Assembly (NCBI GenBank): GCA_947034885.2
Contig: OX344750.2
Coordinates: 43,076,821-43,140,820, forward strand
Length of the DNA stretch: 64,000 bases
Direction: 5' to 3'
Origin: Thuidium tamariscinum
Taxonomy: Eukaryota; Streptophyta; Bryopsida; Hypnales; Thuidiaceae
In this document: positions 1-64,000 of the stretch, in pieces
Layout of the letters: each line of letters opens with the position of its first letter
How positions within the stretch are numbered: the first letter of the stretch is position 1
Made by a program: the position numbers and the translations under genes
Notes under the pieces: model-generated
What the model was told of the DNA's origin: nothing
The model's input: only the letters and a program-made list of their open reading frames with translations
Databases searched by the model: none

Positions 1-4612
<4,612 letters not shown>

Positions 4613-4616
4613 TTAA

Positions 4617-4838
4617 CCCTTGAAGGACGGACCGGTGGCCGCATAAACCATGTATTTTGATACCGTGTGACATCACCTACTTTGAAAAAGCCAAATATAT
4701 GCATTGGAAGTCAAAGTACTGTAGAAGATCTTCCCTTTCCACACCCAATACCGAGGATGAAAAGTTGCATTTCTATGCTGGAAAGAAAGATTCTTTATCA
4801 TTCAACGGACACCAAACGTCCACGGCGTCGTTCAAGGG
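4617..4838. mobile_element. 222-bp piggyBac-like MITE, copy 1 (TTAA target duplication)
   Basis: A short non-autonomous element flanked by TTAA on both sides (4613-4616 and 4839-4842). Its ends are inverted repeats: CCCTTGAAGGACG at the left and CGTCGTTCAAGGG at the right, 12 of 13 matching. A TTAA duplication plus termini beginning CCC is the hallmark of the piggyBac superfamily. A second copy of exactly the same length lies at 61191-61412, and an older remnant lies inside the RGGA inverted repeat. No transposase is encoded. A 61-codon ORF occurs in both full copies but 12 residues differ, so it looks incidental. Confidence 0.75.
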
Positions 4839-4842
4839 TTAA

Positions 4843-6461
4843 CCTTGAAACGCTAGGCCTATAACCATTGGTTTTAGGCCTCTCTATATGTCACTCAATT
4901 TGTTGCCATTTTGTAATCAGATGAGTATGAAACTTTTTTATTTTTATTTTTCAAAGATGAAAATACATGTCTTCTGTACATCACAAAAATTTCAGATTTT
5001 TTTGAGAAAAATTGTGTTTTCTGATATTTTCTAAGGAAATCTGAAGAAAAAATCATATCAAGTAGAAAATAATCTCAAAAAATCTGAAAATTTCACCATG
5101 TGTGAACATTAAACTGAAAAACATCATGATGTAAACTCATTTGCCATGTAAATCTATAATTAGATTGCAGTGGTCATTAAAAATACAGCCAAAGTTCAAA
5201 CTGCAATAAAATATTCACTTTTACAAATTTTTCCAAAATTTTCAATTGGAGAAGAAAGTAGAGTATAGGACCTCCATTTCATTAGTTGGGCTCAAATTCA
5301 AAAAACGTCATTTCCAAGGAGAAATTTCAGATTTACTCAATTTCTCAAAATACACTAAAATGGAAAATTTTGTTATCCGTTTTTTTAGTGACTTCTCCAC
5401 TATAGGAGGAGGCTCAAAAATTGTTCAGGCATTCAGAACCGTTGCTATAGAAGTGTCATAAATCGTAGAGAGGGTTATGAAAATAGAACATGTTGTAAGT
5501 AGGGATGAAATTAAGTTCTATGTGCATGGTTTTAGAGTAATGAGCAATTGGAAGGGCTAACATGAGTGTGTGATCTTTGCTTAAATGAAACTCATTAATA
5601 ACTAGCACCTGGGACTAAACAACAATTACAACAAGGCGAATTTATGTTGGAGATTAAAATAAATGAAGATGAGCTAACAGTTAATCATTCCATTCTTTTT
5701 TAAACAAATGAAATGTTGTGCTGAATTCTTACAAGGCCATGAAATTGAATGCTTGATTTATTTTGAATTTTCTAACTGTAAAAAAAAATTCAATTGGTAA
5801 GCTTGATTTTTAAGTCTAGCATTGAAGGAAGTACTTAATAATTGCAAAGGTTTGGAAGGTGTGTACTAACTGCATAGTCTATGAATATAAAGGTCTTAAT
5901 TTAAGACTTCATGCTACTAATTTTACAAATTCCATGAGTTTTTTTTGCATCCAATTAATCGCTTTGTGTACTAACACGCTTCATTTAAACACCAGTTTGC
6001 ATCCATTTATGGGGGATCCTATGAACAAGAATAGCAGCCTATTGTCCCATGACTTCCAAAAATCACAATTAATTCATTTTGATTGCTAAAATTCTAATTC
6101 AAATCAACATTGAAGGGCTTCCCATTTCTCTTCCAAGCAAAAAATCAAAGAAAAAAAACGGAGTTACACATTTGTTCACAGAAGCTTTCTTTTCCTTAAA
6201 TGAACACTTTCTAAGCCTTCTACCTTACTTGAAAAAAAACATCAATTAGACTTAGAATTCAATTGGACACTCTTTGTAACTCAACATGAAAGGTCACTAG
6301 AAAAAAAAGGGTGAAAAAACTATTGTTGAGGCCTTCTAGTAGCCCATCAAAGTTAGCCGGATGCCACAAAATGGCACCCTTGGCATTTAGAGGTTAAGAC
6401 ATCATTGCTTTTGAAGTGTTACAAGTCTAAATGTCACTAAGATAGAGAAATATCAATTGTA
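4843..6461. other. AT-rich intergenic DNA
   Basis: No gene is supported here. The stretch is A/T-rich with many short homopolymers and only small unsupported ORFs. I see no terminal repeats or recognisable domain. Confidence 0.5.
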
Positions 6462-7839
6462 CAATGGGGTACCAATCAAAATGTCGTTTTTGAATTTGCA
6501 GTGAGAAAAATTTCAATACTACCAACTTTGAAAGCCTCCCGAGAGCTCAAAAATTGGTATTTTACCACAAAATTTTTACTACAGCATCATCTTTAAGTTA
6601 ATTATATGTATCACAAATTTCAAGGCCAAAAAATTCACCAAAAAAAAGTTATTCAAAATCTACCAACATGGGTAGTGGTCAAAAACATTTCACTACTTTC
6701 AATTTTGACACCTTCCTAAGGATTGAGTTTTTTTTCTTTTTCCATGAAATTTTTGTCATGAAAAAATCTCTATGCTTTTAATATTTATAAAAAAATTCAA
6801 GGTAAAAAAATGTTTTTTTAAGAAGATATTTGAAATCTCCCAACATGTGTAGTTTTGAGAAAATTTTCACAACTGCCAACTTTGACACCCTCCCAAGGGC
6901 TGAAAAATTGGTTTCTTACTATGAATTCTTATTTGTGAAGTCATCTCTATGTTGATAATATGTGCTCCAAATTTAAAATTCAAATAAATTACCAAAAAAA
7001 AGATATACAAAATCTCCCAACATGTGTAGTTGTGAGAAAATTTTCACTATTGCCAACTTTGACACCCTCCCAAGGGCTAAAAATTTGTCTATTTAATATG
7101 AATTTTTTTGAATAAGATCAACTTCATGTTGATAATACATGTTCCAAATTTCAAGTTCAAAACACTTTCCCAAAAAAAGATATTCAAAGTCTCTCAACAT
7201 GTAGTTGTGAGGTTGAGTTTTTACATTCGTGTCAAACTTTGCTCCACAAAATAAACTATACTAAGGGCTCAAAAACTCCTCCTCACAACTACACATGTTG
7301 GGAGATTTTGTATATCTTTTTCTTGGTAATTCATTTGAATTTGAAATTTAGAGCACATATTATCAACATAGAGATGACTTCACAAATAAGAATTCATGGT
7401 AAGAAACCAATTTTTTAGCCCTTGGGAGGGTGTCGAAGTTGGCAATTGTGAAAATTTTCTCAAAACTACACATGTTGGGAGATTTCAAATATCTTCTTAA
7501 AAAAACATTTTTTTACATTGAAATTTCTTATACATATAAAAAACATAGAGATTTTTTCATGACAAAAATTTCATGGAAAAAGAAAAAAACTCAATCCTTA
7601 TGAAGGTGTCAAAGTTGAAAGTAGTGAAATGTTTTTGACCACTATCCATGTTGATAGATTTTGAATAACTTTTTTTTGGTGAATTTTTTTGCTTTGAAAT
7701 TTGTGGTACATATAATTAACTTAAAGATGATGCTGTAGTAAAAAATTTGTGGTCAAATACCAATTTTTGAGCTTTCAAGAAGCTTTCAAAGTTGGTAGTA
7801 CTGAAATTTTTCTCTCTACGAATTCAAAGTACCCCACTG
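6462..7839. mobile_element. Foldback DNA transposon (family FB-I), copy 1
   Basis: A 1.38-kb element whose two halves are inverted copies of each other: left arm about 6462-7034, right arm about 7279-7839. The 245-bp centre holds one more unit of the same module. The arms are built from tandem modules of about 180 bp, each containing a core like CCAACATGTGTAGTTGTGAG followed by AACTTTGACACCCTCCCAAG. The ends read CAATGGGGTACC at the left and, as reverse complement, CAGTGGGGTAC at the right; both abut TA dinucleotides (6460-6461 and 7840-7841). A TA duplication with CAGT-type ends would fit Tc1/mariner, but this is inference. No transposase is seen. Related copies lie at 34116-34810 and 37539-40487. 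Confidence 0.7.
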
Positions 7840-7841
7840 TA

Positions 7842-9430
7842 CAATCTTGTAGTGCAGATGTCGAAGATGACAAGAATTGAATTTGGAGTCATTTGGCCAC
7901 ATGGATAAGACAAAGTTATAATATTTTAATGTTGAAAAAGGATGGCAAAGTTTTCCTAGCAACACATTGGAAATGATATTTAAGGTCTAAAACCTACTAG
8001 AATGAAAAAAAATGTAACCATTGATAAAGTGTTATAAAACCAACAAAAAACACATTGATGAAAGAAAATATCATTCAATTGAATCATCTAAATCTACAAA
8101 ATGGCTTTGAAATGTCAAAAATAGTAAAGAAAGGATGATTGCAAGAAATACTTGTCCTTTTTTTTGTCCCCTGACCTCCAACATGTAGTTTTTTGCTCAT
8201 ATCTTTTGCATCTTTTTTCTTGTAGGTTTGAAATTTGGAATGAAGGTGCACACAAAAGTTTTAGATGTTGATTTTTTTTTCAATTTTCTTTAAATTAGTT
8301 TATTATTTTGAACCTTCTCCAATTGGGTGTCTACCTTGACCATTTGGAGGGGTTTAGTCCTACTTTTGACCCAAAAATCCGAATTTGAAGCCACTAATTG
8401 GACAAGTTGGAGGTCTACTAACATTACAAGGATTAATGATGATTATTTTATGAAAATAGCAACATGTTTGTTGCACACATGGGGTCAAAGTGACCTTCCT
8501 TTGTGCCAAAGCTATGAAGAGGGAAAAAATTTCTTATAGGAATTTTTTTATTGCAATGTAAGTTCAATCTTGTTTAGAAAAATGGATTTTTTTTAAATAA
8601 TTTTTTGAATTACTAAAAATGAAAAGATCTACAACCCCCTATTCTGCTATTTTCTGCTATTAGTAGCCTCAATGGTATTTTGTAGCAGTCTATAGGGCTG
8701 CATAGTATTGACTGACAGTCTAGATCCACAGGCACCCAAAATAGACGGTTAAGATTTGTAGGCGTAGTGCTAATGCACTATACTGCTAGTATTGCACAAT
8801 ATTGCTAGTCCTATGGCCAAAACTACGTTTTTTAGCCAAAAATGTAAAGTCTTTCTTACAATCACCCGGAAGTTGTAACTAAACACATCTAAGGTTGAAT
8901 TTCCTTCTACTAAAATGACTTTTAGTCTCTCCTAACTTGGATTGATATGAAATTTTAGCCACACAAACTAAACTAGTATACACAACTTTTTCAAAAGAAT
9001 TATTAGAAATAGACACTAGATGAAGAAGAAAAAAGTCATTGAAGTTGAATGTAATCCAAAAATATTGGGATTTTGAACTTCAAATTGCACTCAAAACAAT
9101 TTGGATTGACATGCAAATTTTACAACAATAACTAGACATTATGGGAGGGGGGGGGGGGGAAACAATAAATTTTATTGAAAATAAACATTGGATGAAGGAG
9201 ATACAAGCTCAAAAATTGCAACCACCAAATGTAGTCTTGTGAACTTAATTGAATCCATTAACTTTGAATGGCTTCCAAAAAATCAATGCATCTTGGGTTG
9301 TTCTAATAGTTTACCACACAACCTTAAAGAGAGAATACAAAATTCCTAATAAGTTTAATTGAATTTGGACATCAAATGCAAAAGTTACAACACTTTAAAT
9401 TGGATTTCCAAATTCTTTAAGAACTTTTTG
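7842..9430. repeat. Dispersed repeat, copy 1 (related to 25155-26010)
   Basis: The start (about 7842-7975, beginning ACAATCTTGTAGTG) and the end (about 8890-9430) resemble 25161-25290 and 25480-26010 in the same order. This suggests two degenerate copies of one unclassified repeat, the first longer by roughly 0.7 kb. Shared phrases include GAATTTGGAGTCATTTGGCC-like text and repeated motifs around ATTAGAAATAGACA. No coding domain is visible. A poly-G tract lies near 9145-9160. Confidence 0.5.
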
Positions 9431-10541
9431 GTCCCTAAGATGCTTAAAAGTTAACCCCTAAGCACTCCAAGGGTGAAATTTGGGGCGCTCCAAATTTTAT
9501 TTTAAGGAAAAGGGGGTGAGATCTTGTTAGTATTGCCAGGACATTGGTACTGTCGTGTTGGGAGGATATGGGATAATATTTGGGAGTGGGGTTGTATGGT
9601 TATGATTAGATATGTGAAAGTGGGGGCCACTATTTTGTCAGGATGTATAGTAAAAATGGTAAAAAAATGTATTGAAGGTTTGCATAGGCACCGACAACAC
9701 TGGCTGCATCCAGTTCCAAACCGCGAAGTCCCTTTCCCGCATTACTGACTTGGAATGTCTTTCCCCACAATGTTAGTCCCCACCTTGATGTCTGCTTCAC
9801 GGTTCTAAAATGGGGTTCTATGAAGTATGAATGAGTACTTGTGCGCCTTGCCACACGTGTATTTGGATTTCATGTATGTCGTCATCATAGTGGAGTGGGG
9901 CTAAAAGTGAGGCATCCGCACCTTAGGGAAGCAGAATGCAGTTCAAGGATTGGAGGTAGATCCAAAGATGGCAGAAACACAACAACCATCGTTGTACTGC
10001 TGCAACAATCATCTCTGGGAGTGTTTGGGCCGATCGGAGATTTTAGTGACGACGAGCGGCACTAAAGGAACTACAAAGAGATGGAGTGCATTGTGGCAGA
10101 AGAGCTGGCGCTTCCCTGTCTGAGATTGCCATTGCGTAGAGAACATGTCACTTGACAAGAAGTGCATGAAATCGAGGCAACCTTGGAAGCTTGGGCAGTG
10201 TTGCGACACCACGCTAGGTGTGATCAGGTAGTCACCTTGAAGAGTTGCTTACAAGAAAGATTCCTCTTTCAACTGTAGGAGCCATCAGCAAACCATTATT
10301 GGCCAAGCAATCCGAATGGAAATTCTTGGAGATACTTGTTCAGGCAACAAGTATTTTGAGCGCTTTGAGTGACTGCAAAAATTCCTGAGCGACATCAGCA
10401 TGGCCTACCTCAAGTGGTGAATGATTTCATTAGAACCAAATGGTGGTTGACATCAAACCGATCAAGCGAAGAACGTGCCAATGGAGGCTTTACCATCAAC
10501 ACACGGAGTAGACAAACCGGCCCCAAGCGTTTGAAATATCG
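9431..10541. other. Unassigned moderately GC-rich stretch
   Basis: Composition is less AT-biased than the flanks and several ORFs of 65-90 codons are present on both strands. None shows a recognisable motif, consistent splice sites or codon bias. It could be the remains of an old gene or transposon. No function is claimed. Confidence 0.3.
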
Positions 10542-11428
10542 AGTACACAAATCCTACAAAATATTTGCCTTCTCTATTCCAAAACCACACAAGACATTTA
10601 CAATAGAGGCAATGAATACCAAAAAAGCATCCTAGCTCACAAAATTGAAATTGGGATTTTTATTTATTTCTTATTGTGGCAAGGTACTCAAAACATTCAA
10701 AAACATCCACAAAAATCTCAAAGTGTCCAATGGTTCTACAAATTGCCAAGTGGGTTGCTTGTCAAGTTTGCAAAGCCTTGGATAATTTTTGGCAGGTTCC
10801 GACACACCACTCAAAAGTTGTAGCTCAATTCCCTCCACTGTGACTAATGTGACTAACGCCCAAAAGGGCATTAGTCACATTAGTCACAAGTATACAAATC
10901 CTATAGAATTTAAGTATGCTCAAGTTGTAGAAAGACTTATTGATGATTACCTTTTTGAACTTGGTACCTTTGATTTTGTTTAATTTTTTAAGGTCTTGAC
11001 TTGTAATTCATTAGTTGACCAATTTTTTAGTCATTGTATTTATATGTTGTTTGTATTGGATTCTTAGTGAAAATAGAGAGGGACTATGTTTTGTGTTCAA
11101 AGCATAGTAGAAGAGGCATGGAAACCATTTTTTTCATAGTCAAGAGTTTGATCTCAAGTTAGAAGTGGTAGTAGTAATTTGTAAGTATAGAGTCAACATC
11201 TAAGTATAGAGTGAATATAATGATTTATCTTTGACTTTATTTACACTTAGAAGTATTACTTTTACATTCATCTTTTTCTTTTGTATCTTCCTTTTATTTT
11301 AATAGTTATGCATATATAAAGAAGTTTTCATTTTTATTTTGTATGTTTTTCATTCTAGACTTTTGCACTTGAGTCATTGTACAAAGTTTATATATTTTTT
11401 GTTGTTAGTTTATATATTTTCATTCAAA

Positions 11429-11992
11429 ATGGACTCTTCATCTAATCCCCTAATGCTTATATATAATAAACCGTGTGAATATGCCAAAGTTGAGAGGAGG
11501 AATCTTTTAGGAGATCATGACAACCTATATGAATTATGTTTTAATGTTGGATTTGTAGGATGCTCTTATTTTCCTCACTGTAAGCGAAAACGTCATCCCG
11601 TAATGTATGTTATTATGTGTGAATTTACTCTTAGGAACCATACTTTTAGAAAGTTATTTAATAATGAAGACGCAAGATTATCCAAGAGTACAATTATTCA
11701 TGAGCGCCACAAAGTATGTAGTAAGTACCTTAGTAGATTTAAAGATGAAGGCAAAAAATGTAAGTTTTGTCCAAATCATATGGTTGTGGATTACAAAATC
11801 TATTGTAAGCCCATATTGAATGTATGGGTTTGTAGAGGTTTCATAGTGCAAAATCTAGCAAATTATCATGGAGTTGTCAAGGGTTGCAAAGACTATATTG
11901 CTACAAAAAAGGATAATGTACTATTGGGATTAATTATCCAATGTGAAATTTCATACGATTTCATACCGCTCATACAATTTCACATTGGATAA
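11429..11992 (+). CDS. Hypothetical Cys-rich protein fragment, left palindrome arm
   Basis: The ORF is open from a Met at 11339, but the plausible start is the Met of MDSSSNPLML at 11429, because the upstream part is low-complexity and hydrophobic. The 187-residue product is basic and rich in Cys and His, with spaced pairs such as CKFCPNH, CNVGFVGCSYFPHC-like spacing and HERHKVCSKY. That is suggestive of metal binding but matches no family I know. The reading frame runs through the loop of the palindrome and ends 16 nt inside the other arm. The natural 3' end has therefore probably been lost at the palindrome centre. It is likely part of a mobile or repeated sequence rather than a host gene. 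Confidence 0.35.
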   Translation: MDSSSNPLMLIYNKPCEYAKVERRNLLGDHDNLYELCFNVGFVGCSYFPHCKRKRHPVMYVIMCEFTLRNHTFRKLFNNEDARLSKSTIIHERHKVCSKYLSRFKDEGKKCKFCPNHMVVDYKIYCKPILNVWVCRGFIVQNLANYHGVVKGCKDYIATKKDNVLLGLIIQCEISYDFIPLIQFHIG

Positions 11993-12497
11993 TTAATCCC
12001 AATAGTACATTATCCTTTTTTGTAGCAATATAGTCTTTGCAACCCTTGACAACTCCATGATAATTTGCTAGATTTTGCACTATGAAACCTCTACAAACCC
12101 ATACATTCAATATGGGCTTACAATAGATTTTGTAATCCACAACCATATGATTTGGACAAAACTTACATTTTTTGCCTTCATCTTTAAATCTACTAAGGTA
12201 CTTACTACATACTTTGTGGCGCTCATGAATAATTGTACTCTTGGATAATCTTGCGTCTTCATTATTAAATAACTTTCTAAAAGTATGGTTCCTAAGAGTA
12301 AATTCACACATAATAACATACATTACGGGATGACGTTTTCGCTTACAGTGAGGAAAATAAGAGCATCCTACAAATCCAACATTAAAACATAATTCATATA
12401 GGTTGTCATGATCTCCTAAAAGATTCCTCCTCTCAACTTTGGCATATTCACACGGTTTATTATATATAAGCATTAGGGGATTAGATGAAGAGTCCAT
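11970..12497 (-). CDS. Hypothetical Cys-rich protein fragment, right palindrome arm
   Basis: Mirror copy of the ORF in the left arm. The sequence is identical up to the palindrome loop, where this copy ends after ...IQCEIV. The two copies converge and overlap by about 20 nt at the centre, so transcripts from both would be complementary along their whole length. No family is recognised. The same remarks on start choice (Met of MDSSSNPLML at 12497) and truncation apply. Confidence 0.33.
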   Translation of the reverse strand: MDSSSNPLMLIYNKPCEYAKVERRNLLGDHDNLYELCFNVGFVGCSYFPHCKRKRHPVMYVIMCEFTLRNHTFRKLFNNEDARLSKSTIIHERHKVCSKYLSRFKDEGKKCKFCPNHMVVDYKIYCKPILNVWVCRGFIVQNLANYHGVVKGCKDYIATKKDNVLLGLIIQCEIV

Positions 12498-13385
12498 TTT
12501 GAATGAAAATATATAAACTAACAACAAAAAATATATAAACTTTGTACAATGACTCAAGTGCAAAAGTCTAGAATGAAAAACATACAAAATAAAAATGAAA
12601 ACTTCTTTATATATGCATAACTATTAAAATAAAAGGAAGATACAAAAGAAAAAGATGAATGTAAAAGTAATACTTCTAAGTGTAAATAAAGTCAAAGATA
12701 AATCATTATATTCACTCTATACTTAGATGTTGACTCTATACTTACAAATTACTACTACCACTTCTAACTTGAGATCAAACTCTTGACTATGAAAAAAATG
12801 GTTTCCATGCCTCTTCTACTATGCTTTGAACACAAAACATAGTCCCTCTCTATTTTCACTAAGAATCCAATACAAACAACATATAAATACAATGACTAAA
12901 AAATTGGTCAACTAATGAATTACAAGTCAAGACCTTAAAAAATTAAACAAAATCAAAGGTACCAAGTTCAAAAAGGTAATCATCAATAAGTCTTTCTACA
13001 ACTTGAGCATACTTAAATTCTATAGGATTTGTATACTTGTGACTAATGTGACTAATGCCCTTTTGGGCGTTAGTCACATTAGTCACAGTGGAGGGAATTG
13101 AGCTACAACTTTTGAGTGGTGTGTCGGAACCTGCCAAAAATTATCCAAGGCTTTGCAAACTTGACAAGCAACCCACTTGGCAATTTGTAGAACCATTGGA
13201 CACTTTGAGATTTTTGTGGATGTTTTTGAATGTTTTGAGTACCTTGCCACAATAAGAAATAAATAAAAATCCCAATTTCAATTTTGTGAGCTAGGATGCT
13301 TTTTTGGTATTCATTGCCTCTATTGTAAATGTCTTGTGTGGTTTTGGAATAGAGAAGGCAAATATTTTGTAGGATTTGTGTACTT

Positions 13386-13425
13386 GTGACTAATGTGACT
13401 AATGCCTTTTAGTCACATTAGTCAC
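13386..13425. repeat. 40-bp palindrome of GTGACTAAT repeats
   Basis: GTGACTAATGTGACTAATG on one side pairs with its reverse complement after a short spacer. The same motif forms the 48-bp palindromes inside each arm of the adjacent large palindrome. In each setting it is directly followed by nearly the same text, ACAAGTA(T/C)ACAAATCCTA, on the proper strand. It therefore behaves like a repeated module or element end. Confidence 0.7.
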
Positions 13426-13429
13426 AAAA

Positions 13430-14330
13430 GGTCGAGAATTGGCCATAATGCTTTTGAGAAGATTCTTTTTGTAGAAGGTATTGATATATTTTTTGTAGAA
13501 CATGTTGTAGGGCTTTGTTAATTTTTGTATGTTTGTTTTTAATTCTTTTTTGCTCTAATTCTGTCTAAATCTTTACAGTATGTGCGGGCCACGTGCATTG
13601 GGGTGGAGTCATGGCTATCACTTTCTATGGTTCAGGGAGACCCAACTGCCCCAATCAGGTGGTTGTGGAAGTTGAGGCCGTAAGGCAGGAGTTCGGATTT
13701 GTTAGCTAGCATGTATACTATTAAGCTTAAGTTGGCATGCTCCAGCATGTAAGTGGGCTCCCCTCTTAGCCAATCTTTCCGGTATTGCAGTGTCATACAC
13801 CTCCAGATATTGTTCTTGAAATGTGAATCTGTGGAGGTCAGGGCGATCTGAAAATTGGAACATGGTGAAATGCTTTACTTCTCGACCCCCTCTCCGAAAG
13901 TCAAGGTCTGCAGCTGCGTCCTTTGACTACAGGCTGCTCTCGAAGTAGCAGACGCACCCAAAAATCTACCACACATTTTTGGTCAACTCAACTTTGACAA
14001 TTATGCATTTTGAATCCAAACAGTGGAGCGCCTGTTAATTTTTGGCAGAAGGGGCGTTGGTAAGCCTCCATCACTTTCTACGGTGAAAAATCTTTACTTT
14101 TATTTTTCTGCCGTCAGTGCCCAATTTCTTGCCACGGGATCCTAGTGACTGTCGAGTCCTCCGAAAATCAATGGGCACCTAGGGGTTATGGAGGCAAGTA
14201 TGATAGATAGATTGAATTTGGCTGAAATTTTGTATGCACTCTCAACAAGCTTTTTAACATATTGTCAAAAGTTGAAATGCACATGAGCTTATGATTTCAA
14301 CTTACAAGCCTTTAGAATGTGTACTTTGAA
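13430..14330. other. Unassigned stretch with a GC-richer pocket
   Basis: From about 13570 to 14180 the base composition is more balanced than the flanks. No long ORF, splice pattern or terminal repeat is seen. A short minus-strand stretch could encode ordinary-looking peptide but is interrupted. It is probably a decayed gene or transposon piece. Confidence 0.25.
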
Positions 14331-15070
14331 TCAATAGGAATATTGAAGTCAACATCAATAAACTTGATGAGGTATGGACAATGACTTTCTTATCCAAGAA
14401 CTTAATTATGAGGTATGGATAATGACTTCCTTATCCAAAAACTTGATCAAATATAGATAATGACTTCCTCATCCAAGAACTTCATCAGGTATGAATGACT
14501 TCCTTATCCAAGAACTTGACAAGGGCAATGAAGAAGAGTTGAAAAGAACTTTAAATTATACCAAAATGACCTTAGAGAATAAAAGAATAATTCAATTGAT
14601 ATGAACAGTCTTGCAAAGCAACAACTTCTCAAATCAAGGGCCAATGCCAACAATTCAAACTTCAAGCAATGGTAAGGTAAGCCAAAAAGTGAAAGGATAA
14701 GACAATAAATATATAACAATTTTTTTAGATTTACCTTGTATTGAAGCATCATTGTAGAAGATGAAGAATACAAACCAATTCTAGAATTCTATGACCTCAT
14801 GCAAGTGTAATTCCAATGGTTCTTTAAAGGAAGTGCACCACAAAATTAGAAGTAAAAAAAGTAAAGGTATTAGAACAAATTCCTAAAACAAAATGAAAAT
14901 TCGATTGGATTGGGTATAAATGAAGGAGTTTTGCAACCTTAATCTTTCTAAGGTGCAAAGTAACATTGAAAAAACCTATGGAAAAACCTTAAATTCATTC
15001 AAAGAGTATACCATATAAAGTTTGAAAAATATTCTCACTATCTTTAGGTTAAGCATTCAAAGGTTACGGT
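14331..15070. repeat. Dispersed repeat with internal minisatellite, copy 1
   Basis: Between about 14360 and 14520 four degenerate units of roughly 40-50 bp occur, each holding AATGACTTCCTTATCCAAGA or a close variant. The following 14770-15000 resembles 53450-53640 in the same order (for example GACCTCATGCAAGTGTAATT versus GACCTCATGTGAGTGTAATT). The two loci are thus copies of one unclassified repeat, with the minisatellite expanded only here. Confidence 0.55.
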
Positions 15071-15079
15071 ATGTACAAA

Positions 15080-15757
15080 ATGAGCATCCAAAACTAAGAT
15101 TTAGAATCGACACTATGTACTGCTAATGTACATTTTAGGTTTTGTTTTTTTCATTTCTTGTGAAGTGTCAAAGTGTCAATATTTCATTTTATCGTGGAGC
15201 TCCAAATCTCAACATTCATCTATATATTGGATAGAAAATATCATATGAACACATAATACATATCTATCATTCTATTTTCATCCATTATTTGGCGATTTCA
15301 TCCAAAATTTTCCTGTTTTTTTCCTATAGGCTTGGTGCTAGGCCAAAAAATTTGGTGCAATTTTGCACCAAATCGCCAGAAAAAAACAACCTGGTACATT
15401 TAATGTCTCTAAATGTAGGAATCTGATAGATTTCTTAATTTGTGGGTTTGGAGTAACTTATACTTTCCATACACCTCTCCTTCATGTTTCACGCCACAAC
15501 ACTGAAAGTCGACAACAAACTCTACCCGGAATCAGTCAGTTTACAATCTTTGTTATCGAGAGGGTTCAGATCCTCTCTAGCAATTCTACATAGGGTTTAG
15601 GGTTTACAATTATCTTGTGCAACTTTCCGAGAATCGACTGCTACTTGATTTCGAATGTCAAATTCATGGGCATCAGATTCCAACGCCTTCATCATCGCAG
15701 TAGTACGTGAAATTTAGGTGTTGAAGCAATTTAGCGCACAATTCACAGCCCCCAACC
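15080..15757. promoter_or_regulatory. Upstream region of ATG101
   Basis: This gap contains the probable promoter and 5' UTR of the autophagy gene starting at 15758. A telobox-like AGGGTTTAGGGTTT lies near 15592-15606. A small local palindrome (TTTGGTGCAATTTTGCACCAAA) lies near 15350-15371. No other feature is supported. Confidence 0.45.
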
Positions 15758-17986
15758 ATGAATTGTGAAGTCTTCTACCTCAAGGAGCTTGTAAGTCCCA
15801 CTTCATGTCGTAAATTTGAGCATTCTGAAGCTATTTTACTGAATCCTTCGAATTTAGGGTTGTCTGTTGCTGACCAAAATGTGTTTGGCGCGCAGGAAGT
15901 GGAGCATTATCAGATTCGGGAAGTTTTGAGATGTACGATCATTTTTCTTGCATGAATCAGTTCCCTGCACTCGGAAGTTACGGTAGAATGATCTAGTGCA
16001 CGACAAAAACCCACTATTAGGATTTAGGGGAAAAAGTTAATGGGTTTAGTCTGTACTGTGACTTGATTCAGGATTAGTGTACTGGAAAGAATGCTCTCAC
16101 ATCTGTTACAATGGAGGACTAGAGAACCGAATTTCTGTTGTATCTGTTGCTGATTGATTTCCTCTCTTGACAGGCATTCTTCACACAATACTATTCAATC
16201 GAGCACTTGGATTGGTTCGACCTCGTGAAGTTGATTCGGAGATTTTCCTTGAGACCACATACGTATGATTTGACCTCATCATTTCTATTGCTTGAGATTG
16301 TTATGTATTCCTGTTTCTGGACTGGTGTAGGTGATTAAATTTTCATCGAGGATTTGGAGAAGGTTTACTATAACAGATTAGGAGATTGCTAAGCCTTAAA
16401 TTTGAAAGGATCGAAAGAACCAAATTGGTCCTCATTTTGATTTTAGCAGTTTTGAGTAGGTCATATGGGGATTCTACTTTATTGAATTTTTAAAGTTTTT
16501 GGACCGACACATACGATATTCTTCATTGATTCTGGTGATATAACATTTGACCCCATTTTTCACGCTGTGATCAATGGGATTGGTCATTTTGTAAACCATG
16601 AATCCTGGGTCTTTGGGGTGTCGTAGTAGTGGACTTCTTTCCCAATGGATTAGGAGATATTATGATTCAAGCTACATTGTGTTAAGTTTTGTGAATTTTC
16701 GGTCACCAGGTACAATGTGGAGATGCGCTTATAGAAAAGAAGGTGGAGGAGAAAATTGATCATTTCTTGGCATGGGTTGAAAAGAATCCAAATAAAAAGT
16801 CTCAGGTTGCCACTCAGAAGTCCCCTTCCCTAGTATTGCTTATTTGTTTCTCATTCCAACCTTGAATATTCCTTGCCAAATTTTAAAGCGAGATTTGGTG
16901 TGATAGGTATGTCTATCATTCTATGAAACACGAAGCAAAAATGTGGCGTGGTTCAGTAAGGTTGAACGACTATATTGGGAGCAATGGAGTATTCAGCTTC
17001 ACGTAGTCCCCCCTACACCTCTTCAGACCAAAAAATCCTCGAGGTCAGGGGACACTGGAGGTAAATTTCTGTCAGGCACTCTGTTTACATCCTTGAATTA
17101 TGTAATTGTTTCTTGGAGTTGTGCAGGCATCCTATTCCAGGCCTTTCTGGGGGTAACTGAGGGCCACTTTAGATTGTACAGGTCAAAGCAACCAGCTTAG
17201 AATTTTATCTAACATCGTGTGCACCTAGGATGAGAGAACAAGCTTAAAACAATCTATTGGAATTATGACACCTATAATACCTTACATCATAGAAGTACCT
17301 TGAAACCTTGACACCTTAGCATGACCCATAGGAACCGTTTAAGCACCACCTCTTTCATGCTCATTCTTATTACTTGGACTAGTTTAATATGAGGGATAAT
17401 TAACATCAAAAATAATGTAAAAATTGTACAGAATGGTCTTTGCACCAATCAATGTGTAGGATTTCTTGTTGCTACAACCTGAGCAATCTAAAGCAGTCCC
17501 TGATTTCCACGTAATCTACTGTACGCTATATACTCCCTTTCTGCATTTTTGAGTTCTACAAAACTTAGTAACTTGAGTTTATATTGATTTTTCGCGAGCA
17601 GAAACAACGACGGATGAACGACAAAGACGGCATGCAGCACTTGAGGCTGCCCTGCGAGAAGTCGTCACCCAAGTCTTGTTGATTGTGAACGAGAAAAAGG
17701 ATCACATTCCTCCAGTTCTGCAACCGGATCTAGTTATCTCATTCCCCTTCGAGATCTCTTTTCCCAGGTACAAAGAGGGACAACAAGGAACCACTTTATT
17801 GTCTAATATTTCAATTGAGTTTCCTAGTTGACCTATATGCTTTCCATTGAACATCAATTGTATGCTTTCTTACACAAATGTTTCTTATAACTTTTTTGTC
17901 CCTTTTGCAGCGCCTCTGATTCATCATTTGGAATGGACATGTTCAAGCGAATGCTGCAAACTGGACCTCCTATGATGCTGAACTGA
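15758..17986 (+). CDS. ATG101: Autophagy-related protein 101 (ATG101)
   Basis: HORMA-fold subunit of the ATG1/ATG13 kinase complex that starts autophagosome formation. Exons: 15758-15790, 15896-15932, 16174-16262, 16710-16805, 16907-17060, 17602-17767 and 17911-17986. All have GT/AG introns and consistent phases, giving about 216 residues, the normal size for the family (about 215-218). Family landmarks run in order: the N-terminus MNCEV-LKEL-EVEH-IREVLRCILHTI, then RALGLVRP, VEKNPNKKSQ, the WF-finger region WFSKVERLYWEQW, NEKKDHIPP, PFEISFPS and FGMDMFKRMLQTGPP near the C-terminus. All key segments are intact, so it should be functional. Expression is probably housekeeping. Identification rests on clear similarity along the full length. 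Confidence 0.96.
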
Positions 17987-19240
17987 ACCGTTTCTTGTAT
18001 TAATGTTATTACTGTGGCTCCTGTGTATAAAGACGTTGCAAAGGGAGATAGATTCTATGTCGAGGTGTGTCAACAGATCTTTCCACGAAGGTTCTGTCGT
18101 AACATCGTAGAAATGGCTTCATTCTTGTTTACTTTTTCAATTTTTTCAATTTTTTTTCTCTCTCTAGGCGTGTTTTCATGGATATGGTGTTTGTACCAAG
18201 AATGGTACAAGATGATACAGAGCTTACTAGCGTACTTCTGTCATTCTTTGCGAAGTTGCCTTTCTCTTTAGGCAAGCTCAGATCGAGGTGAGCAAATTCT
18301 TGCTGAATGGCGAAGCCCGGTTCATTCTTTTGTCAATATTACAAATTTTGTAGTTTTCTTTGGAAATGACCACTTGATAAAGTTATAGGCTATTCATCCT
18401 CGTACTATTGAGCATCCTTCATAAGAGTATGTTTTGTGTTGAGTTTGGGTATCTGTTACTCTGCATACTAATCACTAGTTTGAGGGTCATATTGAAATAA
18501 AATAAAATGAAAACTGGTGTTTCAGCTCTTCAAAGAGAATGATATAAACGTAAGCCAATGTTTGAGAGTGGGAGCCATGGATACCGAGGCATCATCCCCA
18601 ATCATGGTACAACACTGTACAGAGCATGGCAAACTTACATGAAATAGTTCACTCTCTCTCAAGTCATCAAATAGTCTTTCCAACCAGGTGTGCGCAGGCT
18701 CCTAAATATAAGTCAAGTCCAGATCTCAACCATTTATTGTCTCTATCCTGTGGACAGAACCTATCAGTGATCTCAGAACAAGTTTAGGGTTTTTAGCCAA
18801 ATGTTCATTTTTGGAAGATTTTTAAAAAATTATACGAAGGGCATAAAAAAATGAAGTAGAAAATGAGTGAAATTTAGCCTGTTTTGGGATTGCTACACCT
18901 GTGGCATCAACTCTTACACCGAATATGGAATTTGAATTCAAGTTTCCAAATCCTATCTATAGTAGCATTCACACTATACAATACAATTCCCACAATGGTA
19001 AGTGAAAATCCAAGATCATATGAAAACAAATTAGATTCATCCATGTGGTTTATCTCCACCCAAAAATGTCATGTAATTTTACATCTAAGGTTGGAACACT
19101 TGTTCCTAACAATGAACCCTAGAGTCACCCAATTGTGTCTCTAGATAGTGGTGAATATGCCCTCCAACTGTTTAATTCTTATTGGCTACTACATGTAAAG
19201 GACATGTATTTAACTGTGATTCATTGACAATTGAATTTCG
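17987..19240. other. Intergenic DNA downstream of ATG101
   Basis: It includes the probable 3' UTR of ATG101. The AAATAAAATAAAATG near 18495-18510 is too far away to be its poly(A) signal with any confidence. The rest is AT-rich with no supported gene. Confidence 0.4.
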
Positions 19241-19419
19241 TACACTAGAAGAAAAGTATATTGCATTATATGAAATAACATCAAGTAGATTTTGTTAAGT
19301 TCTTCGTTGAAAATGCAAATTTGTTTTTCAAACACAAATTCTACATTTTCAATAGGGAACTCAATAAAATTTACTTGATGTTATTTTGTAGAATGCAACG
19401 TATTTTTCTTCTAGTTGTA
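19241..19419. mobile_element. Small foldback MITE (about 180 bp)
   Basis: The two halves are inverted copies over roughly 60-70 bp, for example AATAACATCAAGTAGATTTT at the left and its near-reverse complement at 19365-19386. The outer ends read ACTAGAAGAAAA and TTTTCTTCTAGT. It is a hairpin-forming element with no coding capacity. The superfamily cannot be assigned; a TA may flank it on both sides. Confidence 0.65.
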
Positions 19420-20041
19420 GGATTCAAATTTGGGTGCACTTACTAGACAATGTCAATGGTCTAAGTAGCTAGTACTTTAAAAATTCATAGAAAATACATA
19501 CAACATCTGAAAAATCTAATTTTCTTTTTTGAATATTCATGATTTTCACTCCCTTATACTACAAAAATATTAGTTTTAGGAAAAGATGCCACCAACTATG
19601 CTGAATTCCTTATATAGATGGTTTTGGGTGCTCCCACCTTATCAAGCTGGAAAAAAAAATTCATTCTCTAAACACAAGAGCCTCTAATAGATATTAAGCA
19701 TCCTTATATGTAGCACTTCAAAAATTGTCCTTTATTCATATGATGTCTCAAAAGGACATGCTAAGAGAATCTACAAATGCCTTTTTCATTTCAATGAGGC
19801 CAAGAAGACCCATCTGAAAAAGGTAAAGATCATTTCAATTAACATGAACCACACTCAATCATATACTTAACATTCGGAAAATTTCAGTTATAGCCTAAGG
19901 TAGTATGCTCTACAAGCAACCACTTAAGGCTACCTAACTCATCATTGACAGTAGTACATATTTCAAACAACATGTCAGTCATTCCTAGATAGAGGTCGCT
20001 TTTAGAGCACACTACCTTAGTTACATCAATACATGGCCTTT
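19420..20041. other. Intergenic DNA
   Basis: AT-rich and without supported genes. It becomes slightly less AT-rich approaching the SAUR relic at 20042. Confidence 0.4.
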
Positions 20042-20434
20042 TCATTTCTTCTGACTGTCTGGCAAGTGCCCCATGCAATACCATACGGATGGTTTCAACT
20101 GGTGACCCGTTACTAGTTTTGTGGCCCACAAAGTGAGCCCAATGTGATGCAACACATTCTGGAGCTCTTGTTCCTCACACACGAGCCGCAGGGCCCCGGC
20201 GTACGAATGTCCAACCTCCGCCACCGAATCCTCCAGAAGCTTCTAGAACTCCGCATGGGCCAAGAAAGGGATCAGATGCCGCTTCGTCGTTTCTTTTCCT
20301 TTTCCCACGTCCACGCTGATGTACCTCTTGGGCACAACTTTCATCCCCAACCCAGATCGCAATGCCATGAAGAACATCTTGAATCGCATGCCCTCCTCAC
20401 TTTTGGTTGACACCACCATCCTCTTTTGCTCCAT
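20042..20434 (-). pseudogene. SAUR-family (small auxin up RNA) gene with a premature stop
   Basis: Single-exon reading frame on the minus strand resembling the SAUR domain. VPKRYISVDVG corresponds to the usual VPKGYFAVYVG, HLIPFLAHAEF corresponds to the strand-loop-helix before the conserved F-x-x-L-L, and KLLEDSVAEVGHSYAGALRLVCEE follows. A TAG (20243-20245) replaces what is normally a Trp, Gln or Arg codon directly after AEF. The frame is otherwise open on both sides of it. Chosen start is the Met of MEQKRMVV at 20434, which fits SAUR length; the frame is open further upstream. SAURs promote cell expansion by inhibiting PP2C.D phosphatases at the plasma membrane. This copy is either a recent pseudogene or affected by a sequence error. 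Confidence 0.62.
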
Positions 20435-20479
20435 GACTGATCTACAAATTTTTTTTAAATAGTTTAAATCAAAAACCAT

Positions 20480-22051
20480 CCATGGATAATACAGTACTTA
20501 GCAACTTGGCATACCCAAATTCCAAATCAATTGTATAGTTAGTTACTTCGGCATGGTTCAAACGAGCGACTGGAGAAAGTGTGAACAATGACACCCCGGC
20601 CTTCGAAATGAGTTTGCCCAAGTGCTCGTCTGAACCGGCCTTTCAGTTGTATGTGATCAATATACATCTGCAACAGTGATCCACAACGAGACACAAGGTT
20701 TCTGGTGCAAAATACCTGTCAATGCAAAGTTCAGCAGGTCTTGGTGATGACAGACAACAGTCAAGAGCAGCCCTTTAGTCATAGAAAAACATCAGAAAAC
20801 ATGAGGATGGTACCGGAGTGGGGAGACCGAGAACAGGGTGTATTTATGGGTCTAGCCAGACTCCCCACCGAGCCACCGAGGTCGATTACCTCTCAGCAGA
20901 TATCTTAAGCTGGAAAGCATGATGTGACTAACCCGTGGTGGTTGAATCTGGTCTGAATTAGGAAACCCATTCTTTGAAATCTATTGCTAGGTGAGGTATC
21001 CAAAATCTGGGCTTCTTCGCAACAGGGACAGTCTCTTTCATCAAAAGTATTGGTAGATCAAGTCTTCACTCTTTCGGGTAGCATGGTCAACTGGGTGACA
21101 ACTTGGAGCGAATCTGGCTCCAAATATTGTGAGCTCAGTGTACTCAAGGCTCCAAAGTTCTCTCTTGCGATCAGGATGGTTGTCTATATGAAAGCCGTCT
21201 TGGAGAGGGATCATTGCGAACAGGAGGAAGGAAAGTTGAAGGGCGGAGCACTGCCGTCAACGATATTAAAGCTAAAGCAGCATGGGAATTGAGCTGAAGC
21301 TATTCTCGGATCTCTTGATTCATATGCATGCAGACTTCATACAATCGTGCATAATTTCATTGCAATACATTAGACAGAACAATAACCATCACGATGCTAG
21401 TGTACTCTTTAACCTGTGGACAGCAAAATTCCGTAGTTTGAAACAGCTATGCTTATGAATTACAATCTCACGAGGTTACGACAATCTTACAGTCCTCAAA
21501 GATGACCCACACGCCCAAGCAAGAGGTAAATGGACAGTGCCAGATCTGGTGTGCAGAATCCAAATAGGTGACACAGAAGTAATGAACAGCGCAATAAAAA
21601 TTACGCAATGAGTTTAATATACCGTAGACCCTTTGGGTTACATGTATGCCTGCACTTACAGCAGTATGATGATGCCATTGATTTGTGGCTACTATCATCA
21701 AAAACCTAGTGTGCCGAATAACAAAACTGAGGAGACATTGTATATGTCTTTCTAAGACGACACAACTAGGTAGCAGTTTGACCACGGAGTACTACAATAT
21801 CTACAAGACAGTTACACTCTAACAGCATTTGACTTTTATTGGTATTGACAGGCATGATTGCCAAAGCTGGATGTGAGTCCAACCCTCAAGCACGAGGTTG
21901 ATCATCAGGTGATGAAAAATACTGTCAAACAGGCGCTAAAGGAACTCACCAGAAGTAAATTCCTCATTTGCTTCCTGACATCATACTGAACGATCAGACT
22001 ATTCAATTGGCATTTGAACGTGACAAATAAGGCATGCAGTGACTGATCCGG
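20480..22051. other. Intergenic DNA between SAUR relic and OSD1/UVI4-like gene
   Basis: Base composition is fairly balanced. The first part is presumably the former SAUR promoter and the last part the 3' UTR of the gene at 22052. ORFs up to 105 codons occur on both strands but none has a recognisable domain or splice pattern. Confidence 0.35.
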
Positions 22052-23066
22052 TCATCGAAAATTCTTCCTGAGATTGTACGCTTGCTTGGGGGTAGCGCAG
22101 CCGATGGACTTGGGAAGGGTACAGGTTGGGGCACTCTGTACAGGAGTGGTACGAAGTGACAACAACGTTGGCACTAGAGTAGAGCTAATCTTCATGTTGC
22201 GTTTTTTCTTGGGCTGTGGCTGTTCATCGTCCTGCAAGAAACACACGCCGAAGGAATGAGTGCAACATATCTATCAAAGTTCATGTGGAGAACTGAGTGG
22301 GATATTACTCCACTACGTAATCAAACCTAAACATCACACAATTCAGGGTTTTCGGACAGTGTCGTCCTCAATAAAGAAGAAAACTGTCAACGAAGTATGT
22401 AGATCTTATCAATCCAGAGGTTATCAGACATCTCACCAGGCCGCCAGCGACGACGTTAGTGATATCTTGCAACGGTATCCTTGGGAACCATTCAGGCAAC
22501 GGGCTGCGATGAGGCAAGACACCCGTGTCACCGAGGGGATCCAAATTTTCCTTGTCATGATCACCTTCGCCATTATTTCGCTGTTGCTCGTCTGTATCTG
22601 CAGCGGACACAAGCTCTTGCGATGAATCGGAAGTAATTGAGAGGCTTAATTCATCCACACTTCGGGTGCATCCAGGAACTTGGTCCTCGTGGATATCAAA
22701 CATAGGATCCTCCGCTGTACCCACCACAATTCCAGTATTATCGCGGGATTCGCTCGGTTTGTCATTCGTCCCGGCCACTGTCGAGCCCATCGTCCGACTA
22801 TCGGTCGCCACAAGCGCAGCAGGCGCTTCCGTCCGTGCTCTCTGAAGTGTGGTGCAAGTTTCTTCTACTCGTCTGGCCATTCCTACCAGTGTCATTCCCG
22901 CGGTAAAATCCCTGCTCGATGTTCTCAGAAACCTCAATCTGCGAGTAATCGTCGTGCCAAGACTTCTTGGTATTGAACTCTGTGCTAGGGTTCCACTCTC
23001 TGGATACTGATCTTCATACTGCCAGTGCCCACAATTTTCCTCCTCGACTTGACTCCTCTTCATCAT
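22052..23066 (-). CDS. OSD1/UVI4 (POLYCHOME)-like APC/C regulator
   Basis: Two coding exons on the minus strand, 23066-22437 and 22231-22052, joined at a phase-0 GT/AG intron, encode about 269 residues. That is close to the plant UVI4/OSD1 proteins (about 240-260). The N-terminal two thirds are acidic and low-complexity. Near residue 170 stands a KEN box in a DKENLDPL context. It is followed by PLPEWFPRIPLQDITNVV, which matches the family's LPxWYPRTPLRDITxVV segment and holds a textbook D-box, RIPLQDITN (RxxLxxITN). A basic patch PKKKR and a C-terminus ending in FR follow; OSD1 and UVI4 also end in an Arg tail that docks on APC/C. These proteins restrain APC/C to control mitotic exit and endocycling. 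The first Met of an MM pair was chosen as start. Family assignment rests mainly on one segment plus length. Confidence 0.6.
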
Positions 23067-23408
23067 GCACCAATCCTTGAAACCGTGTGAAGAACACCTG
23101 TGTAACAACGCACCAGTGAAGATATCTTCACCGGAAATGGGGATGCAATCGAGGTGATTGACGAGATTCCTGTACTACACCTGCTCCTTATATCTTTCAA
23201 CACAACGAGTAAGTTGTATCTCAGTATTCACAATGATCACAAACACAAACCCGATTTCAGATTGTTAGACAGACTTCAAAAAACAGTTGACCTCAATGTA
23301 AGAGCCAGTAAACATAAACACCACCACAAATGTCAGCACTGCTCAAAAACACCAAAACCAACTTCAACAACACAAGAAATACAGATGCTCACCTCTAACC
23401 ACTGAAGA

Positions 23409-23650
23409 ACGATTCCAGCATCAATCAAATTCGGAGTCGAAGCTCAAAGTAAAGCCCGCTACAGACTGCTGTGACCTCCAAGGTTCTCCACCTCGCTCCA
23501 TACACCACCGAATCGCTGGGAACTTGAACCGTTGAAACGCTTGGCTCCGAAGGCACGCGGCAAAACCAAGTTCCTGTGGCACTAAGTTGTGCTCGAAGGC
23601 GCAAGTGACCGATCGCGAGGGAAGGCGATAGATGCAATGCAAGAAGGGCT
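23409..23650 (-). other. Probable 5' UTR exon of the OSD1/UVI4-like gene
   Basis: On the minus strand a good donor (GTTAGAG|GTGAGC) lies near 23404-23409 and a good acceptor (TTACACAG|GTG) near 23094. This suggests a non-coding leader exon spliced to the first coding exon. A MYB3R/MSA-like motif, TTCAACGGTT, lies at 23536-23527. Confidence 0.4.
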
Positions 23651-25154
23651 GGAGTCTATAGAGACTGAGCCCGAGCGGGGGCGGCCCAAAGCAACAGCGG
23701 GGTGGGTGGGCGGGCGCGCGAAGAAATTTGAACGCTGAGGGGGAATGACCCGTGGTTTCGCCGGGTCCGGTCGGAGGGAAGGTTGACGCGCGCCCAATTC
23801 AAATTTGAATTTGAGCTGAGAAGAACCGATGACCGTGACCAATGATGTCCCGTCGATGATATTCGGTCGATGATATCGAGTCTATCCGGAACTTTATCAT
23901 TCATCCTTCTGCGTTGTTTCTCGTCTGTGTGTGTATTGTCCTCTACCAATGAGGTAGATTTTGCTTTCTTAAGTGCACCATCAATGTACAAAAGGTTTAC
24001 AGTTTAGGAGGTGAATGCATTTACTTATCACTGTTTCAACATCAAAATTTCATAAGTACCCACGAGGTTTAAAAAAATGTGAAACAACTTGGACTAGATG
24101 CCAATTTCATTTTTCTTTTTATGACAATCTGTTGAAAAATACTTTAAAGAATGAAACTTCTCTCAAATACAATCATCTTTTAAATAGGTATTTAATGTAC
24201 CTCCTACCTTATAAAGAGAGGCCACAATGAAACAATGTAGTGCTTCATTGTTTTTTTAATTCGCATAGGACCAAGACCATTTTTCAGTCAAAAATCACTC
24301 AATACTACCATTTCTGTTGTGTTCACCGAAGATAACAAAAAAATATATATATCCTAGAATTTAACCATAGGACCTCAGACTTAACTTATCTAAGATCATG
24401 TGGTAAAAATTTCATGAAGTTTGACCATATAGATTAGAAGATAGAAGCAGTCAAAGTTGGAAAAAAAAAGTTTGAATTGTGGTCCACAATTTCAAATGGC
24501 TTTGACTACCATTTGTGGGGAAAAATGTACACTATAGAATTTGAATTAAAGAAATTCTTATGTTAAAAAAATTAAGTCAACACTCTAAGATCAAATTTTT
24601 TCCTAAAAAGACTTGATTTCATTCTTTGAAAAATTGTTAAGTAGACGTAGGTCCAAGATTGAATGAAAAAGTAAATGGTTAATAGCTCCAAGATGGGATT
24701 GAAATGCAATAATCCCAAAGGTGAGATTGTTCTAGCAAGTAAATGTAATCTTGCCCATTGAGTTTAATATTGCATTCTTGGTATTAATAATTTTGCTCCC
24801 ATGCACTAATTGAAATAAAAACTATATTCTCATGAAGATAATCAAGTTTCTATCTTATGAGAAAATTTCTAAAAATTTCACCAAAAACTAAGGTTATAGA
24901 TATTTGCCCAAAATCCATTTTGTCCCCCAAAGAGATACTCATCCTTTAGGGATTAATGATATAGAATTCTAATATTGGCCTTAGACCTCAAAGGTAACTT
25001 GATATTGCTACTCTTGAGTATTAGACTCAATCCTTGAATTGTGATATGAAGTGAAATCCTTAACTCTTCATCACCTAAGGTCCAAACAAGCCTAAAAGCA
25101 TCATTGTCTTCTACGTCTTATAAGTCTATATGTTAGTAGGCTATGAAAATCTCA
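23651..25154. other. Promoter region, then AT-rich intergenic DNA
   Basis: The part up to about 23840 is GC-rich, with a GGGCGGGCGCGCGAAG-type stretch at about 23708-23724, and probably forms the promoter of the minus-strand gene. From about 23990 onward the DNA is AT-rich and no gene is supported. Confidence 0.4.
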
Positions 25155-26010
25155 ACCATACAATCTTGTAGTGTGCACATTGTAGAAGACGTGGATCAAA
25201 TTTGGAGTCATTTGGCCTCATAGATTGCAAGATTATAATGTTATAGTGTTGAAAAAAAATGCTAAAATTTTCCTAAAAACACATTTGGAGGTAAAAAATT
25301 GATTTCTAAACCTACTCAAATGACAAAAAAAACTTTAAATTGGAAAGTGCTTTGAAATCAATATACCAAGAGATTGGTGAAAAAAAATTCAAATGCTTGA
25401 ACAATCTGCAAGATGAATTTGAAATGTCAAAAAAATAGCAGAAGAGGGTGCAGAAAACACATCTATGACTACACCTCCTTCTACTAAAATGCTTTTCGAT
25501 CACTCATAACTTCTTCAATTTATATGAAATTATAGCTACACAAACTAGACTATAATGCACAATTTTTTTTACAAAAATTATTAGAAATAGACATTGTATG
25601 AGGAAGAAAGAAGCCATTGAAGTTCACCATAATCTAAAAACGTCTAGTTTTTGAACTTTGAAGTGTTCCCAAACATTCAGAACAACTTGGATTGTCATGA
25701 AAATTTGACCACAATAACTAGACTTCAAGGGAAATATAATCCAATAAATTTGGTTGAAAATAAACATTGGATGAAGGAGATGCAAGCCCCAAAAGTTGCA
25801 ACCATTATATGCAATTTGGTGAGCTCAAATTAAACCTACAAACTTTTGATCAGCTACCAAAAAATCATTACATCTTAGATTGATTTGAAAACTTCACCCG
25901 CAAAATAGACCAGTATGCACAACTCTTCTAATAAATTTTATTGAATTTTGACATTGAATGTAAAATTTATACCACTTTGAGTTGAACTATGAAGACACGT
26001 TTTGTCCCCT
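25155..26010. repeat. Dispersed repeat, copy 2 (related to 7842-9430)
   Basis: Resembles the first and last parts of 7842-9430 in the same order and strand. Examples are ACAATCTTGTAGTG at the start and the CTTCTACTAAAATG and TTATTAGAAATAGACATTG stretches later. It is shorter than copy 1, strongly diverged and has no coding capacity. Confidence 0.5.
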
Positions 26011-28079
26011 TAGCCAATGAAGGGTGAAGCCAAGACATAACTCAATAAATGCCTACATTCAATCTTTTTTAAGCCTCTTGGAGAATGTTCTAAATAAAAT
26101 GAATGATCATGATCATAATATTGCCCAAAAGACCATTATGAATAAAGAGTGTTGTAGCTATTCAATTAGCTACACCTCTAAACACAACAAAAAGCCAAAT
26201 TCTGATAGATTGTAGCAATATTTCTCGAACTATAAACATTTGATCATATTAATATATTAAATGTGAAATGAATCACATGGAAAAATAAAATACAACTATA
26301 TTATATATGGATTGAAAAAATGTAATTTTTAACTATAAAGATGTTAGAAATTTGAATGTTTTTTTAAGTCACTTTTCAGTCTTTTGTTTACATGTCAAAA
26401 CTTAGAATTATAGTCATGTGACAAATATAAAGTGAAAGAAAATAACATGTACGTAACTATTGTCAATTTAATCTATCTCAAGACCTATTCTCACAAATGA
26501 ACTTGACTAATTCTACATTTTAAAATCTAGGACTAAAAATAGTAGGTTGATACATTTTTGCTAAACTTCAAGGTTTTATGAACATCAAACTTAGCACCTT
26601 GGTCAATTACAAGATAATTCCTTAGATAATCACCTTCTTTGTTGATAGAAATCTAAATGTTGATGAGGATCTTTTGACACCATCTAAATAATAGCTTGAA
26701 TTAAATCCATTTAAAATATCCTTGTTTTCACAAGTTGTTCAAATCTTTTTTATTCTATATTATTTGATCCAGCACCTTTTCAAAAAATTACAAACTAGTA
26801 AATGACCAAACAATTTACATCACCACATAATAGCCAAAAAAATTGCTTTCTCAATATACTTTGATATTTATGATATATTTTGTATAGCTCCTATACTAAA
26901 CTTTTGAAAATCATCATCTCCTCCATCGGATGTCCTCTCTTTTAAACGTTATAAATTTGTTCATGCAATTTTAAATTTATCCAAATTTCATTTAAATACA
27001 TAATTTTTGCACCATAAACACATTAAGCCAAGACACCTATTAGTGTTCATTCTTCATTTGGGAAAAAATAAGATTTATTCACCAAAATCATAACAATATG
27101 AAGTAAGTCAAGATATTTTCTACAAAAAATGGCCAAAGGTAGTGTAGTTTGTATTTTCCAAACCCTAAAATTCAAGCAAATAGAAACAAGCAAGTTACAA
27201 GTGTCCAAGTGTTTGAGTTGTACAAGTCACCAAGCTTGCCACCTAAGACATTCTTTGTGTGTTCATAAATTATATTGTTAAGAATTCATTGTCTAATTTA
27301 CAACATTATATTTTCTATTATACGAGGTCATTTTCTAATAAAACACTCATTGGAATCAATCACTTTAGAATGAGTAATTCAAGTATTTATCAAAAAAATT
27401 CCTTAAATCACATAACAATATCGAAACCATAAGCTTAGAATCCAAAGCAACATTCACATGCAATTCCAATGGAACACCAAACTCAAAATGATCCATTGCA
27501 TTTATGACTCCTTACAATACAAAAAAATTCCAAATAACTACTTCAAGTATGTAACTTGAGACCTTGTAATTTCAAACATTTTATCATGCTAGCAATTATT
27601 TAAAACAATGGAAGGCTATCACTTTTTATTTGTTTTCACTATTTAATTTCGTATAAAATTGACATTAAATAAATGAAAATTAAATGAAGGTAAAAAAATT
27701 TAGTCTATTTCAATCAAGTCGTAGAATTTCTCAGTATTTATGCTTGTTCCTTTTTTGACTTGTGCAACCAAAAGCAATTGGTAGAAGCTTGCATTACAGG
27801 GATTAGCTCAAAACCATACAAATAGGAATTCAAAATGTATGAGCTATAAGCATTGTGCATCACTTACATATGAATTTGCACTAAAACTATGACAATTGTA
27901 TTAAAAAATGACATAGATTTAACAAAATAACATTTTAAACCATAGTTTTTTGTAAGTGAACTTAACCTAGTGATATTGTGATTTCTAAAGTGAAAAGACA
28001 AATCTAAATAAAAATACAAACCAAAATTGTAAATGGCAGTTACTCCCAATTCTAAGTGCATAGTGATACTTTTGTCATT
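26011..28079. other. AT-rich intergenic DNA
   Basis: I see no gene, terminal repeats or clear tandem structure. ORFs are short and lack any sign of coding. Confidence 0.45.
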
Positions 28080-28813
28080 GGGTAAATGCAAGAAACACTT
28101 GTACTATTTCCCGTCACCACCTAAGTGCTGATCTGTTTTTTGGCCACAAATTTTTCATTTTTGCTCGAAATGACTCAAGATTTCTAGAGAAGGTACTCAT
28201 AACTATCATATACTTTACATAATTTTTTCATAATTTTCAAAAATAATTTAATACTAAAATAGTACTAGTGATTAAATGTCACAAATGCCAATTTGGAGGT
28301 TTTTAGTACTAAGGAGTACCTTTTTTTAATGATTTTGAGATGAAATTTGGATGAGATGGTCTTCTAGTAGTTTTACATCACTCCACATGAGGGATTTTGA
28401 AAAAAGTTATTTTTATGTGGTGTGGAAGTCTACAAAGTGAGCTTCTTTCTGCTTGAATTTTGAAACATATAAAATATTATTTTGGTGGTTTTTTTGGTTG
28501 ATGACCGTCTCCATAGAGTTTTTGCAAATGGCCACTTTTAATTTTTTTGTATTTACTTATTTTTTCTATTTTTCCCGAATAAAAACATGAAGGTATGTAT
28601 TTTCTTGAGGTTTGGCACTTTTTAAATTCTCCTACTTAGAGAATTTTTCTATCAATTTTTTTCAGTGAAAACCTTCATCTTAGAGGTCTATACATTTTTC
28701 ATATTTTTCAAATTTTTTTCAAATTAATTTTCTAATTTTAAAGTACTCCAGAAAAAGTCATGAGTACTGTTGTAAAACGCAACAAATAGTATAGGTGTTT
28801 CTTGCATTCACCC
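28080..28813. mobile_element. Non-autonomous DNA transposon, family M4, copy 1 (4-bp TSD CATT)
   Basis: The ends are inverted repeats: GGGTAAATGCAAGAAACACT at the left and, reverse-complemented, GGGTGAATGCAAGAAACAC at the right. It is directly flanked by CATT on both sides (28076-28079 and 28814-28817). The interior (TACTAAAATAGTACTAGTG, AGTACTAAGGAGTACC and others) matches the copy at 47499-48199 in inverted orientation. There is no transposase. The 4-bp duplication recurs at all three copies in this window with a different sequence each time. Confidence 0.8.
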
Positions 28814-28984
28814 CATTGTACATTCATAATTTTAATTAATTAATTTAAATTTTTTTTTAACTCCCCTAGATCCCCCCCTTCAAATTTTTAAAGAATATAT
28901 TAATTAAAATTAATTCCTTACCCTCCTCCCCTCCCCCCTACTTGTCATTTTTTAAAGGAAGTTAACATGGCTATCAATATGGGA

Positions 28985-29345
28985 CATACCAAATATCTGT
29001 GTTTGTATTCTAGTATTGTACCTATATTTGTACTCATACAATATCTATACCATGTATCCATATATGTATTCTAGTATTGTATCTATATTTGTATTCATAC
29101 AATATCCATATCATCTATCCATATTCACTTCCACATTCATATTCATATCCATATTGCTATACCAAGTATTTGTATCCATGTTCTCGTATTCTATTTCTAT
29201 TTCTATTCATATAGTATTTGTATTCATATTCATACTCTTATATCAAATATTCATATTCCTATATCAAATATTCATGTCTATATTTTGGTATCATACATGT
29301 GTCTGGTATTCATATAGTATTCGTATCCATATCCTTATTTGGTTG
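28985..29345. repeat. Degenerate simple repeat (TATTCATATCCATA type)
   Basis: About 360 bp of imperfect tandem units such as TATTCATATCCATATT and TTCTAGTATTGTATCTAT. One frame stays open and encodes a Tyr/Ser/Ile-rich peptide, a consequence of the repeat and not a gene. Confidence 0.75.
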
Positions 29346-31715
29346 GCTTAGATTAAATCTCACAAAAATAAACGACTTGTGAATTTTCAAGAAGAGAAGC
29401 ATTTTTTTGGAAAAAAAATATCAACGGCCTATGATTTTTGAGAGAAGGGGGGGGGGCAACTAATGGCAAATTAGATGTGTGCGGCTTCTTTGGGGCCATA
29501 GTAATTTGGAGGGGGCTACATTGGATTAGATTTGATTTACAAAATCACTATAATACTACACTAAAATTACAATATATTGTTATTTATCCCATCTTGTAAC
29601 TCATTGTTATTCTTATTTAGTTGACATTTTGTACGAAACATTTTTTATTAGTATCACAAAAACTAAATTTCATTATTAGGGCAGTTCTCAGTCTAAATTA
29701 AATTATGTACAAAGTCTTATGTAAAAAATATGCAATGGGGAAAATTCATGGAGAAGGAGATAATTTTAGCAAATCTTAGTTTTTCCTATAGGCTACCACT
29801 TTAGATTCATTTCTAAATTTTTTCTAAATTATGGTTGAAAACTATTTTCTTCTATGTTTAATTAGAACATTGTAAATTTTTAAAATCCTTTCACCTATAA
29901 CCAATGACATTATTTTATTTTCAAGGGATAAATAATTTTTCAATAATACAAAAAAATTCTAAATTATTTCAAGAATAAACAAACTTGAAGTGCATCTCTT
30001 CTAGGAGAGTTCTACTAAGCAAATAATATCAAGAATCACATGAATGGATTTAGTGATCCATCCATCTATCTTTGATTGGGCTATAATAAATATATGTTTT
30101 ATTGTAAATATTAAGCAATGCAAATTAAAAAATGAAGTCTTTAATAATAATCAACCATGTCAAAATTTGACAAATCTATGACAATAGCATTTGTCAATTT
30201 ATGAATATCTAAAGACCTTGCAAACCATCCATTGAGTTTATTGAGCCTCTAGAAATAAAGGTTTAATGATATTAAACATACATTTTCTTGGTAATAAACT
30301 TCAATACCAAGAAAGTTTAAAAGTCTTCAAAATATTAAGATTTTTTTAAACCAATTTATTTGAATGGTTCTTACCATTTGATGTAAAAAGGGATACCATT
30401 GAAATAACTAAAGGTTAGTAGTAGTAGTCATCATTAATTTTGGCATAAGTAAAAACCTTATAATCATGAAAAAATTCACTTGTTAATCAAGCCAAAGAAT
30501 CTACTAACCCCCAAAATACAACATCAATAGTAGAATGAAAAAAAATCTTTTTTTAAAATCTAAAAGACTAAACTATAATGACCAACAAAGACCTTTGATT
30601 GTTCTATTTTATTTGTTGATCCTCAAGAAATACTAAGTAATTGGAAAATATCTATGTATCTTAATAAATTTGCCATTATATTAATAGAATTCTAAGGTGA
30701 CTTACGACATGCTAAAATAACTTTTTACTTAGTCATTGTTGCAAAATGAATTAGGAATTGCCAAATCATGTCCTAAAGATGATGCAAACACTTCTTCATA
30801 TTATGCAAGTTAGGATATCCTAAAAACTACTCATTGAAGCGCATAATTCCATAAATGACTACAAGGTTTGCATTCATGAAACTAGTGAAGAAAAAAAATC
30901 TCCAATATTAAAATTACATTATGAACAATTGATGATTGCTTTTAGGTATTAAATTGGAAGTCAATCATAAAAAATTGACCACATAAATGCATATTCTTTT
31001 GTTTAGTGCATGGAAAGTCAAACATGACATCTATAAGGTTGAAAATTGGGAGATTGACAGAAGTGGTTCACCTATTAGTCTTGGGATTTTTGAGATGTAA
31101 ACCTCTCTTTGTTGTTTAGGTCAAAAATTGTGCCTTCATGTACTAAAGCCACATGTATGATTCAAAAAGCTCTTAATTTATTGTTCTAGCTAATTAGGAT
31201 TGAAAATTACATCATTGAGAATGTCTATCTATCTTAATGAAGTGTAACCATGTTGTTATCCTCAATTTTGAATTCAAACAAGTTTATTGAATTTTAGACT
31301 AATTTATACAAAAAATCAATTTTTATTTTTTTCAAGAAAACTATTTTTTGTATTTAATGATATGCAAATGCATTGTATGCTAAATACTTTTAAAATATAA
31401 TTTGATTTCTAATTTGTCAATAGTTATGTGTTTTGCAATCTCAAAGTATTCTATGTTAAGTATAAAAATTCTAAATTAAATGATGAAATATTCATTGTTA
31501 TGTATCTCTTCAACTACAATTTTTTTTATCAATGTCATAGTTTAAATTAGAAACTACAATCACATATTTTGACAAAGATTTTATATGGACATCACATCCG
31601 TGATGTTTAATTACAAAAATCCCTAATTGTGTATAACCCCAAAATTCAAACATTTCATAAAAATAATGTGTACAAACAAGAAAAATGTAGATCTTTGGTA
31701 AATGTAATTTGACCC
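29346..31715. other. AT-rich intergenic DNA
   Basis: A poly-G tract lies near 29447-29456. Otherwise no gene or repeat structure can be supported. Confidence 0.45.
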
Positions 31716-31990
31716 ATTAGGGGATTTTTGAGGCCATTGGAAGACTGTAGGTTCCCAAACTGCGGGAATGTAGTTTTTGCCACATGAACAAGAATCCTAT
31801 GTGGTCGAGAGAGTGCCACATCATTAAATATTAATTTTTTAAAATTTTTTTTGGGCTTTTTTTCATATTTCAGGCCCCCCCTATTTTTTATTTTGGGTAA
31901 ATGCTGGCTTGACAGCAACCAGCAGTTATGGGAATAGTTTCGAGGAACAACCCTGAAACAACCCTTTGGAGGCCTCAAATCCCCTCTAAT
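31716..31990. mobile_element. Short TIR element (MITE), about 275 bp
   Basis: The left end ATTAGGGGATTTTTGAGGCC and the right end, reverse-complemented as ATTAGAGGGGATTTGAGGCC, form imperfect inverted repeats of about 28 bp. A related right end (CCCTCAAATCTCCTCTAATG) lies at about 38062-38081. No coding capacity is seen and the target duplication is not clear. Confidence 0.6.
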
Positions 31991-33037
31991 GTCCTAACCC
32001 TCTTCATGAGCTATAAATTGATCCTCAAGCCTAACAACGACATCCAAAAGAGTTTTTTTTATCTATATATTGAAACACATGAACTTCCATGGCCTTTAAG
32101 GACTAACTAACATTGAAAACCATTGGACAAACTTCGCACTAATTGAAAAATCATATGAAAGAAGCTCCTCCAATTGTCTTGCTGAGCATCAATAAGCAAA
32201 AAAGGACAAGTTGCCTATGTTTCACCAATATTGGTGGACACTTCCATTGGTGAAGACTAGTCAATCTTGAAGGAATCAATACCTATGAAATTCCTATCGT
32301 TTTTCTCTTCATTCATTGTTTTGCATGAAAGTGCGATTGTTAATTGTACCCCTATGATACACTCTTTGAAGTTTTCACATACAAATACATACAAGGTAGG
32401 CCCTAAAAGACTTTCGTTTCAATCCACCATTCCATTTGTTGATATCTTTTTGGTGCAATGTTAGTAAATATCAAATCTTGTTCTATGCAAAAATGAATTG
32501 GCATGCTTGTGACTTTTTCAAATTAATTAAATTCATCAATCAATATGAAAAAATAATGATAATTTAATAGAAATAGCACATCCATAGCACTGAATGATTA
32601 TTTTTACAAATCCTTTAATATACAATTGCTGAAGGCATGTAGTATTTTGTAACATTAGGTAAAATCTTAATACAAAAATGACTACCAGAGTAAAATTTGG
32701 GTGTCTGAAATCACTATTAAATTAAAAAAACTACATAAGAAATCTAGGAAAAATCCACAAAAGAATTAATCCTTAGTTACAACTCGTATGCCCATCTGCC
32801 ATTTTTATGGTCAAAATAAAAGTAAAAATAATTTTCAAATTCTTTTAAATTCATAAAAACATCAAAATTTAATATCTTTCTCACCATTGGTTGGAATACC
32901 ACAAATCAAAGTTTGTGCTCCTATCCTTATTGAGGGTTGTTCAACAATGCTAGGATTGCATCTAGGGAAGCATGGACGGTTGAAGAAATCTCATTGTAAG
33001 AAACAAAACAAAACAAATAGCCTATCTTAAAGGGATG
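31991..33037. other. AT-rich intergenic DNA
   Basis: I see nothing that can be supported as a gene or a complete element. Confidence 0.4.
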
Positions 33038-33760
33038 GAATCCCTAAATGCAAAATTGCATTTTTTGGCAATGTAGTGATTTTGGGCAACTCATTACAGC
33101 TAAAGTTTTTTTTCTATAAAATTTTCACACAAAATGTGCCTAAAGAGTAGCTGTAAGGCCCAACAATTTTGACAATTTTTGACTTTGTGGTTAAAAAGTT
33201 ATTGTATGATATGTGATTTTTGTTGCTTAATGGGCAACCAAGGTAGTTCAAAAAAATTCTTTAAATTTTCTTTAATTTTAAATTACAAATTGAAATTGAT
33301 TTATTAAATTCATAGAGACATAGGAAGCTTTGAGTTGTTCCATTTTTCAATTAATAAGATGAAGGTCATGAGGAATTTTAGTTTGTGGGTAGGTATAGAG
33401 TCTGTGAAAATGATACCTACCTACAAACCAACTAAAATTCCTCATAACTTTTGTCTTATTAATCCAAATGGAATGATTCAAAGCTTCTAATGCCTATGTA
33501 AACCTAAAAAATCAATTTCTATTTGTAATATTAAATAATTCAAATTTAAATAATTTTTTTGAGCTACTCAAGGTGCTCGTCAAGCAACAAAAATCCCATA
33601 TCATGCAATAACTTTTTAACCACAAAGTCAAAAGTTGTAAAAATTGTTGGGCCTTAAAGCTACCTTGTCTAAAAATTTCAAAGAGAAAAAAACCCTCTAA
33701 CTATAGTGAGTTGCCCAAAATCATTGTGTTGCCAAAAAACAAAGTTTTTGCATTTAGGGG
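33038..33760. mobile_element. Foldback DNA transposon (family FB-II), copy 1
   Basis: About 720 bp made of two inverted arms of roughly 350 bp meeting at about 33400, where GTGGGTAGGTAT faces ATACCTACCTAC. The outer ends are CCCTAAATGCAAAA at the left and, reverse-complemented, CCCCTAAATGCAAAA at the right. The right end abuts TTAA; the left does not. A half copy, interrupted by another element, lies at about 38500-39210. No protein is encoded. Confidence 0.65.
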
Positions 33761-34115
33761 TTAATACTTGTAGGCTAGTCAACTACTTTAATTACCATTG
33801 TTGTCTAGCACTAGACAACACTTTTGGATAGAAAAAAAAAAAAATTTCAATTTTTTTTTCATATGAGCAAAATTGCTTCTTTTTTGAATTTTAAAACTAA
33901 GAATGCTACAATCAAACAAAATTATAAGAAAAACATTGCAAAATGATAAGCATTTGCTCAATATTATGAAGTCTTCTGCATGGAGAATTCAAAAATTGAT
34001 GTTTTGTTTATTGAATCTTATGCATTTTCATAGAAATTGATTGAAGAATTTTTTTGAGTAGACATGCAAGTTTTCAATTTTTAAAGATAGAAATCATATT
34101 TTTGACAAGATTGTA

Positions 34116-34810
34116 AAATAGTATACCAATCAAAATGTTGTTTTTGAATTCGTAGTGAATTTGTTTTCTATATTGCCAACTTTAACACCCTACCGAGGAT
34201 TGAAAAATTGGTTTTTTTATCATGAAAGTTTTTTTTAAAGATTACCTCTAAGTTAATAATATACATGCCAAATTTCAAGGATAAAGAATTTTAACAAAAA
34301 AGTCATTTGAAATCTACCAACATACATAGTAATGTGTAGTAGAGGATATAGGATTGAAAAAAAACAATTTGATGAAATTTTTGTCATAGAATTATCTCTA
34401 TGTTGATAGTATTTGTACCAAATTTCAAAGTCAAAAAATTTATACAAAAAAAAGACATTGGAGATCTATGAACATTTGAAATCTATCAACATGTGTCATT
34501 GTAAGAGACAATTTCATTACTACCAACTTTGAAACCTTCCCAAGGGTTGAAAAATTGTATCATTATACCATGAACTTTTTCTTACAAAATGAACTCAATA
34601 TTAATAACATATTTGCCAAATTTCAAGTTGAAAAGAAATGTACAAAAAATTATTGGAAATCTACCAACATGTGTCCTCTGACCCCCTCCTGAGGACTAGA
34701 AAATCAATTAAAAATCAATTTCCTAGTCCTTGGGAGGGTGTCAAAGTTGGTAGCATTGAAATTTCTTTTACTACAAATTCTAAAATGACATTTTGATTGG
34801 TACCCTACTA
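34116..34810. mobile_element. Foldback DNA transposon (family FB-I), copy 2
   Basis: The ends AAATAGTATACCAATCAAAA (left) and TTTTGATTGGTACCCTACTA (right) match those of copy 1 and are flanked by TA (34114-34115 and 34811-34812). Inside are the same modules (TCTACCAACATGTG, CAACTTTGACACC), but the right arm is short, so it has lost its second half by deletion. Confidence 0.6.
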
Positions 34811-34812
34811 TA

Positions 34813-37538
34813 CAATGAATTTTTGCTCTTAATACTTAAGATAATCTTTTTTGATGCAATCTTTAAGTGAATTATAGAATGTATATATAATGTATCATTT
34901 GTGGTTTTTAAAAAATCCTTGAGCTTTTAAGGGTTGAAAGAAAATCTACAAAATATGATAGTCTTACAAGGACTTTGCAAGGAAATCCACAACAATTGCA
35001 CTGTAATTGGGATCTGAAGCAAAATTATTGACTGTACCATTGCTGACATTGTTTAGGAAAAAATAAAAATAAAATCATCTAGCACTAGGCCTATACAAAT
35101 TAATGCCAATGATTTTTTTTTCTGTAATAATTCTTAAGCAAAATTCAAAACATTGAATACATGTAAAAACTTTATATGAACTCACCTCTAAAATATTGCA
35201 ATGTTTTGAGGTTCAAAACAACTTCAAAATATTTGTATTAAAAACAAAGGTTAATATCTTCATCTATTTTTATTCTATAACAAATCCAACTAAAGGATCT
35301 TTTTGATAATTTAATCAAGTCCTTCCTAAATTTTGAAGTAAAAATTTAACCTAATTTTTATCATTATTTTTAAATTATAAAGTTAAATGTAATACTAGAT
35401 GAAAGGAGATAACTAACCTACTAATAACTTTACAAAAAAATTGAGAGTTAATAATTACAATAGCAAAAATATTTCTTTAAACAATAAGTACCTACTATAA
35501 TTTTATTTGGGTAAGTTTTCAAAATTGAGCTCAAAAAATTCTTCTATATATTTACTCAACTTTCATTGTTTGTCCAAATAAACTTGTCATACCTTCCACT
35601 TCATTATTTGGAATTGAATAGTTCTAATGTTTTTGAATAGACATCAATTTATGCAATCAAATACTACTAATTAGGTTTTTAAAATATACTTATAGTTGTT
35701 CATTTTGAAATTAAAATTTTAAGAAAATTATAACTTTTGCAAATTTACTATAATGATGTGAAACAAAAATGTACATGTAGATTAGAATAATTAATTTTAG
35801 TACTAAAAATCTCTTAGAGAAATATCATATTATAGTAGCAATACAATATTGTTGAGTTTTCAAAAAACCAAAGTAGACTCTTTAGGAGCTATCAAAAAGC
35901 TCATAGGAATTCATCTTATAAGGTATATGTAACCAATCATTTAAGGTATTCTAATCATAATCTAGTCTAGTGCAAAGCAAAACAAATATTTTCAAAGCTG
36001 CAAAGATAAAAATGATGAGGATTGCAAAAACTTTGGTAATTTTATCACATGAATTGAAATTACTACAAATTTTGGAAGGCAAAAAGTGTGCTAGATCCAA
36101 TGCCAATTTGTGGAGTCTTCTAATTTTGATCACACAAAAAACTACTGTTTTACTTGCTCCTTTCTACTTTCTTACACACTACTTTGGAACATGTATTATG
36201 AACTTTTAGTCCCAACTTTAAAAACAAGAAAAAACAACATTCTAACCTTGGTTGAAAATACATCCATCAATAGGTTGGCTATAGGGGGCTGATTGGTTAT
36301 AGGTGGTTCTACCTTAGTTGCCTACAACAACTCTACCATATTTAATGCAGTACGTGTTTTGCTACTAATAGTGCAATACATATTCTATTATAATGCATTG
36401 AATTCAAATTTGTTGTTTTATTGAGAGTCAAGTTAAAAATAGAATAGTATATTCATGTTCCATATGAATTTGAATTCATCATCCATTAATCAAAATTTTA
36501 AAGCATTTGTTTTAAAAAAAGAATGCCCCTTTTCTTTCAATCCTATTTTGCAAGGCTTAACAATGTATAAAATTTACAAAAATGATAAAGCTAGGATTTA
36601 AAATAAAAATCTAGAAGATCCTTTGAAATACAAGTACACCCAACTACAATGCCCTCTAAAGACCTTGTGATTTTACATAGGGCAATTTCTCTAGGTAATT
36701 AAAATTCTATCAATTATTGAAGTTTGAATCATAGTTGTTGTTTGTTTTGTACAATTCTAGTAATGAATGCCACATTATTATTAAATTACCTATAAAAGTA
36801 TATACATGTCTAAAAAATAGCACAATTTTTTGTAATCTATACTATTCAATTTTATTTTTTGATTTGGTTTGCTTTAATTAAGGTCGCAACTTAGATTTTG
36901 ATAAACATTGGGGCCAACAAGCAATGACTTTTATGGTTGAAAAGGTCTTAAAGTTCATTTTAGCACATAATAGGCATATGGTCATCTCAAGTCTAGTAGT
37001 CAACAATATATCAAATATATTTTGTAATTAAAATACTACAAAAGTTGTTTTAAAGCGAAAGAAATAGTAATTTTCTTTCAAAAAATCCTCCAACAAATGT
37101 CTTTTTAAATAAAAGAGCATGAACTTAGAGAATGTGTAAATGGACCTCACTACATAATACATTTGTGTTTTTGAAAATTATCCAAATTAGAAATTAAACA
37201 GTGGTAAGTTTAGTGAAAACTTTTCAACTCTACTTTTAAATGAAGAAGACACCTCCGTGGTGAAGAGATGCCTTACAATTACAATCAAGCCTAAATAATA
37301 GTTACAAAATGTCCTTAAAAATATACAAGTGCTAAGGTTGAATTGTAGATTAGGTTCAAATATCTTTTCAATTTTGTCAAGCTTGTCTACTCCATGTGTA
37401 ATTTTTTACATGTAGATTAGGCTCAATTCTTACATGAAAAAATTGTTAGGCTTAAAAATGTGGAAAGAATTTACTAATTGCTTTTATACATGTTACACTT
37501 TGCAAAATTGACTCCAATACACTCATACCAATAAGATA
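34813..37538. other. AT-rich intergenic DNA
   Basis: No gene is supported. Many A/T tracts and short ORFs without coding features are present. Confidence 0.4.
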
Positions 37539-40487
37539 TAGTAGGGTACCAATCAAAAAAGTATTTTTGAATTCATAGAGAAACAAATTTCAATGCTACC
37601 AACTTTGACACCCCCTTAAGGGCTAAAAATTGGGTTTCTAATGCCTAAAGATTTTTCACTATGTTTTCACCAAAACTGCTCCAAAATTATCATTTCTAAG
37701 ACAACTACCAATTTTTAAGAAAAAAACATTTTTGGAAAAATGTAATTGTAGAATCTTTTAGTACACTTGTTTGAGGAGATGTGGAAAAAATTTCAACAAT
37801 TTTTTACAAAAGATGAAATGTGAAGCCTTTGGAGGGCCGTTTTGAGTTTATTTCCAAAAATATTTCCAAAATCACTGGCCACTGTCAAGCCAATATTTAC
37901 CAAAATAAAAAAATAAAAAAATAAATTAAGGATCTTGAAATGTGAAAAAAATCCAAAAAAAATCCAATGATGTGCCAATCTCTCGTTTGAGTCGAATTCA
38001 ATCTTCTTCTTGCAACAATTTCTATGTTCTTATAGTTCGAAAATTCATAGTCTTTTGGAGCCCTCAAATCTCCTCTAATGTGTGAAGATTGCAAGATATT
38101 AGTGTTTGAAGTGACAAAAATCATTTTTTATACCATTGCAAAAATCTAAGCAACTACACTTCAGAAGGCCACATTTGTATGAAATAATGTCTAAAATGAT
38201 TGTAATTCTTTGGATTCATTCTTCAAATCAAGTTGGCTACATGCTTGAAAATTTTCAAATAATTTGAAATTGTACAACATGTAGGAAAAAAATAGTAAGT
38301 AGAAAGAAGTAGAGAATGATTCAAAATACTAAATTATTAACAATTTATTTATAAATTTAAGAAAAGTCAATGCCAATGGTTGTAATTTTGTGTTAAGCAA
38401 TCTACACTCAATGTTATAATTATAATTATAATTATTTTTAAATATTAAAAAATTGAATTAAATAAAGAATTTCAAACTTTTTTTTGATAGTATAGAGATT
38501 GTATAACTAGCCACAGATTACCCCAAACTAAAATTCCTCATGACTTTTGACTCATTCATCAAAATGAAATGATTCAAAGTTTTTTCTTTAAATACAAATC
38601 TAAACAATCAATTTAAAGTTTTTATTTAAAACAAAAATTAATTTAAAATTTTTTTTTTGCTCGGACTACTGGTCAAGTAATGAAAACTCATAAGAGGATT
38701 TTTGGGCCCCCAGGAGACCGTTTCAGGGGTGTTCCCCGAAATTGTTCCCACTGCTGCAGACCAGCACCTTGCTGGTCTGAATTTTTGAATTTTGAAAAAA
38801 AAAAATTAAAATTTTTTTTTCAAAAAACTTCAGAATGTATTAAAGAGAAAAAAATGATTTAAAAAAATATTTTAAAAATATTTAATATTTAATTAAAATT
38901 AATAAAAATTTATTATTTTCTGACTTGGCAGTCGCTCGACCACATCAACATCGCGTTCCCAGAGTTCCCAATGCGTTCCCAGCGTTTGGGAACTCGCAGT
39001 CTTGTACGGGAGCTGAAAATCCTCTTATGAGGTATTATACAATAACTTTTGAACCATGTGGTCAAAAGTTATGAAAATTGTTGGGAGTTAAAGCTATAGC
39101 CCGCAAAAATGTTGTGTGAAAATTTCAAAGGAAAAAAAATTCCATTCATAGGAACCTATCTAAAATCACTATATTGTCGAGAATTGCACTTTGGTCCTTT
39201 AGGGATTAACATGAATTTTCTTAAAGTAATATATCCTCTATATTAATAATATACATTCCAAATTTCAAGGCCAAAAGTTTTACACAAAAAGGATATTCTG
39301 AATATCTACCAACATGTATAGCAATGAGAAAAGAATTCATTGTTGCTAACTTTGACACTCTATTGAGGATTGAAGGAATTATATTTATATTTTTCAATGA
39401 AATTTTTGCCCTGAAATCATTTCTACATTGATAAATATGTGTGCCAAATTTCAATGCCAAAAGATTCACATAAAGAAAGATATTTGAAATCTACCAACAT
39501 GAGCTATTGTAAGAGACAATTCCACTACTATGAACTTTGACATCCCTTCAAGGTGTGAGATATTGGTTTCTTGCTATGATTTTTTTTCTAAAATCACCTC
39601 TATGTTGATAACATATGTACAAAATTTCAAGTTCAGAGTTTCTTTTTTACAAAATGAGATACTTGAAATCTACCAACATGTGTAGTTGTGAAAAATGATT
39701 TCACTATAGCCAACTTTGACACCCTTGAAGTTTTTTATATTTACCCTAAAACTTTGGTCATGAGATCTTCTTTAAGTTGCTTAGATGTGTGCCAAATTTT
39801 AAGTTCATTATTCTATCCAAAATAGATATTCAAAATCTACAAATAAGTGTAGTTGTGAGAATGTTCTTTATGTCCATATCAAACTTTGACCTACAAAATA
39901 ATAATACTCCAAGAGCTAAATAAATTATTCCTTAATCTATACATCTTGGTAGATTTTAAATATCTCATTTTGTAAGAAAAACTTTTGAATTTGAAATTTT
40001 GCACATATGTTATTAACATAGAGGTGATCTTGTAAAAAAATTCATGGTAAAAAAACCAAATTTTCATCCCTAAGAACGATGTTAAAGTTGGTAGTAGTAA
40101 AATCTTCTCTTACAATAGCTCATGATGGTAAATTTCAAATATCTTTCTTAATATGAATCTTTTGGCCTTGCAATTTGGAACACAAATTATCAACATAGGT
40201 GACATTCATGGCAAAATTTCATTTAAAAATAAAATTCCTTCAATTCTTCATAGAGTGTTAAAGTTGGCAGTACTAAAAGTTTTCTCATAGCTATACATGT
40301 TGGTAGATTTTGAATGTTTTTCTTTGCGTAAATCTTTTGGCCTTGAGGCATGTATGTTATTAACATAAAGAATGTATTATTATAATAATTCATGATTAAA
40401 AACCAAATTTCCAATCCTAGGGAAGGTGTCAAAATTGGTAGCATTGAAATTTCTTTCCCTTTGAATTCAAAAACACCAACCTTGCTA
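37539..40487. mobile_element. Foldback DNA transposon (family FB-I), copy 3, with nested insertions
   Basis: The left end TAGTAGGGTACCAATCAAAA lies at 37539 next to TA, and the FB-I modules reappear from about 39230 to 40470 in left-arm and then inverted right-arm order. Between about 37650 and 39210 lies foreign DNA: an FB-II half element (about 38500-39210) that itself carries a short TIR element (38688-39032). This is a three-level nest. The FB-I right end near 40487 is degenerate. Confidence 0.55.
38688..39032. mobile_element. Short TIR element (about 345 bp) nested in FB-II
   Basis: The left end CTCATAAGAGGATTTTTGGG and the right end, reverse-complemented as CCTCATAAGAGGATTTTCAG, form a clear terminal inverted repeat. 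The interior is GC-rich at its edges and A/T-rich in the middle and encodes nothing. It splits the FB-II sequence, whose text resumes on both sides. Confidence 0.65.
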
Positions 40488-41244
40488 TGCAACTTCTTTT
40501 TACGAGAGACTAATTAAGTTTGGATTAGGCATGTTATAAACGATTTTGAAATTCATAAGTTACTCATACAAAATTCAAAAGCTCATTTCCAAAGAATCTA
40601 GAATCTTGTGTTCTAGTGGAAACACCCAAAACCATCCAAATAAGGAATTCAGTATAGTTCAAGGTAACTTTGCTAAAAATAATATTTTTCTAATATTAGC
40701 GGAGTGAAAATCATGAATACTAAAAAAAAACAGTTTCTAGTTCTCATATATAATTTCTATGATTTTCCAAAGTATTGGCTCCCTAAACCACTAGAATGAT
40801 TCAATGAATGCCACCAAATTTGAACACTGCTAAAATCAACAGTGAACCAATCAAATTTTGACACGTGCCCTCAATATTTGTTAGCGAATTAGAGTCAAAC
40901 ATTTGGCAAATACATTAATTACAGTCTAGGGACCGCTTTGGATGAGTCTAGGGTCCACTACAAGGTACAGGGACGGTTTTCTCCCTTACAAACATGATTG
41001 ACAATATTTTTTACAGGTCAATGGTATTTTACAATTCCAGGCAGTTGCGCAAATATTTCTAGGGCATGACGCGGCAGCAGATGAAGGACTGACGTGGCAA
41101 GGCTACGGGTCCGCTGGAAACCCTAAAAGGCTTGGAGACAGGATCGGGGGTGGCAAGCAAGAGCCGAGTCCCTCGAAAGCCCTTCCCACACAACTCTGGT
41201 CGTCCTCGTGCTCGCCTCCCTCATACCCCTGCCCAACCCCAAAC
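40488..41244. promoter_or_regulatory. Intergenic DNA and promoter of RGGA copy 1
   Basis: The first part is AT-rich. From about 41090 the DNA is GC-rich with a telobox, AAACCCTAAAAGG, at about 41119, roughly 390 bp upstream of the ATG. The perfect inverted repeat begins at 41245, so this promoter differs from that of copy 2. Confidence 0.5.
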
Positions 41245-41510
41245 CCTCTTTCTCTGTCGCTCTGTGTGGTGTTTTGGTTCCTTGTTCGATTGCGTTCTTC
41301 CTCCCGTCTTCGCTGCTGTTCCGCGTGCCTCGCGTCAGCCTCTTTCATGGGAGTGAGCTTGTTCCTGGGTCGCCATTCTTGGATTGGAGTCGCCCGGCCG
41401 CCGCTGCGATGGTGATGTGAGCTTTAGGTTCGACCGACTCCTGAGGGGATTTTGGTGGTGGGGACGTTTTTCCACGGGGCGCGGATCGGGCATCCGAGGC
41501 GCGAGCAGCC

Positions 41511-43780
41511 ATGGCGACGAAGAATTTCTTCGACTTGCTGGGGGACGACGAGAACGAGGACCCGGCGCAGGTGGTGGTGCGCGCGAATTCGCTCGCCGCC
41601 GCGGACGCGAAGCCGGCTTCTGGCGCCGCCAACGCGGCGACGAAGAAGCCGGCCGCGGCGGCCGCCAAGCTGCCGTCCAAGCCCGCCCCGCCATCGGAGG
41701 CTGGTACGTGTGTGTGTGTGTGTGGGATTGGCCGAGGAGGGTCGTGGCATTGGCTGGTCGGGGTCCCTCGGGGCGTGTCGCCATTGGCGTGGGAGTGTGT
41801 GGGTTGCGCGTCGGGGAGCTGGGTCGTGGCGAGTGGGGAGTGAGCGAGCGAGATTGTGCGCGTGGATTGCATGTCGGGTCGAGTTTTTGGCATGCGCGGA
41901 ATCGTGGCATTGGGCGTCGCGTGTCGTGTGCGATTGGTGTCGGCGTGGGAGTGCGTTCTGACTGTTTTTTTTGTTCGTTGTGTTCGTTCAGTGCGAGATG
42001 GTCCGCGGGGCCAGTATGATGGCTCTCGGGGCGGCCGCGGTGGTGGTCGCGGAGGACGTGGCGGTCGCGGTGACCGGGAAGGAGGTGGCCCCCGTGAGGG
42101 AGGAGGTTATAGAGAACGCGGCAGCTACAACAACGACCGCAATGTCGGCAGCACTCGCGACGCGGACGGTTTCGTGGGAGGTCGCGTTTCGCATGGCGAC
42201 AAGCCCGTGCGTATCGAGAACGGCGAAGGTCGTTCCTACGAGGGCGGTCGCAACAGAGGAGGTCGCGGTCGCGGATACGGCGAGGGTGACGAGCGCCCGC
42301 GCAGGCGCGAGTTTGACCGTCACAGCGGGAACCCTAGGGGGTGAGTTGCGGTCCCCATTTTGCGTGGTTTGGATTTGGTGCGTGCGTTTGATTTTCCGTG
42401 GGTTGTGGATTTTCTCTGGCGTGCTGCAAGGTCGTTCGTCTTTTCTGTTTGTGTTTTTCGGTGAGTGGAGTCCATTTGGTGCGCATAATCCTTGTGCTGA
42501 ATGTCCGAGCTCTTTTGCAGCAGGGCCTTGCATGAATGCGTGGCTGTGAATCGTATTTGAATTCCATTCTCTTACCTAGCGTCTTTCAGATATGAGACCG
42601 AAAAGAGAGCTGGTTCTGGCCGCGCTAACTGGGGAACGGACGTCGACCCAGCACTGATCCAGTAAGCCACACGGGGGGACCGACTCTGGAGTTCTGTGCT
42701 GTGATGGCTTCGGCTTTTTTCTGTGTGGAGTTGGCGGTCTTGTGCCTGCTGACCGTGTGTTCTTGGATTTTCAGGGAAACTGTAGAGGGCGTCAAGGAAG
42801 AGGAGAAGCCCGCCGTGGAAGGAGCCGCGGTCGACGAGAAGAAGCCCGAGCCCGAGCCGTCCGCGGAGGTGGCGGTGGAGGAAGGCGCAGCGGAGAAGAA
42901 GGAAGAGGACGAGGAGGACAATGTGAGGGCTCGTTTATTTCGTGTTCGACCGTCTTATGCGGGAGTTTGGACGGCAGTGTCGAGTCTGCGTTCTGGATGA
43001 TGAGGTGTCGCTTGTGAATGTGTGCAGGAGATGACTCTGGAGGAGTACGAGAAGGTATTGGAGGAGAAGCGCAAGAGCCTGGAAGCCGCCAAGGCCGCCG
43101 AGAGGAAGGTCGAGGTGGACAAGTCCTTCTCGAAGATGCAACTGGTGGACAACAAGAAGCGGGACGAGGACATCTTCATCAAGCTGGTGCGTGAACGAGG
43201 GATTTTGTTTGTATCTGAGGTTTTTTGTGTTTCTTGATGCGGGGTGCACGTTTCGTGGTTCGAGGCCTGGATTGTGGAGTCGCCGTTAATATGTGTGTTG
43301 TTTGCAGGGTCAGGACAAGGAGAAGGTGAAGAGGGAGGCCGCCGAAAGAGAGGAGAAGTCCCGCAAGGTAACGCTTGCGGGGTGCATTGTTTCGGGTTGT
43401 TTCCGAGGTTGCTCGATTTCGTGGGTCTCTTTTCGTTTTTTGCGTGCGTGAAGTGCAGTGCAGTGCGTCAGTTAGTGTGTGTGCTGAACTTGTTGCTGTT
43501 TGTGGTTGAGCAGCCCGTGAGCATCAACGAGTTCCTGAAGCCAGCCGAGGGTGAGAAGTACTACGGTCCTCCTTCGAACCGCGGTCGCGGAGGTCGCGGT
43601 GGTCGCGGCGACCGTCGTGAGGGTGGCGATCGCCGCGAAGGTGGTGGTCGCGGGGACCGTGAGTCGAGCCGCGGCGGTTTTGGCGGCGGTCGGTTCGGCG
43701 GCCGCGGCGGCGCTGGGGGAGGTGCATCGGCGCCGAAGATCGAGGACCAAGCGCAGTTCCCAACTTTGGGAGGCAAGTGA
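41511..43780 (+). CDS. RGGA: RGG-box RNA-binding protein, HABP4/SERBP1 family (RGGA-like), copy 1
   Basis: Cytoplasmic or ribosome-associated mRNA-binding protein. Exons: 41511-41703, 41992-42340, 42590-42661, 42775-42922, 43028-43186, 43308-43367 and 43514-43780, all GT/AG and in phase, giving 415 residues. The N-terminus MATKNFFDLLGDDENEDP is the Stm1-like start typical of plant RGGA proteins. A first RGG cluster occupies roughly residues 70-100. The HABP4/PAI-RBP1 core includes EFDRHSGNPRGYETEKRAGSG and NWGTDVD. A Glu/Lys-rich segment follows, then TLEEYEKVLEEKRK-SLEAAKAAERKVEVDK. A second RGG cluster and the terminal QFPTLGGK complete it. A (GT)n run lies at the start of intron 1. Arabidopsis RGGA is linked to stress tolerance and translation. 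A telobox upstream fits co-regulation with translation genes. Confidence 0.93.
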
Positions 43781-45452
43781 GCGAAGCTGTCCGACGGTGT
43801 GGGGGGAGGCAGCTGAGGATTTATGTGCAGGGAGGTGCCTGCAGTAATGACAAGCTGCCTGGGTTTGTTTAGGAAGTGTTTTGTCGATGTAACAAAGTGT
43901 AGTGTGGCAGGGTCCAGGAAGCTGCTGATAGATCACTTTAATCCTCTGTTTCTTATTTTTCTGCTTTTCTGCCAATCTGCCAGAGCCTCCCGGGTGTGGC
44001 CGAGGTGGATTTGCCAATCTTTAATGAGAAACTCCTTTTTAATGGTTAATTGTTAAGATGTGGTGTGGTCGGGGGGAGTGGCAATGGGGGCGACGTGATG
44101 GTTTTGAGTCCCCGGCGGGTGGGGTGGGGTTATGTAATGTAACGTTAGTGTAGGATGGGAGGGTGAACGTGACGTGCGCTTGTTAGGTCTGCTACTCCGT
44201 GTGGGGGATGGATGGATCGACCCCCATTTTCATTTGGAGGGTCAAGTGACGATCTTGGATCCTGGTGTTTCGATGAGATCGAATTGACTTGATGGATCTG
44301 ACCTGGACGTCAGTGTTCGTTTTTGCTATGTCGGTATGGACCGAAATGCCCTCGTAGCAATCGAGAATCGATCCTGGACGTTTGTTGAGAGTTTGATGAG
44401 AAGCAGGGACGATGGTTTCGGTTCCGCTTGACTGTGATCCGTGTGGTCGATCTGCTTGGATGTGGTGACGGTGGCGGTGTAAGGGACGGTTCTTGCTGAG
44501 GGCTTCTTGCTGTCGTAAGTTCGTGGGTTCTGAGAGCGGTTTTATAGCTTCGGAAGGCATATTCTTTCCCTTTTCCGGAGGCATCGAGTTCATTGCACAA
44601 TGGAAAGCTAGCGAGGTGCGAATCGCGGCGCGGGGAGGGTGAATACCCATCATGATAGAGGTGGATTGCTGTCGCAGATCCTGCTGATGAGTATGGGATG
44701 CAGGAAAGTGCAGCGGGGTCTGGTATTGCTCGGCAGCTTCCTGGTGAGTAACGTTTGGTATCGGGAAAGTAGATGCACGTGTCGGGATGTTCCGAAACGG
44801 CCTGGAATATTTGGTTACATGATGCTCTAGAAAAGTACTGGATTCCGATCCCCCCTTGACATTTCGTGAGGTCTGTGCACCACGTGAAACGTAGAGATTT
44901 CAGGTGGTGTTTGTGGGTGCACAGACCTTTGAATTCGTGCTGTCGGTCATGGCCATCTGGAGAATGGCACCGACACCAGCTGAATGGGTACAGGGGGGTA
45001 TCGCAATCTTAAATTCATTTGGAGGGAGTGTCCAGTGCTTCCCGAAATACGAAAGGAATGCAAGTTCCAACAGTTTGAAGAATTTGGAGCCACACCATTG
45101 GAGATAGTGGCAGATTGGGAAGGGGTCTGACGCCCTCCCCTTTCCCCTTCTGTCGCAGGCTTTGCTTTCGTTAGAATTTCGTTAACATGTTTGAAATGCT
45201 TGTTGTCTGAAGTCTTTGGAGATCTGGATAGAATGTCTTCACGTGTTCACTTCAACAGCATTGCAAGCTGCAAGGAGGGTGCAACAATGGGGATGCAAAA
45301 GGAAAGCCCAGATGATCAGTTACGTCTTTCAGGAGTGCTTACATCACCTTGGGAATCATGTAAACCCTAGAAGGATGCGGGGGTCCCTGTGGAAATCATC
45401 CCTTCTGAAACCGTGGGAATCATTGGCATTAGAAAAAGAAAAAGAAATCATT
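43781..45452. other. 3' region of RGGA copy 1
   Basis: Probable 3' UTR followed by non-coding DNA. The minus-strand ORF of 153 codons around 44192-44653 has no recognisable domain. The whole segment is duplicated exactly at 54983-56654. Confidence 0.45.
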
Positions 45453-45589
45453 TGAAGTCAAAGTATTGTAGAAGATCTTTACTTTCCACCCCTAATTTCG
45501 AGGATGAATAGTTGCATTTCTGTCCTATACAAGAGAATGCCTTGTCATTCATTTGACACTAAAAGTCCATAGTAGCAATCCCAGAACCC
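45453..45589. mobile_element. Diverged remnant of the piggyBac-like MITE
   Basis: GAAGTCAAAGTATTGTAGAAG and the following text match 4707-4838 of the intact copy with many substitutions, down to CCC near 45589. The left third of the element is missing. It predates the duplication, because the mirror arm carries the same remnant up to the breakpoint. Confidence 0.6.
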
Positions 45590-46391
45590 TTTTTTCTTGA
45601 ATTGCTGGAGGTCTATGACCGTGGTGGGTATGGAGCTTTATCCATGACCCCGAATTTCATTTGTAAAATTTGGATAATAAATTGACTTACAATTTGTTTG
45701 TATTTGTATATATGTATTTTTTTTTGTAGACTACCATTGGTGACACAATTGCTACTCAAATGGAAGACATAATGCTATATTTTATATATGTAAATGCTTA
45801 CAATTGCTAAGCACTTTAACGAAGTGTTGCATTCATGCAACTTTGTGTACAAGAAGTAAAAAAATTTGCAACTTTGTGTACAAAATTTTAATAAGACTTG
45901 CAACTTTGTGTGGAAGTAATATAATTTACAGATCCTAGCAGTGAATTCACATTACTATCTCTTTCTAAATGAAGAGAAATAAATACTGAAACTAAACTAA
46001 GTGCTACAATTCTAATGCATTGATTAGGGAATTGAACCCTCTATGACTGTCCAATTTGCAGTATCAATGTCCTACACACCACAAAACGTACAAACCACAT
46101 TAGAAAGTTAGTAAAAGAAAAGAACATGATGTCCTTTACGCCACGTTCCTGCCATTGTCCTCCACCAAGTTGCACAGTAAACTCCTGGAGTGAACTCCCT
46201 CAGCAGCTGCACCACTGCTGCTCCAAGTGACTTGTTGCCCACCGATAAGAACCAAGGCACCACCACTGGTCGTTGAAGCTTGAAGTCAAGTATAACTTGA
46301 ATGGAAGAGCTAGCTTAACCTCATGAAAACTAAAAAAAACAAGTAGCCTTGGAGGATACTGTTGCATGTCTTCTAGTCTGCTACAGCTACT
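45590..46391. other. Intergenic DNA between RGGA copy 1 and the hAT relic
   Basis: AT-rich. A short direct repeat, AACTTTGTGTACAA or a close variant, occurs about three times near 45838-45915. The 3' end of the hAT element should lie in here, but I could not identify its terminal inverted repeat. Confidence 0.35.
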
Positions 46392-47149
46392 TCAAATGTC
46401 CCCTTGCCGATCAGACTTCACAGCACTTTTCCAAGACTCAATTGCATCCTTGTAGGGAAAATTGTAAAGTGAAAAGTACCTTTGCCCAAACATGCGCACA
46501 ACAAGGGACAAATGCTTCCCTAATCTATTCCTTTGGCAAGATTTAAGGAATTTTAGAGTGGAAAAACATCTCTCATCTTCTACAGAGCCAAGAACAAGGC
46601 AGCAACCAATTTCAACAAGTTTGAAATATTCAGATATAAGCTTACTCAAATGCCGTGATTAGGAGAGCTTCCGCCAATGCTTCAGGACAGGGTTAATGTC
46701 GAAAGGGGGTCCACATGTTGCCTCAGAATTAGCCTTCATTGTGACCTTGAAAAGGCGTGCTTGGTTATCGAGATTGGACGTTGATAGCATCTCCGGGACA
46801 GTATACTGTTTGCCACCATCGGAGAAAGGCTGCCCTTTGTCAAGAACCTTGGCAACAGAATAGAAGTTCTTCAGAACCAGCAAGTGCTTTGCAAAACTCT
46901 CTTTAGCCCCCTCCTGGCGCCAGTACTGCAAGTAAATGATCCCGAAAGCGTCAAGGAGATCCTGTTGCAGGAACCTCCTATCAAGCTCATCACACAAACA
47001 TTGAGCAATCTCTGTAGTGTCAAGACAAGGGCTATTAGAAAATCAGCGGTTCATGTATTTGCATAAAGGACTATCAATTTGCACAATGACAAAGCCACTT
47101 AGAGCAACAACACTTTTGGCAAACAATTTAGAAGAGAAGAGATTAGGAA

Positions 47150-47335
47150 TAAGAAACTGAACCCATGAATCAGGCACCAAAAAGCCATGAATCAGCCACC
47201 ACAAACTGAACCCATGAATCAGCTTCAGAAACTGAACATATGAATCAGACACCACTCACACCACAAACTGAATCCATGAATCAGCTCCACAAACTGAACC
47301 TATGAATCAGACACCGCAGAGCTACCACAAAGCTA
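47150..47335. repeat. Minisatellite, units of about 23-45 bp
   Basis: Imperfect tandem copies of CACAAACTGAACCCATGAAT(CAG) and shortened forms, about six in 185 bp, inside the intron of the hAT relic. Confidence 0.75.
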
Positions 47336-47498
47336 GACCAAAAAAAAAATGGGCAGCTAATAAAACCATCACAAAGTCACCTTCAAGAAGGAAAAAAAAT
47401 GGGAAGCTTATAGAACCACCGCAGGAGTTGACAAATCCACCATAGGAACCGATTAAACCACCACAGGAGCTGAAAGACGATCAAAAAAATGGGGAACT

Positions 47499-48199
47499 CG
47501 GTGAATGCAAGAAACACTTGTACTATTTGTTGCGTTTGGCTGATTTTTTCGGGAGCACTTTAAAATTAAAAAAATAATTTTTAAAAAGTTTAAAAAATAA
47601 GACTAATGAAAAAACCTTTAAGATGAAGAAAACTACCGAAGGAAATTTGTTAAAAAAATCTCTAAGTAGGAGAACTTGAAAAGTGCCAAACCTCAAGAAA
47701 ATACATACTTTGATGTTTTTATTAGTAAAAAATAGAATAAAAATTGGCCATTTGCAAAAACTTTATAGAGATGGTTATTAATCAAAAAAATCACCAAAAT
47801 CACTTTTTACATGTTTCCAAAAAAATGTAGAAAGAGGCTCACTTTGTGGACTTGTACACCATGTAAAAATAACTTTTTTTGAAATCCCTTTGCATTAAAG
47901 CTAGAAGTCTACTAGAAGACCACTTCATCCAAATTTGAGCTCAAAATCATTAAAGAAAGGTACTCAATAGTACTAAAAACCTCCAAAATGGCATTTGTGA
48001 CATTCAATCACTAGTACTATTTAAATAGTAATTAATTTTTGAAAATTATGAAAAAATTACGCAAAGTGTATGATAGTCATCAGTACCTTTTCTAGAAATT
48101 TCGAATCATTTCAAGTTAAAATGCAAAAGTTATGGCCAAAAAATAGATCAGCACATGCCGTGTGACAGAAAATAGTACAAGTGTTTCTTGCATTCACCC
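47499..48199. mobile_element. Non-autonomous DNA transposon, family M4, copy 2 (4-bp TSD AACT)
   Basis: The left end CGGTGAATGCAAGAAACACT and the right end, reverse-complemented as GGGTGAATGCAAGAAACACT, form a terminal inverted repeat of about 28 bp. AACT flanks both sides (47495-47498 and 48200-48203). The interior matches 28080-28813 in the opposite orientation. It lies within the intron of the hAT relic. Confidence 0.82.
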
Positions 48200-50397
48200 A
48201 ACTGTAAAACCACCATACATCAGAAGACTAGCAGCAGCTTATCCACTTCTTCCTACCGAACCAGACAAACAACTACAGATCGGACTTCAAAGAACAGCCT
48301 CCTATCAAACTTTGCAAACCCACGCCATCAACCAAAACGAACTAAGAACTCGAAATACGACTCCCCAGCAAATTCAAACATGGCATTTGTAACCAACAAA
48401 AAACCCAAGTATTCACAAAATGACGTCAAAACTGCCGTTGTTGGATCACTGTTCCACAGTGACACTCCATTCGATCCTACTGCAATACTAAGGCACACAT
48501 GGCCAAAGATAAGTCTACAAATCATGTACTAAGTAATCATGTATTAAGTAATGCAAGGCACATACAAAAAAAAAGACATGAAGACAGATGGTGAACCACA
48601 ACTGAAATTCAAAAAACAAAGAAAAAGCAAAGAAAGGGAAGTGCAGAACTTCACCTGAAAACTGCCACTCTATGTTGTCCTGTAGTTGATGGAATTGCTC
48701 TTGGGTGACAAACAGGTGGTTACCTGTTTCTTTGTCATAGCATCTCGCATATATATGCAAGTGTTCGATTTCAAACAGTAGGTGGCAAATACCACTGTCT
48801 CCAGAAAGAGGACGCCACTGCATGGGGATATTGGCACAGGACAGAGATACTAGATCACTATAGCACTGAATATCGACCTTGTTATACGATGTGTTGCCGT
48901 TGAGGAACATTCTGGCAAGTTCTGCTTGGCATAACTTCAATGCCGACATGAAGTCACAAATGAAAATATCACGAGCCTGAGAAAGCTTGATCAAGGAATG
49001 AACACAGCCAATGAGAGAAGCAACTCAATGTCAGCCAACATGTCAAAGTTATCAGCAGCTCCAACAGTTGGTTTGTGTCCAGGAACGGCAGTCATATTGG
49101 CCCCCATCTTCACTAAGAGGGCCCGATATTCAGACAAAATTCGAGTAGCAGGACTTTTCATTGAAATCCAACGAGTTTCCACGTTTCTTACCATCGTGTT
49201 TCCTTTAGTTTCCATGAGATCAGCCAACCTCTGCAACTCAGCATGGTACTTGTTGCTTCAGCAGAAATAGGAGTAAACGGACTGAAACAGGTTCTCTAAC
49301 CGAGATACCATCGGGAATTTGGACATAGTCTCAACAACGAGATTCAAGCGATGAGACACATAACTAGCACCGATAAGATATGGCACCCATTTCTCATGAA
49401 TCTGGGTTGTAACTCTAGTTTTCAATCCCTGAAACGTGCTGACCCCGTCAGCGCCGAAACAAACCAATTTCGAAGCGATCTCCTTACGAGGCAAACCGCC
49501 CTCCCCAATCAGAGCATGCATAATGACGTCAGTTAAGTAGTCCGTAGTACCGCTCTCTACAATATACGATAGGTGCAAAAGGTGCGGTAGCCTCTCCCAA
49601 CTATCCATAGCATACACATGGACGCCCAACCAAGAGGTGTTGTCTTCGGTAGTAACATCATCAACGCTAATCGATATAATGTTCGCAGACTGAACAACCT
49701 GAAGAGAAGCCAGAACTGATGCATGCAAGTGCTCACTCATCTCCCATCCCGTACTCTCAGACCAGTGTTTGCGGGGGAGATGTTTTACCTTCAGCTGCTG
49801 AAGCAACTGTTGTTGACGTTTGTAGTCACACATTAGACGGCCATGTACAAGAATATGAAATAAGGTTGAGAATTGAACTCCCTTTTTCTTGACATCACCT
49901 TCCAAACCTCTAAGGAGTTGCTCAACGACAATGCTTGCCTGCTTTTGGCCGGCCCAAAGCTTGCACAGTTGCGTGTGCCTACAGTCACGCTTCATGAAGA
50001 CGTCGCCCTTCTTCAAGTGGGACTCAGGAACGCCATCTTCTTTGCAGGTCCGCTTGCCCTCATGTTTTTCCAAGTTGTCCAGTTTCGGCACCATGACTTT
50101 GCGCCTCCCAATAATACTCGTGCAACTGCGGCAGACTACTCCAACGACATCGCCTTCAGAATTGAACTCGCCTTCAACCCAGGCAAACTTACAAGCCCAT
50201 ACTTCTTGCCATCGGCGTGTGACAGTACTGGAACCAATCTTTGCCTTCTTGCGACCCGTTGTTGCCACCGATTTCGATCTCTTCGCTGCTGCCAAGTTCA
50301 TGTCGCCCTCGATTGTGTTGACAGCAATTGGAGATTGCATTGTCAATTCTGAAGGTGGGCAATCGTAAGTGGGAGGATGCAGCGCGGCCTCCTCCAA

Positions 50398-51517
50398 CTA
50401 CGTTTGAGACACATGGGTGAGGCTCGGAGTCATGTACTTGCCAATCCCGCTGGTATTTCGGCTAGAGTTGAAGGTTCTCACTCGAAAGATCTCTGGTAAT
50501 TTGAGTGGAGGCACCATGAGATCGACACCAAATCCTGTAGTCCTACGCCCACACACCCCATGCCAACAAATGCACAGCAGAGCAAAACCACACAAAATCG
50601 GAAGCAGATCAAGGAAATGGAAATCGAAGTACAATAGCACACCAGTACACCAGAACTCCACAAGCGCGTGTCGATCCTCACTCCTCAACAACAATGGCAA
50701 ATTGGAAAGCAGATCCAACACTTAAGAAACAAACAAGGCATGAACACAAAATGCAAAGAGAAGCTGAAACTCAAAGAGTGGCGGAAAGTGAAACCACCAT
50801 CGCTTAAATGTGCAATGTCGATTGCCAAAAGCTCCAAGGATCCGTTCTGTGACTTCTGTCACCGCCTCCAATTCTAATTCAAAAAGTATAGTGAATGCAA
50901 GAATCAGGAGATTGTCAAGGTTTGCAACCTTGAGTCCTCCAAATCTCTCAAATTCCACAGATATTTGGAAGTGGCATAGCGATGCAGTGCACCAAGTGCA
51001 CCTAATTCTCAAATTGGCGCTGTAGCATTGAAATTCAAGAATGCAGGTAATGCGGGAAACAATTTTTTTGAAAACCAGGATGATGACGAGAATCCAAGGC
51101 ACGGATCCCGAAGGTGGAGGACAAAAAAGAAGGGATGCGATGGCACCACGAAAGCAGGAATAGTAAATATGAAGCAAGTACTCGAAGGCAGGACTTAATG
51201 CGAAACTGTGATTGCAAATGGAGGGGGAAGATCCTAACCCCCCTCCCCAAACACTACAAATGAAAACCCTAAGCTCACAAACAACAGCCCTACGATCCAG
51301 CCGCCGGGCGAACTCATCGACGGTCACCGATGTGCCACGGCTCCCGGATGAAAAGGAATTTGCAGTTGTGCACTATTCGTCCAGTGGATGAATATCTGAA
51401 TCTGCAACATTCTGGGCAGTGATCCCGAAGATTTTGCTCAAAATCTATTTCCAGAAGACATTTTGACAATGTACATTTTGCACATGTCCCTGGAAGGTAG
51501 AAATCTGGCGCAATATA
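50398..51517. other. Upstream region of the hAT relic
   Basis: Balanced base composition and minus-strand ORFs of up to 201 codons without a recognisable domain. It is probably the 5' non-coding part of the hAT element and its flank. I could not locate the terminal inverted repeat or an 8-bp target duplication. Confidence 0.35.
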
Positions 51518-52252
51518 GGGTCATTGCAAGAAACGGTGGTCCTATTCTCCGTCACAATGGGAGTGACGTCATTCTTTTCTGCTATAACTTTTGAATAAAA
51601 ATATTCGAGAATATGAAATAATTATTGGACCTCTCTAACTTGATGGTTTTTACATCCCTTATTTTTCAGAAATTAAAAAAAATCATTTTATATTTAAAAT
51701 TAATTTTTGTTAATTCGTCACAAACTAAGGTTTAGGGGTTTTTACTACGTTAGGAGTACCCAAATTTAATGATCTAAAGTTGAAATTTTCATGGTTCATT
51801 TGCGTAGTAGCAAAGTATATTCCTACCAAAGAGAATCTAAAAATATATTATTTTATGTCCTCCACATGCATGTAAACAACACTCCAATTGCACGCAATTC
51901 TTGACCATTGACAATAGTACTAAGATTATTTTTTTGGTGAAATCTCATCACCATCAACTCTTCTCAAATGGCCAATTTTTAGATTTGAGAAAAAGAGCTT
52001 TTCCTATTTTTTACAAATTAAAATGTAATTATGTCCACTTTCATGAGATTTTCCACTTTTCTAGTTCTCTTACTTAGAGAATTTTCCTAACGTTTTCCTC
52101 CATAGGGTACCTTCTTCTTTAAGGTGTGTACATTGTACATATTTTTCATATTTTTTAAAAATTGTTTTTCTAATTAAATAGTACTCCTAAAGAAAAAGGG
52201 GGAGTACTATTGAAACGCTACGCTTTTTGAACGCCGTTTCTTGCAATGACCC
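51518..52252. mobile_element. Non-autonomous DNA transposon, family M4 subgroup, copy 3 (4-bp TSD TATA)
   Basis: The ends GGGTCATTGCAAGAAACGG and, reverse-complemented, GGGTCATTGCAAGAAACGG match exactly. TATA flanks both sides (51514-51517 and 52253-52256). Length (735 bp) and internal plan, with inverted AGTACT-type blocks near both subterminal regions, match the other two copies. The sequence is clearly diverged, so it is a separate subfamily. Confidence 0.82.
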
Positions 52253-52275
52253 TATAGCTAGTTTTGGAATCACTG

Positions 52276-52956
52276 GTCCATAGTGTCTTTCCTAGGATAA
52301 TCCGTAAGTTGTTTTGGATGTCTTTGAATATGTTTACAGAATGCCATAGGAGGTGTATACAACCTTGTTTAAGATTGATTTAAGTCTTTTGATTATGGTG
52401 TGTACTTCTTAATTGTATTGGACATGTTGCTAATTTCATAAATATTGTGAGGCTTCAGGCTCTTCAATTTTGAACTTTGCATACACATATATTGTAATGG
52501 AAGTACCTTGCTTGTTTTGCATTATTAAACAATGACCTTCATTTGCAAAAGGACACGGAACAAGATAAATTAATCAATATAGGTTTTGGTTAGTTTAGTA
52601 GGAAATAACCTTCACAACTAGTCATAAAACCTTGAAAAACCAAATTGCACATTCAGCTTCAAAAATACACCCATAAAATGATTTCAATCCCAAATTTCAT
52701 TAGATTCAACACAAGAATTGAGGGGGAGTGAAAACAAAGCAATGCTTCAACCTATTCATGTCATTAGATTCAACACAAGAATTGAGGGGTGAAAACAAAG
52801 TGGCGCTTCATCCTACTCATATTGTGGTCCTCAAATGCAGTACAACAATTGTAAGTGCAGGAAACCAATGTACTCAATCATTGGCAATGCATACACAAGA
52901 GACAAACATGTATACACAACGATCAAGTGGTGCTCGTATTTTCTAATGAAGACAAC
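52276..52956 (+). repeat. Inner inverted repeat S, left copy
   Basis: Imperfect reverse complement of 54182-54870, differing by scattered substitutions and small indels. This pair is therefore older than the RGGA arms. The homology begins at GTCCATA, which is also the last text of the RGGA arm at 54864-54870. Interior peptides are not conserved, so it is not coding. Confidence 0.75.
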
Positions 52957-54181
52957 CTTATAGAAATTTTTTTTAAATTTTTATTTTATTATTATTATTA
53001 TTATTTATTGTGATTGTTCCGATTATTGGGAGGAAGCCTAAAGCATTTTGCAAAACGCCCTTCTAATCCTTGAAAAAACATCTAATCCTATAGTTTACGA
53101 ACTTCATGTATAAGGCATTGCCATAAAAGGAAGGCATTTTACGATAGAAAGAACCAATGGGGATGGCGGAGCCCAATAAAGAGGCGTTTTATATTGCAAA
53201 ATGTCTATCAATAAGGGACACAACCAAATGTAAATCACAAGCAAGAAATTGGACTTGGATGAAGAAACAAAGTTGGATGAAGAATCCGTAATGTTGGATT
53301 ACACGGGCAGATTTTTTGAAAATGGTTTATGGTATAAACAATGACTTTTTTCACCAAGAACTTCTCAAGGACAATGGGAAAGACTTGGAAAGATCTTTTG
53401 ATCTTTATTTTGTCAATATGGATTTTGGACAAAGAGCATGGGTCAACTCTCGACTTTTATGACCTCATGTGAGTGTAATTCCAATGATTCCGTCAAAGAA
53501 GTGCTCCACGAAATTAGAAGAAGAAAATAAAGTCATAAAGAAAATTATTCCAACAAATGTCAATTGGATTTAGTACAAGATGAAAGATTTGTGCAACCTA
53601 GGACTTTCTAAGGTACAAAGTAACCTTGAGAAAATGTATGTAAAAATCTCAATCTAGTCCATTGAAAACCTTCATATCATAGTCCATAAAATGCAAAAAA
53701 ATTCAAACTCTTAGTATTATTAAATAATTGTGATCATTTAAAAGATTTTGTACTATTGTTTGTCTGATTCATAACATTGTTTTTATTTTCATCTTTATAC
53801 TTCCAATTTCAGTCCTGCTATGCTAAATTCAAAATCAAAAACTTTCTTTTCATTAGAATGTATTTGCTCATATCTTCCTCTTTATAGAACCAAAATGAAA
53901 ATGAAATTAGGTAAATAAAAACTTTTCCAACATTACTCTTCAAAAGTTGTGAAAATTACATTCAGAATTGAGTACTAATTGTTATTTTTTTGTCCACTAA
54001 GTTCAAACCTCTCACAAAACCTTATCCTCTATTATTTTCTTAGTAATAGTTCAAACAGTATAGATCAAAGCTTTAAATGTAAAATAAAATAAAATCTTCT
54101 AAAGAAAGCATATTGAGAATATATTATTGTTACCCAGAAATTGTGATAACCCTAGAATCAAAGCTTTACAATTATGTCGGA
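52957..54181. other. Spacer between the two S copies, with dispersed repeat copy 2
   Basis: An (ATT)n microsatellite lies at about 52981-53007. The stretch 53330-53640 resembles 14505-15000 (for example GACCTCATGTGAGTGTAATT), a second copy of that dispersed repeat. The rest is AT-rich with no gene. Confidence 0.5.
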
Positions 54182-54870
54182 GTTTGTCTTCATTAGACAA
54201 TACGAGCACCACTTGATCGTTGTGTATACATGTTTCTCTTGTATATGCATTGCCAATGATCGAGTACATTGGTTTCCTGCACTTATAGTTGTTGTACTGC
54301 ATTTGAGGACCACAATATGAGTAGGATGAAGCACCACTTTGTTTTCACCCCTCAATTCTTGTGTTGAATGTAATGACATGAGTAGGTTGAAGCATTGCTT
54401 TGTTTTCACTCCCGCTTAATTCTTGTGATGATTCTCATGAAATTTGAGATTGAAATCATTTTATGGGTGTCCTTTTGAAGCATCGCACTCTGAATGTGCA
54501 ATTTGGTTTCTCAAGGTTTCATGACTAGTTGTGAAGGTTATTTCCTACTAAACTAACCAAAACCTATATTAATTAATTTATCTTGTTCCGTGTCCTTTTG
54601 CAAATGAAGGTCATTGTTTAATAATGCAAAACAAGCAAGGTACTTCCATTACAATATATGTGTATGCAAAGTTCAAAATTGAAGAGCCTGAAGCCTCACA
54701 ATATTTATGAAATTAGCAACATGTCCAATACAATTAAGAAGTACACACCGTAATCAAAAGACTTAAATCAATCTTAAACAAGGTTGTATACACCTCCTAT
54801 GGCATTCTGAAAACATATTCAAAGACATCCAAAACAACTTACCGATTACCCTAGGAAAGACATTATGGAC
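54182..54870 (-). repeat. Inner inverted repeat S, right copy
   Basis: Mirror of 52276-52956 with moderate divergence. It joins the right RGGA arm directly at 54864-54870 through the shared heptamer GTCCATA (read on the minus strand). Confidence 0.75.
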
Positions 54871-54982
54871 TTTTAGTGTCAAATGAATGACAAGGCATTC
54901 TCTTGTATAGGACAGAAATGCAACTATTCATCCTCGAAATTAGGGGTGGAAAGTAAAGATCTTCTACAATACTTTGACTTCA

Positions 54983-56654
54983 AATGATTTCTTTTTCTTT
55001 TTCTAATGCCAATGATTCCCACGGTTTCAGAAGGGATGATTTCCACAGGGACCCCCGCATCCTTCTAGGGTTTACATGATTCCCAAGGTGATGTAAGCAC
55101 TCCTGAAAGACGTAACTGATCATCTGGGCTTTCCTTTTGCATCCCCATTGTTGCACCCTCCTTGCAGCTTGCAATGCTGTTGAAGTGAACACGTGAAGAC
55201 ATTCTATCCAGATCTCCAAAGACTTCAGACAACAAGCATTTCAAACATGTTAACGAAATTCTAACGAAAGCAAAGCCTGCGACAGAAGGGGAAAGGGGAG
55301 GGCGTCAGACCCCTTCCCAATCTGCCACTATCTCCAATGGTGTGGCTCCAAATTCTTCAAACTGTTGGAACTTGCATTCCTTTCGTATTTCGGGAAGCAC
55401 TGGACACTCCCTCCAAATGAATTTAAGATTGCGATACCCCCCTGTACCCATTCAGCTGGTGTCGGTGCCATTCTCCAGATGGCCATGACCGACAGCACGA
55501 ATTCAAAGGTCTGTGCACCCACAAACACCACCTGAAATCTCTACGTTTCACGTGGTGCACAGACCTCACGAAATGTCAAGGGGGGATCGGAATCCAGTAC
55601 TTTTCTAGAGCATCATGTAACCAAATATTCCAGGCCGTTTCGGAACATCCCGACACGTGCATCTACTTTCCCGATACCAAACGTTACTCACCAGGAAGCT
55701 GCCGAGCAATACCAGACCCCGCTGCACTTTCCTGCATCCCATACTCATCAGCAGGATCTGCGACAGCAATCCACCTCTATCATGATGGGTATTCACCCTC
55801 CCCGCGCCGCGATTCGCACCTCGCTAGCTTTCCATTGTGCAATGAACTCGATGCCTCCGGAAAAGGGAAAGAATATGCCTTCCGAAGCTATAAAACCGCT
55901 CTCAGAACCCACGAACTTACGACAGCAAGAAGCCCTCAGCAAGAACCGTCCCTTACACCGCCACCGTCACCACATCCAAGCAGATCGACCACACGGATCA
56001 CAGTCAAGCGGAACCGAAACCATCGTCCCTGCTTCTCATCAAACTCTCAACAAACGTCCAGGATCGATTCTCGATTGCTACGAGGGCATTTCGGTCCATA
56101 CCGACATAGCAAAAACGAACACTGACGTCCAGGTCAGATCCATCAAGTCAATTCGATCTCATCGAAACACCAGGATCCAAGATCGTCACTTGACCCTCCA
56201 AATGAAAATGGGGGTCGATCCATCCATCCCCCACACGGAGTAGCAGACCTAACAAGCGCACGTCACGTTCACCCTCCCATCCTACACTAACGTTACATTA
56301 CATAACCCCACCCCACCCGCCGGGGACTCAAAACCATCACGTCGCCCCCATTGCCACTCCCCCCGACCACACCACATCTTAACAATTAACCATTAAAAAG
56401 GAGTTTCTCATTAAAGATTGGCAAATCCACCTCGGCCACACCCGGGAGGCTCTGGCAGATTGGCAGAAAAGCAGAAAAATAAGAAACAGAGGATTAAAGT
56501 GATCTATCAGCAGCTTCCTGGACCCTGCCACACTACACTTTGTTACATCGACAAAACACTTCCTAAACAAACCCAGGCAGCTTGTCATTACTGCAGGCAC
56601 CTCCCTGCACATAAATCCTCAGCTGCCTCCCCCCACACCGTCGGACAGCTTCGC
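54983..56654. other. 3' region of RGGA copy 2
   Basis: Mirror of 43781-45452: probable 3' UTR plus non-coding DNA, without a supported gene. Confidence 0.45.
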
Positions 56655-58924
56655 TCACTTGCCTCCCAAAGTTGGGAACTGCGCTTGGTCCTCGATCTTC
56701 GGCGCCGATGCACCTCCCCCAGCGCCGCCGCGGCCGCCGAACCGACCGCCGCCAAAACCGCCGCGGCTCGACTCACGGTCCCCGCGACCACCACCTTCGC
56801 GGCGATCGCCACCCTCACGACGGTCGCCGCGACCACCGCGACCTCCGCGACCGCGGTTCGAAGGAGGACCGTAGTACTTCTCACCCTCGGCTGGCTTCAG
56901 GAACTCGTTGATGCTCACGGGCTGCTCAACCACAAACAGCAACAAGTTCAGCACACACACTAACTGACGCACTGCACTGCACTTCACGCACGCAAAAAAC
57001 GAAAAGAGACCCACGAAATCGAGCAACCTCGGAAACAACCCGAAACAATGCACCCCGCAAGCGTTACCTTGCGGGACTTCTCCTCTCTTTCGGCGGCCTC
57101 CCTCTTCACCTTCTCCTTGTCCTGACCCTGCAAACAACACACATATTAACGGCGACTCCACAATCCAGGCCTCGAACCACGAAACGTGCACCCCGCATCA
57201 AGAAACACAAAAAACCTCAGATACAAACAAAATCCCTCGTTCACGCACCAGCTTGATGAAGATGTCCTCGTCCCGCTTCTTGTTGTCCACCAGTTGCATC
57301 TTCGAGAAGGACTTGTCCACCTCGACCTTCCTCTCGGCGGCCTTGGCGGCTTCCAGGCTCTTGCGCTTCTCCTCCAATACCTTCTCGTACTCCTCCAGAG
57401 TCATCTCCTGCACACATTCACAAGCGACACCTCATCATCCAGAACGCAGACTCGACACTGCCGTCCAAACTCCCGCATAAGACGGTCGAACACGAAATAA
57501 ACGAGCCCTCACATTGTCCTCCTCGTCCTCTTCCTTCTTCTCCGCTGCGCCTTCCTCCACCGCCACCTCCGCGGACGGCTCGGGCTCGGGCTTCTTCTCG
57601 TCGACCGCGGCTCCTTCCACGGCGGGCTTCTCCTCTTCCTTGACGCCCTCTACAGTTTCCCTGAAAATCCAAGAACACACGGTCAGCAGGCACAAGACCG
57701 CCAACTCCACACAGAAAAAAGCCGAAGCCATCACAGCACAGAACTCCAGAGTCGGTCCCCCCGTGTGGCTTACTGGATCAGTGCTGGGTCGACGTCCGTT
57801 CCCCAGTTAGCGCGGCCAGAACCAGCTCTCTTTTCGGTCTCATATCTGAAAGACGCTAGGTAAGAGAATGGAATTCAAATACGATTCACAGCCACGCATT
57901 CATGCAAGGCCCTGCTGCAAAAGAGCTCGGACATTCAGCACAAGGATTATGCGCACCAAATGGACTCCACTCACCGAAAAACACAAACAGAAAAGACGAA
58001 CGACCTTGCAGCACGCCAGAGAAAATCCACAACCCACGGAAAATCAAACGCACGCACCAAATCCAAACCACGCAAAATGGGGACCGCAACTCACCCCCTA
58101 GGGTTCCCGCTGTGACGGTCAAACTCGCGCCTGCGCGGGCGCTCGTCACCCTCGCCGTATCCGCGACCGCGACCTCCTCTGTTGCGACCGCCCTCGTAGG
58201 AACGACCTTCGCCGTTCTCGATACGCACGGGCTTGTCGCCATGCGAAACGCGACCTCCCACGAAACCGTCCGCGTCGCGAGTGCTGCCGACATTGCGGTC
58301 GTTGTTGTAGCTGCCGCGTTCTCTATAACCTCCTCCCTCACGGGGGCCACCTCCTTCCCGGTCACCGCGACCGCCACGTCCTCCGCGACCACCACCGCGG
58401 CCGCCCCGAGAGCCATCATACTGGCCCCGCGGACCATCTCGCACTGAACGAACACAACGAACAAAAAAAACAGTCAGAACGCACTCCCACGCCGACACCA
58501 ATCGCACACGACACGCGACGCCCAATGCCACGATTCCGCGCATGCCAAAAACTCGACCCGACATGCAATCCACGCGCACAATCTCGCTCGCTCACTCCCC
58601 ACTCGCCACGACCCAGCTCCCCGACGCGCAACCCACACACTCCCACGCCAATGGCGACACGCCCCGAGGGACCCCGACCAGCCAATGCCACGACCCTCCT
58701 CGGCCAATCCCACACACACACACACACGTACCAGCCTCCGATGGCGGGGCGGGCTTGGACGGCAGCTTGGCGGCCGCCGCGGCCGGCTTCTTCGTCGCCG
58801 CGTTGGCGGCGCCAGAAGCCGGCTTCGCGTCCGCGGCGGCGAGCGAATTCGCGCGCACCACCACCTGCGCCGGGTCCTCGTTCTCGTCGTCCCCCAGCAA
58901 GTCGAAGAAATTCTTCGTCGCCAT
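56655..58924 (-). CDS. RGGA: RGG-box RNA-binding protein, HABP4/SERBP1 family (RGGA-like), copy 2
   Basis: Same protein as copy 1 (415 residues, identical translation), on the minus strand. Exons: 58924-58732, 58443-58095, 57845-57774, 57660-57513, 57407-57249, 57127-57068 and 56921-56655. Introns are also identical to copy 1. The two genes converge, with the hAT relic and the S repeats between them. The sequence more than 266 bp upstream of the ATG differs from copy 1, so the two genes have different promoters and could differ in expression. A telobox (AAACCCTAAAACG) lies about 390 bp upstream, at the same distance as in copy 1. Confidence 0.93.
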
Positions 58925-59190
58925 GGCTGCTCGCGCCTCGGATGCCCGATCCGCGCCCCGTGGAAAAACGTCCCCACCACCAAAATCCCCTCAGGAGTCG
59001 GTCGAACCTAAAGCTCACATCACCATCGCAGCGGCGGCCGGGCGACTCCAATCCAAGAATGGCGACCCAGGAACAAGCTCACTCCCATGAAAGAGGCTGA
59101 CGCGAGGCACGCGGAACAGCAGCGAAGACGGGAGGAAGAACGCAATCGAACAAGGAACCAAAACACCACACAGAGCGACAGAGAAAGAGG

Positions 59191-59335
59191 AAATAGTCTG
59201 TGTTCGAAACGAGGTTGGGCGATGGAAAGCGAAATGAGGAAGACGAGGAGAAGCGGGGGTGAAAGGGAGCGAGCAAAGAGGCACCAGGTCCTTTCCCCTA
59301 CCGCTCAAGCGTTTTAGGGTTTGGAGCTTATCCCT
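59191..59335 (-). promoter_or_regulatory. Promoter of RGGA copy 2
   Basis: GC-rich region with the telobox read as AAACCCTAAAACGCTTG on the minus strand (about 59307-59323). It is only loosely alignable to the copy 1 promoter, for example AAACCCTAAAA(G/C)GCTTG in both. Confidence 0.5.
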
Positions 59336-61190
59336 AGCATTGCCATGTCATCGTCTTTGCCCACTCTTCTTTCGTCTTCGGCCTTGTCATGACCTAGAAA
59401 TCTAAGCGGTACTGACGTCAGGGAGGGCTGACCTGAGATTTACTGAACGTCTCCAGTCGAGTCTCTTCAGTCTCATCCCAGCGAGTCTCTTCCGGTTGAA
59501 TCTCATCCATCTCATCCATTTGAGTCTCATCCAACCCTTTTTTTTAACTTTTGGAGAAGGTGCCAAGATGGTGATCACTTCAAATTTGGTGAAGCATCAT
59601 ATTTCTTAATTCATTTGTCTTTTGGACTTCAATAACATTTTTCCATCATATTCATTTACTTTGTCATCCAAATGAGGCAACTTCATCCGTATTTTAAATT
59701 GAACTAGAAAATTTCTGGTGAAACAAGATTACTTTTATTCATAAAAAAAAGACATCTATTTTGAAATGGTGCAATTTGGCCTCAATGATGGTCAATTTTG
59801 TTTAAATGGCGGTATTCCGAGTGCCATTTTGACATATTCCATGTGCCATTTTGACATAGAAGCTTAGTGGTAGAGGAAGAAAATGTGCCATTTTAACGGA
59901 ATGTCATGCCATTTTATTGAAGTATCACCATTTTAACGAAATTGACCATAATGGTGCTGAAATAGAAAGGATTGATCTCATATGTGAAGTCTCATTTCAC
60001 TTGTAGTGGTTTGATTTTGGGAAAAGAATTTCCCTAGTTTCCAATTAAGTTTGTCTACTTTCTTTCTAACTTTTGGAAACATATGATTTTCTAAATTATT
60101 TGTACACCTATTAGGGGTAGTTAGACTTCTTCTAAGAAACCTATTTCTTTGAAGTTTGAGAAATCAACAGAGAAAAAGAATAGCTAATTGCAAGTGTTTT
60201 TGCCTGAAGGAAGCGTAACCCTACTTTTTGCTATTGAAAGCAATTCTTGAAGAATTCTTGATCTTTTAAGCTTGATGGGAGCTCTACAACTCACACTCAA
60301 CCAACCATTTAAGAAAATTCCTGGAGAAATTTCCCATAAGTGTTGTTTCTTTACCTTAAGAAGTGAAGAAACAACTCTCTTATTTTTCAAAGAAACAGCC
60401 TTGAGTAGGAATGTGATAGATGAATGTACAAGTTGGGTGTGATTGTTATAGCTTGCATACTTTTAAGGGTGGAAGTAAATTCTTAAAGTAAAAATTATAG
60501 TAGTTGATCTACCATGTATGGAAAATAACAATTCTAATACAATGTTTAGTATTATATTATATTGAAAATCTCTTTATTTGCATTATTTTGAAGAATCAAA
60601 ATTTATTAGTGAATGCATTTTTGTATGTACCTACAACATAACATGTACAAAATACAAGATGTTTTTAGAATATATACAAAATTGACAATTTGAATGTTTA
60701 AAGTTGGAGAGGCTTAAATGTTAGTATAGGATTGCAATTAGAGAGGATTGACTCTAATGGACTGGACATTATCATTTATGGTGTGTAGCTTGAGAATGTC
60801 AATATGTAAGTGGAGAATTATAACCAAAGAGGTTAGGATTTACAAGATGTTCTGAGTCCTTTGGAAAAGACAAATTAGGTTTGTGCATATTGAAGAGTGA
60901 ATGATTTTTATTTTGTTTTTGGTGGACAACTTAAATGATGCTCCCCTACATAATTGAGTAAAGTTCAAGATAGACATTTTAGTTACTTTTAGATTTTATA
61001 TAGGGATAGCTCATTAAAAGAATGATATATTATCTAGCGTATTTCATCATTTTGATTTTTATATTCAAAATGATCTATTTTTCTTTTAGAAAAATCTAAT
61101 TGAATTTAGTTTTTGAAGTGGAGTTTCTTCTATACTTGAAAATTTTGAAGAACTTCTTAAAACAAGCATTCTATTGAAGTTTGAAGTTAA
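59336..61190. other. AT-rich intergenic DNA
   Basis: No gene is supported. Repeated short text GTCTCATCC-type lies near 59470-59540, and TTGCAATTAGAGAGGATTG lies at 60732-60750. Confidence 0.4.
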
Positions 61191-61412
61191 TCCTTGAAGG
61201 ACAGATTGGTGGCTGCACAAACCATGCATTTTGATACCATGTGACATCACCTACTTTGAAAAAGCCAAATATATGCATTGGAAGTCAAAGTATTGTACAA
61301 GATCTTGCCTAACCTCTCCCAATATCGAGGATGAAAAGTTGTATTTTTGTCTTGGAAGGAAAGATTCTTTGTCATTCAGTGGACGCCAAACGTCTGTAGC
61401 GTCGTTCAAGGG
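61191..61412. mobile_element. 222-bp piggyBac-like MITE, copy 2 (TTAA target duplication)
   Basis: Same length and orientation as 4617-4838 and roughly 85-90% alike by eye. TTAA flanks both sides (61187-61190 and 61413-61416). The left end is TCCTTGAAGGACA and the right end CGTCGTTCAAGGG. Confidence 0.75.
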
Positions 61413-61416
61413 TTAA

Positions 61417-61958
61417 GCATCTATAACTACACTTTTAAATATGTAACAATATAGGAATTTTTTTAATGATGATGTCCTACATTAGAATATACTTCTATTG
61501 TAAGAATTTATGATTTTTTGAACACAATTTGTATTTGATATGAATTTTCTTTGCGTATTCTTCCAAAATTAGTGGCAATTTGAAATTTGTATAAAAAAAT
61601 CTGAAAATTTGATAACAAATTTTAGACATGTGCCTTGAGGCATTGCAATCAGAGAAGATTCAGTGTGCAGTTCTTCCATTGGTGTGCAATTAGAGAATAG
61701 AAAGGATTGAGAACACAGGGACTCCGATGCGATTTCAGAGGTGCAATTAGAGAGTTTTAGCGTGTTTGAGTGTATTGGGCACATTGTGCAATTAAAGAGT
61801 CTTGGGAGTAGAGTACTAGTCTACTACAACGCAAGCTCTGTTGAGCTCACCGAAGTAGAGCGCATTTGCAAAACGGAGAAGGAAGCTGCATTTGCTGAAC
61901 GCATCTGACACTTGTGTTTGCTGCAAATTTTTCGAGCTCCAAGATTTGCAGAAACGCG
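61417..61958 (+). promoter_or_regulatory. Upstream region of the ATXR2-like gene
   Basis: Holds the promoter and probable 5' UTR. The motif GTGCAATTAGAGA occurs at 61684, 61741 and, with one change, 61786; a related TTGCAATCAGAGAAG lies at 61643. Spacing is about 40-60 bp, so it may be an imperfect tandem repeat or a cluster of sites. Confidence 0.45.
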
Positions 61959-64000
61959 ATGGAGGTTGAAGGAGACGGCGCTGCTGATGCAATTTTAAAG
62001 CAACTGCTGAATCGCCCTGCACCTCAAGAAATGGAGGTTTGATTTGACCTAATTTTCCTCCAGAGGATAGGACATTTCGTTCTGATCCTCAATTTGGATT
62101 CCTAGAGTTCCATGGTGGTGGCAGCTACCGAGTTTGATTCTTTTCTGAGGTTTCAGTAATTTGTAAATTTTGTCCTATTATTTCTGGAAATGAGAGGATA
62201 TTCATAGTTTGCGAAATGGAGGTACACTCGATGTGTTTGATAATGCCATGGTTGTTGAGTGGAGAGAGGTTTTGTACTGATATATTGTAACCTGGTTTCC
62301 AGAAGTATTATGCCGAGATTTCGAGGGTGGGATGGGGACCTGGTCTGCAAGTACGCGGTATCGATGGCGATATGGGGAAGGGTATGAATTTCTGTGTTGA
62401 TTGAAGTCTAGCTACCGCTTACATGCATAGATTACGGGTTTTGCAACTGCGTGGGAATTATCTGTGATTCGAGAAGTTGCAATTTTGCTTGTGAGACGAT
62501 TTTATTGCAGGTTTCTGTATGGACTGATATTTTGGAATGTTTTATGCTTCTTTACGAAGAAAGCTAGTGTGAGGAGGATTGCAAGTTTTTTCAAGTTTTT
62601 TAGGGTTTAGGGTTTAAGGTTTATGAATGGAGATTCCAACAACTTAGCTCAATTTGTCAGTTTATTTTTTAGATGTGAATGATCGGAAGTGTTACTGCTT
62701 GGGTTCGTTTGGGTGTCGATCCGATTGCAGGTGTTTTCGCGGATAGAGATTTTAGTTCTGAGGAGTTAGTACTGCGAGAAGCGCCGCTTGTAGGCGCTCA
62801 ACACTCCCGCAATAAGGTACGTAATTTAGTCCGTCGAAAATTTTCTACTGGACATGACTTTTTAAAACTGCTCATCAAGCTTATATATTTATCAAGCTAT
62901 TTTTGCACAAAAATATTATGAAGAAATTTGGGGAAGAGGGTGGACAGTCGTCTAGGCCCTCTAGCTTAATTAATTACCATGTTAGAACCACAATGGATGC
63001 AATATTGATGTTGGTATAGGTGGAATGGGATAATAAGCAGAAGAAAGTGCGCATGATTTTTTTCACTTCTAACAATTTGGCTAGTATTTTGAATCTGAGT
63101 CCAAACACAAGCACTGACACTAAAAGCTCAATTGGGAGCAGAGAGAGGCTATGGTGTGCAGTCATTGCTTCCGGTATGTCGGCTCCATTGAGCTGCAGTT
63201 GGCACGGCGCCTACTTCAAGACGATGGAAGTTTATCAGAAGGTTTTGCAGAACTCTCAACTCTCAATTTCTTGCTTTTCATTCATAGCAATTCGTTGCTT
63301 TCACATCTGCTCTTTAGAAATCTTTATGACTCTCCACGAAACCTCTTAAGAGATTTAGGATGAAACCTCTTAAAATCAACTACAGGAGCATTTGAGCAAT
63401 TGGAAGCCAAGCTAGAAAAGCACATGTTGGGCAGTAAATGTCGACTTTGCCTGCCACAGATGATAATGCAAGTGACGATGTTATGGATAGCGATGAAGAA
63501 CCAGCGACTTCCATGGACAACGAAGAGCGAGATGAAGTTGGAGAAGACATGGATGAGAATGACGAGCATTGCGGATGCAGTGGAGACTCTAAGAAGAAGA
63601 AAGCGCTTCCATCAGATGCAAGAACTGCTCTTGCTAGCGGGACCCTTGTGCTTCCTTACAGCAATCAATTTCCGTTACCTCATGTTGTGACGTGCAAGGG
63701 TGGTTGCCTAGATGATGTTTATTGCAGGTTGCTATTCTTTTTTCAAACCAATTTTGTATGGATCTGTCACAGATAACATGAAATGCTTGGGGTTTAATGA
63801 TGAAGGAGAGTCTGTAGTTGTGAGATTTATGGAAATCCTATGACCTAATTTTGTTTTGTTTTGATAATTGATGTTAGATTGTTGTATACTAGCGATATGT
63901 GTGCAGATGCAGCTTGGGCGGCGCACCACAGCTTACTTTGCACCGGTCCTTCTTCACATTGCAAGAACACTGATGCTTTGGTCAGCTTCAAGGAGTTTGC
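61959..64000 (+). CDS. ATXR2: ATXR2-type SET-domain protein (5' part; 3' end outside window)
   Basis: Histone lysine methyltransferase-type protein with a split SET domain. Exons read: 61959-62036, 62303-62381, 62731-62816, 63142-63241, 63386-63727 and 63893 to beyond the window. Landmarks in order: KYYAEIS, the SET start GDMGKGVFADRDF, ELVLREAPLVGAQHSRNK, the zinc-binding VCSHCFRYVGSIELQL, then FPLPHVVTCKGGC-DVYCSDMCADAAW and HHSLLCTG, like the Cys-rich insert of ATXR2. The acceptor at 63142 keeps the family spacing between NK and VCS. Within exon 5 the frame changes around 63435-63460. Either a 26-nt GTAAAT...CACAG segment (63434-63459) is removed as a micro-intron, or one base is missing from an A run. 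The catalytic half lies outside the window. Confidence 0.85.

Follow-up and report, generated by a model that had tools for sequence, protein, structure and literature searches.

Recent ectopic gene conversion as the probable source of identical arms in an old inverted pair of RGGA-type genes of the moss Thuidium tamariscinum

An inverted repeat in the genome of Thuidium tamariscinum carries two convergent genes for RGGA-type proteins on arms that match base for base, and it raises the question of whether such arms are as young as they look. The initial annotation of the window, by which we mean the whole stretch of 64,000 nucleotides analysed here, read the identity of the non-coding DNA as a sign that either the duplication or its last homogenisation was very recent, or that the assembly had gone wrong at one locus. 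Our analysis retains a very recent last homogenisation and abandons a very recent duplication, since the identical core has diverged homologous sequence at either end. We conclude, with a probability of about 0.87, that the genes form an old inverted pair whose identical zone arose by recent ectopic gene conversion, as judged from one genome with no outgroup. The core and the genes within it are the following.

41245..45571, plus strand: left core arm, 4,327 bp; same sequence as 54864-59190 in reverse complement (100% identity)
54864..59190, minus strand: right core arm, 4,327 bp, from sequence comparison
41511..43780, plus strand: RGGA-type gene, left copy, 415 aa, 7 exons, intact, with Pfam domains HABP4_PAI-RBP1 and Stm1_N
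41511-41703, 41992-42340, 42590-42661, 42775-42922, 43028-43186, 43308-43367 and 43514-43780, plus strand: coding exons of the left copy, from the gene reading
56655..58924, minus strand: RGGA-type gene, right copy, 415 aa, exons at mirrored coordinates, intact

In the assembly the core arms (41245-45571 against 59190-54864) agree at 4,327 of 4,327 bases without an indel, exactly as had been claimed. A genome search for full-length matches to the core gave only these two arms among the matches listed (40 of 3,726 candidates scored). The core comprises 1,248 bp of coding sequence, 1,022 bp of introns, 266 bp upstream of the ATG and 1,791 bp downstream of the stop codon, and there are 0 differences between the arms in any of these classes, which bears out the earlier remark that introns and 3' sequence are as identical as exons. 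Non-coding positions are thus homogenised equally with coding ones, as ectopic gene conversion predicts. A degenerate repeat at 45363-45571, inside the core, also lacks any difference between the arms. Scans of the 64,000-nt window for Rfam families and tRNAs gave no match.

The two complete, convergent RGGA genes of the initial annotation are confirmed: both have GT..AG introns and intact 415-aa frames. The protein has the domains of RGGA / SERBP1 / Stm1-type RNA-binding proteins, with both Pfam hits above the cut-off (HABP4_PAI-RBP1, E 4.7e-22; Stm1_N, E 7.2e-20). A protein search of the genome detected these two loci and no third one; it was used instead of a PF04774 family search, which gave no match for the genome and was silent for the controls too; the probable reason is that several exons share the domain. 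Among the literature matches listed for RGGA/Stm1, none reports RGGA genes of mosses. Antisense transcripts and small RNAs from the convergent pair are possible.

On the inner side, the repeat does not end where its perfect identity ends. A transposon breaks into the left arm at that point, and the arms resume beyond it.

45573..52275, no strand assigned: hAT-type transposon of 6,703 bp, an insertion within the left arm; a sibling copy lies on C5
45565..45572, plus strand: left target-site duplication GTCCATAG, from empty-site alignment
52276..52283, plus strand: right target-site duplication GTCCATAG, from empty-site alignment
49258..50397, minus strand: open piece of the transposase, 379 aa, from the reading frame
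about 47500-48200 and 51518-52252, no strand assigned: nested repeats within the hAT element, from repeat comparison
52284..52958, plus strand: inner segment of the left arm past the hAT element, from sequence alignment
54181..54862, minus strand: inner segment of the right arm, aligned to 52284-52958
52959..54180, no strand assigned: centre of the inverted repeat, 1,222 bp

The right arm, which lacks the insertion, preserves the empty site, reading GTCCATAA at 54870-54863, and the alignment of the arms continues across the element once the 8-bp duplication is removed. The element starts one base beyond the inner edge of the identical core. Its ends are confirmed by the sibling on C5, which has an 8-bp duplication of its own, TTGCCCAC, at either end, so that both copies examined (2 of 2) carry a duplication of this length. 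The terminal inverted repeats are short and imperfect (TAGCAATCCCAGAA / CAGTGATTCCAAAA in the copy at this locus and CAACGATCCCCAAA / CAGTGATCCCAAAA in the C5 copy; about 9 and 11 of 14 positions by eye). DNA transposons of the hAT superfamily make 8-bp target duplications and have short terminal inverted repeats, and our copies resemble them in both respects; they differ in that Pfam backs the transposase weakly. At a threshold of E 10, one of four transposase pieces matches Dimer_Tnp_hAT below the cut-off (E 0.18, 12.1 bits versus 21.4), at E 0.01 none of five pieces matches, and the 379-aa piece has no match in Pfam or PDB. Among 942 candidates in the genome, the same piece has at least 108 scored matches, one of them being itself. 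The family is abundant, and many of its members have long open transposase frames. The transposase region of the present copy is broken by a nested repeat and by stops.

Past the element, the inner segments align at 96.3% identity, with 649 identities, 24 mismatches and 11 gap columns that come from one 9-bp and one 2-bp indel; for the comparison with the core, 25 substitutions in 674 sites are counted (3.7% diverged). The mismatches are unevenly spread, 5 of 334 near the hAT element versus 19 of 333 farther in (p 0.003). No homology between the two halves of the centre was detected by alignment of 52959-54180. While the 4,327-bp identity of the initial annotation stands, the repeat is thus not over at 45571/54864 and runs on for about 0.68 kb at 96.3%; likewise, the mirror axis that had been put at 50217.5 is a product of the 6.7-kb insertion, and the homologous inner ends centre near 53,570. 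We also considered 52276-54870 as a 2.6-kb element with long terminal inverted repeats, given the 0.69-kb match of its ends. This reading was rejected: a genome search found just two full copies, and the matching ends coincide exactly with the stretch over which the arms continue past the empty site.

Outside the core, a second pair of diverged homologous segments lies in front of the genes.

41042..41134, plus strand: left promoter segment, homologous to 59414-59306, with telobox AAACCCTA at 41118
59306..59414, minus strand: right promoter segment, homologous to 41042-41134, with telobox at 59315-59322

These segments align with 71 identities, 22 mismatches and 16 gap columns, that is 71 of 93 aligned bases or 76%, and their teloboxes sit at matching distances outside the arms (127 bp and 132 bp). 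The local score of 31 exceeds the best of 1,010 comparisons with real sequence from the window (16) and the best of 5,000 Markov shuffles (17). With the 250 bp adjoining the arm as the query, 0 of the 1,010 controls reach the score; a 1-kb query is invalid as a control because it contains transposon sequence, and 20 of 194 controls then equal or exceed the score. Searched for as an exact pattern, the promoter module has two occurrences in 363 Mb of genome, both at these RGGA genes. Outer homology past about 200 bp (alignments extend to 2.2 kb) is not claimed, as the scoring is too lax: that part scores 257, barely above 200 shuffles (max 255, mean 207).

Taken from the outside inwards, the copies thus show a promoter alike at 76% of 93 bases, a core with 0 differences in 4,327, an inner flank diverged by 3.7% and an unrelated centre. 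An identical tract with homologous, diverged sequence on both sides is what interlocus gene conversion leaves, and it argues that the middle 4.3 kb of an old gene pair was overwritten recently. The rate of the inner segment predicts about 156 differences for the core, and none is observed; substitutions in the core (0 of 4,327) and in the contiguous inner segment (25 of 674) differ with a Fisher p of about 1e-22. A core edge placed at random on an arm of about 5 kb would come as close to the hAT element as one mean mismatch spacing in about 1% of cases. The original inverted duplication probably spanned about 5 kb per arm plus the promoter, with the genes convergent.

The identical zone probably formed when a broken or stalled arm was repaired by copying the opposite one. 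Copying would have halted where homology ended, at the diverged promoter on the outside and at the hAT heterology on the inside, and the outcome would be two different promoters driving identical proteins. More tentatively, recurrent conversion could have maintained likeness along the entire arm up to the insertion of the hAT element, which would since have shielded the inner 0.68 kb and let differences build up there. A single release date for all of the inner segment does not fit the uneven spread of its mismatches. Moreover, promoters and inner flank are of unequal age (76% against 96%), so that either the inner flank was converted at an earlier time or the promoter evolves faster. Most of the conversion-tract estimates in a review (PMC3924818) lie between 50 and several hundred bp. 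As one tract, 4.3 kb is long, so that long-tract repair or several events would be needed.

A single, very recent inverted duplication that made both arms together would account for the absence of differences in 4,327 bp, introns and 3' flank included. It is contradicted by the older divergence flanking the core (25 of 674 and two indels on the inner side, 71 of 93 with gaps at the promoters), because one age cannot yield the values of core, inner flank and promoter together, and we hold it to be very improbable. Nor do these flanking matches look like chance or transposon repeats, which the two-copy genome counts and the promoter-score controls oppose. Extreme purifying selection on the two intact copies is scarcely credible as the cause, as 1,022 bp of introns and 1,791 bp of 3' flank, with the repeat at 45363-45571, match as fully as the exons; selection at the protein level is thus not what keeps the arms identical.

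The exactness of the identity is suspicious in itself, and truly different arms might have been collapsed or mirrored during assembly or polishing. Such an artefact would have to mimic a tract bounded on the outside by a diverged homologous promoter and stopping, on the inside, a base short of a hAT element with a perfect target duplication, edges that make biological sense. It would also have spared the equally inverted 96% inner flank, kept separate in the same assembly, and the genome lies in 19 contigs, which hints at long-read data able to span arms of 5 kb. We consider an artefact improbable, though somewhat less so than a single recent duplication.

Within the conversion reading, a special form would make the element the trigger: a break made by hAT transposase at the outer end of the element, repaired from the other arm, would leave a single long tract of 4.3 kb that runs from the element to one side only. 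Transposon-induced homologous recombination in plants was reportedly described by Athma and Peterson in 1991 and by Xiao and Peterson in 2000. This form is favoured by the position of the tract's inner edge, a single base away from the element, and by the abundance of the family with its many long open frames, but the same edge is expected of a mere barrier, and the element is still in place with its transposase region split. We regard the trigger as possible but unlikely. Slightly more doubtful is that the element was both wall and starter, the break at its outer end having set off a single 4.3-kb copying event and the DNA behind it having been freed permanently from concerted evolution. If true, the locus would offer a natural experiment open to dating, with a single transposon having switched the flank of a duplicated gene from concerted to independent evolution.

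Conversion as the maker of the identical core has known parallels. In the palindromes of mammalian sex chromosomes and of the willow W chromosome (PMC7023750), the arms are kept alike by arm-to-arm gene conversion; they share with our locus gene-bearing inverted repeats and alike arms, and in willow also conversion confined to part of the arms. Our arms differ from both in their much smaller size (5 kb), in the visible transposon that limits conversion and in being known from one genome without an outgroup. For tandemly arrayed genes of Physcomitrella, concerted evolution by gene conversion is suggested in PMC3045890, citing Lang et al. 2008; there too, moss gene copies of high similarity lie next to one another, while our locus shows where the tract ends, how the promoters have diverged and which insertion blocks it. 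The HMA4 cluster of Arabidopsis halleri (PMC3749932) has coding regions homogenised by ectopic conversion and promoters that behave differently, as at our locus, although HMA4 is a tandem triplication with population data and ours an inverted pair in one genome.

The locus is a clean new case of an already known process, ectopic gene conversion. It warns that arm identity misleads as a clock, since the arms look newborn and the pair is old, and it gives an unusually clear single-locus view of the limits of homogenisation, a diverged promoter outside and a transposon inside. In the plant, one and the same RGGA protein is thereby encoded twice, each time behind a different promoter, and the genome search detected no further gene of this kind. 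Finally, the locus makes the release of paralogues from concerted evolution by insertions testable through resequencing of relatives.

The two arms of the inverted repeat are alike at 4,327 of 4,327 bases with 0 gaps in a self-comparison of the window (41245–45571 versus 59190–54864), and the left string equals the reverse-complemented right one when they are compared directly, so the indel-free 4.3-kb inverted duplication reported in the initial annotation is borne out. Its two complete convergent RGGA genes also hold up: the left gene has seven coding exons with GT..AG introns and 1,248 bp including the stop, encoding 415 aa, and the right one, translated from mirrored coordinates, is intact and likewise gives a 415-aa protein. 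Since the product matches the Pfam domains HABP4_PAI-RBP1 (E 4.7e-22) and Stm1_N (E 7.2e-20), its sequence places it in the RGGA/SERBP1 type. An exon-by-exon protein search of the genome gave 12 matches from 14 candidates, 12/12 of them within these two genes; it found no third RGGA locus, and a strongly diverged relative could escape it.

The genome searched comprises 363,211,507 bases in 19 contigs, with the window at C2:43076821–43140820; one contig (C9) measures exactly 24,900,000 bases, an oddly round size that may reflect assembly or trimming. A PsaD piece from this genome, assembled by eye out of two frames, has as its best single PDB matches 8htu_D, 7ksq_D and 6l35_D (311, 301 and 296 bits), which are Physcomitrium patens entries, and a moss origin is therefore probable; 9vfj_D ranks above them only through three repeated domains scoring about 165 bits each. 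Three moss genomes are described with 11 pseudomolecules (PMC11503002, PMC11992514, PMC11803377), and contigs C1–C11 occur among the results here. Among the matches listed (best 40 of 3,726 candidates), the only full-length ones to the arm are the two copies here, and the remaining 42 of 44 are short fragments of a repeat family within the arm's last ∼220 bases. Toward the repeat centre, the identical core ends (45363–45571 and its mirror 55072–54864) in a degenerate member of this family, which occurs at no fewer than 38 other genome places with 81–87% identity, and further members lie in the window:

4606–4842 and 61180–61416, members of the core-end repeat family, ends TTAAYCCTTGAA / TTCAAGGGTTAA

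The first difference between the arms is base 45572 (G left, A right), and a transposon stands directly behind it in the left arm:

45573–52275, hAT element, 6,703 bp
45565–45572 and 52276–52283, its target duplication GTCCATAG, flanking the element

The right arm has the empty site GTCCATAA. Transposons of the hAT superfamily are recognised by a target duplication of 8 bp together with short terminal repeats, and on these sequence features the element is classed as hAT-type, with weak Pfam support for its transposase. A sibling on contig C5 is 90–93% identical to most of its body, two nested repeats excepted, and has related terminal repeats at its ends and another 8-bp word, TTGCCCAC, on both flanks. 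The family is large, since a 379-aa piece has at least 108 scored genome matches, many within long open frames; for 49258–50397, six places elsewhere score alike (E 5.2e-165) in a 736-aa open frame, which suggests a recently active relative. Of the nested repeats, both missing from the C5 copy, the short element at 51518–52252 has GGGTCATTGCAAGAAACGG terminal repeats and at least 38 other genome copies at 97–99% identity, and so spread recently; that at 47500–48200, with related terminal repeats GGTGAATGCAAGAAACAC, is ∼80% identical to 28078–28812 of the window.

With the hAT and one copy of the target duplication omitted, the left arm continues in an inner segment, where 52284–52958 aligns to 54862–54181 with 649 identities, 24 mismatches and two indels (9 and 2 bp), or, counting the junction G/A, 25 substitutions at 674 sites (3.7%, Jukes-Cantor 0.038). 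The halves of the 1.2-kb centre (52959–54180) have no detectable homology (score 15 versus a mean of 14.4 and a maximum of 26 in 300 shuffles). A genome search with the inner segment gave 15 matches, of which only the two copies here are full-length, so the segment seems not to be a common repeat; the others are partial at 72–77% or short, at 82–100%, and confined to query bases 1–60, where the query overlaps the core and its repeat. Divergence is uneven, 5/334 sites beside the hAT versus 19/333 farther in (p 0.003), and the segment therefore has a history of its own, perhaps with an older partial conversion behind the unevenness. Within it, 52397–52574 is a 178-bp stretch without any difference, possibly a second, older conversion tract.

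At the outer edge, on the promoter side, the upstream regions still align (41042–41134 versus 59414–59306; 71 identities, 22 mismatches, 16 gap columns), with a score of 31 versus maxima of 16 in 1,010 real-window comparisons and 17 in 5,000 Markov shuffles; a laxer alignment reaches 41040–41244 (129 identities, 58 mismatches, 34 gap columns). Both promoters carry the telobox AAACCCTA, located 127 and 132 bp beyond the arm edge. Their shared module pattern has two genome occurrences, both in these promoters, and its reversed control 0; as the pattern was derived from the two, the informative part is the absence of a third site. Genome searches with each promoter region returned the self-match only, missing the other promoter, and are thus insensitive to matches this diverged. 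Clusters of mutually similar inverted repeats at 6489–7828 and 39206–40474 are probably one mobile-element family, and the latter, adjoining the left promoter, may limit how far outer homology can be traced. Elsewhere in the window, 10542–13384 is a near-perfect palindrome (99.5%, arms of 1,409 bp, spacer ∼25 bp) with mirrored reading frames (228 and 216 aa); its outer ∼360 bp have 217 diverged genome matches, several in mirrored pairs among those listed, which probably makes it a mobile element of the fold-back type.

Contiguous homologous DNA thus passes through zones of ∼76%, 100%, 96% and no identity. One duplication of a single age cannot account for these values: 0 of 4,327 core sites differ versus 25 of 674 inner sites (Fisher p near 1e-22); about 156 core differences are expected at the inner rate. 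Nor can selection on the protein explain the identity, given that the 1,022 bp of intron and the 1,791 bp past the stop are equally unchanged, in agreement with the earlier remark that introns and intergenic 3' sequence are as identical as exons. Residual assembly collapse of the arms may be another, less likely, source of the identity. Ectopic gene conversion, acting recently between the arms, best explains the zones, and of the earlier alternatives, a very recent duplication or last homogenisation, they retain the homogenisation and not the duplication.

Conversion would have ended where homology was no longer good enough, at the diverged promoter outside and the hAT insertion inside. The hAT was probably already present when the core was converted, since a random inner edge on a ∼5-kb arm falls within one mean mismatch spacing of it only ∼1% of the time; it may have been either a barrier only or also a trigger. 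Core divergence has a 95% upper bound of 0.00069. Taking about 9e-9 per site per year as the neutral rate in mosses, the two copies of the inner segment would have separated ∼2 million years ago and those of the core less than ∼40,000 years ago, figures that are only indicative. The 4,327-bp core is long relative to usual tract estimates, given in one source as 50 to several hundred bp (PMC3924818), which points to several conversion events or to repair by a long-tract route. In yeast, recombination of inverted repeats by a replication-stall route is described, and in half of the recombinants the intervening sequence is inverted (PMC8748988).

Conversion has been proposed between neighbouring similar genes in Physcomitrella (PMC3045890), like the arm pair here, and reported for palindrome arms of the willow W chromosome (PMC7023750), like these inverted arms; at HMA4 of Arabidopsis halleri, coding regions are known to undergo ectopic conversion while their promoters take another course (PMC3749932). 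Our literature search found no paper on this locus among those listed, though one may exist. The locus is a further case of this known kind of ectopic conversion, with unusually clear borders.
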